This document shows, one piece after another, positions 1-64,000 of a stretch of DNA of 64,000 bases. The DNA is from Phytoseiulus persimilis (Eukaryota > Arthropoda > Arachnida > Mesostigmata > Phytoseiidae): contig CM075102.1 in the NCBI GenBank assembly GCA_037576195.1, forward strand, positions 32,360,745-32,424,744. The letters run 5' to 3'. Positions within the stretch are counted from its first letter, which is position 1. Each line of letters begins with the position of its first letter. Below the pieces are notes generated by a model that worked only from the letters and a program-made list of their open reading frames with translations, did not search any database and had not been told where the DNA came from. Made by a program: the position numbers and the translations under genes.

Positions 1-249
1 AACAGGATCAAGGTTCTCAAGTGGCCAGCGTGCAGCCCTGACTTGAATCTCATGGAGAACCTCTGGGGCATCGTCGCTCGGCGGTTATACACGGAAAACA
101 GGCGATTCGAAAATGTGGATGAACTGAAAAGAGGCATAGTGAATGCTTGGAGCAGTATTGGGCAAGAAACAATTGATAATCTCATCTCTTCCATGCCAGA
201 TCGCGTGTTCCAGGTCATATCGAGAAAGGGGAAACAGATAAACTATTGA
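1..249 (+). mobile_element. Tc1/mariner transposase, C-terminal fragment
   Basis: The reading frame is open from the left edge of the window to a TGA at 247-249. It contains the block WPACSPDLNLMENLWG, the classic end of the Tc1/mariner DDE catalytic domain. The Glu of MENLW is the third catalytic acidic residue of that family. The two upstream Asp residues would lie outside the window. After the block comes the usual short helical C-terminus (to KGKQINY). A similar short motif, GATTCT(T/A)AAAGCATTTCC, occurs at about 299 and 474 and could belong to the element's 3' end, but I cannot define a terminal inverted repeat. Integrity of the copy cannot be judged from this part. Confidence 0.85.
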
Positions 250-499
250 GAAGCCTTTGATGTGTCTCCCGATCAGATAGAGTAATCGAAAATCGATTTG
301 ATTCTTAAAGCATTTCCGGCCGATTTTCGCTGTTCATGCATCTTCCTCGTTGAGAAGAATCTGGGGGTCACTCCAAAGCCTTGAGACATCTTTCTCCTCT
401 CGACTTGACTCCCACACGAGGTTTGATCCGAGGGTTTCCCATGTGGTGTATAAACTCGTAGAAATTTCCGCCTGATTCTAAAAGCATTTCCTTCAGTCT

Positions 500-1215
500 A
501 TATCAGCTCGGGCTTCGAATGTGTTTGCTTGATAACGATTAACTCACCACAAAGTGAGTTGACGCTACCGACAGACGCTGCCCCCGCTAGGGAAACCGTA
601 AAGAAATCAGCCGGAGTCCTGAAGCTGGAGCCAAATCCGTACGGGGGTTCAAGGGCACCATCTCGTGGTCCATTCTAGGGTAGTTTGAGGCCGGCGCCCA
701 TGGCAAACAAGAGCCAGCTTATCCGGAATCACCTCCGGAACGGTTTGGCCGCAATCCGATCGTCCGAAACAAGCTCCAAGCGAGGAGTGGAGCTGACTAG
801 AACACGGACTCGTCACCGCCGTGCGCTGCTTCAACCGCCGCTGCCGTTGCTCAACGAGGGCACTCCATTACGGCGTAAGCCTTCCATATTGAGGCCGTGA
901 TGTCGACCTAGGGTGACGCATAACGTGGAACAAACGAACTCCTCGTCCATCAGGGCAAACTTTCGTCCCACAATGAGGAATGCTACGAGAGTGCAAGTCA
1001 TCCCCAACCTCGAGGATCGAGTGTCACGCCGCGTGACTTCACTCGTCTAGGCGATCGCTCCGGTGAGAGAGAACTGATACGAAGCGAAGAATCCCACGTT
1101 TTCGCACAGAGGCATCGTCACTCCCCCTCTGCTGTCACCACGCTGTTGAGAGATATCAATTCATGCGCTTCGAAATCAAGGCAAAGTGGGTTGTATGGAG
1201 CTCGTATCGGGATCA
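500..1215 (-). pseudogene. Decayed duplicate of the 3' part of the neighbouring CYP4 gene
   Basis: Three stretches resemble the functional P450 gene just to the right, in the same order and orientation. About 509-575 resembles 3352-3410 (end of last exon). About 925-1100 resembles 3420-3590 (start of last exon plus the preceding intron). About 1145-1212 resembles 4735-4800 (deeper in the preceding intron). The shared run CCATCAGGGCAAACTTT covers the FALM part of the last exon. By eye, identity is roughly 75-80 percent in the best part. The acceptor CAG of the functional exon is TGG here. Between the blocks about 340 nt are unrelated, and the counterpart of the heme-loop exon (3667-3846) is missing. 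Because intron sequence is copied, this is a DNA-level duplication, not a retrocopy. Confidence 0.7.
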
Positions 1216-1239
1216 AGACACGACCGAGTACTTCATTCC

Positions 1240-3160
1240 TAGACAGCCATCTGACCTCTGCGTGCTGGAGTATATGTCTACCTTGAGCTTCCAACTTGTC
1301 GCGAAGAGCCTCAATTACGCGTGAGCTCAGTGCTCCTGCTCGGATCTTGTTGACCGTATCAATTACTTCAGTATGTAGTTCGTTCAGGTCGATGAATCAA
1401 ACAGGGTGGGGGAAGACGGGTTGCGATGGTCGACTATCATCAAACGCGCAACATTTGAAGCGCAATGGTAGATATGTACCCTGGTTTGACGCAAGGCCTA
1501 TGAACTGCATGAGTCGTGATTGACACACCACTCAGACCCGCATGTGAGCCTGGGACCCATGTGGGTCATTTTGACGCAAAAACTCTGAGAAATGCGTTTC
1601 CTCACAGAAAAAAATTATATTGTGGTAATATCCCCGCTCGGGGAGTTTCCCGAGGCTTCGATCGGCTCTTTTATGAATACATCGATAAATTCCTCACGAA
1701 TAGCCTGTGAGAGGGAAGGTGCGAATTTTTCTCAGCTTCTCTCCAATGCGAAACCAATCCCCCCGGTCAGCCGCAATCGTCTGTGCACTTCTCCCGGTTT
1801 CTCTGCCTTGAGAGGTTATCGGGGTTCGCCATACCTCCAAAAGTTGTCTCTCCGACACGCTCCGATTCCCATATAAAACTCAGGAAAAGCGGTCGGGCCG
1901 CTCAAAAGTTATGATTTTCCGAGATCTCCGTCAGCAGTGGGCCGCCGGGCTGGCCTGGGAGGAGGCGGTTTGGTATTAGGACGATCCACCGCCGGAGATC
2001 ATGTGTACATAAATCGGGGAGGGGAGGGAATTGTAATTCTTGAAATTGGGTTGATGAACTCTACGTGCCTCCCTTCTACACTGTTTGGCACAAGCAGAAA
2101 TCGGAGTTACGGAGTTGAATGGCATTGCAGGCGTGTTTCAGAGTCTCGAATGTGAAATGTTGCTAGATCATATCACTCTGTCTCCCGGCTCGTCCGGTCA
2201 ATCTGAACGTGGAACTCACTGCGCTGAACTTCCGAATTGACGTTAAATATGCGACAGTCCCTTTTACCGCTAGCGAACAGGATTGTTTTCCAGGCTCTGA
2301 ACAGATCGTGAGTCACTGTCTCTTGAATTCATATTGCCGAGTATGTTTATATTCACAGGTCTGTTGAGCTTTTTCAAATCAGTCACTCATTTATTTTACA
2401 GTTCTCATCCTGTATGTACTCTCTCACACCCGATTTGTTAACTCTACTCGAACCGTAGGCTTCGTAATCACGAGAGGCTCGCTGACTTCCCATGATACGT
2501 TTATACTTTATACACAGTTGCACTCATTATTCATCATCAGCATTCGCAACCCCATCATATTCTCTTTTCGTCATCAAAACCAGCATCGGCGTCAGTATTA
2601 TCATTCCCTTCAACTTCAGCAGCAGCATCATTGCGAAAATTATTATTAACCATCCTCGTCATGGACATTATCGCCGTCAGCATTCGTTTCGAGGCTCTAA
2701 TCTCGGACTAGAACCAGCAAAGAGAGTATATTATATAATTAAAATTATTAACAATAATAACTTCAACAATAGCCTTGCCAATATCGACTCAATACTAACA
2801 ATGGCAATAGCACTGAATGCCAGTCAATAGTATTGAACAGATACAGTGCTCGTTCTTCGCAAGAAACTCTCGCCACTAAAATCTAACAGTTTACACTCAC
2901 TCGTCAAGGAGCTTTACTCGCTCGGATTTTCTCAGCTTCTTTTCCGTCGTATCTTCTTCATATTTATTTTTTTGATCGACCTCATACGTTGCATCCCTTC
3001 GCTGTATGTTCCTCACTTTCATGTTCATGGTTCGATATGTTATATATGAACTAGGATTATGTGGGAATAGAAGTCTAATAATGTCCATAGTAACCTTTTA
3101 TCCGCTGACCTGGAGCGAGCGAGCGAGCCGGTCAACCGTGGCTCTCATTAACTAACTGCT
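1240..3160. other. Intergenic, no gene recognised
   Basis: No reading frame here resembles a known protein and none has convincing splice borders. From about 2510 to 2800 the sequence is low in complexity, with imperfect CAT/CAG trinucleotides followed by an AT-rich stretch near 2730-2770. Confidence 0.5.
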
Positions 3161-3164
3161 TTCA

Positions 3165-3170
3165 TTTATT
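3165..3170 (-). terminator. Poly(A) signal AATAAA for the CYP4 gene
   Basis: TTTATT on the plus strand reads AATAAA on the minus strand, 28 nt beyond the stop codon of the P450 gene. A second AATAAA-like run (ATTATT/AATAAT) lies closer to the stop. Confidence 0.5.
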
Positions 3171-3197
3171 TCTTGTGCGACAAAATAATAAATCGAG

Positions 3198-6100
3198 TTA
3201 GATCGAATGCTGGGATCCTCCTCCATGATACGAATCGTCGTAGAAGAAAGGCTCCCTGTAGAGTCGATGTAGTTGACTTGAGCAAATAGAGCGTCCGGTT
3301 GACGGGGGTCTTAACCGGACCCTGACACGTAGACCCTCTTCCGGCCGGATTACCAGCTCGGGCTTCAAACGTATGTGGTCTCTGTGGTGAGTTGACTGCA
3401 ACTGATAGCGCCGAAGAATAGTGGCACAAACGAGTTTCTCCTCCATCAGGGCAAACTTTTGACCTGCAACGGGGGATGCTCCGAGTGTGTTAATTATCCT
3501 TATCCTCGAGTATTGACTGGCATACCTTGAGACTCAACTCGACGAGGCGAACGCTCCCGCGAGAGGGAGCCGCTACGAAGCGAGTAATCGAGAGGAGTTT
3601 TGCTCTCGTCGGTTGAGAAACGACACGAGAAGAGATAAGTTGAATACTCAATGCTCCCGCACTCACCGATGCAATTTCGGGGCCCTGCTGAGAACGGGAC
3701 GTACGAGAATGGATGACGTCCGATCGAGTTTTCTGGTAGAAATCTCTCCGGAATGAACGCTTCGGGGTTCGGAAACGTCCGCTTATCTCTGTGCAACATA
3801 TACGTGAACACAAAACAGGTGGTACCTTTAGGCACTGTGAATCCATCTGTGAATGATTCAGACAGAGTTAGTGTGCGAGTCAAGCTGCTTCCATCGCAGC
3901 CAACCATCACCGAGAACGACTGCGGTCGATAAAGAACTCCCGGTTCCAGAGAGATGGAGGAGAAATCTAGAATTCGAATACGAAACGGATCGTCGATGAG
4001 ACTTGGGGCCACGGTACACGGAAGCCCGAGGTACGACGGAATGGGGACAAAATCAGAGAAGAAAGTTCGATAGAAACGCAGTTGCTCTTGCTGACAAATG
4101 ACAACCATCAGTTAAGATACGGTGAACGGGTAACATTCCAGTATAATAACGGTTTTGGTACAGTGTTGTGAGAACACAGTTCGGTAGTAGCTCATTTTAC
4201 ACTCTCATTCCATTAGTGTTGTCTCAAGGCTTTCAAGCAGAGGCGTTTCCGCCGAAGCGTTGAGCAAAACATGCGACCTCTTCCCGTAGCTAAAGGTGCT
4301 CCAAACGCTACAACAGGTAACAATGTTTCATCTTCATACGGGACATCTCAAACGTTCCAAAGCGCACGCGAGTCATGAACGCACAATTCACGATTCACCC
4401 TCACACCAGAACGAAGATACAACGAAGTAATCACAAACATAGGACTCTCCCATATGCGTTTTTAGATCCAGTCACAACAACATTGAAACTCACCGCTCGT
4501 TGGGCGTTCGATATCACAAACGCATTCTTAAATAATTACGAGTAAGGACCTCAAAGTTCAGAAACAAGCCAGGAGAAAGAAACCGACGGTATTGATCGAT
4601 TCAATTCATTCGTTACTCTTTGGGAGTCGACGGCGAGGAGCAAGGTCGATCTCAGCATTCGACTCCGAAGTTTCAGGGAGCGAATATCTGACCAGGAGCT
4701 TCTCAAGATGGATGCATAATTTTCCGAAAGAATGTTGAAAGATATAAATTCATCGGCTTAAAAATTCAGGCAGTGTGGACTGTATGGAGCTCGTATCGGA
4801 GTAACTCGGGCTCCGCACTCTCAGGTCTCCAGGCATCAAAACGGGCTCGGTGTAGTGAGCCTTAACTAGGAACGCGAGGGAGATCGTGTATCTCGTTAGT
4901 TGAGTAAATAAAGTGAAGAACTTGTCGATTCGCTGGAGTGCTCAGAGTGGGAGAAAAATGGTGATTGAGTAGAAGTTGAAGTGATTCTCCTAGAAAAGAC
5001 GCCGCGGAACATGCAAAAGTAGAGCGGACATTATGAAGTTAGGCTAGAGGTTGCTGGAGAAAAGTTAGGCAACTTGTTGATGATAGGTATCAAGCCCAAA
5101 GTCAATGAAAGATGTCGATTCCTCTGCTGACTGTTTACTGAATACTATAGTGGTATCTTCACCTCTTTTATCACTCTCCCTAAAAACTGGCTTCTTTGAG
5201 GCGGACATACAGAATATAAATGGAACTTGGGGGGGGGGGGGGGGGGTTAGGACTGGAAGAAATATACTCACTGACTACTACATCTTCCTTTAGTTCCCTT
5301 CCAATGAAGGGTACTGAAGGGAAGAGCCGCTGAGCTTCCTGCGTTGCACCGAAAGAAATGTTATTTGTTGAAAGCATACCATTGACTGTGTACAGCAACG
5401 ATTCCCGGAATCATGCTTCCTCAGCCCCGAAATTCCATTCTGATGGAGATATTCTCATCTGACACGAAGATATCGCAGTCTTACTTTGATTGCGCATTCC
5501 AGATATTTCATGTTCTTTAGATCCTCTGTTGTTAGATCTCGCTCTCGATCTTCGCCAAAAATGAAGTCCAGCTCGTCGTGAATTCTGTCCTGAACGTCTT
5601 GATGCAAGGCGATCAAGTACAAGGACCACGCAATGCCTGAAGTTGACGATCGTGAGTCAAAATGCGCCAAACTATGCATCCAGTTATGTGACAAGCCCAC
5701 ACCACAAAAATCTTGTAACTTTTCACGACCAATGGATGTCTCGAGCGATGGTTGCACTCACCCATGGCAGTTGTGTCGTGACCTTCAAACATGAAGGTGT
5801 CAACTTCCTCGCGTATGTCCTCCAAAGACAACGATTTGTTTTGCATGTGTTCGGTGAGCAAGAGATCCAGGAATGCCTTCCGCTTTTTTGCTCCGATGTG
5901 ACTAGCGTCGGAAATGTCTGCGGCTTCGTTCACTCCTTCTTTGCTGTCGCAGCATTTTTCGCTCTGGATTTCTGCCTTTCGTTCTTGGATCACCTTCTCG
6001 AAAGAACGTAAGCACTGGGTAAGGAGCACAATGAGCATCACACTACGATTACGGGAAGGCTTGATAGTACGCGCATCTGACACCGGTATTGAAACGCTCC

Positions 6101-9100
6101 CGTGATTGGCATCTATTATTCAGATCACAGTGATCGATGGTCACGTGGACGCACAAAAAACGAACGAACCTTTCGTGTGAAATTATGCAAATCTTGTAGA
6201 TTGTCTTTGAAGCGTCGTCCTTTAGTTGTCATCAGAAAAACGAGCGGGATCCAAAGCCACGGTCGTACAACTCTGTAGATGAATGTTTTACCCACTTCGT
6301 ACAACGCGCGTACGTAGTGAGATTCTGAGTTGCTCTGAGCTCCAATCTTGACACCCATTGCCGTTTCTGAGTCGAAAAAACGTTAGGGTCAAAGGGAGTC
6401 CTATTCCTGTCTTTGTGAAGTCACATCGATGAGAGTTCAGGAAAGAAGCCGAAAGCTGAACGTACCGCAAATGATATCAAGAGTGCAGTTGGTGATGAAG
6501 GGTACGATATCGACTGGATTTCTGTTGACGTGTTTCTCTAGTAGTGCTGCGAAGATCTGAGCTTGCTCGTTGAAAATTGGAATGAAATCTTCCAATATCC
6601 TGAAGTGGAATGCTGGGGTGAGCATCTTCCGGCGCGGGCGCCACTTTTTGCCGCAGCTTGTCAGGAGGCCCGTCCCTAACCAGGGGTGGAGCAGTGTGTA
6701 GTCGAACGATTTGTCGATGTGTTTATTGCTGTTCAGTAGAACTTCGACCGTTTCTGGTTTGAAGAACGCGACTACCGGTCGCGCTCCTAGCCAGAATCGG
6801 AAAATTCGCGCAGAGTCGTAGATCTCCGCCAAGCCGCACATTGTCTGAAGGAGCACTGAAAACAAAAAAACCTTTAGCCCCCTTCTCTTGACGATGGCGC
6901 AACATTTGTCGCGACCTTGTCTCCGCGATGTCGCAGGTCTTAAGAAATGTCATCAGTTGAGCTCTGGCGATTTTCGGTGCATCATTGATTCTTTCCAGAA
7001 AGCTGGAACGTTACGAGCTTGAATAGAACAACCACAGCTCATGGAGTTTCGACACTTCGAGATTTTCCAGTCTGTTCATGTTTTCAACGATCGGATTTGA
7101 AAGCCGTCAGATGTCTCCTCGGCCGTCGCGTCAGACCTGCAACGGATGAGGCAGTGGGCATGATGGAATATAATCGGAGCATCATGAACCGCGTTCTATT
7201 CCTTGGGTCATCCATAGCTCGCTCAAAGGAAGATTCTTAAGGCCCGTCGATGATAGTACGTCTATTGAAAACGGTTGGCCCACAGGATGCGAAGTCTTCA
7301 TGCAGCATCCATTAGGATCGTTGGAGCTGTGAATTTGACGTTTCCTGTACGCCTGTCATCGTCGAGAAGTCAAGAGGAAGAACCGCGTAACCTCTGCTGC
7401 CCTTTTGAACAAACGTTATTTTGGCATTTTCGTCCATGTGTGTGTCTGCGTTGTCTGGGGCTTGTGGTTAAACCCTTGACGTTCGGCGAGCTTGACAAAG
7501 TCGACGAAGTCTTTAGCCGATCGAGCAGTTCGGCTTGTCTCACGGCCAGTCGAGAAATCGCGCAGAAGTCGAAGATTTGTTTGAACTTCGCGGCACGTTT
7601 TGTCCGCACATGTCAGCCTGTTATTCACTGTATTGTGTGACGGTGATTGTCAGTAACGGGACACGGACTCAAGTTTGACGATATGTATTGGTAATATTTG
7701 GAATTGCGACAGTCAGCTGCTGACAATCAGATTGATCGGTTGGCACATAGACCGTTCGATTCGTCTGCGCCGAAAGTGGCCAGCTCGATCCGAGTTGAAG
7801 GTTTTCTCGTGAAGTGAGGCTGAGATCTCCCCACCTGCTTGGAACACCGCTCTGAGGTGATGATCAGAGCCCGTGTTTCTAATCTACATCCATCCATACA
7901 TACATACAATGGCATTGATGGAAGACCCGATGAATGATGCTTGAAAGTATGAGCTCTGGTTCTGATGAACCTAGCGTCACCAATCTCAGCCTCATCCACC
8001 ACGAGGGTTTCCCAGGGGTCCGCTCGAAACAGTTCAATATTGCCTCTGCGTGAAGCCGTTTGAGTCAATATGTCCCTGCGTTCACAAGCGGATTCCCACG
8101 AGCTGGCGCTCGGAGGTGGACTCCCGCGACCGAACGTCCAACGCCGCGAACACGAAGCGTTTCGCCGGCGTGACCTTGGTTTTTTTAACTCGATGACGGC
8201 AAGCGTTTCGGGGGAGCAGTTTTGAAAGAAGTCTGAGCTTCACAACAATAAAACAATTTACATCACTATTTTCTATTCTGCAAACTATAAAGTCAGACTT
8301 CCGACAGCAAAGGTTTGGAATCAATGTCTTTCTCCAGTCAAAATTTTATCGGACCGTCAAAGCGTAATATCTCGAATGGGTGGGTCGTTGCTAAGAGAAT
8401 GCCATCACCGCTTCGAATAAGGTCTTTCGGACAGCAGCTCAACTGTTTTCGGTCGCAAGAAAGTTTTGAAATGTGCGAGTCCAGATGATCATGGAGCAAA
8501 CCACACATCCAGCGATCTTTCATCTCCGGAGATGACGGGAGTGGGGAAGCTCAAACATACCAGTCGACGTGGCTGCGAACCGCGAATCCTCAAGAGTGCC
8601 AACAACGGACACCGAACAGATATTTTGCGGGAGGAATCATTGCTGTAGTGAGCCAGCACCGTCAGCTGATTGTGCGCTGAAAGGTCGCTTCGAAATCGCG
8701 GAGTAAAAACTGACCGTTCCCGTGAGAAGCAACTTCGAGAAAATTCAAACGCCGCAGATACTGAATTATCAAGCATTCATTCAAGACTTTGGGTTGTACC
8801 TGAGATTTTGAAACTTCGTCGACCAATTATGGCTTTGGAAACAAGTTTCTGCCATCAAATTCACCCCCGTCGGTCTACAGGATAGGAACCCGACCGTTCG
8901 ATGTCACGTTCCCCCTCCGGTTCTTGTAGCCGCTATTCGAATCGTGCAGAAATCCCTACGTAATGAAGATTTATTTTTTGGTCTCATTCAATTCTTTTCC
9001 AATATCACTCCCCGTCTCGTGGCAGTTGGTCGACTCCCGCTTCACTGTATAGCTAGCAAAGGTCACCGTTCGGAAATAACCCAGACACATACGACGGTTG

Positions 9101-12100
9101 GTGGACGCTTTGAATGACGTTTTCGATGGCAAAGAAGGACTTTCCGGCAGAGTTCCCAGCCACACGACAAACGTTTCAGTGAGGTGCAGACCCTCATATG
9201 TGAATGATTTTAGTTCGAGCGACAACGGACCGCGAATAATCTAGGTCGAAGCATCGGTTTTGCATCAGCATAGTACGAAGGTTGATTTCGGTAGCCGCTC
9301 GAAATCAGAGGACTCCCTCTTATGCCAGAAGCGTATTCCATTCGTAACAATAGCAAGCTTCAGTCAAAGATCGAGACGGGTGATCATCAAAATGAAACTA
9401 CTGAACATCCAATGGCTCTCCAAGCGAAGTGACAACAGACACATTCTCCCCCGGACAGATATCTATAGCGGAGTCATCGTCTCGGCATGATATTGATTGG
9501 AAATTTCAGGGGCAGATCAGGCTTCGTCGTGAAAAACTCAAATATTCCGTCGGAAAGTAGTCAATCAGCTATCCCCTTTCCCGGGTGCGTTGTCTGAACG
9601 TCAACCCTAGAGCATTTGGACTCGGGATCGATGCCGCTCTCAATGCTTATTGCTCAGAGTATTCGTAGACGACCGATTGTCAAAATCTCATCCTGGAATT
9701 CGTCGTGGGAGCGTAGTGAGCCAAATGGAATTGAACCGGCTTCCGATCGAATCCCGTTACACCCGTGGCCATTGTTTCTGTAACTTCCCTCCGTCCCTTC
9801 TACGAGCTATGATTCCGGCTGATCAGCCGAGGGACTTCGATCACGCACGGCTCCCGCTCCGCTCTTATCGACTTCAGATGGTCAACATCAAGGTCCCACC
9901 CGTCGAACCACTATCGTTAACGTTGCCAGGGTGATCGTCATCAAATCAGATGCTCCAGACTGATAGACCAGGTTAAAGAAACTCATTGACCTCCTTCCCG
10001 GTCGTTTTCGTAAGATCGAAACCATTTCTGTTCGTGTAAGATTGTGAACAACATTCAGGCGAATCCGCCATTCCGCTGAGGAATCGGCTCGAAGTTCTCC
10101 ATGGAGCTGTCTTCCACCTCTGTTCAGTGTTTCCGAGTTCCGATGAAGACTGCATGGCAAGGAGCAGAAACCAATGACCCGGCAACGCAGCACGGGCCGG
10201 AATGGGTGCCAATCCACAATCATGGTGTTAAGGAGTTGAGCATCCCTGCATTCATTCGCGGTCCCCACTAGAGAGCTTGCAACAAAGAAGGTTCAAAATA
10301 ATATTCCCCATACTTCACATGTTTCCTCATGTGTACCTTGGATTCTCTCCCGTGTGAGGGAAATACTGAGGCTCCTAGTATAGGCACGAGGAGATTCTCA
10401 ACCATCGGTCCACGATTGCCTTCTTGCATCACTCCCGATGTTCTGAGATTCCCATGTTCTCTTGCTGGAGGTTCAAGCGATTTCAAGCTCCTCGCCGGGT
10501 GGAAGAGCTCAACTCATATGGGCACTCTCGAGGTTAGATCGCCTTACGCCCAGCTTTGCTTGAACCTGCGGTTGACTCGATTGAGTGATTCGAAGAGATG
10601 TTGTCGAAGCCGTCCCGAAAGTCAAATACCGTTGTAGAAGGTAAATGTGTGGTGTGTGATCAGATTTCCAGCATCGCTCCGACCGTAGTGGCACCCTTGC
10701 GCAAGGCATCTTGACTGACGAACTGAATGAACGAATGCCGAACTGGCCAAGCAAGCAGCCAAGGCGGGCGGACGGGCGGTAGGATGAGCCGGTGAGTTAG
10801 CGAACGTAAAAAAGACGAGTAATTGTGTTTTAATGCAGGCGAGACCTGAGTCGTTCCAGTCATCCAGGAATCTCCCATTTCAACCCAACAGCGGTTGGAA
10901 CCCCGAGTGTCGAAGAGGCCCCATCAAACGGCAGCGACGAGGATTTCCCTTGGAAAAGTTCGCGCTGTGTTCCATTTTCCTCCGGCTTCCTCCCGACTCC
11001 AGAGTCGTCTTCAATCCACGAAGAAGGACAGGGTTGAGAACGCACGGAATAAGTGCTTCCTCGGCCCCATCCATATTTGAAAAGTCTCACTGATCGACGG
11101 TGAGTCACTGAGAGGAAGCCAGCGTTGCTTTTCTTCTTCTGTGTACGTATAATTAGGCTCGTGTATTGGACTGATAAGATGCGGCGGCGGCAAGGAAAGT
11201 CGGGTTTGTGTTTTGTTGCGAGAGGAACGGTCTGAGTATTTCTCTCTCGATCGGAACCAAGTTTTGGGGTCGTTGACTCCCGAAACAATGAAGGTTTGGC
11301 ACTCGGAGAGCCAGAATCGGCCGTGTTCCGCGATTTTCCCTCGATTGCCGGAGACTCGGAAGTTTGTCGCTGGAACAACTCTGGCGTAGATTCGCATGGG
11401 TGGAAAGTCGGGGTATCGGGTATTTTCCGCGACTTCACGTCTATCCCGCTTCCATAATGGAACAGTCGAAGTCCACATCAAACGAACAGCTTATTCAAGC
11501 AAACGAAAACAGTGAATGGAAGCTTTTGATTTACGATGTGTTTTCTCCGAAACTTCCCATTTGCAGACGTAGTCTTTGTGATTGTCGGCTATCTTCCGTC
11601 GTTCCAAGAAGAAAAACAAGAAGACAGGAGATGTAGCAGGAGAGGGGGAAAATTAAAGACGCCGTTACACGGTCAGCTGTCTTGGCTTTGACCTTGCCCG
11701 AGCGTTGGTTAGCGCGTGCTGTCCCCATTCGGAGATCACGATGAAAGTTCTAAGGAACCGATCACAACTCTCGAGAGAGGATTCACTAAGCCCCGTCGAG
11801 ACAGCGCGTTATGCTCTGGCGGCGTCAGCAAGTCTCGATGTTCGTGAGTTCGGATTAGGCGAAGGATCATCACACCTCCTCTCCTACACTTCCCGGCTAC
11901 TCCGTTGGGAATATTCACCGACAAATCAATCACTCGCATCCAAGAAGGTTGTTCCAATCCCTTCTAGATTTTGGACAGGCCATCTGAATCCCGGAGGAAT
12001 CGTTACATAGGGAACGCGGTTTTCACATCGTCGCAATAATTTCTTGAAGCCTCGGCAGATCTCGCGCCTAAGTCGCATATATCATTGCAATCGCTTACGC

Positions 12101-15100
12101 GAATCGAAGTATCGATACATCAATCAGCACGTCAATTATTCGGGGAAGAGATCTATTCATCTGAGCCTGAGTGCCTGGCCAATGATCGATCGCTAGGTCG
12201 GAAGGCCCGTTCGCTCGCCCAGTTCCTCAATCTCTTGGAAGAGGTGTTAAATCGCCAGATATTCCTAATGGAATGGTGATCTGTTCCTCCATCTCCCACA
12301 ATTATTGGAGTGACCTCTCAGATTTATGGTGGCGCCGAGTGACCTGGAGCTGATCTCGACTCAGGCGTCCCGGTCAAGTTACACTTGATATACGCTCTGG
12401 GTCGATATATGACGCGATGAGTCCGCAAAGCTTTTGGAACAGGGAATGATTTTCCATCGAGCCAGACATTTTACCAGAGCCATCGTTTCTCCAGCAACTT
12501 ATGCCCAATCGTCTTCTTTGCATGACTTTGGAGTTCCAGGGGATGCTAGTCACACGTAGTGGCCTTCACCCGCCAGCTACATAAGCATTGTCAACTTCGA
12601 AACTCACTCCAGCAAGACCAAGAGTGGAACGGGACAACCGAAGTTTCAAAGAGAGAAGTTTCATATCAAACCATGATGGCATAAAGATTTCACTCCTCCA
12701 TCTTCCGGTAACTTGGCGGCGGCGTTGTGGTTGCCGGCGCCGCTGCCGTTCCTGTCGTCGCTGTCGTTGGCGTCGAGGTATGTTTATTATTTTTATGTTT
12801 ATGATCTGGTAACTTGGTCCGTTGGTCTGCGATGCTCTTGACCGGAGTCCCGGGGATTGTCGAGCAAAATAATGGGTTTATTTTTCGGTGATACAATTTT
12901 TGTAACCTGAATCAGCAGGTGAAGATGGCTCGAGTATTGATCTTGTTGCCACAGATCCACAATCTTGTCTCGCGCAGCGAGGTTCCCTTTCTGTTCTACT
13001 CCTCTGGAGTGTCAAAAGCGGTATAGATCTGCAGACTTGGCTCTTTACGAGCTTGGGAATCGGGTCGATAGTGGCACCGTGCCTGAATTGGGCTGTTCTT
13101 TGAATTCTGATATATTCCTGCTCTGAAGGAGTTCATCACGGACTCCCGTCGAATTTCCACGGAGTTTTCCAATAAGAATCTGATGGGCAGCATGTTTTTG
13201 AGTCCGATCCCGAGCCACGATGAATGCTCCATCGACTAATGCGGAATGAATTTTTCTTTGACACATCTCCGGTGGGAATCGCGCGTGTCTGTTCATCGAC
13301 TCATGTTCCTCGAATCATCCTCTTGGACCCGTGTCATGCAGAAAATTTGTATGAGAGTCAAGCGCGCAAGCTATTCTGAGTTCCGAATGTGACGTTCACA
13401 CGCGAGCTCCGTATGAATTTCACGGCGTTTATTCACGTGGCGTTGCTCTTGTGGAATTTCCGCCCTTCAAGCTGTCAATAACGGCCGCGGCGAGATATTC
13501 TCGCCACTAGCTCATATCGGTGAGAAATAAAGAGAATGATAGAATCGATGCTATCACACAGGCGCAACTGCCTTCTCCCCTTTCTCGTGATCTTGCATGT
13601 CCTCCCTCCGGTGGGATTCCTCTCTGCATCGTACAGCGATTCTCGCAAAGATGAGGATGACGTGACCTTGATGAGGTTCTGCTCGGTGGTTGCATCGTGT
13701 ATCGTAGCGCGTGAGCCGACCGCGGCGCCGTGCAGTCGCTCTGTTTGTATCTGCGCCTGTTCGGACGTTACCCAGCGCGGAGCAGAAGCCAACCAGGTTC
13801 CCGACATTGAGGCCTCGTTCAACAGCCCAGGATTGCACAATGTTACGTTACACCAACCTATCTGTTCTGCCAATTAAAATCGACTATCGCCGTGATAACG
13901 CTCGCTACTGACGAACACTGCCAACCAGGCCTTAGTTTCGTTCTGGCTGATTCTATTCTTTTCACGAGTTTCTCAATTTCCCCTTTTTTCTAAGCCGAGT
14001 GTTGAGGGAAGTTTCATTGTACAGCGTCTCTCTCCGTGATTCAGGAGGGTGCGACCATCAGGAGCAAGCCTCGCGGCCTTGAGGCATGGGCTGCGAAAGC
14101 GGAGCTGTTCCATCGGTGTGAAAATCATTTCTGATTCGTAGAATATCTCTGATTCGGATCTACCGTGAAACGAACGATCGCTATCTTTGGATCGAACCTT
14201 GGTGCTGCCATGCGAGCGTCTTGACTCGGGAAGAGAATAGAGTCAGCACTACAGATGCCATCAGTCCGATGGTCATAACGGCGAAGAGGATTTTCGCTCG
14301 CGCTCGTAACTTCCGAATCGAAACTCGTAATATTCAAATTTCACGTATGACGATGAAGGAGTAAGAAGGGGGGCGGGCGGACGAACGAGCTCAAAACTGC
14401 AGTGTAGATCACCTCTAAGTCTTATTCCTTCAGTGACTTCCAATCACTAGTGAGCAAAACGGTCAACGGCTTAAGATGCTTGGTGGAGGCATTGTCGGCG
14501 ATCTTCATTTTTGTGGAATCGGTTCCGAGCATCATCGACTGCATTGGGCAGCCAGCAACGACATTGGCCAATTGGATGAGGGGGTTTGGCGTATTGAGTA
14601 ATGGAGTCGGGCGAGCTCGTTACTGAAGCGAAAGCTCTGAGCGCTGCCGCCATGGAAGTCAAACACGTGTTGCAGACAGCCGCTGAGCGTCAGTGTGAGG
14701 CCAAGGTAGCTCTTCGGTGGCCGGCCAAGCCCTCTTCAAAAGGCTTCCGATCTGTTCACGTATTGTCAGCGAAATTTTTCTCTTGGCGGACTTCGGGAAT
14801 GATGCATGGTCCACATGTCCCCCACCCATTGTCTTGGTGGATCCCGTCTCTGCACATTGGCTGAATTTTCATCTACTCGTCGAGCTCGCGTCAGCCGTTC
14901 GTTCGACGGTTACCTGTCTGCTTGCAGGCAGTCGCTGGCTTAGCTGTGTGCCCACCCGTTCGCTAGCGCACTTCGTCTGGGTGGATGACACGAGAAACGG
15001 AGTTTCTCGCTGGGCTGGATGGTGGGTAGTCGTAGTCTGACTGACTGACTGTCTGCCTGCCGCTCCGTCTATCTTTCGGGCAGACGAACGAAGGAAGAAG

Positions 15101-18100
15101 AAGCCGGAAACCCCTTGTTACCTCACTTTCGCTCATTCAGGCTTCAGCGGGTTGAGTCGCGCGTCCAACGACAAAACGCCCGCTCAATAGCATCACGGCG
15201 GTAGGCAGGCAAGCAAGAAAGGAAGAATCACAAGCCGCTAGCCACACAGTTGTCCTGCCAGACAAATACATGGTCCGACAGGCAGACACAAACACACGCT
15301 CTCATTGACGGACTGACACTTTGCGAGTCGCTGGCAACCGGGACGATTTTGTTGTCATGTGAGTCTCGAATTTTCGGCCGCTCGATGGCGGCGACAATCG
15401 AATGAAGTGGTACGATCACAACCGGTGTCTTTACTGTCTCACCGCGGAGCTCGGACAGACATTTCACAGATCTGCAGTCGTTCCGTGGTGATGACCGTGA
15501 TTCGAGCAGTCATGGGGAAGACACACGAATTGATCATCGACAAAGATGGTTCCAGGGCAAAACAGCCCGATTGACACTTCCGATGAGCCAAAGCCGTCAT
15601 TACAGAAAACCGCGAAAACTATGACAAGCTGTATTTCTCTGTTGGTGATTTGCGAAGTAGCCAAGTTCATTATCCCTGATCGTCACGTTACGGAAGAGGG
15701 CTTTGCGCTCGTGAAGGGTCGGCTATCCGTCTTTGGTGAGGGCTGCGGCAAAGCGCTTACGTTTGGAATTTGGTCAAGGTTCCACCAAAGCTGGCAATTT
15801 TGAATTTATTCATCAAACAAACTGCGGGGCGATTACAGCCTCAACCTTCTGTTCGGAGGAACGAAGCTTCTTCCGAAGAAAAAACATCCGAAATATTCAT
15901 CCCCAAGGTGCGTTCCCCCTCGCTAAAGCTTTTCGGAAAGCGGCAGATGACATGATTAGGTGATCACCAAGATTACAGGTTTCGAAGGGACGGTCATAAC
16001 TGTTCCCAGGTAGGATTTGCGTCAGTCAGAGGCTTAAATGAACGCCAGAATCACCATCAAAATTTTCAGAATTTCTTGAAGACCACCGCTCAAAGCTGAA
16101 ATCACCAGCTTTCCGCTGACAAACTTAGTGGGAGGCTCAAGTAGAATCGTTCCATCCGCTCGTTCGGATAGCTCCCGGAGTTAAGGGATCTATTTCCGCG
16201 CATCCGGGGTAAAGATGTCGACTCGATATTCCGATATCATGAGCGAACAAACAGCAACCTGACAAAAGAATCGAGCAGAAGTTTCGATGGTGGTCCCGGA
16301 AGAGGCAAGGCTACGGGGAGTCTTTCAAATGGTTTCTAGGGTGTGGTGCTCGTCCAGTTGCGCTTGCTCCAGAAAAACCGCAGACCAAGATCAAGGGCGA
16401 CGCGTCGGACAATGGGAGGTTTCGTACCACCGGATTCCCTCCTCCGATCCGTCTGGCTTCCCATCTCCGTCAGCGATTCTCACGAAGCAAGCAATCGAAC
16501 CCCGGGAAGTGCTCAATGATGCGAAGAGCGAAATCGCAACTTTTCAATGACACATGGGAGCATGGCGTTCGTCTTCACCGCACCGGTCGGGCAATGGCCC
16601 TCCACGCCCACCAGTACACGCTCCGAATCTGAGGGTGGGGTGAGTACACGACGTGATCGTATCTGACAGCTGTCCTCTCGCCTCGACGCTCTTCGGGAAG
16701 TTGAGAAGAGAATGATACCTTAGACGACGGAAACGCGACGGCGCTTTTTCCACGAGCGGGTAATGCTTGAGGTTTTCGGCAGTTATTTTCCGTTTCGCAA
16801 CGCTCTGAAGACCTCGGCGGAGACAATGCTGTCGTCCTGCATGAGAGCTCGACAATAGACACCGGATTAACGAATTCGAGAATGTGACTGTCAACGGGTG
16901 AGCTCTTCCACTCGAAATTCTCGTATTCATTCCTCAACTTTTGCAGATAGAGCATCACTGCGATAATTTAGATGAGAAGGAGAGAATTCGAGCAGAGACA
17001 TCTGGTCATCTTGGTCCAACAGCAGGACCGAGTTTTCGCGACTGAGGGGGGTGATAATCCGGCCAAGACGTACAAACTCGAATCTTTCTTCCCAACTCTT
17101 CGACAGCTCAATCCTCGGGAAACGGATTCAGCTTTTCCCCGAACCCGCAACGCACCGAGTGAGGTCATCGGAAGGGTACCCTGTGGAATCCGATCAATCA
17201 AGGCAACCCCCTGAAGCTCCGAATGCCCTTCGTGGTCGAGTTCCCGAATTTCTCGATCCCGCAGCGGCGAGTGGGAAACCCATCGGTCAGGATTTTCAGC
17301 TTAACAAATTAGGATGATGTATCACTTCTCCCCTCGTAGACGAGTTGAGATAATCAAGGCACGGCGGTCCGGTTGAAACGCTGTCCTTTCGACAGACGCA
17401 TCGTTGACTTATCGGAAGGCCCGACCGAGGAAAGCTCCCGAAAAACTCACTCTCTTTCGCTCTTGAAATATTTCACTTCCCACGGCACAGCGAAGAACGC
17501 TAAAAAATTAGAAGAGGCGACCTAGAAAACTGCTGTGTGTAGCAGCCCGGCTTCATCAGGGAGCTTCATCATCGTTGGAGAATTCGAATGAAACGAACAG
17601 GTTCAACCTTGAAGTGACCCAGCAGAAAAACGCGAAATGAAACATCCTTCCATTCGGGATGTCAATTTTTGGTTACGCGTCAGAAGTTAACCCAAGACTG
17701 CCGAAAGCGTCACATGTCATCACTCGTGTAGACATCTTTGGGAAGCGTTCGATATCGAAATTCGGAACCTGGCCTCTTCGGAATTGTTTCTACATAGACC
17801 CAACCCGTCGCACTGTTTCTGATTCCCACAGTTAGTGTGACTCTACAACCCTTAGACGAGCTCTCGGGGAAATACTTTCGGATAAGCCCTTGTAGAAATG
17901 AGCAAACGTGTCCGCGTCGGAAAGTGCTTGGTCAGAACACCCGCCGACCATGGAAAGAAGAAAAAAGAGGTGTTCTAAACATCAACGCCAAATCGAAGGA
18001 GAAGACGACCACCGCAACGATTGCTACCACAAGGCTCGAATCGACGGCCACGATGGCTGGAGCCCCGCTCGGAGCCCCGTTGGTCAAAACCCCGTCCGCC

Positions 18101-21100
18101 AGCCTGCGAACGAACATCAGGGCTTCAAATGCCAGTTGTTAACATCGAGCCCCTGCGTCAGCCGGAATTCGCCGTTACGTCAGACGCGGTGCGGCCGACC
18201 GGTACGGAGTGCTGAAAGGGAAAGTCCATGGCCTTCGGAAAGCCAACGTTGCATCTACTACTGCGGCAACGACGGCCATCGCTTCTGCTGTTCCAGCTCT
18301 GCTGCGGCTCCAGTGGTAACGGCGGCTTCGACGGCAACTGAAGCCGCAGCCATTACGGGGGTGAGCGAAAGAAACGCAGTAGAAACGCTACAGACGCAGT
18401 CATCCAACTCAGCCAGCCGAATATCTTACTGAATCTGAACGCGTTGTAATCACTAACCCGGTCTGTAGCATCATCTGACAACGCAGAATTTGAAAGCACT
18501 TGGCTGGAGTCGCGGCAGCGCCTTCAAGATCAGCTATCGTGCTTCGCGGATTGACGCGCACGTACGCACCAGAAGACCGCAGGAGGTTGAAGAGCAATCC
18601 ATACGATGAGCTGACACAGAAAGGGGAGCTTGTCCAAGACCACGGATCGCTATCGTTTCGAACAGCCTTGTGCGCTCATTCGCGCATGAACCTCCCAACG
18701 AGATCCAGGGACTCTTCTCACAGAGATGAGGTTAGCTGCGTAGATCTCAGCAGTAAGCGCTGATTCCCGGACTCCTAGAACGCGTCGTGAAATACTTGAC
18801 GAAAATTATGGAGTTACCGTCTCTGGAGGGGTACAAAAGCGAGCGTCTCGCTCCGGAAACTTCCCTCTTTGGGAGCCCCAGAGGGAACCGCCAGAGGGAG
18901 GAAGAGGCAAGAGAGTTCCCAAGAGAAAGAACCAAGAGGTAGACCCCCCTTCGATCGACTCTTTGATCAGGCCGATCGCTGAATCGTGAGCTGATTATGC
19001 ATCATTGCTGCTTCAGGATTCACAGATTCTCGAGGCACGAGGTGAGGGAACGCCGTACCCTTAGAAGATCGGAATTCTTAAGCAATACTGGATACAGATA
19101 CTGATTATTCCAATGAGGTCAAACGCGCGTCAAATCCCCAGATAACGTAGATAAGCGACAAATCAAGGACAGATTTCTGATCTTAGCGGCAGCCGCTGCA
19201 CATTGGATTGCTTACATAATGATACATCAAACAGAACGGCTGGCAATTTCTAGCGACAATGTTATTTAACACAAGCGTTATTTGAAACGATGTCGTGAGG
19301 CAGCAATCGCCGACCGTGAACGTCCGTGAGATCCAGTTGGAGTTCCAATGGCACCGTTCCCCGCACTGTTGTTGTCAAAACAAAGCCGGTATCAGTTTTG
19401 TCTGGCATGACTCGTAGGAAGAAGAGGTTCTGATGCGCGCTCGGGGAGCTCGTTACCATAGGTTTCCTCCTTCTGATTTCACATCCGGACACGGCAGTGC
19501 GGCGGAGACGAACTTGTACTCGCGAGACTCTCCCGAAGGAAAACGTTCCAAAATGAGATTCAACGCACCAACCGCAGTTCGCAAACGCTGATAGAGCGCA
19601 TTCGTCGTCGTTCTGGCTGAGTTGTCAACCGTTGTTCTGGCTGAGCAGTCCGTCGCTGCTTTGAAAAATCGTGTCGGGCTCAGATACGGGATCAGAGCTG
19701 TCTTGAGTCGGAAACTAACCCGAGCCGAACGTTGGTAATAATTTTCCCTTGAGCACTTGGGTTGATAGAGCAGACTGTTCAGGAGTTGTTCATAGATCTT
19801 GTTTCTTATGTTCTCGTTTGGTGACCTTGGCGCAAGCAATCATTCATTGTTGTTGTGACTCACTCATTGCGTCGGATGCTCGTTCAAAGGAGAAATTCTA
19901 GCAGAGTTTTTCAATTGGACCGGCCTGGATCCGCGTAGAAAAACTCAGATCTAAAGTAGATAATGGTGATCCCGTTTCAAGTTGGGCGCTGTTATCGTGG
20001 TACGCCATGACCCAGTTGGAACTTCGCTGAGAATTCCGGCTGGGGAACGATCATCAAACTTCTGTTTATTATACAACCAGCCGAGTCAAGAGCTGTCATC
20101 GGTTTTCCGACTTGGCCCCCGATCGAGATAGTTACCCCGACTATGTAGTGATTGCCGGGTACTCGACTCGTGATCGCACCGTTAGATGCCTCTGATAGAT
20201 TCAGTAGTGAAAACCTTGGTGTAGCAACGATGGGTGAATGGCAGGAATACCTCAGAAGGTTTCCCGGCAGATTGATAAGTGGCACAGTTCAGACTCCCAT
20301 TGGACTTTCCCTCGGAGAACCGTGAGGCTTTCAATTGTCAAGACTGTCGAGTCTCTCAGAGCGGGTTCTGGTCACCGGGAATACGATCGTTGGGATTCGG
20401 CTTTTCTTCTGAACGCAACGGCGATCATACAGCGCACCGTCGGATCGAACCCCGCGCGATCGGGATCGGGTCTGCTCTTTCAGTGCTATGGAGAGTCCAA
20501 CAATTCCCACGGGGTTTATGGACCAATCAGAAACCACCATCCAGAACACTAATCCAAGTATCCGACCGATCATCCTGCAGCAGGCCGAGGCAATGCGTCC
20601 ATGGATCTCCTGGGCTCCAGATGGACTCCACATTCGCGCACATACTCCTGAAGCTGCGGGCGCGCAGCTCGCGGCCGAGGCGGAGCCGATACAGCATGCA
20701 ACACTGATGTCGACGAAGACGACGACGTCACTCTAACAGAGTGACACCGTATTTTTTTGGTTTTTGAAAGAAATTTGACGATAGGGTCAAGGTTTATCCG
20801 GAAAGTTCGAATCCTGGTTCAGTTGCGCAAAGGCATCTGACGGCGCCTTTTTTCCAGCCAAATCTATTATGGTTTGTAGCTCTAGCAACCAACGCCGTGG
20901 TTAGCGCGTTCAACAGCAGAGCTACCGCGTTGGTTCGAAGCACGCCGTATGCGCGTCGCCACCAGAGCTTCGAGCGTTTCAAACTGAGCAGCGAATGGGT
21001 TACAAACAATTTCTCTACCAGATTCGCTTCATAAATTGGAATTCAGATCGGACATGGAGGTTTGCCCATCGCTAGAAGGGTCGCGATTGGAACCCAAGTG

Positions 21101-21809
21101 TCGGCAGCTGTGCCTGGCACATATTTGAAGCGACGGCACAACAACGACATTGTTTTCTGAACGACACACTTAGGCCGTTGGAGGGCAGCTAGATCGGGGA
21201 TTTTATCTAGCGCTTCGACTTCCAGTGCTCGAGGGGAGAACTGGGAACTTCCCAAGGTTCTAGAAGGCTCGGCTCAAAATAGCCAAAGACGAAAGAGCCA
21301 AAGTCACGCATCTACGTTCGTTCGGTTCCCGATCGGTCGCTTGGTTGGTTAGACGGATGGATGGATAGGTACTCACATGTGTGCGTTGATATGATCTTCT
21401 CATATTTACGAAGCTCGAAAAGTACGTTGAGGTTTCCAAGGACCAGGAACGATGCCGGGCCCGGGATTTTCCCTATCAAGTTAGCTTTCCGTTTCCAGCA
21501 AACAAACGCCCATATGGCTTTTGTTACATAATAAACGAGGTACAATAGCAAGAACACAGACGAAATCCACCAGAACGTTCGCGTACTTGTGAGCCACCGG
21601 TCATTTTCACCATCAACAACTTTTAAATTAAGGTCCGACTTGGCGGCAGCTGATTCTCCTATCAGACACAGCACCACCAAACACCAACAAAACGGTCCAC
21701 TGGTCCCCAGTAGGGAGACCATCGTTGCCTGGACAAGGCGCCCGAGAAGAAGTGATCGCAGCCCTGTGGCGGAAGTGCGGGAGTGAGGGCTATCCACGAT
21801 TTGCCTCAC
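3198..21809 (-). CDS. Cytochrome P450, CYP4 family (CYP4V-like)
   Basis: Eight exons, all with matching phases: 21377-21809 (or from 21722), 6466-6855, 6170-6366, 5762-5993, 5485-5636, 5272-5338, 3667-3846, 3198-3463; the total is 639 codons from the first ATG and 609 aa from the ATG at 21722. Exon 1 encodes a signal-like segment, a membrane anchor ([18 protein letters not shown]) and the hinge [13 protein letters not shown]. Exon 2 carries the WRPRRKML helix-C region and FRFWLGARP; exon 4 the canonical CYP4 I-helix signature [13 protein letters not shown]. Exon 6 has the ExxR motif (EAQR). Exon 7 has PERF and the heme loop [10 protein letters not shown], which continues as QKFALMEEK in exon 8. 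Such enzymes are ER-anchored monooxygenases, and CYP4s typically omega-hydroxylate fatty acids; the substrate here is unknown. The protein is longer than the usual 500 aa: it has an extra N-terminal segment and a 37-residue tail after the GLRVRVRLR strand. The exact exon 4 acceptor could also be 24 nt upstream. Confidence 0.95.
5229..5246. repeat. G18 homopolymer in a P450 intron
   Basis: An uninterrupted run of 18 G on the plus strand lies 20-45 nt inside the P450 intron, next to the donor of the 67-nt exon at 5272-5338. In the pre-mRNA it is a C18 tract. Confidence 0.9.
6856..21376 (-). other. Giant first intron of the CYP4 gene
   Basis: Exon 1 ends at a GTGAGT donor (21376) in phase 1. 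The next family-matching exon begins at 6855 after TTTTCAG. Joined, they read [23 protein letters not shown], as expected for CYP4. I found no nested gene in this 14.5 kb. Long open frames exist (for example 10860-11438 minus and 17908-18432 plus), but they match nothing and overlap open frames on the other strand. Simple-sequence patches occur at about 12716-12777 (GCC/GTC-type triplets), 15037-15060 (GACT/GCCT) and 18260-18350 (GCN triplets). Confidence 0.8.
15037..15060. repeat. Imperfect tetranucleotide repeat (CTGA/CTGC)
   Basis: Successive CTGACTGACTGACTG then TCTGCCTGC units form a short imperfect microsatellite. A roughly inverted partner, GGCAGGCAAGCAAG, lies near 15211-15225. Confidence 0.6.
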
Positions 21810-24800
21810 CGAGAGAAAGAAAGAATGAAGACTTGTGGCTCTAGACAGACCTTGTATTCAAGCCCTGCAGCGCCATCGATTGCGTAACGGTTAACGGAGC
21901 GAGCGAGCAGCAGAGCAGAGGAGCCCAAGGCGAGAGCTTTGACATCGAAGCACACAGCCGAACCCAACACTGTCAAGGGTTAAACCTACAAGGTCGACCC
22001 TCTCGAAACGAATTTTGAAACTTAATTCGATCGACACCATCACTAATCACGCGCTGAATCCCAAGCGCTGACCATGGCAGCATATGGGGATCATCCTCGA
22101 AGAGGGTTCCTGAAGAGCGGTCATAGGCGATATCTGGACTCAGACTGAGCATTTGCAGCCCGCTGTTGACCTTGGACGCGGATATCGACGCTCGTGGAAC
22201 TCATTCCTCGTGTCCTCACGAAGATCTACAGCCCGTGAATTTCTGGAACGATATTCCACTGGACAGGAAGCATGGTTCCTTCCAACGGTTACTCACTCAG
22301 AAGAGACGGAAGACCAGAAATTCGGCTCAAGTCCGCTTCTCGTTTGAAAATCACCGGGTTTCCGGTGGGAGGAGCTGTTGAGGATTCCTATCCAATTCGA
22401 GAGAGAGAAGTCCTTACATTACTGACGCTCATTGAAGCGTTGCAGGTTGCAGCTGATAATCGTTGATCGCGTTGACCTGAGGTCGGGTCGGAGGCTATGA
22501 TAATGTTTCAATCACCACATGAGGAACTTGAGTTTCAAGCTGTTTGAAGCTCGGGTGGGTTGAACCTCATCTAAAGAGCCAGCACTTCATCTCTCAGTCG
22601 GAACATTGAGCGACATCCGACATTAGAGACGGAGCAGGATAGAAGCCCAACGGAAGTTTGGCGGACGAAATGAAGCATCCAAGGACACGATAGCTTGAGA
22701 TTCCAGCGGGATTCTATCCCGAAAAACAGATCTCACATCTGACCCTTGGAAAGCCTCGAACACGCTGTCAGCCGTTGTTAGCGTCTGTTCCCACCAAAAG
22801 GCTTGAGACTTCTTATTCGCTTCGACAGAATAAAGTGTTGTTCACGATATGCATCAGTATCAACGGGTGTACGCCATTGTCACATCCCCTGCTGTGTTTT
22901 TCGGCGTCTCGAATCGAATTGTTTTCCTGAAGTTTTCCGAGACTTGTGTAACGTTCTGCAAGTCTTTGTTGTGAAATTCTGGTTGCTTATCACTCATCTC
23001 ACAACCGTGTCAAGTATAGTTCTCGGTTTCTTTGTGGGACGCTGGAGCAAGTTAGAAGTGCCATTAGGAGCACTATGAGAAAATCGAGAATTCCATCGTT
23101 CGAGCGCGATCGCACATCAGTGGAGACTTCGTTCTTTGTTCGAAGGTCGTTCAGAAACTTTTGAGCTTACGCTCAGCCGCCGACCCTTTCCCTCGCATCT
23201 GCGATCATGAGTCCCAACCACACAGAAAGTCAATATGTATTCGATACAAAGCGGCACCACATATTTTTGAAAGAAAAACATCAGGCTGCGTGGAATTCTT
23301 GTCAGAAAAGTGGCTTACCGCGCTCCACAGGGTCAAATTTTCGAAAACATGACTGCGCCGACAGAAGTCAACACATTCAGCAATGCTGTGAGAAGTAGTT
23401 TCGTTCCAACAAGTGAAGTCTTCTCCATTCGCGTGGATGTCAGCGGAAAGCTTCGCGGCCAAGGGTTAACGTGCGATATGTCGACATGTTGACGCGGCCT
23501 GTTCCGATGAGTTCTCGGTGTTGATTTCTCCCATTTTTTTCCTGGATGATATGCGATGTGTGACTATCAGGGTACATTCGGGAGGCGCGGCTGCGAACTA
23601 ATAATTTCAGCTGCATGTCAAGCATCGGAATACGTCAACCAGAGTAGGCGACTACGTGAGTCGTAGTTGTCGTGCTTATGACCTTGGTGTTCTTGAAAGG
23701 TAGCAAATGAAGGAAGGCCAGCTCCCAAGAAACCGCGGACGAATTATCGCTAGTAATGCGTGGTGCTATGGCCCCTGCCGCGTTTGCTGATGCCGTTGCC
23801 GGCTGCTGAGAAGTGGATTGGCCTCGCACAGAATTCGGCCCCGTTTAGCATTACATGACTCTGTCCCGAACTAGCGACAGGTTCTCGTCAGAACTATCCC
23901 GGAATCTAGTCGTCCGCAAGCCGAAAAACATGTGAAGTTCCATTTGCTTGCGGCGGGCTCATGCTGTAGCCCGGCGGCCGTGCTTATTATGTCATAATTT
24001 CTCATCGTGGATCCAACAGAATTTGAGTCACAGAGACTGGCATCGCGGCTCTGTCGCGTCTGAGGTTTGAATCCGTTCGGAGAAACAGACTCGAAGGCTC
24101 CAAGATGAACGACCGAGAGGACATTTCGGGAATGGTTTCCCTAGCGAGCAGGGAAGAGAACTGAGGGGTGGGTTTTGATGGAACGATTGATTCTTCTGTC
24201 GTGACTCAGTGCTTCACTTTTGGACGGGGAGGTTTCATTTTCTAGAGAAAAAACAGCTTATAAAACTCTTGCTTTCCCCTTCATCTTCCCGTTTTTTTTT
24301 GACAACCAACCTGCGCGGCTGGATGACGCTCAATAAAAAGTGAAATGCGGAAGATCCGAAGGTCGTTCCGTTGAGTCACCGCGGTGAACATCGGTAATTG
24401 AGCTTGTGGCACGAGGCGAAGGTCACCGTCAACCAGTTCAAGGTCTTACCCGAAAAAAAATTGATTTCTGCCGATAAAATTTGCTCAACGCGTTCCACTT
24501 CTACACGACTGGGACTCATCGATTCAGTGTTCTGTGACTGAGTGCTCAGCAACATCCGCGAACGGCGATTACAAAATCTGTGAACGATCATGGGGAACCC
24601 TTCGACGCTTTTCAGGCTGCTGCGTGAGGAATGATTACATCGACCGATTCTGGTGGCTTAGCACTCGCCGTTTTTTCGATGCGTCAGAGCACTTCGCAAT
24701 CTTCTAGGGAAGAGCGAATCCGAGGCCGAAATGTGGAATGCGAAAAGCCGCGGAATCTGCGCTCAGAGATCGCAAACATTGCTTAGATCGACTCTCCGGC

Positions 24801-27800
24801 TGGAATTCAGAACTGGTTTTCATTTCCGCCGATGATCGCGTTATGTCCCCTCGTCTTCTTAAAATTGCGACGATAGGCTTGAGCCGCTCGGAAGCGTCGG
24901 AGCGCTCATGGGGTATTTTTTCTCGTAGGACCGCAAATGAGTGAGTGACAGCTGCTCAAACTCGAAATTTGTCATAAAAATGGGAGACGCTTCAACCCTT
25001 GCCGCGGAACGAGCTGCTTCCATCTTTGATCAATCGCGCTGTTTGCGCTACGTGGAATAAATGGTCGCCTATTGAAATTGCGCAACTCGCGTACCGCTCT
25101 TCACTCCGAAAATTGTCAACCAGTTCATATTCCGGACGAAAGCGCGAGGGACTGGAATATCTTGTCTCGTTCTTAGATCATGAGAATCTGGCGCGGGTGC
25201 GCTCCGATACAGATCGTGGAGGCTGCGTCGTTCATGCGACTACGTTTACGAATGTTTCCGAAGTCGATTCAACGATGGAGTTTCAATGTTTGCAGCGTAC
25301 CTGGAGAGTTCAGTATTCGAAAACAGAATGGAGAGAACAACTTTGAGGAAATTTCGTAGCAAGACAAACTCCTTCGCCTTCTTCAAGCCTCTCATGAAGG
25401 ATCCATAGATGGCCTGATTCAACAAACTATTCTCGTGCGTCGGTTCTGTAGATTCCGACTTATTCCGGATCATAGCCTTGATTCGACGGCTCTGACTGAT
25501 GTTCTCTCGGACGACAAATGTATACTGGCAGGTACTTTTTGTTCACGAAATCTTTCCTCTCTTGTTCGTTTGGAACGGTTGGAAGCTCTCAAAATTGTGC
25601 TGTGCGTTTCGATCGCTCAATTTGCTAGAGTTGTAACATTCCCATCGGAAGAGAAGCGGCGTGGTGAGCCCGACTGAGCAGTCACAGTACAACAAATACA
25701 GGGTTTCTTTTTCCATTCTTATTTATGATGGACTAGCGTTTTCGCGGTGGATTCGTGATGCCATCAAATCGAAGCTCAGTCGGTTGCAAACGTAGCTCGA
25801 TCGTTCGTGAGAGAGGCCGCCGTGAAAATCGTTAACCCTTTCGAACGGTTCGGCAGAAGACGACCAAGCCTGCCTACGTGACTTCAGACACATATCATGT
25901 GCATCTCGCAGGAACCACTCAAAGAAGATGCGGAGACAGAATGCGTTCCGCGAGAAACGAGAGCAAAATTCGCACTGGTCCTGAAATGAAACCCGGGGGC
26001 AAACTTTCAGCAGATTCGATATTTAGTAGGCTACGTTGGATTTGGCCGTCAGTTTCTATTTCCCTCATCATTCCGCCCCGAATACAGGCTTTATTCATCG
26101 AATGGGCGAGTCTGGTTTACAGGTAATGTCCGAAAAGGGAAGAGCAGATATCCAGCCGACCGACAGGAAAACTTGTGTGGCTCAAAAATCGTGTGATTCT
26201 GAGCCAGCTATATCATTTCACTTTTCAGCAAGAGATGAAACCAACGTAATGTAACCGGAAAGGTCCCGCCATCGCTCAAACGAACGACTTTGAAGCCAAT
26301 TCTAGCCCTGATCTCGAATGAGAAAAAAATAGCACTGCCGCTATCCTCTCTGTGTCATATGTGAGGAACAGACCTATCTCCGACAGCAAGCAATATTCCG
26401 GGAAACCTATAACAACTCAATCGAGGTATGGAATGCTCGCGGCACAGGGAACCGTGATCCCTTCTCGATCGAAGAGATCTAAGGCGATCTAGGGAGTTCC
26501 GTAGACAGTCGAATAATATTGATGGGAACGGAAGAGTCTCTCGGCAACACCAATCATTCACTCGAAACGATCTGCGATCTGCAGGGAGTTGAGGACGACG
26601 AGAGCATCGGAGAGCACTTCCCCATTGTATGCTGCGGAACTTTCGCGGTGTGGATTTCCGAGGAGCAACACGAAGTTGCCCGAGCTCTTGGAGGTCGCTG
26701 TTTCGAAGGAGCCGGGGTGATCCCCGACACCGAACTTTGGTTCGTTATTATCATTCGCGGCAATAATCCCACTGCGAAATTTGGCGGGAGCGATACCATC
26801 CTGTGATCTCCTCGATATCAACCTCGTGTTGAAATATGGGCGCCGAAGGCCCGGAATTGGACAAGTTGAATGTTTTCAGGGACACGGTTGGAGTTGGATA
26901 CGAGCTGAACGGGGTTTCAGATGGCAGTGCAAGAAGATGTTCCATCTCAACTCCCTCGGTGAGACCACGCACTGGTACCGAAAACTTCCACACCTCCTCG
27001 GTAGCAGTAATGTCCCTTGCTATGGGAAATTCGTGAAAGTGAGAAGAGTAACTCGCAAGGGGGACGGCTCCTCCAACGATAATGACTATCATCTAGTTGC
27101 CGTACTTGAGAAAAGGTTCAGCTCCAAGCAATTTTTCGGAGAGCGATGGAATGAGTGCGCTTTCGATGAGCTCTGGCAATATGATCTCATCGGATACACT
27201 GCCGCCATCCTGCCTCTTCAATCAGTTTGTGGAAGGTTCCTCGGGAGTTTGAGCTGTCCGAGGAAGGATCGAAGTCGAAAACTGCAAAGATAGCTCCTTC
27301 AGAGTCGAGCTTTTCGGACGAAATTCATCAGACCACCCCAAGCCTGGCTCCCAGGTTTCAGAAATCAAGTGTACCCGCTCTCACAGAAATAGAGCCTTTA
27401 TTACAGTGGTCCCGAAGAGGCCCCCGCAACATCAAGTGCTTTCTGGTACACTGGTCGCCCGCACACGACTTGCCCACGCGTGATCCCATCCGTATGAAGC
27501 TGAACCTAATCCACGCTGTTCTGCTTTGGATCCTCACTCTGGACCACTCGAAAACAAAAACAGTATCAGGAGTTTGGAGCTCCGCCTACAGATTCGTGAG
27601 AGAACCGCCGAAAAGCAACGGACGGGACCGGACCTGGAATATGACGCCAGGAGCAACGACATCTGCCTGTTCATTCCTCGGCATCCGCCCTAGAGCTAGC
27701 TTACCGGACGTCGACAAGCTTAACGCTTCCCTCAGTTACTCAGCGAGTTCATTTGGGAAGCTTGAGAAAAGATTCTGAACGCGAACGTCACACCAAACTT

Positions 27801-30635
27801 TAGTGAGGAGCCCCAACTGTGCTCAGTCCTTGGGATTGGAATGTACTCGGATCCAACCCGCTCGAGCTTCGTTGACCCCTCTGATAGGCACAGCACCCTG
27901 GTTGGCTTGATGAGTTTCCGCAGCGGGACCGTAGGCTTGATCGTCTTTGCTGGGGCTCCAGCTCACGCCTTTACTCCGAGAATGGACCACTGATATTGTT
28001 GATTTTCAGTCCAAAGTTGCACCGTCAACTGGGCGATAGGTCTGGTGATACGGCCACATGATAAGGACACATTGTGATTTCTGATACAGATTGGGTTTTG
28101 CAGAAGAAAGTGTGGAATGGATTGGCAGACCCAGATCTCGCTCCATCGGAGTCAATGAGCGGCTCGTGACGACGGCATGACGAAGGACCTCTACGCGCAT
28201 TGGATTGGTGAGATGTTAAGCCTTTGATCCCAAGCATGAATCAGTGATCATTCTCCGCCAGTCCAAATCCAAGGTTGCCTCAAAAAGTTATAGATCAACT
28301 CGTCAGACGATATGTATATCCATCCACGCAGATGGACGAATGGATGGTGTAGAACGATTATGATCACGGCCCGACAGCCAGATCTCCGCATTCGCTCCGG
28401 TTTCAATGTGATGCCGATTTTCGGATTTCCGTAGTTATTGTCTCTGTTATTTTTTTCTATCATTCCTCCGGGGTGAGCTTGATCCACGAAAATTCCGAAG
28501 CAGGTGAACCAACGACAGGACTACTCCCGGTTAGGGCTTCGTGTGATTCGAAGCCACAGTCCCCGAGCTAGAGGATATCAAAATACGCAGTCTCTGAGCG
28601 GGAGATTCACAGCCACCGGTAAGGACTTGTGTAGGGAGACTGTGGCTTCGGATGACACGAGATGGATTCCCAGGAATAGTCCTGGAGTCCGGAGCAGGGT
28701 GTCCATGCTCCCAAATTTTCGTGGATCTGCCTTAATTCGTAGCGGAGCAAAGAAAAAAAAATCATGAAATCCGGAAGATCGATATTCCACAGAAAAAAGG
28801 AGCGAATCCTGGAGAACGGTTGACATATTCGGAATCAACGACCTCGATTCACCCCAAGTCAGGTGAAAGCCTTCTCGCTACACGTTTATTATTCTGTCGG
28901 CCTGTATTGCCCGAGTTCTCAGGCTCCAGTGGGATTTTCTGGACCCGAGCCAGGAAGCTCAGTCTTTGTCCATCAGTCACTATAGCAAAAAGTGATGGAT
29001 GATGCTTTATCGTCATGAGCGTCAAGTTTCAGTCATTGGACACTCATTCATCCGTCAACTCATCGGGATCGATGGCTGATAGAAGGTTCCAGGCTGCAGT
29101 ATTTATTGGGGAACTCATGTGGGAGAGGGTCAGAGTAAAATACAAACTGCCCGGCTTTTTAGCGCAGCTGTGGTCCTGTAAAAAGATATAGGTTCCCATG
29201 ATTGCCGTGTGTTCGGATTTCCATTTCCATGGATGCCCCGGAACGACGGAAGCAGCATCCTTCAATCCCGGACAATCCACGGCCATCGGCTTAGAGACGA
29301 CCCTTTCGTCCCGAACCGTTTCACTCAACTAGCCAGGAAATGTCGAGAGTACCCGAAGGGGTTCGTAGAGCCAAGATTCGATGCGGGAAAGAATCTCACT
29401 CACTTGTCATTGAAAAAGCGAGAGGGCTCCAGAGCTCAAAAGAAGCGGGCGAGAAAATCTTCACCTGATTCGACCGCCCTGAATCATGAAAAAACTGTTC
29501 CAATTGTGGGCTATCAACAGCATTGTATTCAGCAAAGTTGTGGGGAACTTGCGGAACAATGATATTCCGAGGTGCTCCAAAACATGACGAGGGATCTCGC
29601 ACGAGAAGCCCTCCACATCCCTTGAGTAGATGTCGTGGTCCTCTCCTACCTGAGCCGGATTGTGCATATGAGTTCATTGTGACCCGACTTTCTTAAGCCA
29701 TGACTCGAAAAATTCGAGACTGAATACAGAGCATTTTTTTGAAGACGGAGAACATTCTTCTGGCTGAAGACGAAACGCGGATTCCGTTTTCCGGGCCGTA
29801 AGATTCTACCTATTGGCTTGGGAGTCGGCTCAGGTCTGATTCCGGCTCAAAACGCAATCTTTAGTGAAATCCTCTAGGAGAGCCGGGTTCACTCATTGGA
29901 GAGTGCATGCGGACTGCCTTACTTATACCAGAAGTCCGATCGCAGCAGATGCGACTCGAGATCTTCAGTGTAGCAGTCCTGACGTGTTAGAGCACACTGT
30001 CACCGTGTCTGTGGCATCCGGCGAATTCATCTTTGCGATTCAAGACGAAGGAAACGTCTCGACGTCAAGATTGTCTTTTTTTATTATCAAATGTTTAGCA
30101 ATGTCCTGCTTGGTCTCCTATTTAGGTTATACACAGATTTACATAACACTCGAACGAGAGAAGCGAAAGTGTTAAACGTCATAAACGTCATCGACATCTA
30201 GTCAAGGCTCTCAGGAGGAACCGTCAGTTTGAAGATGAATCTCATTTCCCTAGATAATCGCTCATAACTCAATTGCACCTAACAGCCGAAGTCGCTATCC
30301 CAGAATTGGGTCATTCAAAAGGGAATCGTCCGTACATCGTATAGTATCAGCGTAAAGTATAGCCGCGAAAAGGAAGACATTAAGTAACGAATGGCGTGTG
30401 GATGTGCCAGGCTATGTGGGGTATGTGGAGTACGAGCCGTACGAGAACAATGCACGACGAAAACATGAATCCGGGACCTAGCAAACCAACGACATCATGA
30501 ACAGAAAGCATTGCCGAGCGCTCAGGGTTTGACGGAGCTCATCGATTTCCAATATCACAGCAGCGCAGAGACAGCGCCATTCAAGATTCTATATTCACTC
30601 GATTCTCGCCAGTTCTCTCGATGGAATGACCTGCC
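21810..30635. other. Long interval without a convincing gene
   Basis: No recognisable protein domain, rRNA or tRNA was seen. Two parts look less random: 26519-27778, where long frames are open on both strands, and 29044-29680 on the minus strand, listed separately as a weak candidate. No reverse transcriptase, integrase or DDE motif was found. Confidence 0.5.
29044..29680 (-). CDS. Possible small unrecognised gene (weak)
   Basis: Two neighbouring minus-strand frames look protein-like but match no family I know. The upstream one (about 29435-29680) starts at an ATG (MNSYAQSGSG) and includes RNIIVPQVPHNFAEYNAVDS; it reaches a GTGAAG donor-like site after SGRSNQ. The downstream one (29044-29340) includes a WKWKSEHTAIMGTYIFLQDH stretch and ends in DPDELTDE before a stop. 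I cannot prove that they are spliced together, and chance open frames are common nearby. Confidence 0.2.
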
Positions 30636-33600
30636 TCAATTGAACAGCACTGATTCTGGATCTTGATTTGCCAATAGCTTGATGTGCCGAAGAACATCTT
30701 TCTTGGTGATAATGCCCAAAATTTTACTGAAAACCCATCGAAACCTTCCTTTAGGATAACTCACTAGAATGTCGGTATTATTTCGCGAGCGTTAATCTTT
30801 AGCTTCCGCTTGAAGATACTGGAACCTACCCGTTCTTGGTGACCAGAGTCTGCCGAAGACCCAACTTTCGGAACATGTCTATCACCGTTTCCATCGGGGT
30901 GTGATCAGTGACAGTGATAGGGGCCAAGTCGACGATCCTTGAAAGCTTCAAGGGCGGACCTTCATTCCAAGCTACAGTTGAGGTGTTGTTGAATAGAACT
31001 CTGGACGCTGAGTTTACTTCTTGGCTTGCGAGCGATGCTGGAAGGAGCGATTCGAATGATCTCTTGAAATACTCACATCGAAACGCTGCGATGGCTTGCA
31101 AGAACGGCCTGGATCCGAGCGAGCTTCGAGAGACCAAAATGCGAATCTCGAGGTTGGAATGTCCCGAAAGGTTACTCACAGAGTGCGATATTGAGATCTC
31201 TGCGGAGAACAAATCCAACGAGACTTGGATTATCATCGGACGTGATGAGGGGGTAGCCATTGTGACTAGTGGTGCGAAGTAGGTCCTCTGTGGAGAACGA
31301 GAACGATTCCGTTGGAGCATCTTGATGGAATATTCCAGAACAAGTAGTTCAGCCCAGCATCGGGGAACACTCGATCGAGCCCGAGGTAATGGAGATCCCA
31401 ACTCACCAACTTCGCCAACGGTCTGACCTTCCAAAGTTAGACAAATTAATCTGCCTTCACCCCTCCGCGGACGCATAACATCATGGGCTATAGTTGTGTG
31501 TTCGAACTCCTCCTTGGCGTCGAGGAACGGATACCCGTTCAAGTTGATATGAGCATCGTATATGCCTTCTTTACCGAGGGCGTCGGCCACCCACTTAGCC
31601 GCCATGATGGACGTCATCAACGGAACGATATAATTCACGGATCCTGTTAGTTCAAACATGATGACCACTAAGGACACTGTAAGAACAGAAGTTCATCAGC
31701 ATCGGGAATATCTATCAATTCCCAGTGCTCCGATCTCTGATTCGCAATCAAAATCTTCATTCTATCGGTTTGGCGTGAAAAAAGACTGACCCGTCATCCT
31801 GGTTACTCCTCCCAGGCAAGCAGCCGCACCCACCATGGCATAAAGCCCCGGTGTGATGCACTGTTGCCCAGTGGAGCACATTCCTTCGAAAATCCACCAC
31901 CGAGGATTGTGATAAACAAGCTGTTCCATTCCGACGCCCACTATGCGGCCAGTGATGGCACCTGGAATGGACGGGCAATATTGGACTTGGAGTTGAATCA
32001 TCTCAATGGATGAGCGTTGATGGATCGAGAAGATCACTCACCGAAAGCCAAACTGGGTATGAAGATACCAGCCGGTACTTTGATTCCAAACGTGAAGACT
32101 GTGATCAACATCTTGAAAACAAGAGTAAATCCGAGGCTCCACAACGATTGGTATACGCCTGGTCCAGCTTCCGCGTTCTTCACGGGCAAATTCACGTTGG
32201 TGAAGTTGCGCTCATAGTCGCTGAAAATATTCGGGAGGAATGGTATCGCAATCGCTGCAAGTATCCTGCTGGAATGGGCTATACTGCATCAATAGCAAGC
32301 AGCGTGAACTGTTTCCGTTGGTGTTCTATGAATGAGAGAATCTCACCAAAGGCTAGTCAAGTCTCCGATGCCGCATTGCGAGAAGAGAATCTTGATCAGA
32401 TCCGATGTGTTCATTCGAGTGAACTCGTTCGGGAAACTCAGCACGGCCGTGATCAGGGATACGCAAAAGACCTGAATAAGCGGATAAAAATCGGCAGGAT
32501 CAGTTTTCTTGCAATGACGAGGACCTCGAATGCCTGGAAAATTTCCTCCCAGATCCGTGGTCCCCGGGTAGACTCACCTCAACGATGGGGTATTTGCCAA
32601 GCTGGGAAGTTTTCCGGAATCGGCACCACCGCAGATTACATTTAACGAAAATAGTCGCCAATACACCTCCCATCACTCCCAAAAACAGGAAAGGGACCAA
32701 CTCAAAGAAGGACCACGGCGTCGTGTACTGAAAAGTGAAATCATTATTTGTAGAAGCATGAAACTTCAAATCCAGAGTTTCGGACTGGACTGAGAGGCCA
32801 GATCTTCTCAATCTTCGGGGATCATCTCTGCCCGCTGTATGGGCCGTTGTGGGGCATGCAGAGGTCGTTCTCACCTTGACATAGAACATGACAAGATGAT
32901 CGTTGCCGAACGGATTGATACTCCGAAGGACCGAGGCAGCTACCAGAGCGCAGAAGAACGACCGCCACAAAGTTTTCAAGGGGAAGTAATAGGACACCTG
33001 CCAGTAGAAGACGTGTCATATCGAAGAATATCGAAGAATCGGAAAGTATGCGCTGAAGAGAGGACCAGGACTCTTTACCTCTTCTAAGGAGAACAGGACG
33101 CCTCCAATAGGAGCTCCAAATGCGACGGAAACTCCAGCTGCAGAGGCTGCCGATAGTATTTCTCTTTTCTTAGCTTCATTACGTCCATATTTCGGGAAAA
33201 TGTATGCCAAAATGTTGCCGATACAGCAGGCGACATGGACTAAAGGACCCTCTTTCCCAAGTGACAGACCTGCCGATACGGCAAGCACGAGGCCAACCTG
33301 GAGAATATAGTGGATATGATGAGTTGGGCGGCAAACCTCCATCGTCTGTTGTGAGACCAAAGGAGTGTTCCGAGTGAACTTCAAATCGCACTTATAAATT
33401 CAAGCCGAGCTCACGGATTTCACAATGAGTGTCCATTTTCCGAGGTAGCCACGGATGATGAAACCAGAGAGGATCGTTTTGATTTCAGGAATGCCCGAGC
33501 CACAGGCATACGGTGCGAATGTGTGCACGAGCATCGCAGCGATCGAAGCGAACAGGACGCTCCAAAGCACGTAGAAGAAATATGAGATCACGTAAAAGCC

Positions 33601-36046
33601 CCAACTATCGTGGGCGGAACTCAGACTGAAAACCTCCGGCCACTCGAACCACTGAAAGCCAAGGCTCCAACCTCAGATGAGCGAATCGGGAAACTGGCGA
33701 GAATCGATGACAATATCTATCATCGTAGTTTCAATTTCCAGGTAGGCCTGTTGGGCACATTTGAATCAGTGCGTTCTCACCTGACCGCATGGTGCTCCTT
33801 CGAAAACCGTCTCATTTGAGGCCCAACAACAATGTTCCTTGTTCAACCAAAATGCTTGTGGACAGATGCCTTCTCTCAAATCTTTCATCCAAGCCGCACC
33901 TGAGGAGAGTCACATTGAGTTCGCATTATTGATACGTTATGAGCCGTGATCGCCACGAGTCAGGATTCGACGTCCGATCAGACGCGCTAGAGTTTGAAAG
34001 CTTGGAGTATACAGAAGAAATTGGGAGACTGCGGGGGCCATGCTAACAATCGCTGCACAGTCCGCTGAAACATATTCGATAATTAACTAAACATCGAGTC
34101 AAACGGGAATCGAGAATCCAGTATCAGGTGAGTGGAATTCAAAACGATCTCGAAACACGTTTCGAAGACCTCGTTGTGGGCGATAGAATATTCAAAGTAG
34201 CCAGATTTCCCGCAAACGGCATCCATTTTCTATGGTTGCCAAGTCCCGAACTTGGAGCCACAGTTCATCGAGCTTGTTGGCGTCTCAGCGAAACGGATGT
34301 CCAATTCGATGCTTCTGCTCATTCTGCGAGCTGGGTCTCATTCATTGTCAAGCTGAAGGAATGACCCACCTATGTCGATGACGGCTGCTATCAATCCCGC
34401 ACCAACTCCGACGAACAAGACACACAACCAGCCAGACCAAGCATCATGGATGCCGGATACGAAGGCCCATAAGGAGTCGCTTTTCTTCTTGGTCAAGTTC
34501 CTGTATTCGAAATCATCCAATTAATCGCTAAAGCTGATCCCTCAGCGTTCAGTAGGTATTATGTGGAATGATGGTGAGTGTGTTCGATTTTGGGAGCCTC
34601 AATGACGAATTCGAGATGAGCAGTGATTCTAAGCTTCGTCGAGAGCTTCGCCTCAAGCCCGACTCGATGCATCGTCGGAGGATATCGGCGATGAGCGGGT
34701 ATCGGTCCTGTGCTTGGTCCAAAAGATCCCGGAAAAGCTCACCTGTGACGATTCCTGTCTCTCGCAATGTCTCGTTGCCAATCGATCGTATGGAAGTCGT
34801 CGTACTGACCGGTGCCTTGAAGAGGCAACTCGTCCTCTCCATTGAACCCTGCGGAACAGTAGCTTCTCGTTGAATCAGATCACAGTCAATCCGGAAAGTA
34901 GATTGTTTCTGAGAGTGAGAACTCCCCTGTCATGGAACGAAAGCGCAGCCTGCCTTAATTGTACCCCTGAACATTGTGAGCGCCCAAAACATGCCGCCCG
35001 CCGGGTTTTTGACATTTGTGCAGGTGGTACCCATGGCACAGCTCTCACTGAGCGAAGATGTTTCCACGGTACACGGCTTCTGATTCATGGAGAAGGCGTT
35101 TTGATGCAAACGTCTCTGACCGTGCATCTGAGGAGGCAAAGAGAGAGAGGCCTCGGATGGACCGGCGAGGGCGAGCACAATGTTCCGGAGTTCGATATTT
35201 ATTCTCCAAACGGTCTACGTTGTCAACGGCAATCTGACGAGAGGCCTTATCCTGTGCACGGACAATGCTTTCGCCTCTTCACTCGCGCAGCATTCCTCGA
35301 TCTCAGACTAAGCTAATCTATCGTACCCACGGAGACTCCTTGGAGAGAGACTCCAGATTCTGATGACTCGTGAAAATGGTTGTAGCTGAACATACCGCGG
35401 AAAGAATCCTCTGGGCCATTCACCTCGGAGAGTCCTCCAGCGTTCGAGGATCCAGCTGATCGCATGCGTTTCGAAACACGGATTAGTTCTAGTCTTCTGT
35501 ATGTTTTGGGCCAGATCGACAAAAACTGAATCAAGAACTCCCCCCGTCTCTTGAGGGGCTCTCAGGTTGGTTCTCCTCAACTCGGAAAGCGAGTTAAGTC
35601 CAAAATCTGAACTATACAAGAGTCCCATTTGGAAGCGGGGATTGGATTCCCAATCAGAAACTCCACCTAAGGGAGACATTCATAGAGACTGTATCCAGAA
35701 GCTGAGGATGACCACCACCGAGGCTCTCGTGAGCGGTCTGGTGGGCTGTCGCAGACATCCGATCCACTCCAGAATCACCCCCCCCCCCCCTACACTCCAA
35801 AAAGTGTGAGCATTGGTCCACACTAATGAGCCCTAGATAAGTTCTCAACTCACCACCGTTGAGACCTCTATGCTGCGAGATATCGAGCATGTCTATCTCT
35901 TGATCTGAATCTACGTCCAATGGATTGGTCTGTATTTCCCACCTCCCCTGGGTGGCGTGAACCTTTTGTCGCAGTTTTTCCAATTCTCGTCTACGTCGTT
36001 CCTCTCGAACTATCTCCTGATAGTCATCCGTCTGTGAGTCGGATTC
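30636..36046 (-). CDS. CLC-3/4/5-type chloride/proton exchanger
   Basis: Fifteen exons in phase: 35854-36046 (start uncertain), 34743-34848, 34370-34500, 33781-33899, 33415-33651, 33079-33297, 32875-32997, 32578-32727, 32347-32471, 32042-32220, 31791-31961, 31407-31676, 31180-31287, 30830-31037, 30636-30726. From the ATG at 35890 (MLDISQH) the product is 757 aa, typical of CLC-3/4/5. Landmarks in order: [44 protein letters not shown], the gating-Glu loop [28 protein letters not shown] (contains the proton-path Glu region), [19 protein letters not shown], then two CBS domains (DVMRPRR to RRDLNIAL, and [12 protein letters not shown] to [15 protein letters not shown]), ending [12 protein letters not shown]. 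The family exchanges two Cl- for one H+ in endosomes and lysosomes; no key motif is missing. Upstream of MLDISQH the exon stays open as an acidic/basic stretch ([16 protein letters not shown]), so translation may begin further upstream. Confidence 0.96.
35778..35790. repeat. C13 homopolymer in the CLC intron
   Basis: A run of about 13 C lies in the intron between the first two CLC exons. In the transcript it reads G13, about 65 nt after the donor. Confidence 0.85.
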
Positions 36047-36214
36047 CTGAAGTTGATAAATTCAAAATTTTTCGCAACGATGTCACGACTCGAAATCATT
36101 CATCGTATCCGAGCGCTGCCGAAGTAGTGAACAAAAGATGGAAGTCGACCCAGAGCGGGAACATGCGGGATTCATTGCAGCACCACGTCACACGATCAAT
36201 TCTCCACTGCAAAC

Positions 36215-37380
36215 CTCAAACTCACGCTGAGCAATGCGACTCGTTCGTAGCCTTCGCCACCGATCAGTGTCTTTGGTAGATTTTTGGATGCCAAACTGGA
36301 TGCGAAAGGCTCCCCCATAGACTCTTTCGCGGAGTCTAATGTTGGCTGCAGCTTTGTCAAGAGCCTGAAAATATTCCGGGATTAGGGTTATCCTTCAATG
36401 TGTGGAGGGAACCCAATCTTGTAGAACTTCGCCAAGTACGGCGGTCAGGCGAAAAGTTTATCTTTGTCCAAGGAGAACGTCTCTATCGAAACGGCGCTCA
36501 CGGGTCTGAGACGGCCCTAGCACCCACAAATTCCTTCAACCGTCCAACAGAGCTCTATGCTGATAATAATTATCAGCGGCAATCAACCCGCCCCCACCCC
36601 GCAATGGTGTAAGAATGCAGAAGCGATGGCTTCGGCCCTCTCAGGATTCTTCAAGGGAGCGACCAGTTGATGACAATATACGATACCACCCGAATGACGT
36701 TCATATGGTCGCATAGTGTCGCGCAGGCCCTGATAGCGAGTGACTCTCGGATATGATTGGCTGTCACTGGGAGAAGCGCTCTCACCATCACTCTGTTCTG
36801 AAGCCGAACAGATGTGTCGAATCCCGAAACCTGCCTTTCTCTGTTCTCCTTGCGCACCTTCAGTGTAAAATCAATCCGAAAGAACAAGTCAGCTGGAGGC
36901 TCGCCACTTGCTTGGATGTCGAGCACCAAACGAATATTAACACTCTGGTTCTCTGGGAGAATGCGGGCTTCTCCATCGAACTGTCAAGCACAAGGTTGTA
37001 CATAGCAACTCACTGCAGCTGTCACTGGGATAACCCACTAACCCTCCGCGTAGCTCTGGCCAATTAGGAGCGCGTTCTGAGTTGCATATGGCTCCTGGAG
37101 GACGAACGAAAAGTGACACTCCCGGGTGCCGCCACCATTTGACAAGTTTTCGCCGTGGGAACGGGGAACCCAGCCGGACAGAGGAGCAAGTTTTGTTGCT
37201 CACGACGACAACATATGATCGAGTAAACAGAGCAGACAGCTTTTGTCTCGGAACTTCGCACCAGCTTTCATACTGCAGTTCGGCTTGGTACAAACCTCGG
37301 GCCAGTCGGGGGTTCTCCACCGCGATTGAATCAAATGCCGCTAGATGCATGTTCCATTTTTCTTCTTCACGATGGATCAT
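36215..37380 (-). CDS. Unrecognised multi-exon protein
   Basis: Minus-strand exons with GT/AG borders and compatible phases: 37204-37380 (ATG at 37380), 37043-37094, 36687-36952, 36598-36648, 36215-36364 (or ending at 36226). Joined, they read MIHREEEKWNMHLAAFDSIA, then EPYATQNALLIGQSYAE, a beta-looking stretch ENQSVNIRLVLDIQASGEPP-ADLFFRIDFTLKVRKENRERQ, then LPVTANHIRESLAIRACATL, NPERAEAIASAFLHHCG and the basic ALDKAAANIRLRERVYGGAF. I recognise no domain, signal peptide or membrane segment. The end is unresolved: the last exon can join the CLC exon at 36046 in phase 0 through a weak GTTTGC donor, so this could be a separate gene or a 5' extension of the CLC transcript. The exon chain is inference from open frames and splice sites. 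Confidence 0.45.
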
Positions 37381-37449
37381 CCTCGTAGTACAGCCACCTG
37401 ACAACGGAGTCGAATACGGAGCGGGCGAATGAAGCACGATACGCATGAC

Positions 37450-40400
37450 ACATTTTCACTCCGTTCGGAATCCATCGTGGATTCGAATTAAGTTTATTTT
37501 CTTCTCACAAATGAGGAAAGCACGAAAGGCTGACGATCGAAGGCTCCCGGGGATTCCTGATTTCTCGTCCTGAGTTACGAGAGATGACAGCCGTCGCACC
37601 ATAGCAAAGCGCCCTCCAACTGAGTTCCATCATTCCACCTCTGCGGCGACTCCAGAGAACCATGTCCTCAATCGATTCGCGTGGTGGCCGAGATTCAGAT
37701 CATTCGGTCTCTCCTGAACTTGAGGAGTTGCGACCCTGGTCAGCTCACCTAGGCACCTCGGTGCCCCTTTGGCCGGAGTGTGTCAGACGAGCGTCTGAAA
37801 CTGATCGGTCACTCTCAATTCGGAAAAGAAGAACGCTCCGATTCGCTCAACATACTGTCGGAGCTCCTCGTGATGGAAGAGTAGTCGCGATTGACGAGCC
37901 GGCCCAGAGTACCTCGATGGGAAAAATCAGACCACTCGTGAAACGAGAACATGATCTCTCGAGATAACGGGCCAAGCACGACACGAGTTCTCCTTTTTCA
38001 GTCACCAGTCTTGCTATTGAAGCGAAACTCAGACTGCTCTTCGAGAATCTGCATATTGAGGTCCGAAGAATCTCAATTGAGAACCCGAATCAATGCTCAG
38101 TGCTTATCAGGAGCGATGTGGAAAAATCTATAGGACTGCTTGATGCAGTTTTGCATAGCTCGAACAGCTCAGTGGGGTCCACATTTCCCCATGACAGATC
38201 AAATTCCTCGAATGAAGACTCCGTCGAACGAATGACCGAGAAAATATCTCATCATTCCGTAACCTCGTACCAATGCGTTCGATTCGGTAGCTCGTCCGCC
38301 GCATATCAGACTCAGGTTCGAGCAAAGATCATCGTGCTCATTGTCGCTAAGCGGGTGCTCATCGCAATCTTTATCAAAATTTTTTTTTACGTCCATCCGA
38401 TTCAGTTCCTCCATCACGTTCGGCTCTCTGTTCATCCAGTAACGGTGTCGTTGATCGCTATCCAGGAAAAAGTGACCCTTCTGAGTACAACTTCGAAGAG
38501 TTCCATAACTCTTCCTCCAAGAAAAGTGGTGCACGTCCGGAGCCGGCGCAGCGGAACAAGTGCCTCGACAAGTTCGAAGGAACCATGTCTAACTCTCTGC
38601 GACTCCTCGGGAAAATCGGTAAGTTCAGGGATATGCGGCCAAATGAACTGACCTCGCTACGTTTTGGCAGAGGTATTTTTAGCCTGCTCAAAATATAGTG
38701 TGCTATGTTGCAAATGACACAGACAAGCCCTGAGCTCTCTGTCGTTGTCGTCAGTCAAGGTTGTTGGTTCCTTTCGACGACAGCGAAACTGACCGGCAAT
38801 GAGACGAAACCATCACAGCGGTGGTGTATAAGGGCACTCACGCAGAGTTCCGTAACGGACACTCTGTTGTGACATGATGTGGCTGACGAGTGGCAAACGG
38901 ACGGGTGCAACGTGCTGAGAGCGACCTGAACAAGGGGGATGGAGCTGGTGCACTTTGTCTGACGTCCTTCAGGAATGGCCGTTTTGTGGGAGTTCAACTC
39001 CCCCCCCCCCCACTCCTCGGCTCTCTGCCTCAATCCTCACTCTTACTGTCTCATACTTCATTATCGATTCATTTCCTGGAGCACATTCAGGAGTGGCTTC
39101 CGTCGCGAAATGTGTTATCGGTCGTGGGCGTCATGATAATTTCTAGAAAAGTTCGTCCGCTCCTACCTGATCAGAGATATCCCAGTTTCGCGTAAATCTC
39201 CCGTTTCGGTGCCGTTTTTACCTGTCATGATTCCGATCGCAGTCTACGTATGATTCGAAACAGCAATGACGCGCCCTCCGACCGAGGTTAACGCTGAGCA
39301 CTGAGAAATTTAAATTTGAAGGTTTCGAGCGGAATGATGGATGAGATGTCGGTCATAACTACGACAAGCTCATATATTTGAGTGGAGTAGTTCCTTTGTT
39401 TCTCTCGCGTCGCTACTGTAACCGGCCACGCAGATACAACACCGCGGTTGATTGTCTACCCTCACTTCGACGGTGAAGTTTATCAACACAGTGGCAAGGA
39501 AGCGCCGCCGGCTCTTGTCCGTTTGACCCACAAACAGTACCAGCGAATCGTGATTCTCGGCTCAATTTGGAGTATGACGCGGGCTCCTCGCGCTGAGGCC
39601 GATCCGACTCGTTAGGTTCTCCTGATCAGGCGGGAATTCTGCTTTGCCCGGAATTACCCTCAAAGTTACATGGAAAGCTCGGGTGGCTCAGCGTTGCGCT
39701 GCGGCAACAGCATTCGCGATTTTCGGAATCCATCTCTTGACGAGCAAGAACGCGGTTCGAATCTGGCGGCGATCGTGAACTACTTTCTCGCTGAAAAGAG
39801 AAAAAACTAAAAAGGCAATAGCAAGGAAAGCCGTCTCGCGGGGCAGCATTGGGTCCCAAATCACAGCTGTTGGTTTATTGCCGTTCGCCGAGACTCTCTC
39901 TCGATGCTTTGGCCTACGACAAGGAGAAAACACTCTGCACTGATGGAATAGTTCACTCGACGCCTGAACAACTCATTGACAGAAGGGCTCCGGAGTAGCC
40001 GACCAGGGGAGCGCGTCAACTGGGCGATGGCGTCAACCAGGCCTCGTTGAGCAGACCGGCAGCCAGCGAACTTGGAGCAGGTCGGGAGATCGGGTAAGGT
40101 TAGAACAGGGCTCGGTTGAGCGAGCGGAGCCATGCGCGCAGACCGACAGCCAGTGCACTCGAAATTTCGCGGGGGGATGCGGTGACATTAGGTTGAGGCT
40201 TCTGTTGTCCCTGTGGTCCGGTTGAGGCCAAGGCCCAGCAGACGGCTAGCCGCCGTTCAGGGACTTGAAGCGTGAACTGCGGTCGAGAGGCATGCTGCGC
40301 TAGAATTAGGTTCGTGGCGACCAAATCATAACTTCGCGTCAGTCTGTGGCGGGAACGCAGAATCGGGGCCACTCCTGAGCTCACAAGCCTTACATTCCAG
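37450..40400. other. Intergenic, no gene recognised
   Basis: Several 80-180 codon frames are open on both strands (for example 38100-38651 plus and 38199-38534 minus), but none resembles a known family. The missing first exon of ETFDH may lie near the right end. Confidence 0.4.
39000..39011. repeat. C12 homopolymer
   Basis: An uninterrupted run of 12 C lies in intergenic sequence. Confidence 0.85.
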
Positions 40401-42911
40401 CCCGTATCCATGGCAAGGCGTCGTCCGTGAGCGCGCGAAGCTTCGCCGCCGTGCCAAAAATCACTACACACTACTCAGTGTACCCCAGGGAAAAAGATCC
40501 TCGATGGAAGGGTGAGTACTTCAACTTGGCCGTCATTTCATGAGTGCATTGGCCGCATATCTCGTCCGCCTCTCAGAAGGTTCCGACTAACGTTTATCTG
40601 CATGTCAGACATCGATATGGAAAGAGTCTCGGACGATGTCGACGTGGTCATCGTCGGTGGTGGACCGGCGGGCATGTCTGCGGCCATTCGTTTGAAACAA
40701 GTGAGGATCCGCGCAATCCTGATGTTTCGGATGTATTCGGAACCTTGCCTCAAGCGAGCTGACGATCTATGGTCCCTCATTTTCAGAACGCAGAAAAAGC
40801 CGGCAAGGAGCTCCGAGTGTGCGTGATAGAGAAAGCATCTCAAGTTGGTGGTCACACACTATCTGGCGCATGCATCGAAACTGGGCCTCTAACAGAACTA
40901 TTCCCGAATTGGAAGGAGCTGGGTGTGAGTGGAGTAACCTTACATGCTATCGATATATTTCAAGGGATTCCGCCTCTTTTCTTTCTATTCCTTCTGGTTC
41001 TCGTCGACATCATGAGTCTTCTTTCTGAATTGAGAGAGTTCCAAACTGGAAAAGAGTCCATCGCCATCCATTTAATCATCTACAGGCCCCCCTAAACACC
41101 GAAGTGAAGGAGGACTTGTTCTACATCTTGCGCAACGATGCCAAGAAAATCAGGATTCCAATCGTTCCTGGTTTACCGATGAACAACCACGGGAACTATA
41201 TCGTACGGCTTGGAAACGTCGTTGCTTGGCTCGGTGAGCAGGCGAAGCAGCTCGGTGTCGAGATTTACTCAGGGATCCCCGCTTCAGAAGTCCTATATGA
41301 TGAACGAGGGCAGGTGTCCGGCGTTGCAACGGGGGACGTTGGTGTAGCAAAGGATGGGTCACCGAAAGTGAGTCTAATATGTCTTTCGCCTCTTCCTCAC
41401 CAAAGGAAAAAATACTCCGACGATTCATTTCGAGACAGGACTGAATTATCGATTTCCAGGATAACTTCGAGCGCGGCATGGCGTTGAACGCGCGGTGCAC
41501 TATAATCGCTGAAGGTTGTCATGGCCACATCTCGAAGCAGTTGTACGACAAGTTCAATCTCAGAGAGGGCTGCGAGCCTCAAACTTATGGAATTGGTCTC
41601 AAAGAAGTCTGGGAAATCGATCCCAAGAATCACCATCCCGGGCGAGTGGTGAGCTGTCACATATGTTCGTTACAACCCGAAGATTGAGAGAGTTGAGTAT
41701 TCGCTCAGTGAGTCGAGTATCACTGATGGCATTTCACCCGTCATGTATGGTTACAGGTTCACTCCGTCGGTTGGCCCTTGGACAAGCTCACATACGGCGG
41801 AGCCTTCATGTACCATTTGGACGAGGGACCACTGGTGGCCCTCGGACTCGTTGTCGGTCTCGACTATACGAATCCGTATCTGTCGCCCTACCGGTATGCT
41901 ACGGACGAAGTCTCCCTCCGATCGTGCTGAGTTTATCAGTCGAATTTCGATGACATCTGGAATGATTCCTCTCCAATTACACTTCCAGAGAGTTCCAGCG
42001 AATGAAACATCATCCAGTTTTCGCTGAGACTCTCAAGGGTGGAACAAGAATCGCTTACGGAGCCCGTGCACTCAACGAAGGCGGTCTCCAGTGCATTCCT
42101 AAGCTCTACTTCCCCGGAGGATGCCTCATCGGATGTGCGCCGGGATTCATGAACGTTCCGAAAATCAAGGTGGGCATACAACGGATGCTGTCCAATGAAT
42201 AACTGTTGCGGCCCAAGAGAATCGCCTGCAGTTGAACCAGATATCAGACGCAGCTGTTTTTCGCAGGGAACTCACAACGCAATGCGAAGTGGAATCATAG
42301 CGGCGGATGCAATCACGGAGAAGCTACTTGCTCAAGAGGAAGGCGTGGTGACTCCAGACAACTATGAACACAATTTGAAGAACAGTTCAGTCTATAAAGA
42401 ACTCAAAGCGGTCCGAAACATCAGGCCATCGTTTCACAACAAGTTGGGTCTCTACGGCGGCATGATGTACACAGGGATTTTCTACCTTTTCGGCCGCGGA
42501 TTGGAGCCTTGGACCCTGAAGCACGGAGGCAAGGATTCTGAGCGACTGAAACCAGCATCCGAGTGCACTCCGATTGAGTACCCGAAGCCGGATAATGTTC
42601 TATCCTTCGATCTACTTTCCTCGGTATCTCTCACGGGAACCAACCATGAGGACAATCAGCCTGCCCATTTGACTTTGAAAGATGATTCGATCCCGGTCGA
42701 GCGTAATTTCAAAATCTATGACGGACCGGAGCAACGCTTCTGTCCTGCGGGCGTCTATGAGTACGTGCCCAAGGAAGACGGTGAGATGAGACTTCAGATC
42801 AACGCACAGAATTGCATTCACTGCAAAACGTGTGACATCAAGGACCCATCGCAGAACATTAATTGGGTGACCCCGGAAGGCCCTGGGGGTCCTGCATATT
42901 CCGGAATGTGA
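40401..42911 (+). CDS. ETFDH: Electron transfer flavoprotein-ubiquinone oxidoreductase (ETF-QO)
   Basis: Eight exons: 40401-40511, 40609-40700, 40787-40924, 41086-41367, 41460-41648, 41757-41893, 41989-42169, 42267-42911. They give 591 codons in one frame, including the stop. The enzyme passes electrons from ETF to ubiquinone at the mitochondrial inner membrane. Visible landmarks: the pre-FAD segment [17 protein letters not shown], the FAD fold [20 protein letters not shown], the [17 protein letters not shown] block, [31 protein letters not shown] (membrane-contact region), [10 protein letters not shown] and the 4Fe-4S ligands [15 protein letters not shown], ending PAYSGM. All expected cofactor residues are present. 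The first exon shown begins two bases into a codon at an acceptor (TTACATTCCAG). The start codon and mitochondrial presequence must therefore lie in an upstream exon I could not locate. Confidence 0.97.
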
Positions 42912-43410
42912 TTTTCTGGAACGTTCCGTCATCATTGCTGCTGGTTCCCACATCAGTAATAGGTCGGAAGGACGCGTTTGTTGTAGCGGAAATTAGAGAC
43001 TGTTGTACAATGTGATGCTCATGAGAGTGGAAATATAGTTTCTATGTAAATAATATATCAGTCCCCCACTTTACTTCGAGGTGTTCTGAATTTTTCCTCG
43101 AAGATATCCGGTATGTCAGTGAAGTATGTGTATATTTTTACAGTACACTTTGTATAAATAGTTACAATAGAGCGATCGCTTTGCGTTCCTAATGACTCCA
43201 TGGTGGAACATTGAATGACATAAGACAAAAAAAAAAGTCGCGCTAAACATTAACAATTCCGGTTCCACCAGTTGTTCCGTTGATATAATTTAGCGTCATT
43301 CATCTGTCGAACTTCCTCTTCGTTCGATTGCTTGTCCGAACTTCCCGCGACCGAAGCGTTTCACCCACGCATTCGGAAACTTCTTCTGAATAGCAAGAGC
43401 TCTCAGAACT

Positions 43411-44589
43411 CTAAACGGTTTTCCTGGCGGTCATCACTCTGATAATTGAGCCGAGCCCTCCATGGGCGAATGCTTTTTCATGCCAAGCGAGTAAGTGTCC
43501 TGATGATCCTTCGCTTGGTGACTCGAAGCCTCGATAGATATACTTCATCAAAGTGTCGATCAGCTCCGGTTCTAATGACTGCACTAGGGCGTCCATCTCT
43601 GAAGTGCGAATCGCCAGCATGCACTTCATAGCGAGAGCGAAAGCCTTGTCCTGTTTGAGGGCAAACACACATCAGTTTCGAATCGACCTCAAGCAAGATA
43701 TGCGGCTCTTCTATCCACAGTTCTCATCTAGAGAATACTCCGTGTTTGAATAATAACTGAGACACAGAGAGGGAGGAGGAGGATGGGGTACAGTTCATCG
43801 TTTTGAACCAGGAGCCCAGCTTCCCTTCGAGAACATCAACTTTGATGAGATCAGAGAATCCGACGAATCAAAGTGTGGGTTCACAGTGCATACTGCATAT
43901 TAACCGCGCTCATCAAGAGTAGGTTGGGATTCATTCTCATCATTCAACGAACCTTTACATCGAATCCTTTTGCGTTGATCGGAGCATTCCGGAGAACTAC
44001 CTTGAGCGCTTCTTCTGCCTTCGACGTGTTGGAGAGAATGATAGTTAAGGGATATTGTGCATTGTGAATTGTTTCATACCTAGAGAAATATGGAAAATCC
44101 GAACTCTGGGAGGGTCTATTCGGTGGTTGACTCCAGGAATCACGCCGACGCACAGGGAGGTTTCCCCATGTCGAAGTATGCGAGGTTTGGGTTAGAAAAG
44201 TGAGAATGGTCCGGCACCAAGATTGAACGGAAATGTGGAAGACTCGGAAATCGAAACGATGCCGCACTGAGATCCGTATACGGGAGTTCAGTTGGAAGGT
44301 GACTAATACCGGCGACCCTTAGAACGAGCTATGTCCGGGAGAGATTTTCTATGCAGAGGCAATACTGAGTATGAATGGCTGGAAGTTATACATTTTCGTT
44401 AGAGTTTTGAGTGGCGGTGCCACGCAGGGTAAAAGGATATCCATTGAGAAGAGCGTTCACTTCGGCCTCATCGGGACCTTGGTGGGCGATTTCTGCGGAC
44501 TCGCCGCCGCTTTCCTCCACGTAGAGATCATCGTTGTACTGGTCGATATCCAACTTCCGGAACGTTGAAGAAAGGGTGTTCTTCGCCAT
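43411..44589 (-). CDS. ARPC5: Arp2/3 complex subunit 5 (p16-Arc)
   Basis: Three exons: 44424-44589, 43953-44014 and 43411-43650, encoding 155 aa, close to the 151 aa of vertebrate ARPC5. The start MAKNTLSSTFRKLDIDQYND matches the family N-terminus. The middle exon reads EALKVVLRNAPINAKGFDVK. The last has DTLMKYIYRGFESPSEGSSG, the highly conserved WHEKAFAHGGLGSIIRV segment and the terminal TARKTV. ARPC5 is the small helical subunit of the seven-protein complex that nucleates branched actin. Start choice: the ATG at 44589, since the upstream codons are not ATG. The gene converges on ETFDH, with about 500 nt between the stop codons. Confidence 0.96.
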
Positions 44590-44599
44590 CTCCAACCCT

Positions 44600-46600
44600 A
44601 CGACACAGAAACAGAGTCAAATGAACTTTTCGTGGCAACCGGAATAACCAAATCTGGAATTCGATCAAGTGTGGTGGAACAGACAGTATGACTGACAGCA
44701 GGGAGCTGGAACTTAGATGAAGAACTCCGCCCCACAGAGCGCGAAGCCGAGGTTGAGGGTGAGACGACACGGACCCTCGATTTCTCGCTTTAGACTGCCT
44801 CCTAAGCTGTCTCGAACTCGGTTCCTCGCTATGCTGGTGATTGTCGGACCCCGGATTCTAAGGACCAGCTCCTAGGACCGTCTCGGAGCTTGTCAAGAGA
44901 GTGATCAGTATGGCGCGAACTCGGGGACGCACAGGTATGCTGCACCCTTTTCTAGGCTCCCGTGTTCCGGCGGTGTCGCACTGTATCTAGTCGCCAGCGT
45001 TGTCACTCAGAGCCGGTCTGCGTCTGTCTTCAAGTTGATTCATGCCTCTTGAGCCCCGTTGAAATTTTCGGCCTCGAATCCAGCGAAACTGTGGCCAATG
45101 ATGGTGAGGTTGACATATCTTATAACTGCGGTTTTCCCTCCTGAATATAAAAGATTCGTTAATCGGTGAGAGAGAATGTCCCCTAGACGCGTTTGGCGCC
45201 AGATCGCGGCTCTTCCCCGAGAGGCACTCTCAAGTTTAGAACGTTGTCGTCTCCTCTCAGTGTGTGTACCAGAGTGGTGTAGAGCGGAGTGGAGGAGAGG
45301 AGAGCTCTCATCAGATAGAGCTTTCGTAACCAGCTGCCTCTCAGGACGGCTAGGATGGGTTTCGGAAAGACCACGCATGCCATCGTTTGCAGAGTTCCTG
45401 AGAGTTACTGCAAACTCACCAGTATAGTTACAGGAACCACGAGCACAGAGAAGGTGAGTTGGGAGTCAAATGAAATTCGAATGCAAATTTCAATGGTCGT
45501 CGAAGTTCCTTGCGCTTGACAGTGCCTCTTCCGCGCTCACATAGCGAGCGACTCATTGTCCGCACTGAATGTTTTGATGCACGCAGTGGATGACAACTGA
45601 GAAAATGTCCCGCAAAGTTAGCTCCCAAAACTCTAGAAAACTACGGAGTGGTTCAAGAGGCTGTCTTCGAACTATCTGTCAGCGCTGTAACAGGTGTCTC
45701 CGAGCGACCGGGCCGATGGAACAATCGGAGCTCTTGGTTTTTCGGTTGCGAGCTCGAAATCTTTTGAATTGGACATGTGTCATGGAGTGCAACTTCAGAG
45801 ATAAATCGCACGCATACCGTCATGACTTTGCCCGCACTCGACGTGGTGGTCTGTGCGCGAATCCGACTCATGCTATTGTTTTTCTTTCCGTGACGCCGCA
45901 ATAAGTGCCGCTTTAGCGGTGATCCTAAAGAGGCCTCTTGTAGTCCCCGCTGGATGATTCAACAGGAATCACAATAAATGTGCAAATATTTCCCCGTCAA
46001 GGTTATCTCGGTATGAATTATTATTCCTCCATTCAACGCCAAGATGCCTCTGGCTCAATTTACGCGTGGTAGGTGAATCCTCGAGCTGGGCGGACAATCG
46101 GTCATGCCTGTACCCTCATGTCGCGGCGAGTTTACTATTCGGAATCTCTGTTGGAGATATTCTTCGAATGTTTTGACCGCAGCATGAAGACGCTGGAAGA
46201 ATGTTTTGTCTCTGGGACTTGAGCAGTTGCTGGACAGGGCAGTTGTCCTGTGTTGACCGACGCTCTGAAAACCCGGGCTCGTGTTCGTGGGTATTTCTCG
46301 GAGTTTGGGGATCTAATGTGCGAAACGCTTGGGCAAACATTCAGGCAACTGTGCACAATTATCTCGGAGAACGTCTCTACGTTGGACGCAATCCTCGGGA
46401 TGATCCATTTACAAACAAAGATTGTAAGGCTGCAGCTTCGTTCTGGAGCTCGAATCTCGACCCAGTGTTTAAGTCGTTCGACTTTTTCTCCATGGCCTTG
46501 CACAACTCTCAACGGGCGTTCTTCCCTAAACCTATGTCAGCGCCCGAGAAGAGGATCTCTCGAGTTTCAGACAGTTCCCAAGCTAGTCGTCATTGGATTC
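44600..46600. other. Intergenic; DDAH first exon probably here
   Basis: No complete gene is seen. On the plus strand near 45865-45890 the frame reads NPTHAIVFLS, resembling the (A/Y)THA(I/V)V start of DDAH proteins, before a GTGACG donor-like site in the phase needed by the exon at 46604. The codons before it do not look like DDAH, so I do not assign it. Confidence 0.35.
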
Positions 46601-46603
46601 CAG

Positions 46604-48740
46604 GCGAGAAACGAGCATCATGGTTATTGCGAAGTCTTACGCAGTCTCAACATCGACGTGATCGAATTGCCTTCGGACGAACTTTCCCCTGAGTGCCCTT
46701 TCGTCAACGATTTAGCAGTAGTAGCCAATGGAACAGCGCTCATCTGCAAACCTTCTTCTCCACAACGACGAAAAGAGGTGAGCTCTACGGATGACGTTCA
46801 ATTCTTATTCACCTACCCATAGCCTACCAGTATGCTCCTGAAACAGAAAGGTGCCAGCTGTGCAGGAACGAGTCATGGTCTCGAGACCCGAATATAAATT
46901 TCTCAGTTTAGACATTGTTGACGAAAACGTCAAGTAATGATTGACAGGCATCACATACCTCTTCAACGGAGGGGAAATATCTCCACGGCATCGGGAGTTC
47001 GTCTCTGCTCGACTTGTTTCCATACAGCTTCCTTGGCGCATCTGGAACGCGTCCACTTTCTGGACGAGTCGAAGTCGTGCGTCGAGCAGTCAAAGAACGT
47101 TGGTTGTAATCATCTAGGGCCAAGTCCATGAGGGGAAGTCGAAATGAGAAATTCACCCTGATTCAAGGATGCTCTCAAATGACCAGTTTTTTTCTCAGAT
47201 GGACTGTACAGATATTTCGGATCGATTGGAAAAGCGACAGTAGATTTTCCAAAGATATATCACGGAGCAGCTTTGACGTTCCGACGTATCCGTTGTCATT
47301 TCTTGAATGGTTGCAATGGATGCCATTCTCATTCTGATCGAGCTAAGCTCCTAAAACAAAATATACCCTGCGTCAGGTTGACGATGGATCACGCTTTACT
47401 GCTTCTCGAAATGCGCTTGACTTCCATGTCGAATTAACTACGAGCGTGACCCACGATTTCCCACCCAATACACTCTAAGGAGTTCTGGTGCAGCTGGAAT
47501 AAATTTCTGCCGTCTGGAACAGGGCGCTTGAAGTTCAGGATGAGCATCGAACTAACTGTGAAGGGAATAATTGCGACTTTCTCGCGAGCCCGACGTGACG
47601 AGCAAACATTCCTAGCGTAGGTGATACGAGCTCGGAACTACTTCAAAGAAATGGGCGTGCCGAGCAGCTCCAGGGCTGCATTTTCTCCGCAAAGTCCGCA
47701 TCCCCATGGGGAATCTCAGCTATTGGCGCGGGAGCGTGCAAGAACGCTGTTGCGTGCGAGATCTACTTCGCTCCTGAATATTCTCTAAGCGGAAAACTCT
47801 TGACGCCTTCCTCAAGTATGGGAACGTTTACAGGTGGAGCTGATTCGGAAAACTATTCAGAGGGAGATTGGAATCCCCATGGTAGAAATCTCAGACCCTA
47901 GCGCCATCATAGAGGGAGGCGACGTTCTCTTCACGGGAGAAGAGTTCTTCGTAGGCTTATCGCCTCGCACAAACGAAGCCGGAGCCAGAGCCCTAGCCGC
48001 CGCGTTCCCAGAGTTCCCAACAACGCCAGTCAGAGTACGTCCAACGGTTCTGTAGCAAAGTAGAATTCCGAAAATCAACTTCCTTGAGGAAGATTCACTA
48101 GGCATTCCACTTGCTCAGCTCAAGTGAAGCTGATATAGACTGGACGTTTCATGAATCCTCGTAAAAGCATTCCGCTAAACAACCTCAGGTGATGTGCAAA
48201 GATCCGATGAAGAGCGTCTTGTCCATGGCGGGCCCAGGAATAATCTGCGTTTCGAGTTCGAGAGAGGCACAAATGATGAAGAAGGTAGGGCTCATCTGTG
48301 AGCTTCGAAATTGGACAAGAGAGGTTCGATCAAAACTATTGCACCGTTCCACCCCCACACTCTATCAATTCGCAGGAAATCGAACGAGAAGCAACTTTCC
48401 AATATCAGACGGTAACAGTTCAGGACGACAAAGCATCCAATTGCGTTTTCGCGAACAAGACACTGATTCACAGGTAAGGCAGTATCTCAAAACTTCCGAC
48501 GTTCCGATGAAGCGAAATAATCCCCGTCTGACGGGCCAAGTGACGTTTCGAAATTCCGATGAACTCGTTCCTCGAAAATCCGATTCTATTCACCGCAGAT
48601 CTGAATTCCCTACGAGCAATCAGGAATTCGTCCGAAAAATCGACTACCCCCGCATCGTGCTCCCACTCACGCACCTGTCGGCGGTGAATGTCGGTCTCAC
48701 CAGTTTGGCTATTCTCATCGACAAACCGAAGTGCTTCTGA
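46604..48740 (+). CDS. DDAH-like protein with altered catalytic residues
   Basis: Five exons: 46604-46777, 47834-48034, 48189-48284, 48376-48473, 48599-48740 (237 codons with the stop). The N-terminal exon, about 40-50 aa, is not found. Family blocks are clear: SLNIDVIELPSDELSPEC, PFVNDLAVVANGTALICKP, SPQRRKEV, EGGDVLFTGEEFFVGLSPRT, SMAGPGIICVSSS and TVQDDKASNCVFANKTLIHR. DDAH hydrolyses methylated arginines to citrulline and dimethylamine with a Cys-His-Glu/Asp centre. Human DDAH1 has His173 in GLHLKSFCSMAGP, and here the segment is KDPMKSVLSMAGP, so Pro sits at the His position. Human Cys274 lies in LLTCCSVLINK, and here it is GLTSLAILIDK, so Ser sits at the Cys position. The substrate-binding half is conserved. 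It is therefore probably not a normal hydrolase; calling it a pseudoenzyme is inference. Confidence 0.9.
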
Positions 48741-49968
48741 ATATATTCTTATAATTGTTGATATCCACTCGTTTCCCGTGTGTTCCGAGTTTGAGCGACG
48801 GCATCGGAGATCGTACGTATGATAGACGTTACTTCCTCTGGTCCCATGTGGAAATTAGTGAAACTACCGGGAATAGGGGGGAGGCTTCAGGGATATCGAG
48901 GAAGTCCGACTCCGCCGGAAGAGAATTGTAGGCGTACTACACCAAGGGCGCGACGAACAACTCTCCAACAGCTCGACGGAGCGAGCTGCCTGGGAGTCAA
49001 GCTGATGAAAGAGTTACTATTTCAAGTGTGATCCCCTCCTTGTGCTAAGTCGGGAAGCCGGCCCGCATACACTCTTTGAGAACCGTTGAATTCGGCAACG
49101 AGACGCGTTCCAGCACCCCGTGCATAAACTGAATCCTCTGCTAGGGATTCGTGTACTATATTCAAGCTTCCATTTCCCTGTGCCTAGTTGTTGGGCGAGT
49201 TTCCGAAGATGGAAGGCCTATTCACGCCACCGGAAGATTCTCGCAGTTCGTCGTGGTTGTTTATTTTTTCCTAAGATGAATCGAGCATTTTTGTAAGGGA
49301 ATAGATGTTTGAGAGACTTTGTATCAGATGCTGGCGATTCCGGAACGATTCTTCTTCAACGAACTCCCTCAAAGGAGGGAAGATGTGCAGTTTTACACGA
49401 GAAATTGTTCTCACGTGATCGATTTCTTCGTAAGAGGGCCTTCTTCTTCGAATCGGAAACTCAAGCTCCAGGTCATGCCATGGATCGACCTGCCCTTCGG
49501 AAAACGAGATGAAGGAGTCAAGGTTCAAAGTCGTGATTAGTATGCTCCTGTAGTCTGCCTGGAAAGCCAAGTCCAAGTTGCCCTTCGGCAAAACATGCCG
49601 TTCAAGCCTCCAGTGCTTCTCCGAGGCGCTGCTTCCACGATAAAATTGTGAGAGAGTCGTGAAGCAATTCAACTTCGAACACAACATTCCACGTGCTTAG
49701 GTATTACTGGTTATCGGTCTGTTTCTCACGCAGCTTCTCGAGCTTCGAATGTTCTAATTCGACTTCGGAGAGAGCTACGGACTCGGACTGAATGTGACCG
49801 CACCCGAACGGAACTCTTTCGTTGATCGCAGTTACGAGAAGCCTCACAGCAGCTCTCATTCCATGGCTCGTCATCGTGAACTCATTTCCAGAGCTCTGGA
49901 AGCTCCCCGGTTCGAACCCGCTTATCGAGCGCTCTTAATTTCTGAGTATTGTGCTGTGCTGGCTGGAC

Positions 49969-49986
49969 AGAGAGAGAGAGAGAGAG
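49969..49986. repeat. AG dinucleotide repeat, 9 units
   Basis: A perfect (AG)9 microsatellite lies in intergenic DNA. Confidence 0.85.
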
Positions 49987-51074
49987 TGGTCCCGCTATGT
50001 GCATATTTATGCGGAATGAATGCCTGTAAGATGGGTAATAAACGTTGTACTTGAGTGATCAGTTGAGTTTTCTATCAATAGGCCCGACGCAGAGTTTCTG
50101 ATCGAGGATATCGAAATTGCGGCATGCGATCTCAGCCAGGTGAGCTTAGAATGTCTGAAGACCGTAGTTAACGCGGAAACCTGGAAGTCCGATGACGAGA
50201 ACACGATGAGGAAAGCGGGAATCCAGAGCATGAGCGAAAACTGCATCACACGCTAGAGGCTGACTAGTTGATGACTAATCAGCTAACGTTACGCATTCGA
50301 TGCTTGTGCGGACCATTGTTGTCTCTTGGTGCTTGCGGAAAGCCCGAACGTTCGGTGTCTTCACAGTAATGACGGATGTATTATCAGGGGACTATTAATA
50401 GGACCGGGAATCTCCCAAGCAGCAGGCTTCCTCTAGACCTGTCAACGCACCAGCGCATCCATAACCCTACTCTAAGCCATATCGTGATTATATGTGGAGT
50501 GGCTGCATTCTCCACTTTGCCTTATCATCATTGCCTCCATTCAGCGATTCGACCTGCGACTCAAAAGTCATACAATGCGGTAAGATCTGAGGCTGTTGGT
50601 CGATGGGGTCTGGCCCCGACCCTTGTTCGACCCTGACTATAGCTTGAAAAATCTCTGCCAGGGAATGAAACACCCGAGAACTTTTCTCAGAGTGACGACG
50701 TGAACGGAAGATTCGGCAGATCGAGCGTCCGCCTGAGGGATCGACCCTATCGCTTTCGCTCTGACTTCCCGCTGTATACAACGTGAATGAGTCCATGTGG
50801 AGCACGTGTGCTAAAATCGTCCTGCACCGCTCGATGTCTCTCGGCTATTCGGTCGGCACCATGAAAAGCTCCTCTGGACTGCATCCTTGCCCTCCTTCCT
50901 CAGTCATACACGGGATACCACATGATGAACAATCGAGCAATCGTAGACAAGACGCCAACTGGGAACTTGTTTCTTCTCCCAAGTTTGGCATAGGACCGCG
51001 ATTATCCCCTCATCCCCGGCATCATACCCCTCTCTTCTATGCCTGAATCCATCAAAAACCTGACCGACTTACCA

Positions 51075-51080
51075 TTTATT
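51075..51080 (-). terminator. Candidate poly(A) signal for spartin
   Basis: TTTATT on the plus strand reads AATAAA on the minus strand, about 185 nt past the spartin stop codon. Confidence 0.4.
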
Positions 51081-51265
51081 CTTTGTCTCCAGTTACCACT
51101 AAGAACAACGGTGTGTACATCACATATTACATGAACTCTATGACGAAATGACTGACTCTGAAACTCTCCAAGAAGAGGATATCTGTCCATATATCGGAAG
51201 TTTCTGAACCGAAGGAGCGAACATTAAGATCACGACCACTACCAACCATACAATTTCTGGTGCAT

Positions 51266-53689
51266 TCAGTTATCTCTTCTCATTGGCTCAGCTCTTCGAC
51301 CACCTGGGGGCTCCTCGACAACTAAGTTCGATGTGTTCTTATTGACGTATTCCTCAAGAACCGCTTTGCCGGTGTTTTTCGCCGTCCTCTTCGCAATCCC
51401 TCTGACTCCCAGATTCGTGACGTTGTTTGCTGTCAAAGCAAGGTTTCCAACGCTGTACAAAGCATCTCCGACGGCTTCTCCGGCGTCCCCGCCGTATCTT
51501 GATGAAAACGCAATATGAAGGCATCGTTAGATAATTATCTTACAAGTAGTCATGCAAGGCAAACTTGATCCGAGAAGCTCAGAACCGAGCGGGACTCAGC
51601 TGTGGAAATCAAATGGCCTATCCAACTCACTTATGATGAACCAGGGTGACGGTGTTGGTTGTGATGCTTTGAGCAAGCACTTTGGCCGCATTTTCCAACC
51701 CCATGAAAACCTTGCCAAAACCAGTCAATCCGCCTCCCGCTATCAAGAGAGCGTCGTTCAGGGCCGCGTTGGTTTGTACTCCCCCGATAACCTCAGGTTG
51801 CGCTATAGTCTTCGCTAGCCTCCGACCCAACGCCATGGTCATGTCACCAACAACGCTCACCATGAACCTGTGGGAATAACTCTCGATTCTTTTTCAATAT
51901 TCTAAAAGAGTGCTGCGTCAACGAATCGGGCAGAGCGTCGATGAGAACAGCTGGACGAGGAATTCTCAACTTGGGGGACGGAGTCCCCAGTCGCAGTTAG
52001 TGCCGCGAAGGAGCTCACCCGGTCACTTTGCACGTGTAGTGCGTCGTGGTGCGGGCAACTTTAAGACCCGTTTGCACGCGGGGATCCACCATGTAAGCTC
52101 TTTGTTGAGGAGTTAGCCTTTCTCGGAGTTTCTCCGCTCCGTAGCTCAACGCACTTGAGGTCACCTGAGCACCTTTAACGAGGCCTCGACTGATCGCTTC
52201 CGATGCTGCAAAGTAGGTTGTCGTTTATTATGCTGCCGACGCACTCTCCGAGTCGTTTTTCCGGAGTTGTCGCAGGGCTGTCGCCCGCTCACCTGAGACG
52301 ATTCCATCCGATACCTTCTGTCCCAGTGTAACGTCCTCGAGATCGACTTCGATCTGAGGCTGTTCCTGGAACGCTGCATACTCTTTCAAGAGCTCGTCCA
52401 ACAAGTTTCGATAACTTTCAGGAACATCAGCGCTCAACACGATCGCGATGTTCGCGGCGTTTTCAGACTGGGTTGAAATCTCGGGAAACACGTATCTAGA
52501 GTCGGGGAGGGAGCTCTTAGCCGGAAGTCTGAACGGGACATGGAGCTACGCAGTGGTCTTGGAAATGTAACATCGCCATCTGCTTGGAGGCTGTAACCCA
52601 CGATCCCCAAAGCACGAAGGGAGAAATATACGTACGCGCCATAGCCGGTTTTGAGCACAGGTGATTTTTTCGGGACAAGTGGATACGTAAAATCACCAAC
52701 TTGGATCCAGCTGACTGTTTGCGGTGTGATTGGCTCGTAGGCTTTGCTCAAAGTGAGGATTCTCAGCTCCGTGGCATCGCATTCTACTCGAACTTCATTG
52801 CCCGCGCTGATGTGGAAGACTTGAACCCCGAATGAGATTTTGAGCAGAACCCGAGCTGACATTTGCATCACGTCCGGGACGTTTGGAGGCGGTTCGGGGA
52901 CTGACCCATCATGATTCTAGAAGTTGGAGGGGGCCGATGTCAATTCGAAATGTAGACGAGAGCAGATTCGCACCATTGAGTGGAACAGCCGCCTCTTCAG
53001 ATTCTGTGTCGTGTAAAGAATCTTACCGTGGTTGTGTCGACTGAGGTATCCGAATCTGATTCCATTGCTTCGGAATAGCTCGGGGGAAGCTCCGAATTCA
53101 GTGTGGGATACAACGCGCCGCTCGACGATCCGGCCCCAGTGGACGATTCGTGTGCGCGAGCTTCCCCCACTGCCGTGCTGTACGGCGGCGCAAACTTCGG
53201 AGGGTTCTTCTCGCTCGACAAGGCGTAAATTCGTGCGTGCGCCTATTTATGGAATCAGAGAAATGAAACGACTTCCCATGGGTTGACGAGGCGTCTACAG
53301 GATTATCCAGTTCATTTACTCACGTCACCCCGGATCATGACCATCTTTGTTTGCATATCGCGAGCACAGTCCCATTCTGTTCCTCTGCAGTGCGGAAGGT
53401 CGGTCCGAATATCGAGTCCCGCGTTAAGATATCGTAATCCTTTGTAGTACATTTCCAGCGCCTCACCCTTGAAGGTTTACGAAAAATTAACTCAGAGCCA
53501 GAGGCGAGGTTGCCATAATAAAGGTAAGCGTCTGAATTATAGCTTCCTCACCAATCGTCCTGCTTCCTCGAAACAGAGAGCTTGATCCATGAACACATAG
53601 GAGATTTCATAGGCTTCACGCAACTGGCCAAGCTCCGCGGTGTAATCTGCCGCTGGCTGACGGGTTGCCGAGTGCTCGAGAGCACTCAT
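51266..53689 (-). CDS. SPART: Spartin (MIT plus senescence domain)
   Basis: Eight exons: 53552-53689, 53324-53467, 53027-53242, 52636-52916, 52293-52495, 52019-52205, 51631-51867, 51266-51497. The total is exactly 546 codons, a 545-aa product (human about 666). An N-terminal MIT domain spans roughly residues 15-95 (MDQALCFEEAGRLGEALEMY, YYKGLRYLNAGL). A Pro/Ser linker carries PPSYSEA. The spartin middle domain includes WIQVGDFTYPLVPKKSPVLK and GYGAYVFPEI. The C-terminal senescence domain reads ISRGLVKGAQVTSSALSYGA, EKLRERLTP, GGLTGFGKVFMGLENAAKVL and HHKYGGDAGEAVGDALYSVG. Human spartin binds ESCRT-III and E3 ligases through such regions and works at lipid droplets, endosomes and mitochondria. 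The start ATG (MSALEHSATRQPA) follows a CAG acceptor-like site, so a noncoding 5' exon is possible. Confidence 0.95.
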
Positions 53690-54428
53690 TTCGGAAGCTG
53701 TAACGGATTAATCACAAAAAGGTGAATGATATCGGAGGGATCTGCAGTACGTTTTCCTTTGACAGGAGCTATCATATCCATCAAGATGAAGATGTGCTCG
53801 CTAGCCTTTCTCTAGCTGCGGTGTCTGAGTGTCGGGCTCTTCACCATGACGCCACAATATTCAGAGAGCTCTCGATCCAGAATGTTCACCCGAGACAAAC
53901 ATTGCATCATTGACTCGGTTCCGTTCGGCAAGGTTGTTTTTTAAGAAAACTGAGCTCCTGCATCCGTCAGCGGTAGAGTTCGACAGTTCGGAGCCGTCAT
54001 CGAGCACAAATCCAAATTTGAACCCACCTGGCGAGAGGGAGCGACTCTCAATTAATTGTCAGCCGGGAGCTGATTAAAAAAATGAACTTGGTCACACGCA
54101 AATGTTCTTGCACCAGTGAGTCATATTCCGGCAGCACTTTCTGTTCCTCAGCTGACGAGCAAAGGACCCAGCAGCCATCCCAGTCAGGAACGAAATCTCT
54201 CCCTCGTGTCGGTATCCGGCGACGCTTGGCCATCAACACCAAAAGTGAAGCCAGCTGATTTGGAGAGCTTTTCAGGCCTCCGCCGAATCTCATGAAGTCG
54301 CGGGTGAACCTGCTCCGCTTAGGTTCCTGGGTTGCCCGATCCCCATATTCTCGCTGGTGGGAGGCGGAGTCGTCCGGATGTCTCGCGTTAAAAGCCAATA
54401 AGTGTTTTCAACTGTGTTGAGTGCGAAT
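53690..54428. promoter_or_regulatory. Shared upstream region of spartin and UBOX5
   Basis: The two start codons face away from each other across about 740 nt, so a bidirectional promoter is likely. A minus-strand 116-codon frame (54048-54398) fills part of it; it could be a 5' exon of spartin or chance. No TATA box stands out, which fits housekeeping genes. Confidence 0.4.
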
Positions 54429-55649
54429 ATGAAACCAACGAATTTGTTGAAGTTCTCCCTGGGAACAACAGCGCATTGTGATAAGGTCTGTGTCGATAAC
54501 CATGGACCGGAGAATCTGATCTCTGAAGATGTTACAAGCCGTCAAAATGGGATGCTCTTGGAACACTTCATACGCCCGCCAGTGGACGTTGATTTTCATC
54601 TCCCGTGTGCTTGTGATTTAGCCTACATAAGACTCAAGCTCGCGAAAGCGTCACGCGCTGTACAGCGTCTCCAGATATGGACCCAATTCCCAGGTGACTC
54701 GAACTGGTCGAGAGTCACCACCGAGTTCAACTTGGAGCCCGTGCTAATGTTGCAGTGTGGCACTGTGCTTCCACGGCACTTGACGCCTGACCAACCTCAG
54801 GAATGCCACAGGACTGTTCGATCCATTCGGGGAGTAACCAAACTTCGAATAACCATACTCGGCATGAAGGACTGCGTTGCCGTCTGCCTGATGGGGTGCG
54901 AAGCCATCGGATTGCCTTCTTCTCGAGTCGCGAGAGATCATCCCATTTTCAACAAACTCAAATCATCTTGCGACCGAGCACCATCTCAGGTTCGGCAACC
55001 GCTGGCCAGTCCCAGACTTCAGAACGGCAACCCTGTCAAACGCAGACGCATCGAAGATGCCACTGAGATACCTGAGGAGTTCCTGGACCCCATAACCTTC
55101 TGCCTAATGACTATTCCGGTGGCCCTGCCGAGCGGCAATGCCGTGGATCAGTCCACGTTGGATAAACATGTCGCTAATGAAAATCGATGGGGAAGACCTG
55201 CAAGCGACCCGTTCACCGGGGTCGCACTCACATCAACGCCGATTGTGATAACGGAACTCAAAAGTAGAATCGACCATTTTCTCTCTGCTACCGGGAGCAG
55301 CTCGGGTGTTCGGTTAGCTGATGGTCGAAACGTCTCTAGGTCGGATGTTTCTCGTCTGGTTTCTCAAGCGGCTCCCGTTAGCTTCCGGGAACCCGATGGA
55401 TCTCGCTCTTCAACGAATGTGGAAAACTCGTTTGCTGAGGCTTTATTTTCTGCTCGACGAATCTTGAAAGGAGAATCCGGCGGAAGAGACAATAAGAAAT
55501 GTCCTGTCTGCAACTGCCCCGAGGTTACCTACAAACGACTCTGTGGTCACTACCTCTGTCGAGCGTGCGTTTCCGAGCATGCGGAGTCGAAATGTTCAAC
55601 TTGTGGAAAGCAATCAACTCGGAGTAGCATTATCAAAGTCCACGCATAG
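54429..55649 (+). CDS. UBOX5: U-box/RING E3 ubiquitin ligase UBOX5 (RNF37)
   Basis: A single-exon 406-aa protein starting at the ATG of MKPTNLLKF; the frame is open a little further upstream but without an ATG. The N-terminal half is the UBOX5-specific domain (RPPVDVDFHLPCACDLAYIR, KLRITILGMKDCVAV). The U-box lies at about residues 222-280 (EIPEEFLDPITFCLMTIPVA, DKHVANENRWGRPASDPFTG). The C-terminus is a small RING with CPVC-x2-C, CGHYLCRAC and CSTCGK. The family are nuclear E2-E3 ligases partnering UBE2 enzymes and the AAA protein VCP. It is shorter than the human 541 aa, mainly in the linker. A basic KRRRIED before the U-box could be a nuclear signal. The lack of introns stands out against its intron-rich neighbours. 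Confidence 0.95.
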   Translation: MKPTNLLKFSLGTTAHCDKVCVDNHGPENLISEDVTSRQNGMLLEHFIRPPVDVDFHLPCACDLAYIRLKLAKASRAVQRLQIWTQFPGDSNWSRVTTEFNLEPVLMLQCGTVLPRHLTPDQPQECHRTVRSIRGVTKLRITILGMKDCVAVCLMGCEAIGLPSSRVARDHPIFNKLKSSCDRAPSQVRQPLASPRLQNGNPVKRRRIEDATEIPEEFLDPITFCLMTIPVALPSGNAVDQSTLDKHVANENRWGRPASDPFTGVALTSTPIVITELKSRIDHFLSATGSSSGVRLADGRNVSRSDVSRLVSQAAPVSFREPDGSRSSTNVENSFAEALFSARRILKGESGGRDNKKCPVCNCPEVTYKRLCGHYLCRACVSEHAESKCSTCGKQSTRSSIIKVHA

Positions 55650-55713
55650 AAAGACGGTCTAGGATTCTGTAGAGAGAATTTGTACATGGAAAAGTTTTGT
55701 ACTCGTGTCGCTG

Positions 55714-55719
55714 AATAAA
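55714..55719 (+). terminator. Poly(A) signal AATAAA for UBOX5
   Basis: A canonical AATAAA lies 65 nt after the UBOX5 stop codon. Confidence 0.65.
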
Positions 55720-56600
55720 CTCGATGGTAGAGAGTTCCAGGTTAAGAGTCCCACAACGGTCCGACTCGTATTTTTCTGGGAATGCTCCGTATCGCTCTCC
55801 TTTGATAATTTCCCGGACTTGTCGTATAGTAACGTTGTATTATATAATTGCCGCGACTGCCGTCGGGAATTTCACGAATTCCGTTCAGGTTCAAAGGGGT
55901 CGCGATGGATTTCTTCGATGCGTCAGTTCCGGTCGAGATAGAATACGTCGGAATGGATGGCCCGCACGGAAACATCTTGATTTTCATTTGGATGCAACTT
56001 ATCGCGATCAGACACGCAAGCAGAGGTCAGAAAACTTTGGTACCCCGAATGGGTATAGCCATTCATCATGCTGGGGCCCTGAGTACGCTCCAACAGGAGC
56101 GATGGTAGCGACAAGAGAATCTGGAACTGGTTGGAGGCTGTGAGCCGTTTGACATCGAACTCTAATCGAAACTCAGTGAGTAAGGTAGAAAACTCAGCGA
56201 TCATGTGAGCGAAAATTTCTCACTGTGGATTGAAAGCTATCAGTAAGGGTCTGCGGCTGAATTTAGCGGAGCTCACGGACGGAGAAACGCTTCCACGCTG
56301 TTCCATAATTTGAGATCGAGACATCTGGAATGAGGGCTTCGAGGCAAGCATGAGAAACCCCGAACCAAGCAGACACTTCTATCTATTCTGTGCATTTATT
56401 CATGGCGATGAGTGCTTGTGTGCCCCAATGATGAATCCGATGAGGTCCGTAAATATAATGGGAAGCGTTGGGATGAGTTTCTCATATGAAGATGATCCGA
56501 CAAAGCTACGTAGGAAGGAAACGACGGCGTAGACCTTCTTTTTCACTTCAATTGGACCGCCATCAGGGGAGGAGTCAGGGGTTATCGGCCACGGAGCCGT
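55720..56600. other. Intergenic, no gene recognised
   Basis: Short overlapping frames occur on both strands with no family resemblance. The right end serves as the cuticle gene's promoter. Confidence 0.5.
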
Positions 56601-56608
56601 AGTTGACG

Positions 56609-56617
56609 TATATAAAG
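56609..56617 (+). promoter_or_regulatory. TATA box of the cuticle protein gene
   Basis: TATATAAAG lies 35-43 nt before the ATG. At the usual 25-30 nt spacing, transcription would start near 56640, leaving a very short 5' leader. TATA promoters are common for strongly induced cuticle genes. Confidence 0.6.
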
Positions 56618-56651
56618 AAGTTGTCGGTTTGATGTCGCGCAGAACGGAACG

Positions 56652-58863
56652 ATGCGGATATTCGTGCCATTGATTTTATGTGTCTTCGCTCTTACGGAGG
56701 TGAACACTTCGAAGAACGGTGAGAATCCGCTCCGAACCTGTGTCTGACGCGCTATACTTCCAGTGGTCTCCATTCTCAGGGAGCGAGCCCCCGTTGGCTG
56801 ATCTCGAGATGGTCCTGCGTGCCCAAGGAACCAAACGCCTTATTGTTGCAGAACAAAATGCGGAGAAGTCACAGAACCTCCAAACTTCACACCAAAAGAG
56901 GGAAGCAGAGTCGAGTCGCAAGGATTCTCATGAGGCGAAACCGTCTACAACACTGCTCCAAACGGTGGCTTTCACCGAACCGGGGAAACCTGCGGCACAT
57001 CACGTCGGACAGAAAGACAGCCTAACTGAGAAGAAACCGGAACTGGTACCTTTGTCCTACGAATTTTCCTATGGTACGCCCTCACATTCGCATGTCCAGA
57101 ATCAACATCCGAGCGGGATCATAGAAGGACGATACGTTATTCATGGTACGTCACTGGACCAGCGTAATCTCTGTCTCTCGCGTGACGAGCCCGTTCTTGG
57201 AAACAATCGCTACTCTCTGGTTTGTAGATTATTTCTAATTCGATGTCCAACCAAACATTACAGCTCCAAACGGTCAACACAGAACAGTGGATTACGTAGC
57301 TGACGAAGGAGGTTTCCGCGCCGGTGTCGCGACCAATGAACCGGGAACAAAGAGTGCTTCCGGTGGCGGGTCTACATTCGTTTCGACAGCTTCCGAGTTT
57401 TCTACAAATCATGTTGAGCATCAACAACTGGCACCTTTGAGGATAATCGACATTCAGCCGTTCCCTGCTCCATTAGTGCGTTATGAGGTCCTACCGGGCC
57501 ATCCTGCGCCTGCGCCTGTGCAACTCCTACATCCCTCGAACAACATTGAGCAGCTGCCTCTTCAGACTTTACCTCCCCAGCCACCAGCGAGACAACTAAT
57601 CCATTCGCATGTGTTCAGCCAACAGCCTCCGGTTGATCCTCAACAATTCTTGGTGAACCCTGAACAGGTTCCTCTTCTCTCGCCGCCAGACTTTCATGTC
57701 ATAGAGCAGTCTGACGTGACCGGGAACGGCTCTCCGCCGAACCGAATTTCCCTCCCTAACTCGCTCGTTGCCTCGACTCATGCAAACAGTGTCGGGCGTT
57801 TTTCCAACCTGCAAGAATTCAGCCGAGCACCTCCGATCGTTACTCATACTCCTCAGCTCCTTCAGAGACCACCTCCACTTCAGGCACCAGGTTTGTTTAC
57901 GGCACAACCAACGATCCAAGTTGCGCCACCTCCGGCAGTTCAACCTCCTCCGATCGCCCTCGAAGCGCCATCACCGCAAGTCCATTCCGCACCGCCGCAA
58001 ACTCATCACGCCACGCTACATCAGAACTCCCCCAGAGCCCCACCGGAAGTCTACATCGAGAATGCGAGGCCCCAAGCGGACATAGAACACATAACATCAT
58101 CCAGGCCCAGACACCCTGTTGCCAATCCTCCACCGGGAGAGACTTTGAGGCCCGCTAGAATTCAACGGCCCCGACCAGACGTGTTGCAGTCTGCGAAATC
58201 TCTGAGAATGCCGACAATCCAGCCAACTAATGACGCGCAGGTCTTCGAAGTCAAAACCAAAGTTATCGACCATGGTGAGGTTCCGTTCAACAATGACCCA
58301 CGTCAGCTCACGCGTGATTTGCCCTTCAACGGCCCGATACTGGCTGCCATCAAAGTAGCTGATTTCAGTAAGCCCCGGGAACGAGTAAGGAACCCAAAAG
58401 CAATTTTCAAAAACCTTCCACCACCTCCACGACGTCCACCGCCTTCAGCTTTCAAACAATCGCAGCCACTCATATTCCTTGCGGTTCCACCGTCGTCCCA
58501 AGTACCCAAACCTCAGCCTCGGCCCAAGATTCCGGATATTTCGAAACTTTTCGATGCCATGCCTGGGCCCACCGTTCACGACGTTGGTGAGTATCCGTTG
58601 AGTCTCGCTCGGCGAGATTTAATTTTCGTCCTCGCTTCGCGAAAGACCATGGGGGGGGGGGGTCAACCTCTGAGTGATTCCTGATGTTTGTTGCAGCCAT
58701 GCATGAGTTCTTCAATAACATCAAGGAGCATCACCAGAACGAAGTCCAGTTCGTGAAGAAGCACGAGCATGAGTTCCAGGCTCTAGCTTCGAGAGTCGTG
58801 CCGTTTCTTCTGAAGAAGCGGATGAGTGCAGCTCCTCATGTGCACCCTCACCGTTCCCTGTGA
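56652..58863 (+). CDS. Secreted RR-type cuticle protein with long Pro/Gln-rich tail
   Basis: Four exons: 56652-56718, 56780-57145, 57264-58586, 58697-58863; 640 aa. The first exon is a signal peptide (MRIFVPLILCVFALTEVNTS) ending one base into the next codon, as usual for cuticle genes. The chitin-binding RR core lies at roughly residues 118-170: PLSYEFSYGTPSHSH, HPSGIIEGRYVI, then after an intron APNGQHRTVDYVADEGGFRA. It fits the G-x8-G-x6-Y-x-A-x-E-x-G consensus, with Phe in place of the final Tyr. The next roughly 400 residues are low-complexity Pro/Gln/His-rich (for example PPLQAPGLFTAQPTIQVAPP). The last exon adds a compact charged end (FFNNIKEHHQNEVQFVKKHE, FLLKKRM). Typical RR proteins are 100-250 aa, so this is large. 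It is likely a structural or disordered cuticle component. Confidence 0.92.
58651..58662. repeat. G12 homopolymer in a cuticle-gene intron
   Basis: A run of 12 G lies in the last intron of the cuticle gene, about 35 nt before the acceptor, on the transcribed sense strand. Confidence 0.85.
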
Positions 58864-58976
58864 TCGAATGTAGTATATCTTGAAGTATGTCGAAGCCAAA
58901 CCGAACCTTCATCGTTATTTATCGCGTCTCTGGATAGATGCTCTGCGAATTCAAACCATGGCTTGTTGATTCCCAC

Positions 58977-58982
58977 AATAAA
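58977..58982 (+). terminator. Poly(A) signal AATAAA for the cuticle gene
   Basis: AATAAA lies 114 nt beyond the stop codon. Confidence 0.6.
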
Positions 58983-59184
58983 CCACTGATGTTGACCATC
59001 GAGAAAGTTTTGTGAGTTGTGGTTCCTGTTACGGTAAACTTGTGGTTTCATCTCATCAAGCCTGTCGCAGAGATGTGAGCCCCGGAAGTTGGAGCATATG
59101 CGATTTTTAGTGGAATTGCGCTGTAACGTATGCCGAGGACGGAAGCCTCAGGATGCACGCGGGAATATTATGGAGTCCGCTACT

Positions 59185-59690
59185 ATATCAAGCTCGATTA
59201 TATCAACCTCAATTGAATCGTTTCTCGATTTGATCCATTCTAGACTGTTACAGCCTCAATCATATCAACCTGAAGCTCAACCTCAATGATATCGAATAGG
59301 CACTGATTGCAAAATCTCATTCAAGAGAAGATCGAACTCGCGGAATGACTTGATAGAATATTTGGGGGATTGCTCGCAAGGTTGTCGACTTAATCTCGAC
59401 ACGATTATGGAACTTCCTCGAAGCCAACTTGAAAGCTCTCGCTCGAAGATCTCGCGAGCGAATTGCGTCAACAAAGCAAAATCATATCCAAAGATCCTGG
59501 ACACCTTCTAAAACTATCTCTTCTCAAGAATATTTCTGGAACGATCCGACGAACTTTCGATTCAGGGAACGGCCTCGAAACTCAACTGCGACGTACCGTG
59601 TCTTGAAACCTCGATTCTATCGACCTCGAATATCTCGAAGGCTCAAGTATAATATATCAACGAGTCCTGACATCCCTCATTGATATAACT
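59185..59690. repeat. Degenerate short repeats (TATCAACCTCAAT-like)
   Basis: Variants of TATCAACCTCAAT recur at about 59187, 59203, 59257 and 59275, then looser CCTCGA-ATATCTCGAA forms to 59660. The units vary in spacing and orientation, so it is not a clean tandem array. Nearby frames are shadows of the repeat. Confidence 0.45.
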
Positions 59691-60076
59691 GAGGTTTTAA
59701 TGCTCCAATGAACGAGTAGTTTGGACTCATACTTAAAATCGAAAAGAATTTTGTGTGATACAAGACCATCACAGAACTCGAAGGTACTCTGGAAGCCCTA
59801 ATGGACTTCGGCATTATACTGGTCGTCTCCTCACTCAGAATTCGTGACAAGGTTCAGTGGCCACGACGTCTCCTCTCTAGCGTTAGGAAGGTCACTGATC
59901 CAGACGCTGGTTTCTCCCCAGTCCGAATCCTCGGACATAGGTCTGCAAGTGTCTGGGATTTTCGGAGTGATTGGGGATTATCGCGGCGCAATGAGAGAAT
60001 GACAGCGACAGGCAGACTGCCGCACAGATATTGATGAAAGCTCAATGAAAATCAGCTGAGAAGCTCCACTTGCAGT

Positions 60077-60195
60077 ACAAGAATGCACCCACACCCGTGA
60101 GAGACCTTTCACTTGCGATGAATGCAGAACAAACTTCAGCATCTTCGGTCATCTTGAGAATCACAACTGAAGTCACACTGGTGAGAAACTGCATC
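60077..60195 (+). pseudogene. C2H2 zinc-finger fossil
   Basis: One frame reads HTRERPFTCDECRTNFSIFG-HLENHN, a stop, then SHTGEKLH. This is a near-canonical C2H2 finger (C-x2-C-x12-H-x4-H-like spacing) flanked by two TGEKP-type linkers. A TGA falls inside the finger, and no open frame extends more than a few fingers either side. It is best read as a remnant of a C2H2 zinc-finger gene. A possible weaker finger (CKSD, then CRSDSFDARIHSR) follows near 60250-60330. Confidence 0.6.
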
Positions 60196-60752
60196 GAGGA
60201 AGAAAAACTTGGAACGAGGTGAATGAAAATATTATTTTTATCTCGTTAAATACTCCAGTGTGTAAGTCAGACTGAATGAAGTGCCGCAGTGATTCATTCG
60301 ACGCGCGTATTCATTCGCGAGTTTCCATGTGGTCCAAAGTTTTCAGCAGATTCAACGGTTTCCTCACTTCCGGTCAATAAATTGGAGAGAACTCAAGAGA
60401 TCGCCAAGGCCTCCGATGTCAAAAGAAGGGCTGCGGCATCGTGAAAAAAAACAGGGAAATCTTTAACACTGATATATCTCACGAAGGCGCTTTCTATTCA
60501 GCAACTCGCAAGATGAGCGACTGCTGTCCTCACTTTCTCCAAGCCTCCCGAAAAATTCACCGGAGAGTGCCTGTGATACAGTGCCTCAATCTTCGTCCAG
60601 CCGAAGTTTCCGAGCCGAGTTGTGCTGCCAGCAAAAGCGGCGTCAACGACACGAGGACACATCTCGCCATGAGCAGTGAGTTGTCGCAGACATTTTTGGA
60701 GAGATGAGGAACGTGGAATCCATTTTCCCGATCATTTTCATATCGATTGCTT

Positions 60753-62795
60753 CTACCCTTGGAACAACAATCTAGGTCGAAAATCGACGAAGGGTCTTGT
60801 CCTCCCGAATTGTTGCGCCGCGTTGAGGTACATTCCGTCACCGCTGATTTCGAGGATGCGAAGGCGAGGACACAGATTCCCTAACGCTTTCAGGCATTCT
60901 TCCCCGAGGGAGGGGCAGTGCAGTTTCACTTCTTCGAGAAGAGGCTCGCCTCGAAATAGAGTCACGATTCCGGCGTCTGTGATCTCCTCACACCCGAGGA
61001 GAGACATCATCTTCAAACGATGGTGACTGGCCGCTATGCTAGCGAGTCCAATATCAGTCAAGGGACAATTCTCCATCGTCAGAGACTTCATGAAGGGGGA
61101 CCCAAGTCCTTTCTCGAAGGTGAGGTCCGTGAAGCCGACAGCGTTTGTTAAGCGCAAAGTTCTCAGCTCCCCGAAACGACAGAGCTTCACTCCATCAATG
61201 TCAGTGAGCTTCTCCACAGTTCCGAGATCGAGCTCTCTCAACTCCTTGAAGTTGTCACAAATCATTTTGAAGCACTCAGAGTTCAACTCCGAAGAATCCA
61301 AGAGCAATGTTTGTAGATGTCTCAGACCCGTTAAGCTCCGAATCACTCCGGCGTCAACCGCCACGTATTTCAAGTCTAAATATTGGAGCGTCGTCAGCTT
61401 TCCCAAAGTGCACGCGAATCTTTTCGTAAACTTGTGGGAGACGTCACAGCCCCCGATGGTGAGACGCCGAAGTTTCTGGAGTTTCAACAGTGGCGCGAAA
61501 GCTTCATCTGTGAGCGATCCACGATAGTGTAACTCTAGAGTTTCCAGATGAAAAGTTTTGTTGAGGATTTCTTGCAGATGATGATCTTTGAAACCAGAAT
61601 CGTTCCTCCTAAGCACCAGATGACGAAGCCTTGTGCAGTTGCTTATAGCTGCGTACGTGACGGAAGTTGTATACCGACAGTCCAATCGAAGTTCCTGTAG
61701 GCTCTCTGATGATATCTCCAACAATTGAATCAACTCATCATCTTCCAAAGCCATTGTGCTCAAGTCCAGGTTCGTGATCTTCTGATGTTTTTTCAACAGG
61801 GTGGGGAGACGTTTCAAGAAGTCGGATTCTCTGTCGAACTCCGATAGAGATAGCGATGTGATGTTTGGCAATAATCCGAGCATACGATTGAGAATTCCTG
61901 TCGTCAACGGTGAGATGTGAAGCTGCAGGTGTCGCACGAAGCACGACGATTCGCGGGTTTCTTCAACACACATGCCTTCGGGGACTTTGAAATCTCCGAA
62001 AGACTTCTTTGACTCTATCGGGGCAACATCTGAGATCCCTGTCATTAGGAGGTTGAGAACCTGAGTAAATGTTCGGGATCTTGTGTCATTAAGGAATCAG
62101 ACAAAGTACGCGTCCCAAAATAGTTTCGGCGAGACAAGATGATCTGCGGGTCCATTCACATTAGTGGCCGCGCAAATGTACCTCCGCATTCGTTGGCAAG
62201 AAATGGAATCCAGAACTTACCCAGTTTGAGAATTTCCAGCGTCGAACATTGTCGGAGAATAGTATAGAAAACTTCTGGCGACCCGTAGCAGTCGATTAGC
62301 TCTAATTCTCGTAGGTTCTCGGAGACTTTGTTCCAAAATCGTGAATCGTACTCCATCAACTTAGCTGGAACATCGAATGAGAATCATTTGTGATGAAATC
62401 CTCAAATCAATGTCAATTCCAATACCTCTGTGGAGTCGCAGGCTCGTATACTGTCGCCGACTCTTGCTCAGGATGGATCCGACCGCCTCAATCTCGAACC
62501 CTGCGATGTTGAGCCGAATATCTCCCATCAGAGTTGGAGCCGACAGGGCCTCAGCCCAGAGACGACAAGTCAGGGAGCTAGTTAGGCGTTCCGATGGAGG
62601 CAGATGGAGCAGGACCTGCGCCAGAATCTGGAAACGATACGACAGTTTCGAAAAGTCGCCCTCAGTTTCCAGAAAACCCTCACCGCGAGCGAAGTCAGTT
62701 TGATTTCTAACGCCACCATCGTGACAGTGATCAGTCTTCCCGAGGCTTGCCTCGATAATGATGAGCCTTTGAACGAACCTCTTGAGGCAAATCAT
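60753..62795 (-). CDS. F-box/leucine-rich-repeat protein
   Basis: Three exons: 62426-62795, 62221-62364, 60753-62038, in phase, giving 599 aa. The F-box is at about residues 50-95 (FQILAQVLLHLPPSERLTSS, LTCRLWAEAL), followed by a run of FBXL-type leucine-rich repeats (LEILKLG, LRELELIDC, ITNLDLSTM, LQELRLDCR, LETLELHYRG, LRRLTIGGC, LQYLDLKYV, LRELDLGTV, LKMMSLLGCEEITDAGIVTL). FBXL proteins are substrate receptors of SCF ubiquitin ligases: the F-box binds Skp1 and the LRR arc binds the target. The third exon acceptor (AATGACAG) was chosen because the obvious upstream CAG would shift the frame. The ATG at 62795 is the first in frame; a further upstream exon is possible. I cannot name the orthologue. 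Confidence 0.92.
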
Positions 62796-64000
62796 TGATT
62801 GTCATGCCTCTCATTTCCGATTTCATGGGAGTATTTCAAGTCTTGATTCAGCGAGAGCGTTCGCGCACACCAGACATGAGTGGTATGGCTTGCCATTTCG
62901 CTGGTCGGAGAGGGTCAGTGGAAAGGGCGGTCTAAAAGTTGGCGCGGGTTCGGCGTTCCCAAGCTATGTACATCTGGATTCCTCGAACTCTGCAACCCTG
63001 TCGTTCTCTGGGACTGGGATCGACATTTGGAATGAGCCGCGGTATATGTTGCTATCTTGCCTTGGGCCCAAGGATGGTGGCCTTTGTGACGGCTAAGACT
63101 TCGCAAGAAGAGAGAAAAGAAATAGCATAGTCGACTCAGTTAGTCTTGATCAGTCGTGCTGGCCGTGTGTACAGTGTGTGTCTGTGTACTGTAAGTTTTG
63201 ATCATAATGGGAGCTATGCGCAGGAGAGCACCGCAGGATTGTTCATTGTCTCTCACTGTTTGGATATTTCTCGCTAGCTCAGATCTGTCTCGAATCGGTC
63301 GACTTGTTCGTTGTAGGCCGGAGCTGTGGGAGTCACTCCTGCCTATCCGACTACAGCTCGCAACCCTTGCGAGTTGTGTAGTCATCGATAGCAGCGTTGA
63401 AGTGTGCCAACATGGCCGTGGGGAACGTGACGCCGTTTTTTCCCGCCGATTCGGAGTGTGTCTCCTTGTCGAAGTGTCATCTTGCCGGGGATCTGTCTCA
63501 ACCTCCGAACGGCTCAAGGGATGGCGAATAGCGGAGATTTTATTGCATGAAGCATTCCTATCTGCGATTCGAGCGAATGTTCCAGTCCCGGTTCCGTAGG
63601 GAAGAAGATGCTGCCTGTGATCTCTCATGGGGACACATTTTCAGTTTATTGAACGTATATCTGGTGTCGGGATCTATAACTCAATTCCTCGGAGGTGGTG
63701 AATTGACTCTCTGCTGGGCGATAGAGGCGTACTGCATGTGATGATCATGGTCCTCGGAGGTAGAATCTACGCTTTACACGATGTCGAGATTAGTGACGTG
63801 AATGCAAGCGGCTCGCTGACCAGGCAACTGCACGCGGCTGTTTATCAATGCGTGGTTGATCTCCAGAAAGCTGCTGGATCCTGAGAAACAAAGCAGATAC
63901 TTCAATAGTAGAGATACTATGAGGGATTCTGCCAGCCATCAGAATCTCCAGGGGACTCGAACATACATGCCTTCGTACATGTGGTAATTCAGCAGTAGGT
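62796..64000. other. No certain gene
   Basis: Overlapping frames on both strands (63198-63599 plus, 63140-63628 minus) are open for 130-160 codons. The plus one contains SDLSRIGRLVRCRPELWESL, loosely F-box-like, but it is unsupported. Confidence 0.4.

Follow-up and report, generated by a model that had tools for sequence, protein, structure and literature searches.

A DDAH homologue without the catalytic Cys and His in Phytoseiulus persimilis

The DDAH-like gene and its neighbours

The window, that is, the whole stretch of 64,000 nucleotides of Phytoseiulus persimilis DNA analyzed here (contig CM075102.1, forward strand), contains a DDAH-like gene composed of six exons (45355-48740, +) that are separated by five GT-AG introns of consistent phase. 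The joined exons gave a single frame of 269 amino acids, with the start codon, the stop codon, and all ten splice sites intact. The original prediction had described cleanly spliced exons and an intact frame within 46604..48740, and it was correct with respect to the splicing, the frame, and the end of the gene, as well as to the DDAH motifs it quoted, all of which were found in the DNA as given; its starting point, however, is the beginning of exon 2, so that exon 1 (45355-45453) had been omitted. The features of the locus are as follows:

45146..45151, +: TATAAA located 5' of the start codon; candidate only, found by string match
45257, +: TCAGT, candidate initiator, likewise a string match only
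45355..45453, +: exon 1 with the start codon, residues 1-33, open frame with a GT donor, sequence MGFGKTTHAIVCRVPESYCK...; contains the flap region THAIVCRVPES, aligned to FGRATHAVVRALPES of DDAH1
46604..46777, +: exon 2, residues 34-91, with ECPFVNDLAVV, AG acceptor and GT donor; in the alignment Asp73 is replaced by Glu and Glu78 by Asn, while Phe76, Asp79, and Arg98 are kept
47834..48034, +: exon 3, residues 92-158, with EGGDVLFTGEEFFVGLSPRTN, AG acceptor and GT donor; in the alignment the position of the triad acid is Glu118, and Gly129 and Arg145 are kept
48189..48284, +: exon 4, residues 159-190; the position of the catalytic His173 is Pro164 (KDPMKSVLSMAGP), according to the splice model and the alignments
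48376..48473, +: exon 5, residues 191 to part of 223, AG acceptor and GT donor
48599..48740, +: exon 6 with the stop codon; the position of Cys274 is Ser258 and that of Asp269 is Asn253 (NVGLTSLAILIDK), according to the splice model and the alignments

A scan for domains, which covered 20 of the window's 93 long open frames, revealed several neighbours. Upstream of the DDAH-like gene and on the same strand lies an exon that encodes the C-terminal domain of electron-transfer flavoprotein-ubiquinone oxidoreductase (42153-42908, +). DUF5918 and a U-box are combined in a long open frame (54402-55646, +), as in UBOX5/RNF37-type ligases. The remaining hits were a cuticle-protein domain (57239-58681, +), leucine-rich repeats (60756-62096, -), chloride-channel exons (30829-33015, -), and a cytochrome P450 exon (3503-4111, -). 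The insect cuticle-protein domain gave 112 matches in the genome, one of them in the window, and none in 14 control genomes.

The 269-residue protein scored above the curated Pfam cut-offs for both ADI and DDAH_eukar (39.8 bits versus a cut-off of 23 for the latter). A phmmer comparison with DDAH1 chains from the PDB aligned residues 2-265 (best E 2.1e-54), and both catalytic positions were aligned identically in all five alignments shown. The best PDB match was 3p8p, whose DDAH1 chain has LTS at the site at which LTC is found in the other four aligned chains. Identity to human DDAH1 amounted to 40-41%: two alignments, each with 263 aligned residues, gave 109 and 105 identical positions, respectively. 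In a phylogenetic tree, from which trypanosome RESC5 was left out, the window protein grouped with human DDAH1 and DDAH2 (support 0.998), at distances of 1.73 and 2.09, respectively. Its terminal branch (1.32) was about five times as long as that of human DDAH1 (0.25), the branch of DDAH2 being 0.77.

Active-site residues

DDAH degrades methylarginine and so normally protects nitric oxide synthase (NOS). According to a review, its catalytic triad consists of Cys274, His173, and Asp127, and its ligand contacts include Leu30, Asp73, Phe76, Glu78, Asp79, Arg98, Gly129, Arg145, Val268, Asp269, and Leu271 (PMC10958460). These residues were located in an alignment of the window protein with human DDAH1, Pseudomonas aeruginosa DDAH, and 76 prokaryotic homologues (80 loci were collected with six search peptides, and four, shorter than 200 amino acids, were dropped). 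The nucleophilic Cys and the catalytic His are both absent from the window protein, their positions being occupied by Ser258 (AGT) and Pro164 (CCG), while the position of Glu78 is Asn68. Furthermore, Asp73 corresponds to Glu63, Asp269 to Asn253, and Leu271 to Gly255, and Leu30 adjoins a gap. Phe76, Asp79, Arg98, Gly129, Arg145, and Val268 are kept, as is the GGD motif, and the triad acid is represented by Glu118, Glu being also the residue of P. aeruginosa DDAH and of 13 of the 76 homologues. Among contacts 73, 76, 78, 79, 98, 129, 145, and 269, five of eight are therefore kept, the exceptions being 73, 78, and 269. The protein contains His at residues 8, 38, 39, 222, and 248, the last of which is ten residues before Ser258, and none within 50 residues of Pro164; Cys is found at residues 12, 19, 42, 64, 81, 161, 178, 213, and 268, and not at 258.

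Glu78, His173, and Cys274 were conserved in all 76 usable prokaryotic homologues. The invariance of columns 72-79, including Glu78, is partly built in, because the search patterns included PDCVFVED, which favoured Glu78; that of His173 and Cys274 is not, since both lie in none of the six peptides. The window protein differed from the homologues in nine of 22 near-invariant columns, and these changes were concentrated near the three catalytic positions: seven of ten columns within three residues of them were changed versus two of 12 elsewhere (Fisher P 0.027, post hoc). When columns 72-79 were set aside, all five near-invariant columns within three residues of His173 or Cys274 were changed versus one of nine elsewhere (hand count). 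Near-invariant contact or catalytic columns (73, 76, 78, 79, 98, 129, 173, and 274) showed no real difference from the others (four of eight changed versus five of 14, hand count); the changes thus cluster around the catalytic residues and not around all contacts.

The replacement of the catalytic His by Pro and of Cys by Ser, on which the original prediction was based, recurred in every alignment made. Its statement that the substrate-side motifs are kept held for Phe76, Asp79, Arg98, Gly129, and Arg145, whereas it had missed that Asn stands in place of Glu78 and of Asp269, and Glu in place of Asp73. The predicted loss of catalysis is strongly supported by the absence of Cys274, His173, and Glu78, and a Cys-to-Ser change in PaDDAH stops ADMA breakdown, as stated in an earlier report (PMC10256801). 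Judging from its sequence, the window protein is very unlikely to hydrolyze ADMA by the DDAH mechanism, because Cys is replaced by Ser, His by Pro, and Glu78 by Asn.

DDAH and nitric oxide synthase in the genome

The whole genome (181 Mb, 127 contigs) was searched for further DDAH copies. Searches with the Pfam ADI and DDAH_eukar profiles missed even the gene in the window, presumably as its exons score apart, and protein queries were used instead. The window protein retrieved its own six exons and one additional match (C1:50568979, E 0.9, 35% identity), which we took as a chance hit, the human DDAH1 query having no match there. Human DDAH1 matched only exons 2 and 3 of the window gene (exons of 60-70 residues, matched at 44-52% identity). 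Hence, no second DDAH copy, and in particular no active one, was found in the genome with either query.

A genome-wide Pfam search for NOS was empty, which carries little weight because the same type of search missed the DDAH-like gene. With a mammalian query for the NOS oxygenase domain, whose identity as NOS was confirmed by PDB matches, a single weak match (E 0.19) was obtained in the genome, and a fly-like query (an approximate sequence used without a positive control) yielded none. Since the same tool found PRMT1 (69% identity), guanylate cyclases (32 matches), and the DDAH exons, we infer that a NOS conserved to the usual degree ought to have been picked up. NOS is therefore apparently absent at the sensitivity used, although an empty search is not proof of loss. 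The presence of PRMT1 implies that methylarginine is presumably made. With respect to other mites, published annotations name an 'NcNOS' in Neoseiulus cucumeris and give, for Varroa, a best NOS match with 29% identity over 60% coverage, which might be a cytochrome P450 reductase.

Two of the guanylate cyclase loci (C1:29478667-29482865 and C3:28669287-28675628) matched the N-terminal haem-binding and the cyclase parts of sGC beta1; in a genome in which no NOS was found, such cyclases might be sensors of oxygen or another gas. The COX1 query used gave a single match in the assembly, short and with two TGA codons (C3:4032610-4032762, 49% identity), which is perhaps a nuclear copy of mitochondrial DNA.

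Fate of the gene and comparison with known DDAH pseudoenzymes

The best explanation of these findings, which we hold to be moderately probable, is that the locus harbours a complete arthropod DDAH gene whose product became a pseudoenzyme with a non-catalytic task after the loss of NOS. The lineage would have lost NOS at first; ADMA clearance would then no longer have mattered, there being no NOS to protect, and the catalytic residues could have changed without penalty. The propeller fold, together with some of the pocket, would have been kept for a non-catalytic task. By analogy with what has been suggested for DDAH2 and RESC5, this task might most likely be the binding of a partner protein or of a ligand bearing a guanidino or methylarginine group.

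A recent loss of use, with stop codons and frameshifts yet to accumulate, is unlikely, though some observations point to it: the terminal branch is long, nine of 22 near-invariant residues are altered, and, with no NOS found in the genome, there is no known need for DDAH. On the other hand, the frame, the start and stop codons, and the ten splice sites of the gene are all intact, and the host codon preference is retained. The reference for codon choice comprised 2839 codons, drawn from the matches to PRMT and cyclases and from two genes of the window. Relative to it, the synonymous codon score of the frame was 0.031, whereas 3000 synonymous redraws had a mean of -0.053 (sd 0.021) and none of them reached the score of the frame; the signal was weaker versus random window stretches, 69 of 3000 of which reached the synonymous score and 10 of 3000 the full score. 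In a simple neutral model, which assumes neutrality throughout, so that altered selection followed by recent neutrality lies outside it, frame survival dropped to 5% at 0.021-0.044 substitutions per site, and the joint chance of losing Glu78, His173, and Cys274 with the frame intact was at most 2.6e-5; 0.02-0.04 substitutions per site are too few to change all three together. Codon usage and the neutral-decay estimate thus argue against an old pseudogene, and the gene is probably retained, presumably by selection. The view of the original prediction that the gene is maintained accordingly finds indirect backing in the intact frame, the codon preference, and the neutral model, while the branch length of 1.32 versus 0.25 for human DDAH1 speaks against it, fast change with an intact frame being expected of a repurposed protein and equally of relaxed constraint.

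It was also proposed originally that the protein could sense methylarginine or regulate nitric oxide. A sensor or sink that would hold methylarginine, free or in protein, and not cut it seems improbable to us, even though Phe76, Asp79, Arg98, Gly129, and Arg145 are kept, PRMT1 would supply the ligand, and the best PDB match, 3p8p, is a DDAH1 chain with Ser at the position of Cys274, cited for an inhibitor binding mode in the review PMC10958460. However, Asp73 (the alpha-amine contact) is replaced by Glu, Asp269 (half of the guanidine clamp) by Asn, and Leu271 by Gly, and the review names all three among the ligand contacts. RESC5, a subunit of the RNA-editing complex of Trypanosoma brucei with a DDAH fold in which Cys is replaced by Ala and His by Pro, keeps most substrate-binding residues, yet the authors who described it saw no sign that it binds dimethylarginine or citrulline (PMC9980740). 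A role in nitric oxide regulation gains no direct support either, as the NOS to be regulated was not found in the genome.

Catalysis of another kind, on a different substrate or through a different nucleophile, would be in line with the retention of the pocket acid (Glu118, a residue shared with P. aeruginosa DDAH) and of the GGD motif, with Ser258 at the nucleophile position, and with Cys161 and His248, which are near the two catalytic positions in sequence; it is nevertheless very improbable, as no His is present within 50 residues of Pro164 and, to our knowledge, no guanidino-modifying family has a Ser-Pro pair. Least credible of all is an artefact of assembly or splicing, with the true His and Cys lying in an unrecognized exon or masked by a sequence error. 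The six-exon model is a prediction from DNA, but the five residue changes are spread over three exons, and the codons of Asn68 and Pro164 are each two bases away from every Glu or His codon. A check of 44000-52000 for splicing that would restore both residues revealed no alternative exon, either by motif scan (Cys motifs were absent, and of six His motifs one was on the + strand, at 44388, and none was in a DDAH context) or by tblastn with five pieces of DDAH (of 20 matches at E≤5, only the known exons fell below 0.1).

Within the favoured explanation of a pseudoenzyme retained after NOS loss, we tentatively suggest that the loss of NOS released a single DDAH, which converged to a non-catalytic regulator with a RESC5-type His-to-Pro and a DDAH2-type Cys-to-Ser-Leu change. 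If so, DDAH would possess a second function of ancient origin, independent of enzymatic activity, that persists in the absence of NOS. A role of DDAH beyond NOS protection is an open question, raised by the finding that human DDAH2 does not hydrolyze ADMA, as reported in PMC10256801. A genome with no NOS found and with its sole detected DDAH catalytically dead yet intact would separate the two roles naturally and would allow tests of the non-catalytic one without an active background. DDAH pseudoenzymes are already known (human DDAH2 and trypanosome RESC5), and no report of an inactive arthropod DDAH was found among the literature listed on DDAH pseudoenzymes, mites, and arthropod catalysis. 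What is new here is that neither a second DDAH copy nor a NOS oxygenase domain was found beside PRMT1 and guanylate cyclase, and the coupling of the pseudoenzyme to the apparent absence of NOS is the most interesting part.

Like DDAH1, the window protein is a whole-length homologue that keeps GGDVLFTG.EFFVGLS.RTN and SMAGP, together with Phe76, Asp79, Arg98, and Arg145. Unlike DDAH1, it lacks Cys274, His173, and Glu78, has Asp73 and Asp269 changed, and falls short of it by about nine residues within the aligned part. With DDAH2 it shares the change of Cys to Ser followed by Leu (T-S-L-A in the window protein and, presumably, S-S-L-C in DDAH2, whose length of 285 and residues 274-276 agree with PMC10256801), and Glu78 and Asp269 are changed in both. 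According to a model, the Cys position of DDAH2 is Ser274 or Leu275 (PMC10256801). In contrast, DDAH2 retains the catalytic His, which is Pro in the window protein, and has lost Phe76, Gly129, and Arg145, all three of which the window protein keeps. Moreover, humans have an active DDAH1 and NOS beside DDAH2, whereas here neither another copy nor NOS was found.

The window protein resembles RESC5 in the loss of both Cys and His and in the identical His-to-Pro change, a likeness known here at the level of sequence, and differs from it in that Cys was replaced by Ser and not by Ala. The similarity of RESC5 to DDAH came from a structure search, while the window protein is recognizable as DDAH by sequence, and RESC5 is part of a kinetoplastid editing complex, a membership that would not be expected for an arthropod protein. 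The window protein thus combines the Ser-Leu change of DDAH2 with the His-to-Pro change of RESC5, a combination we take as convergence because the protein falls into one group with human DDAH1 and DDAH2 in the tree.
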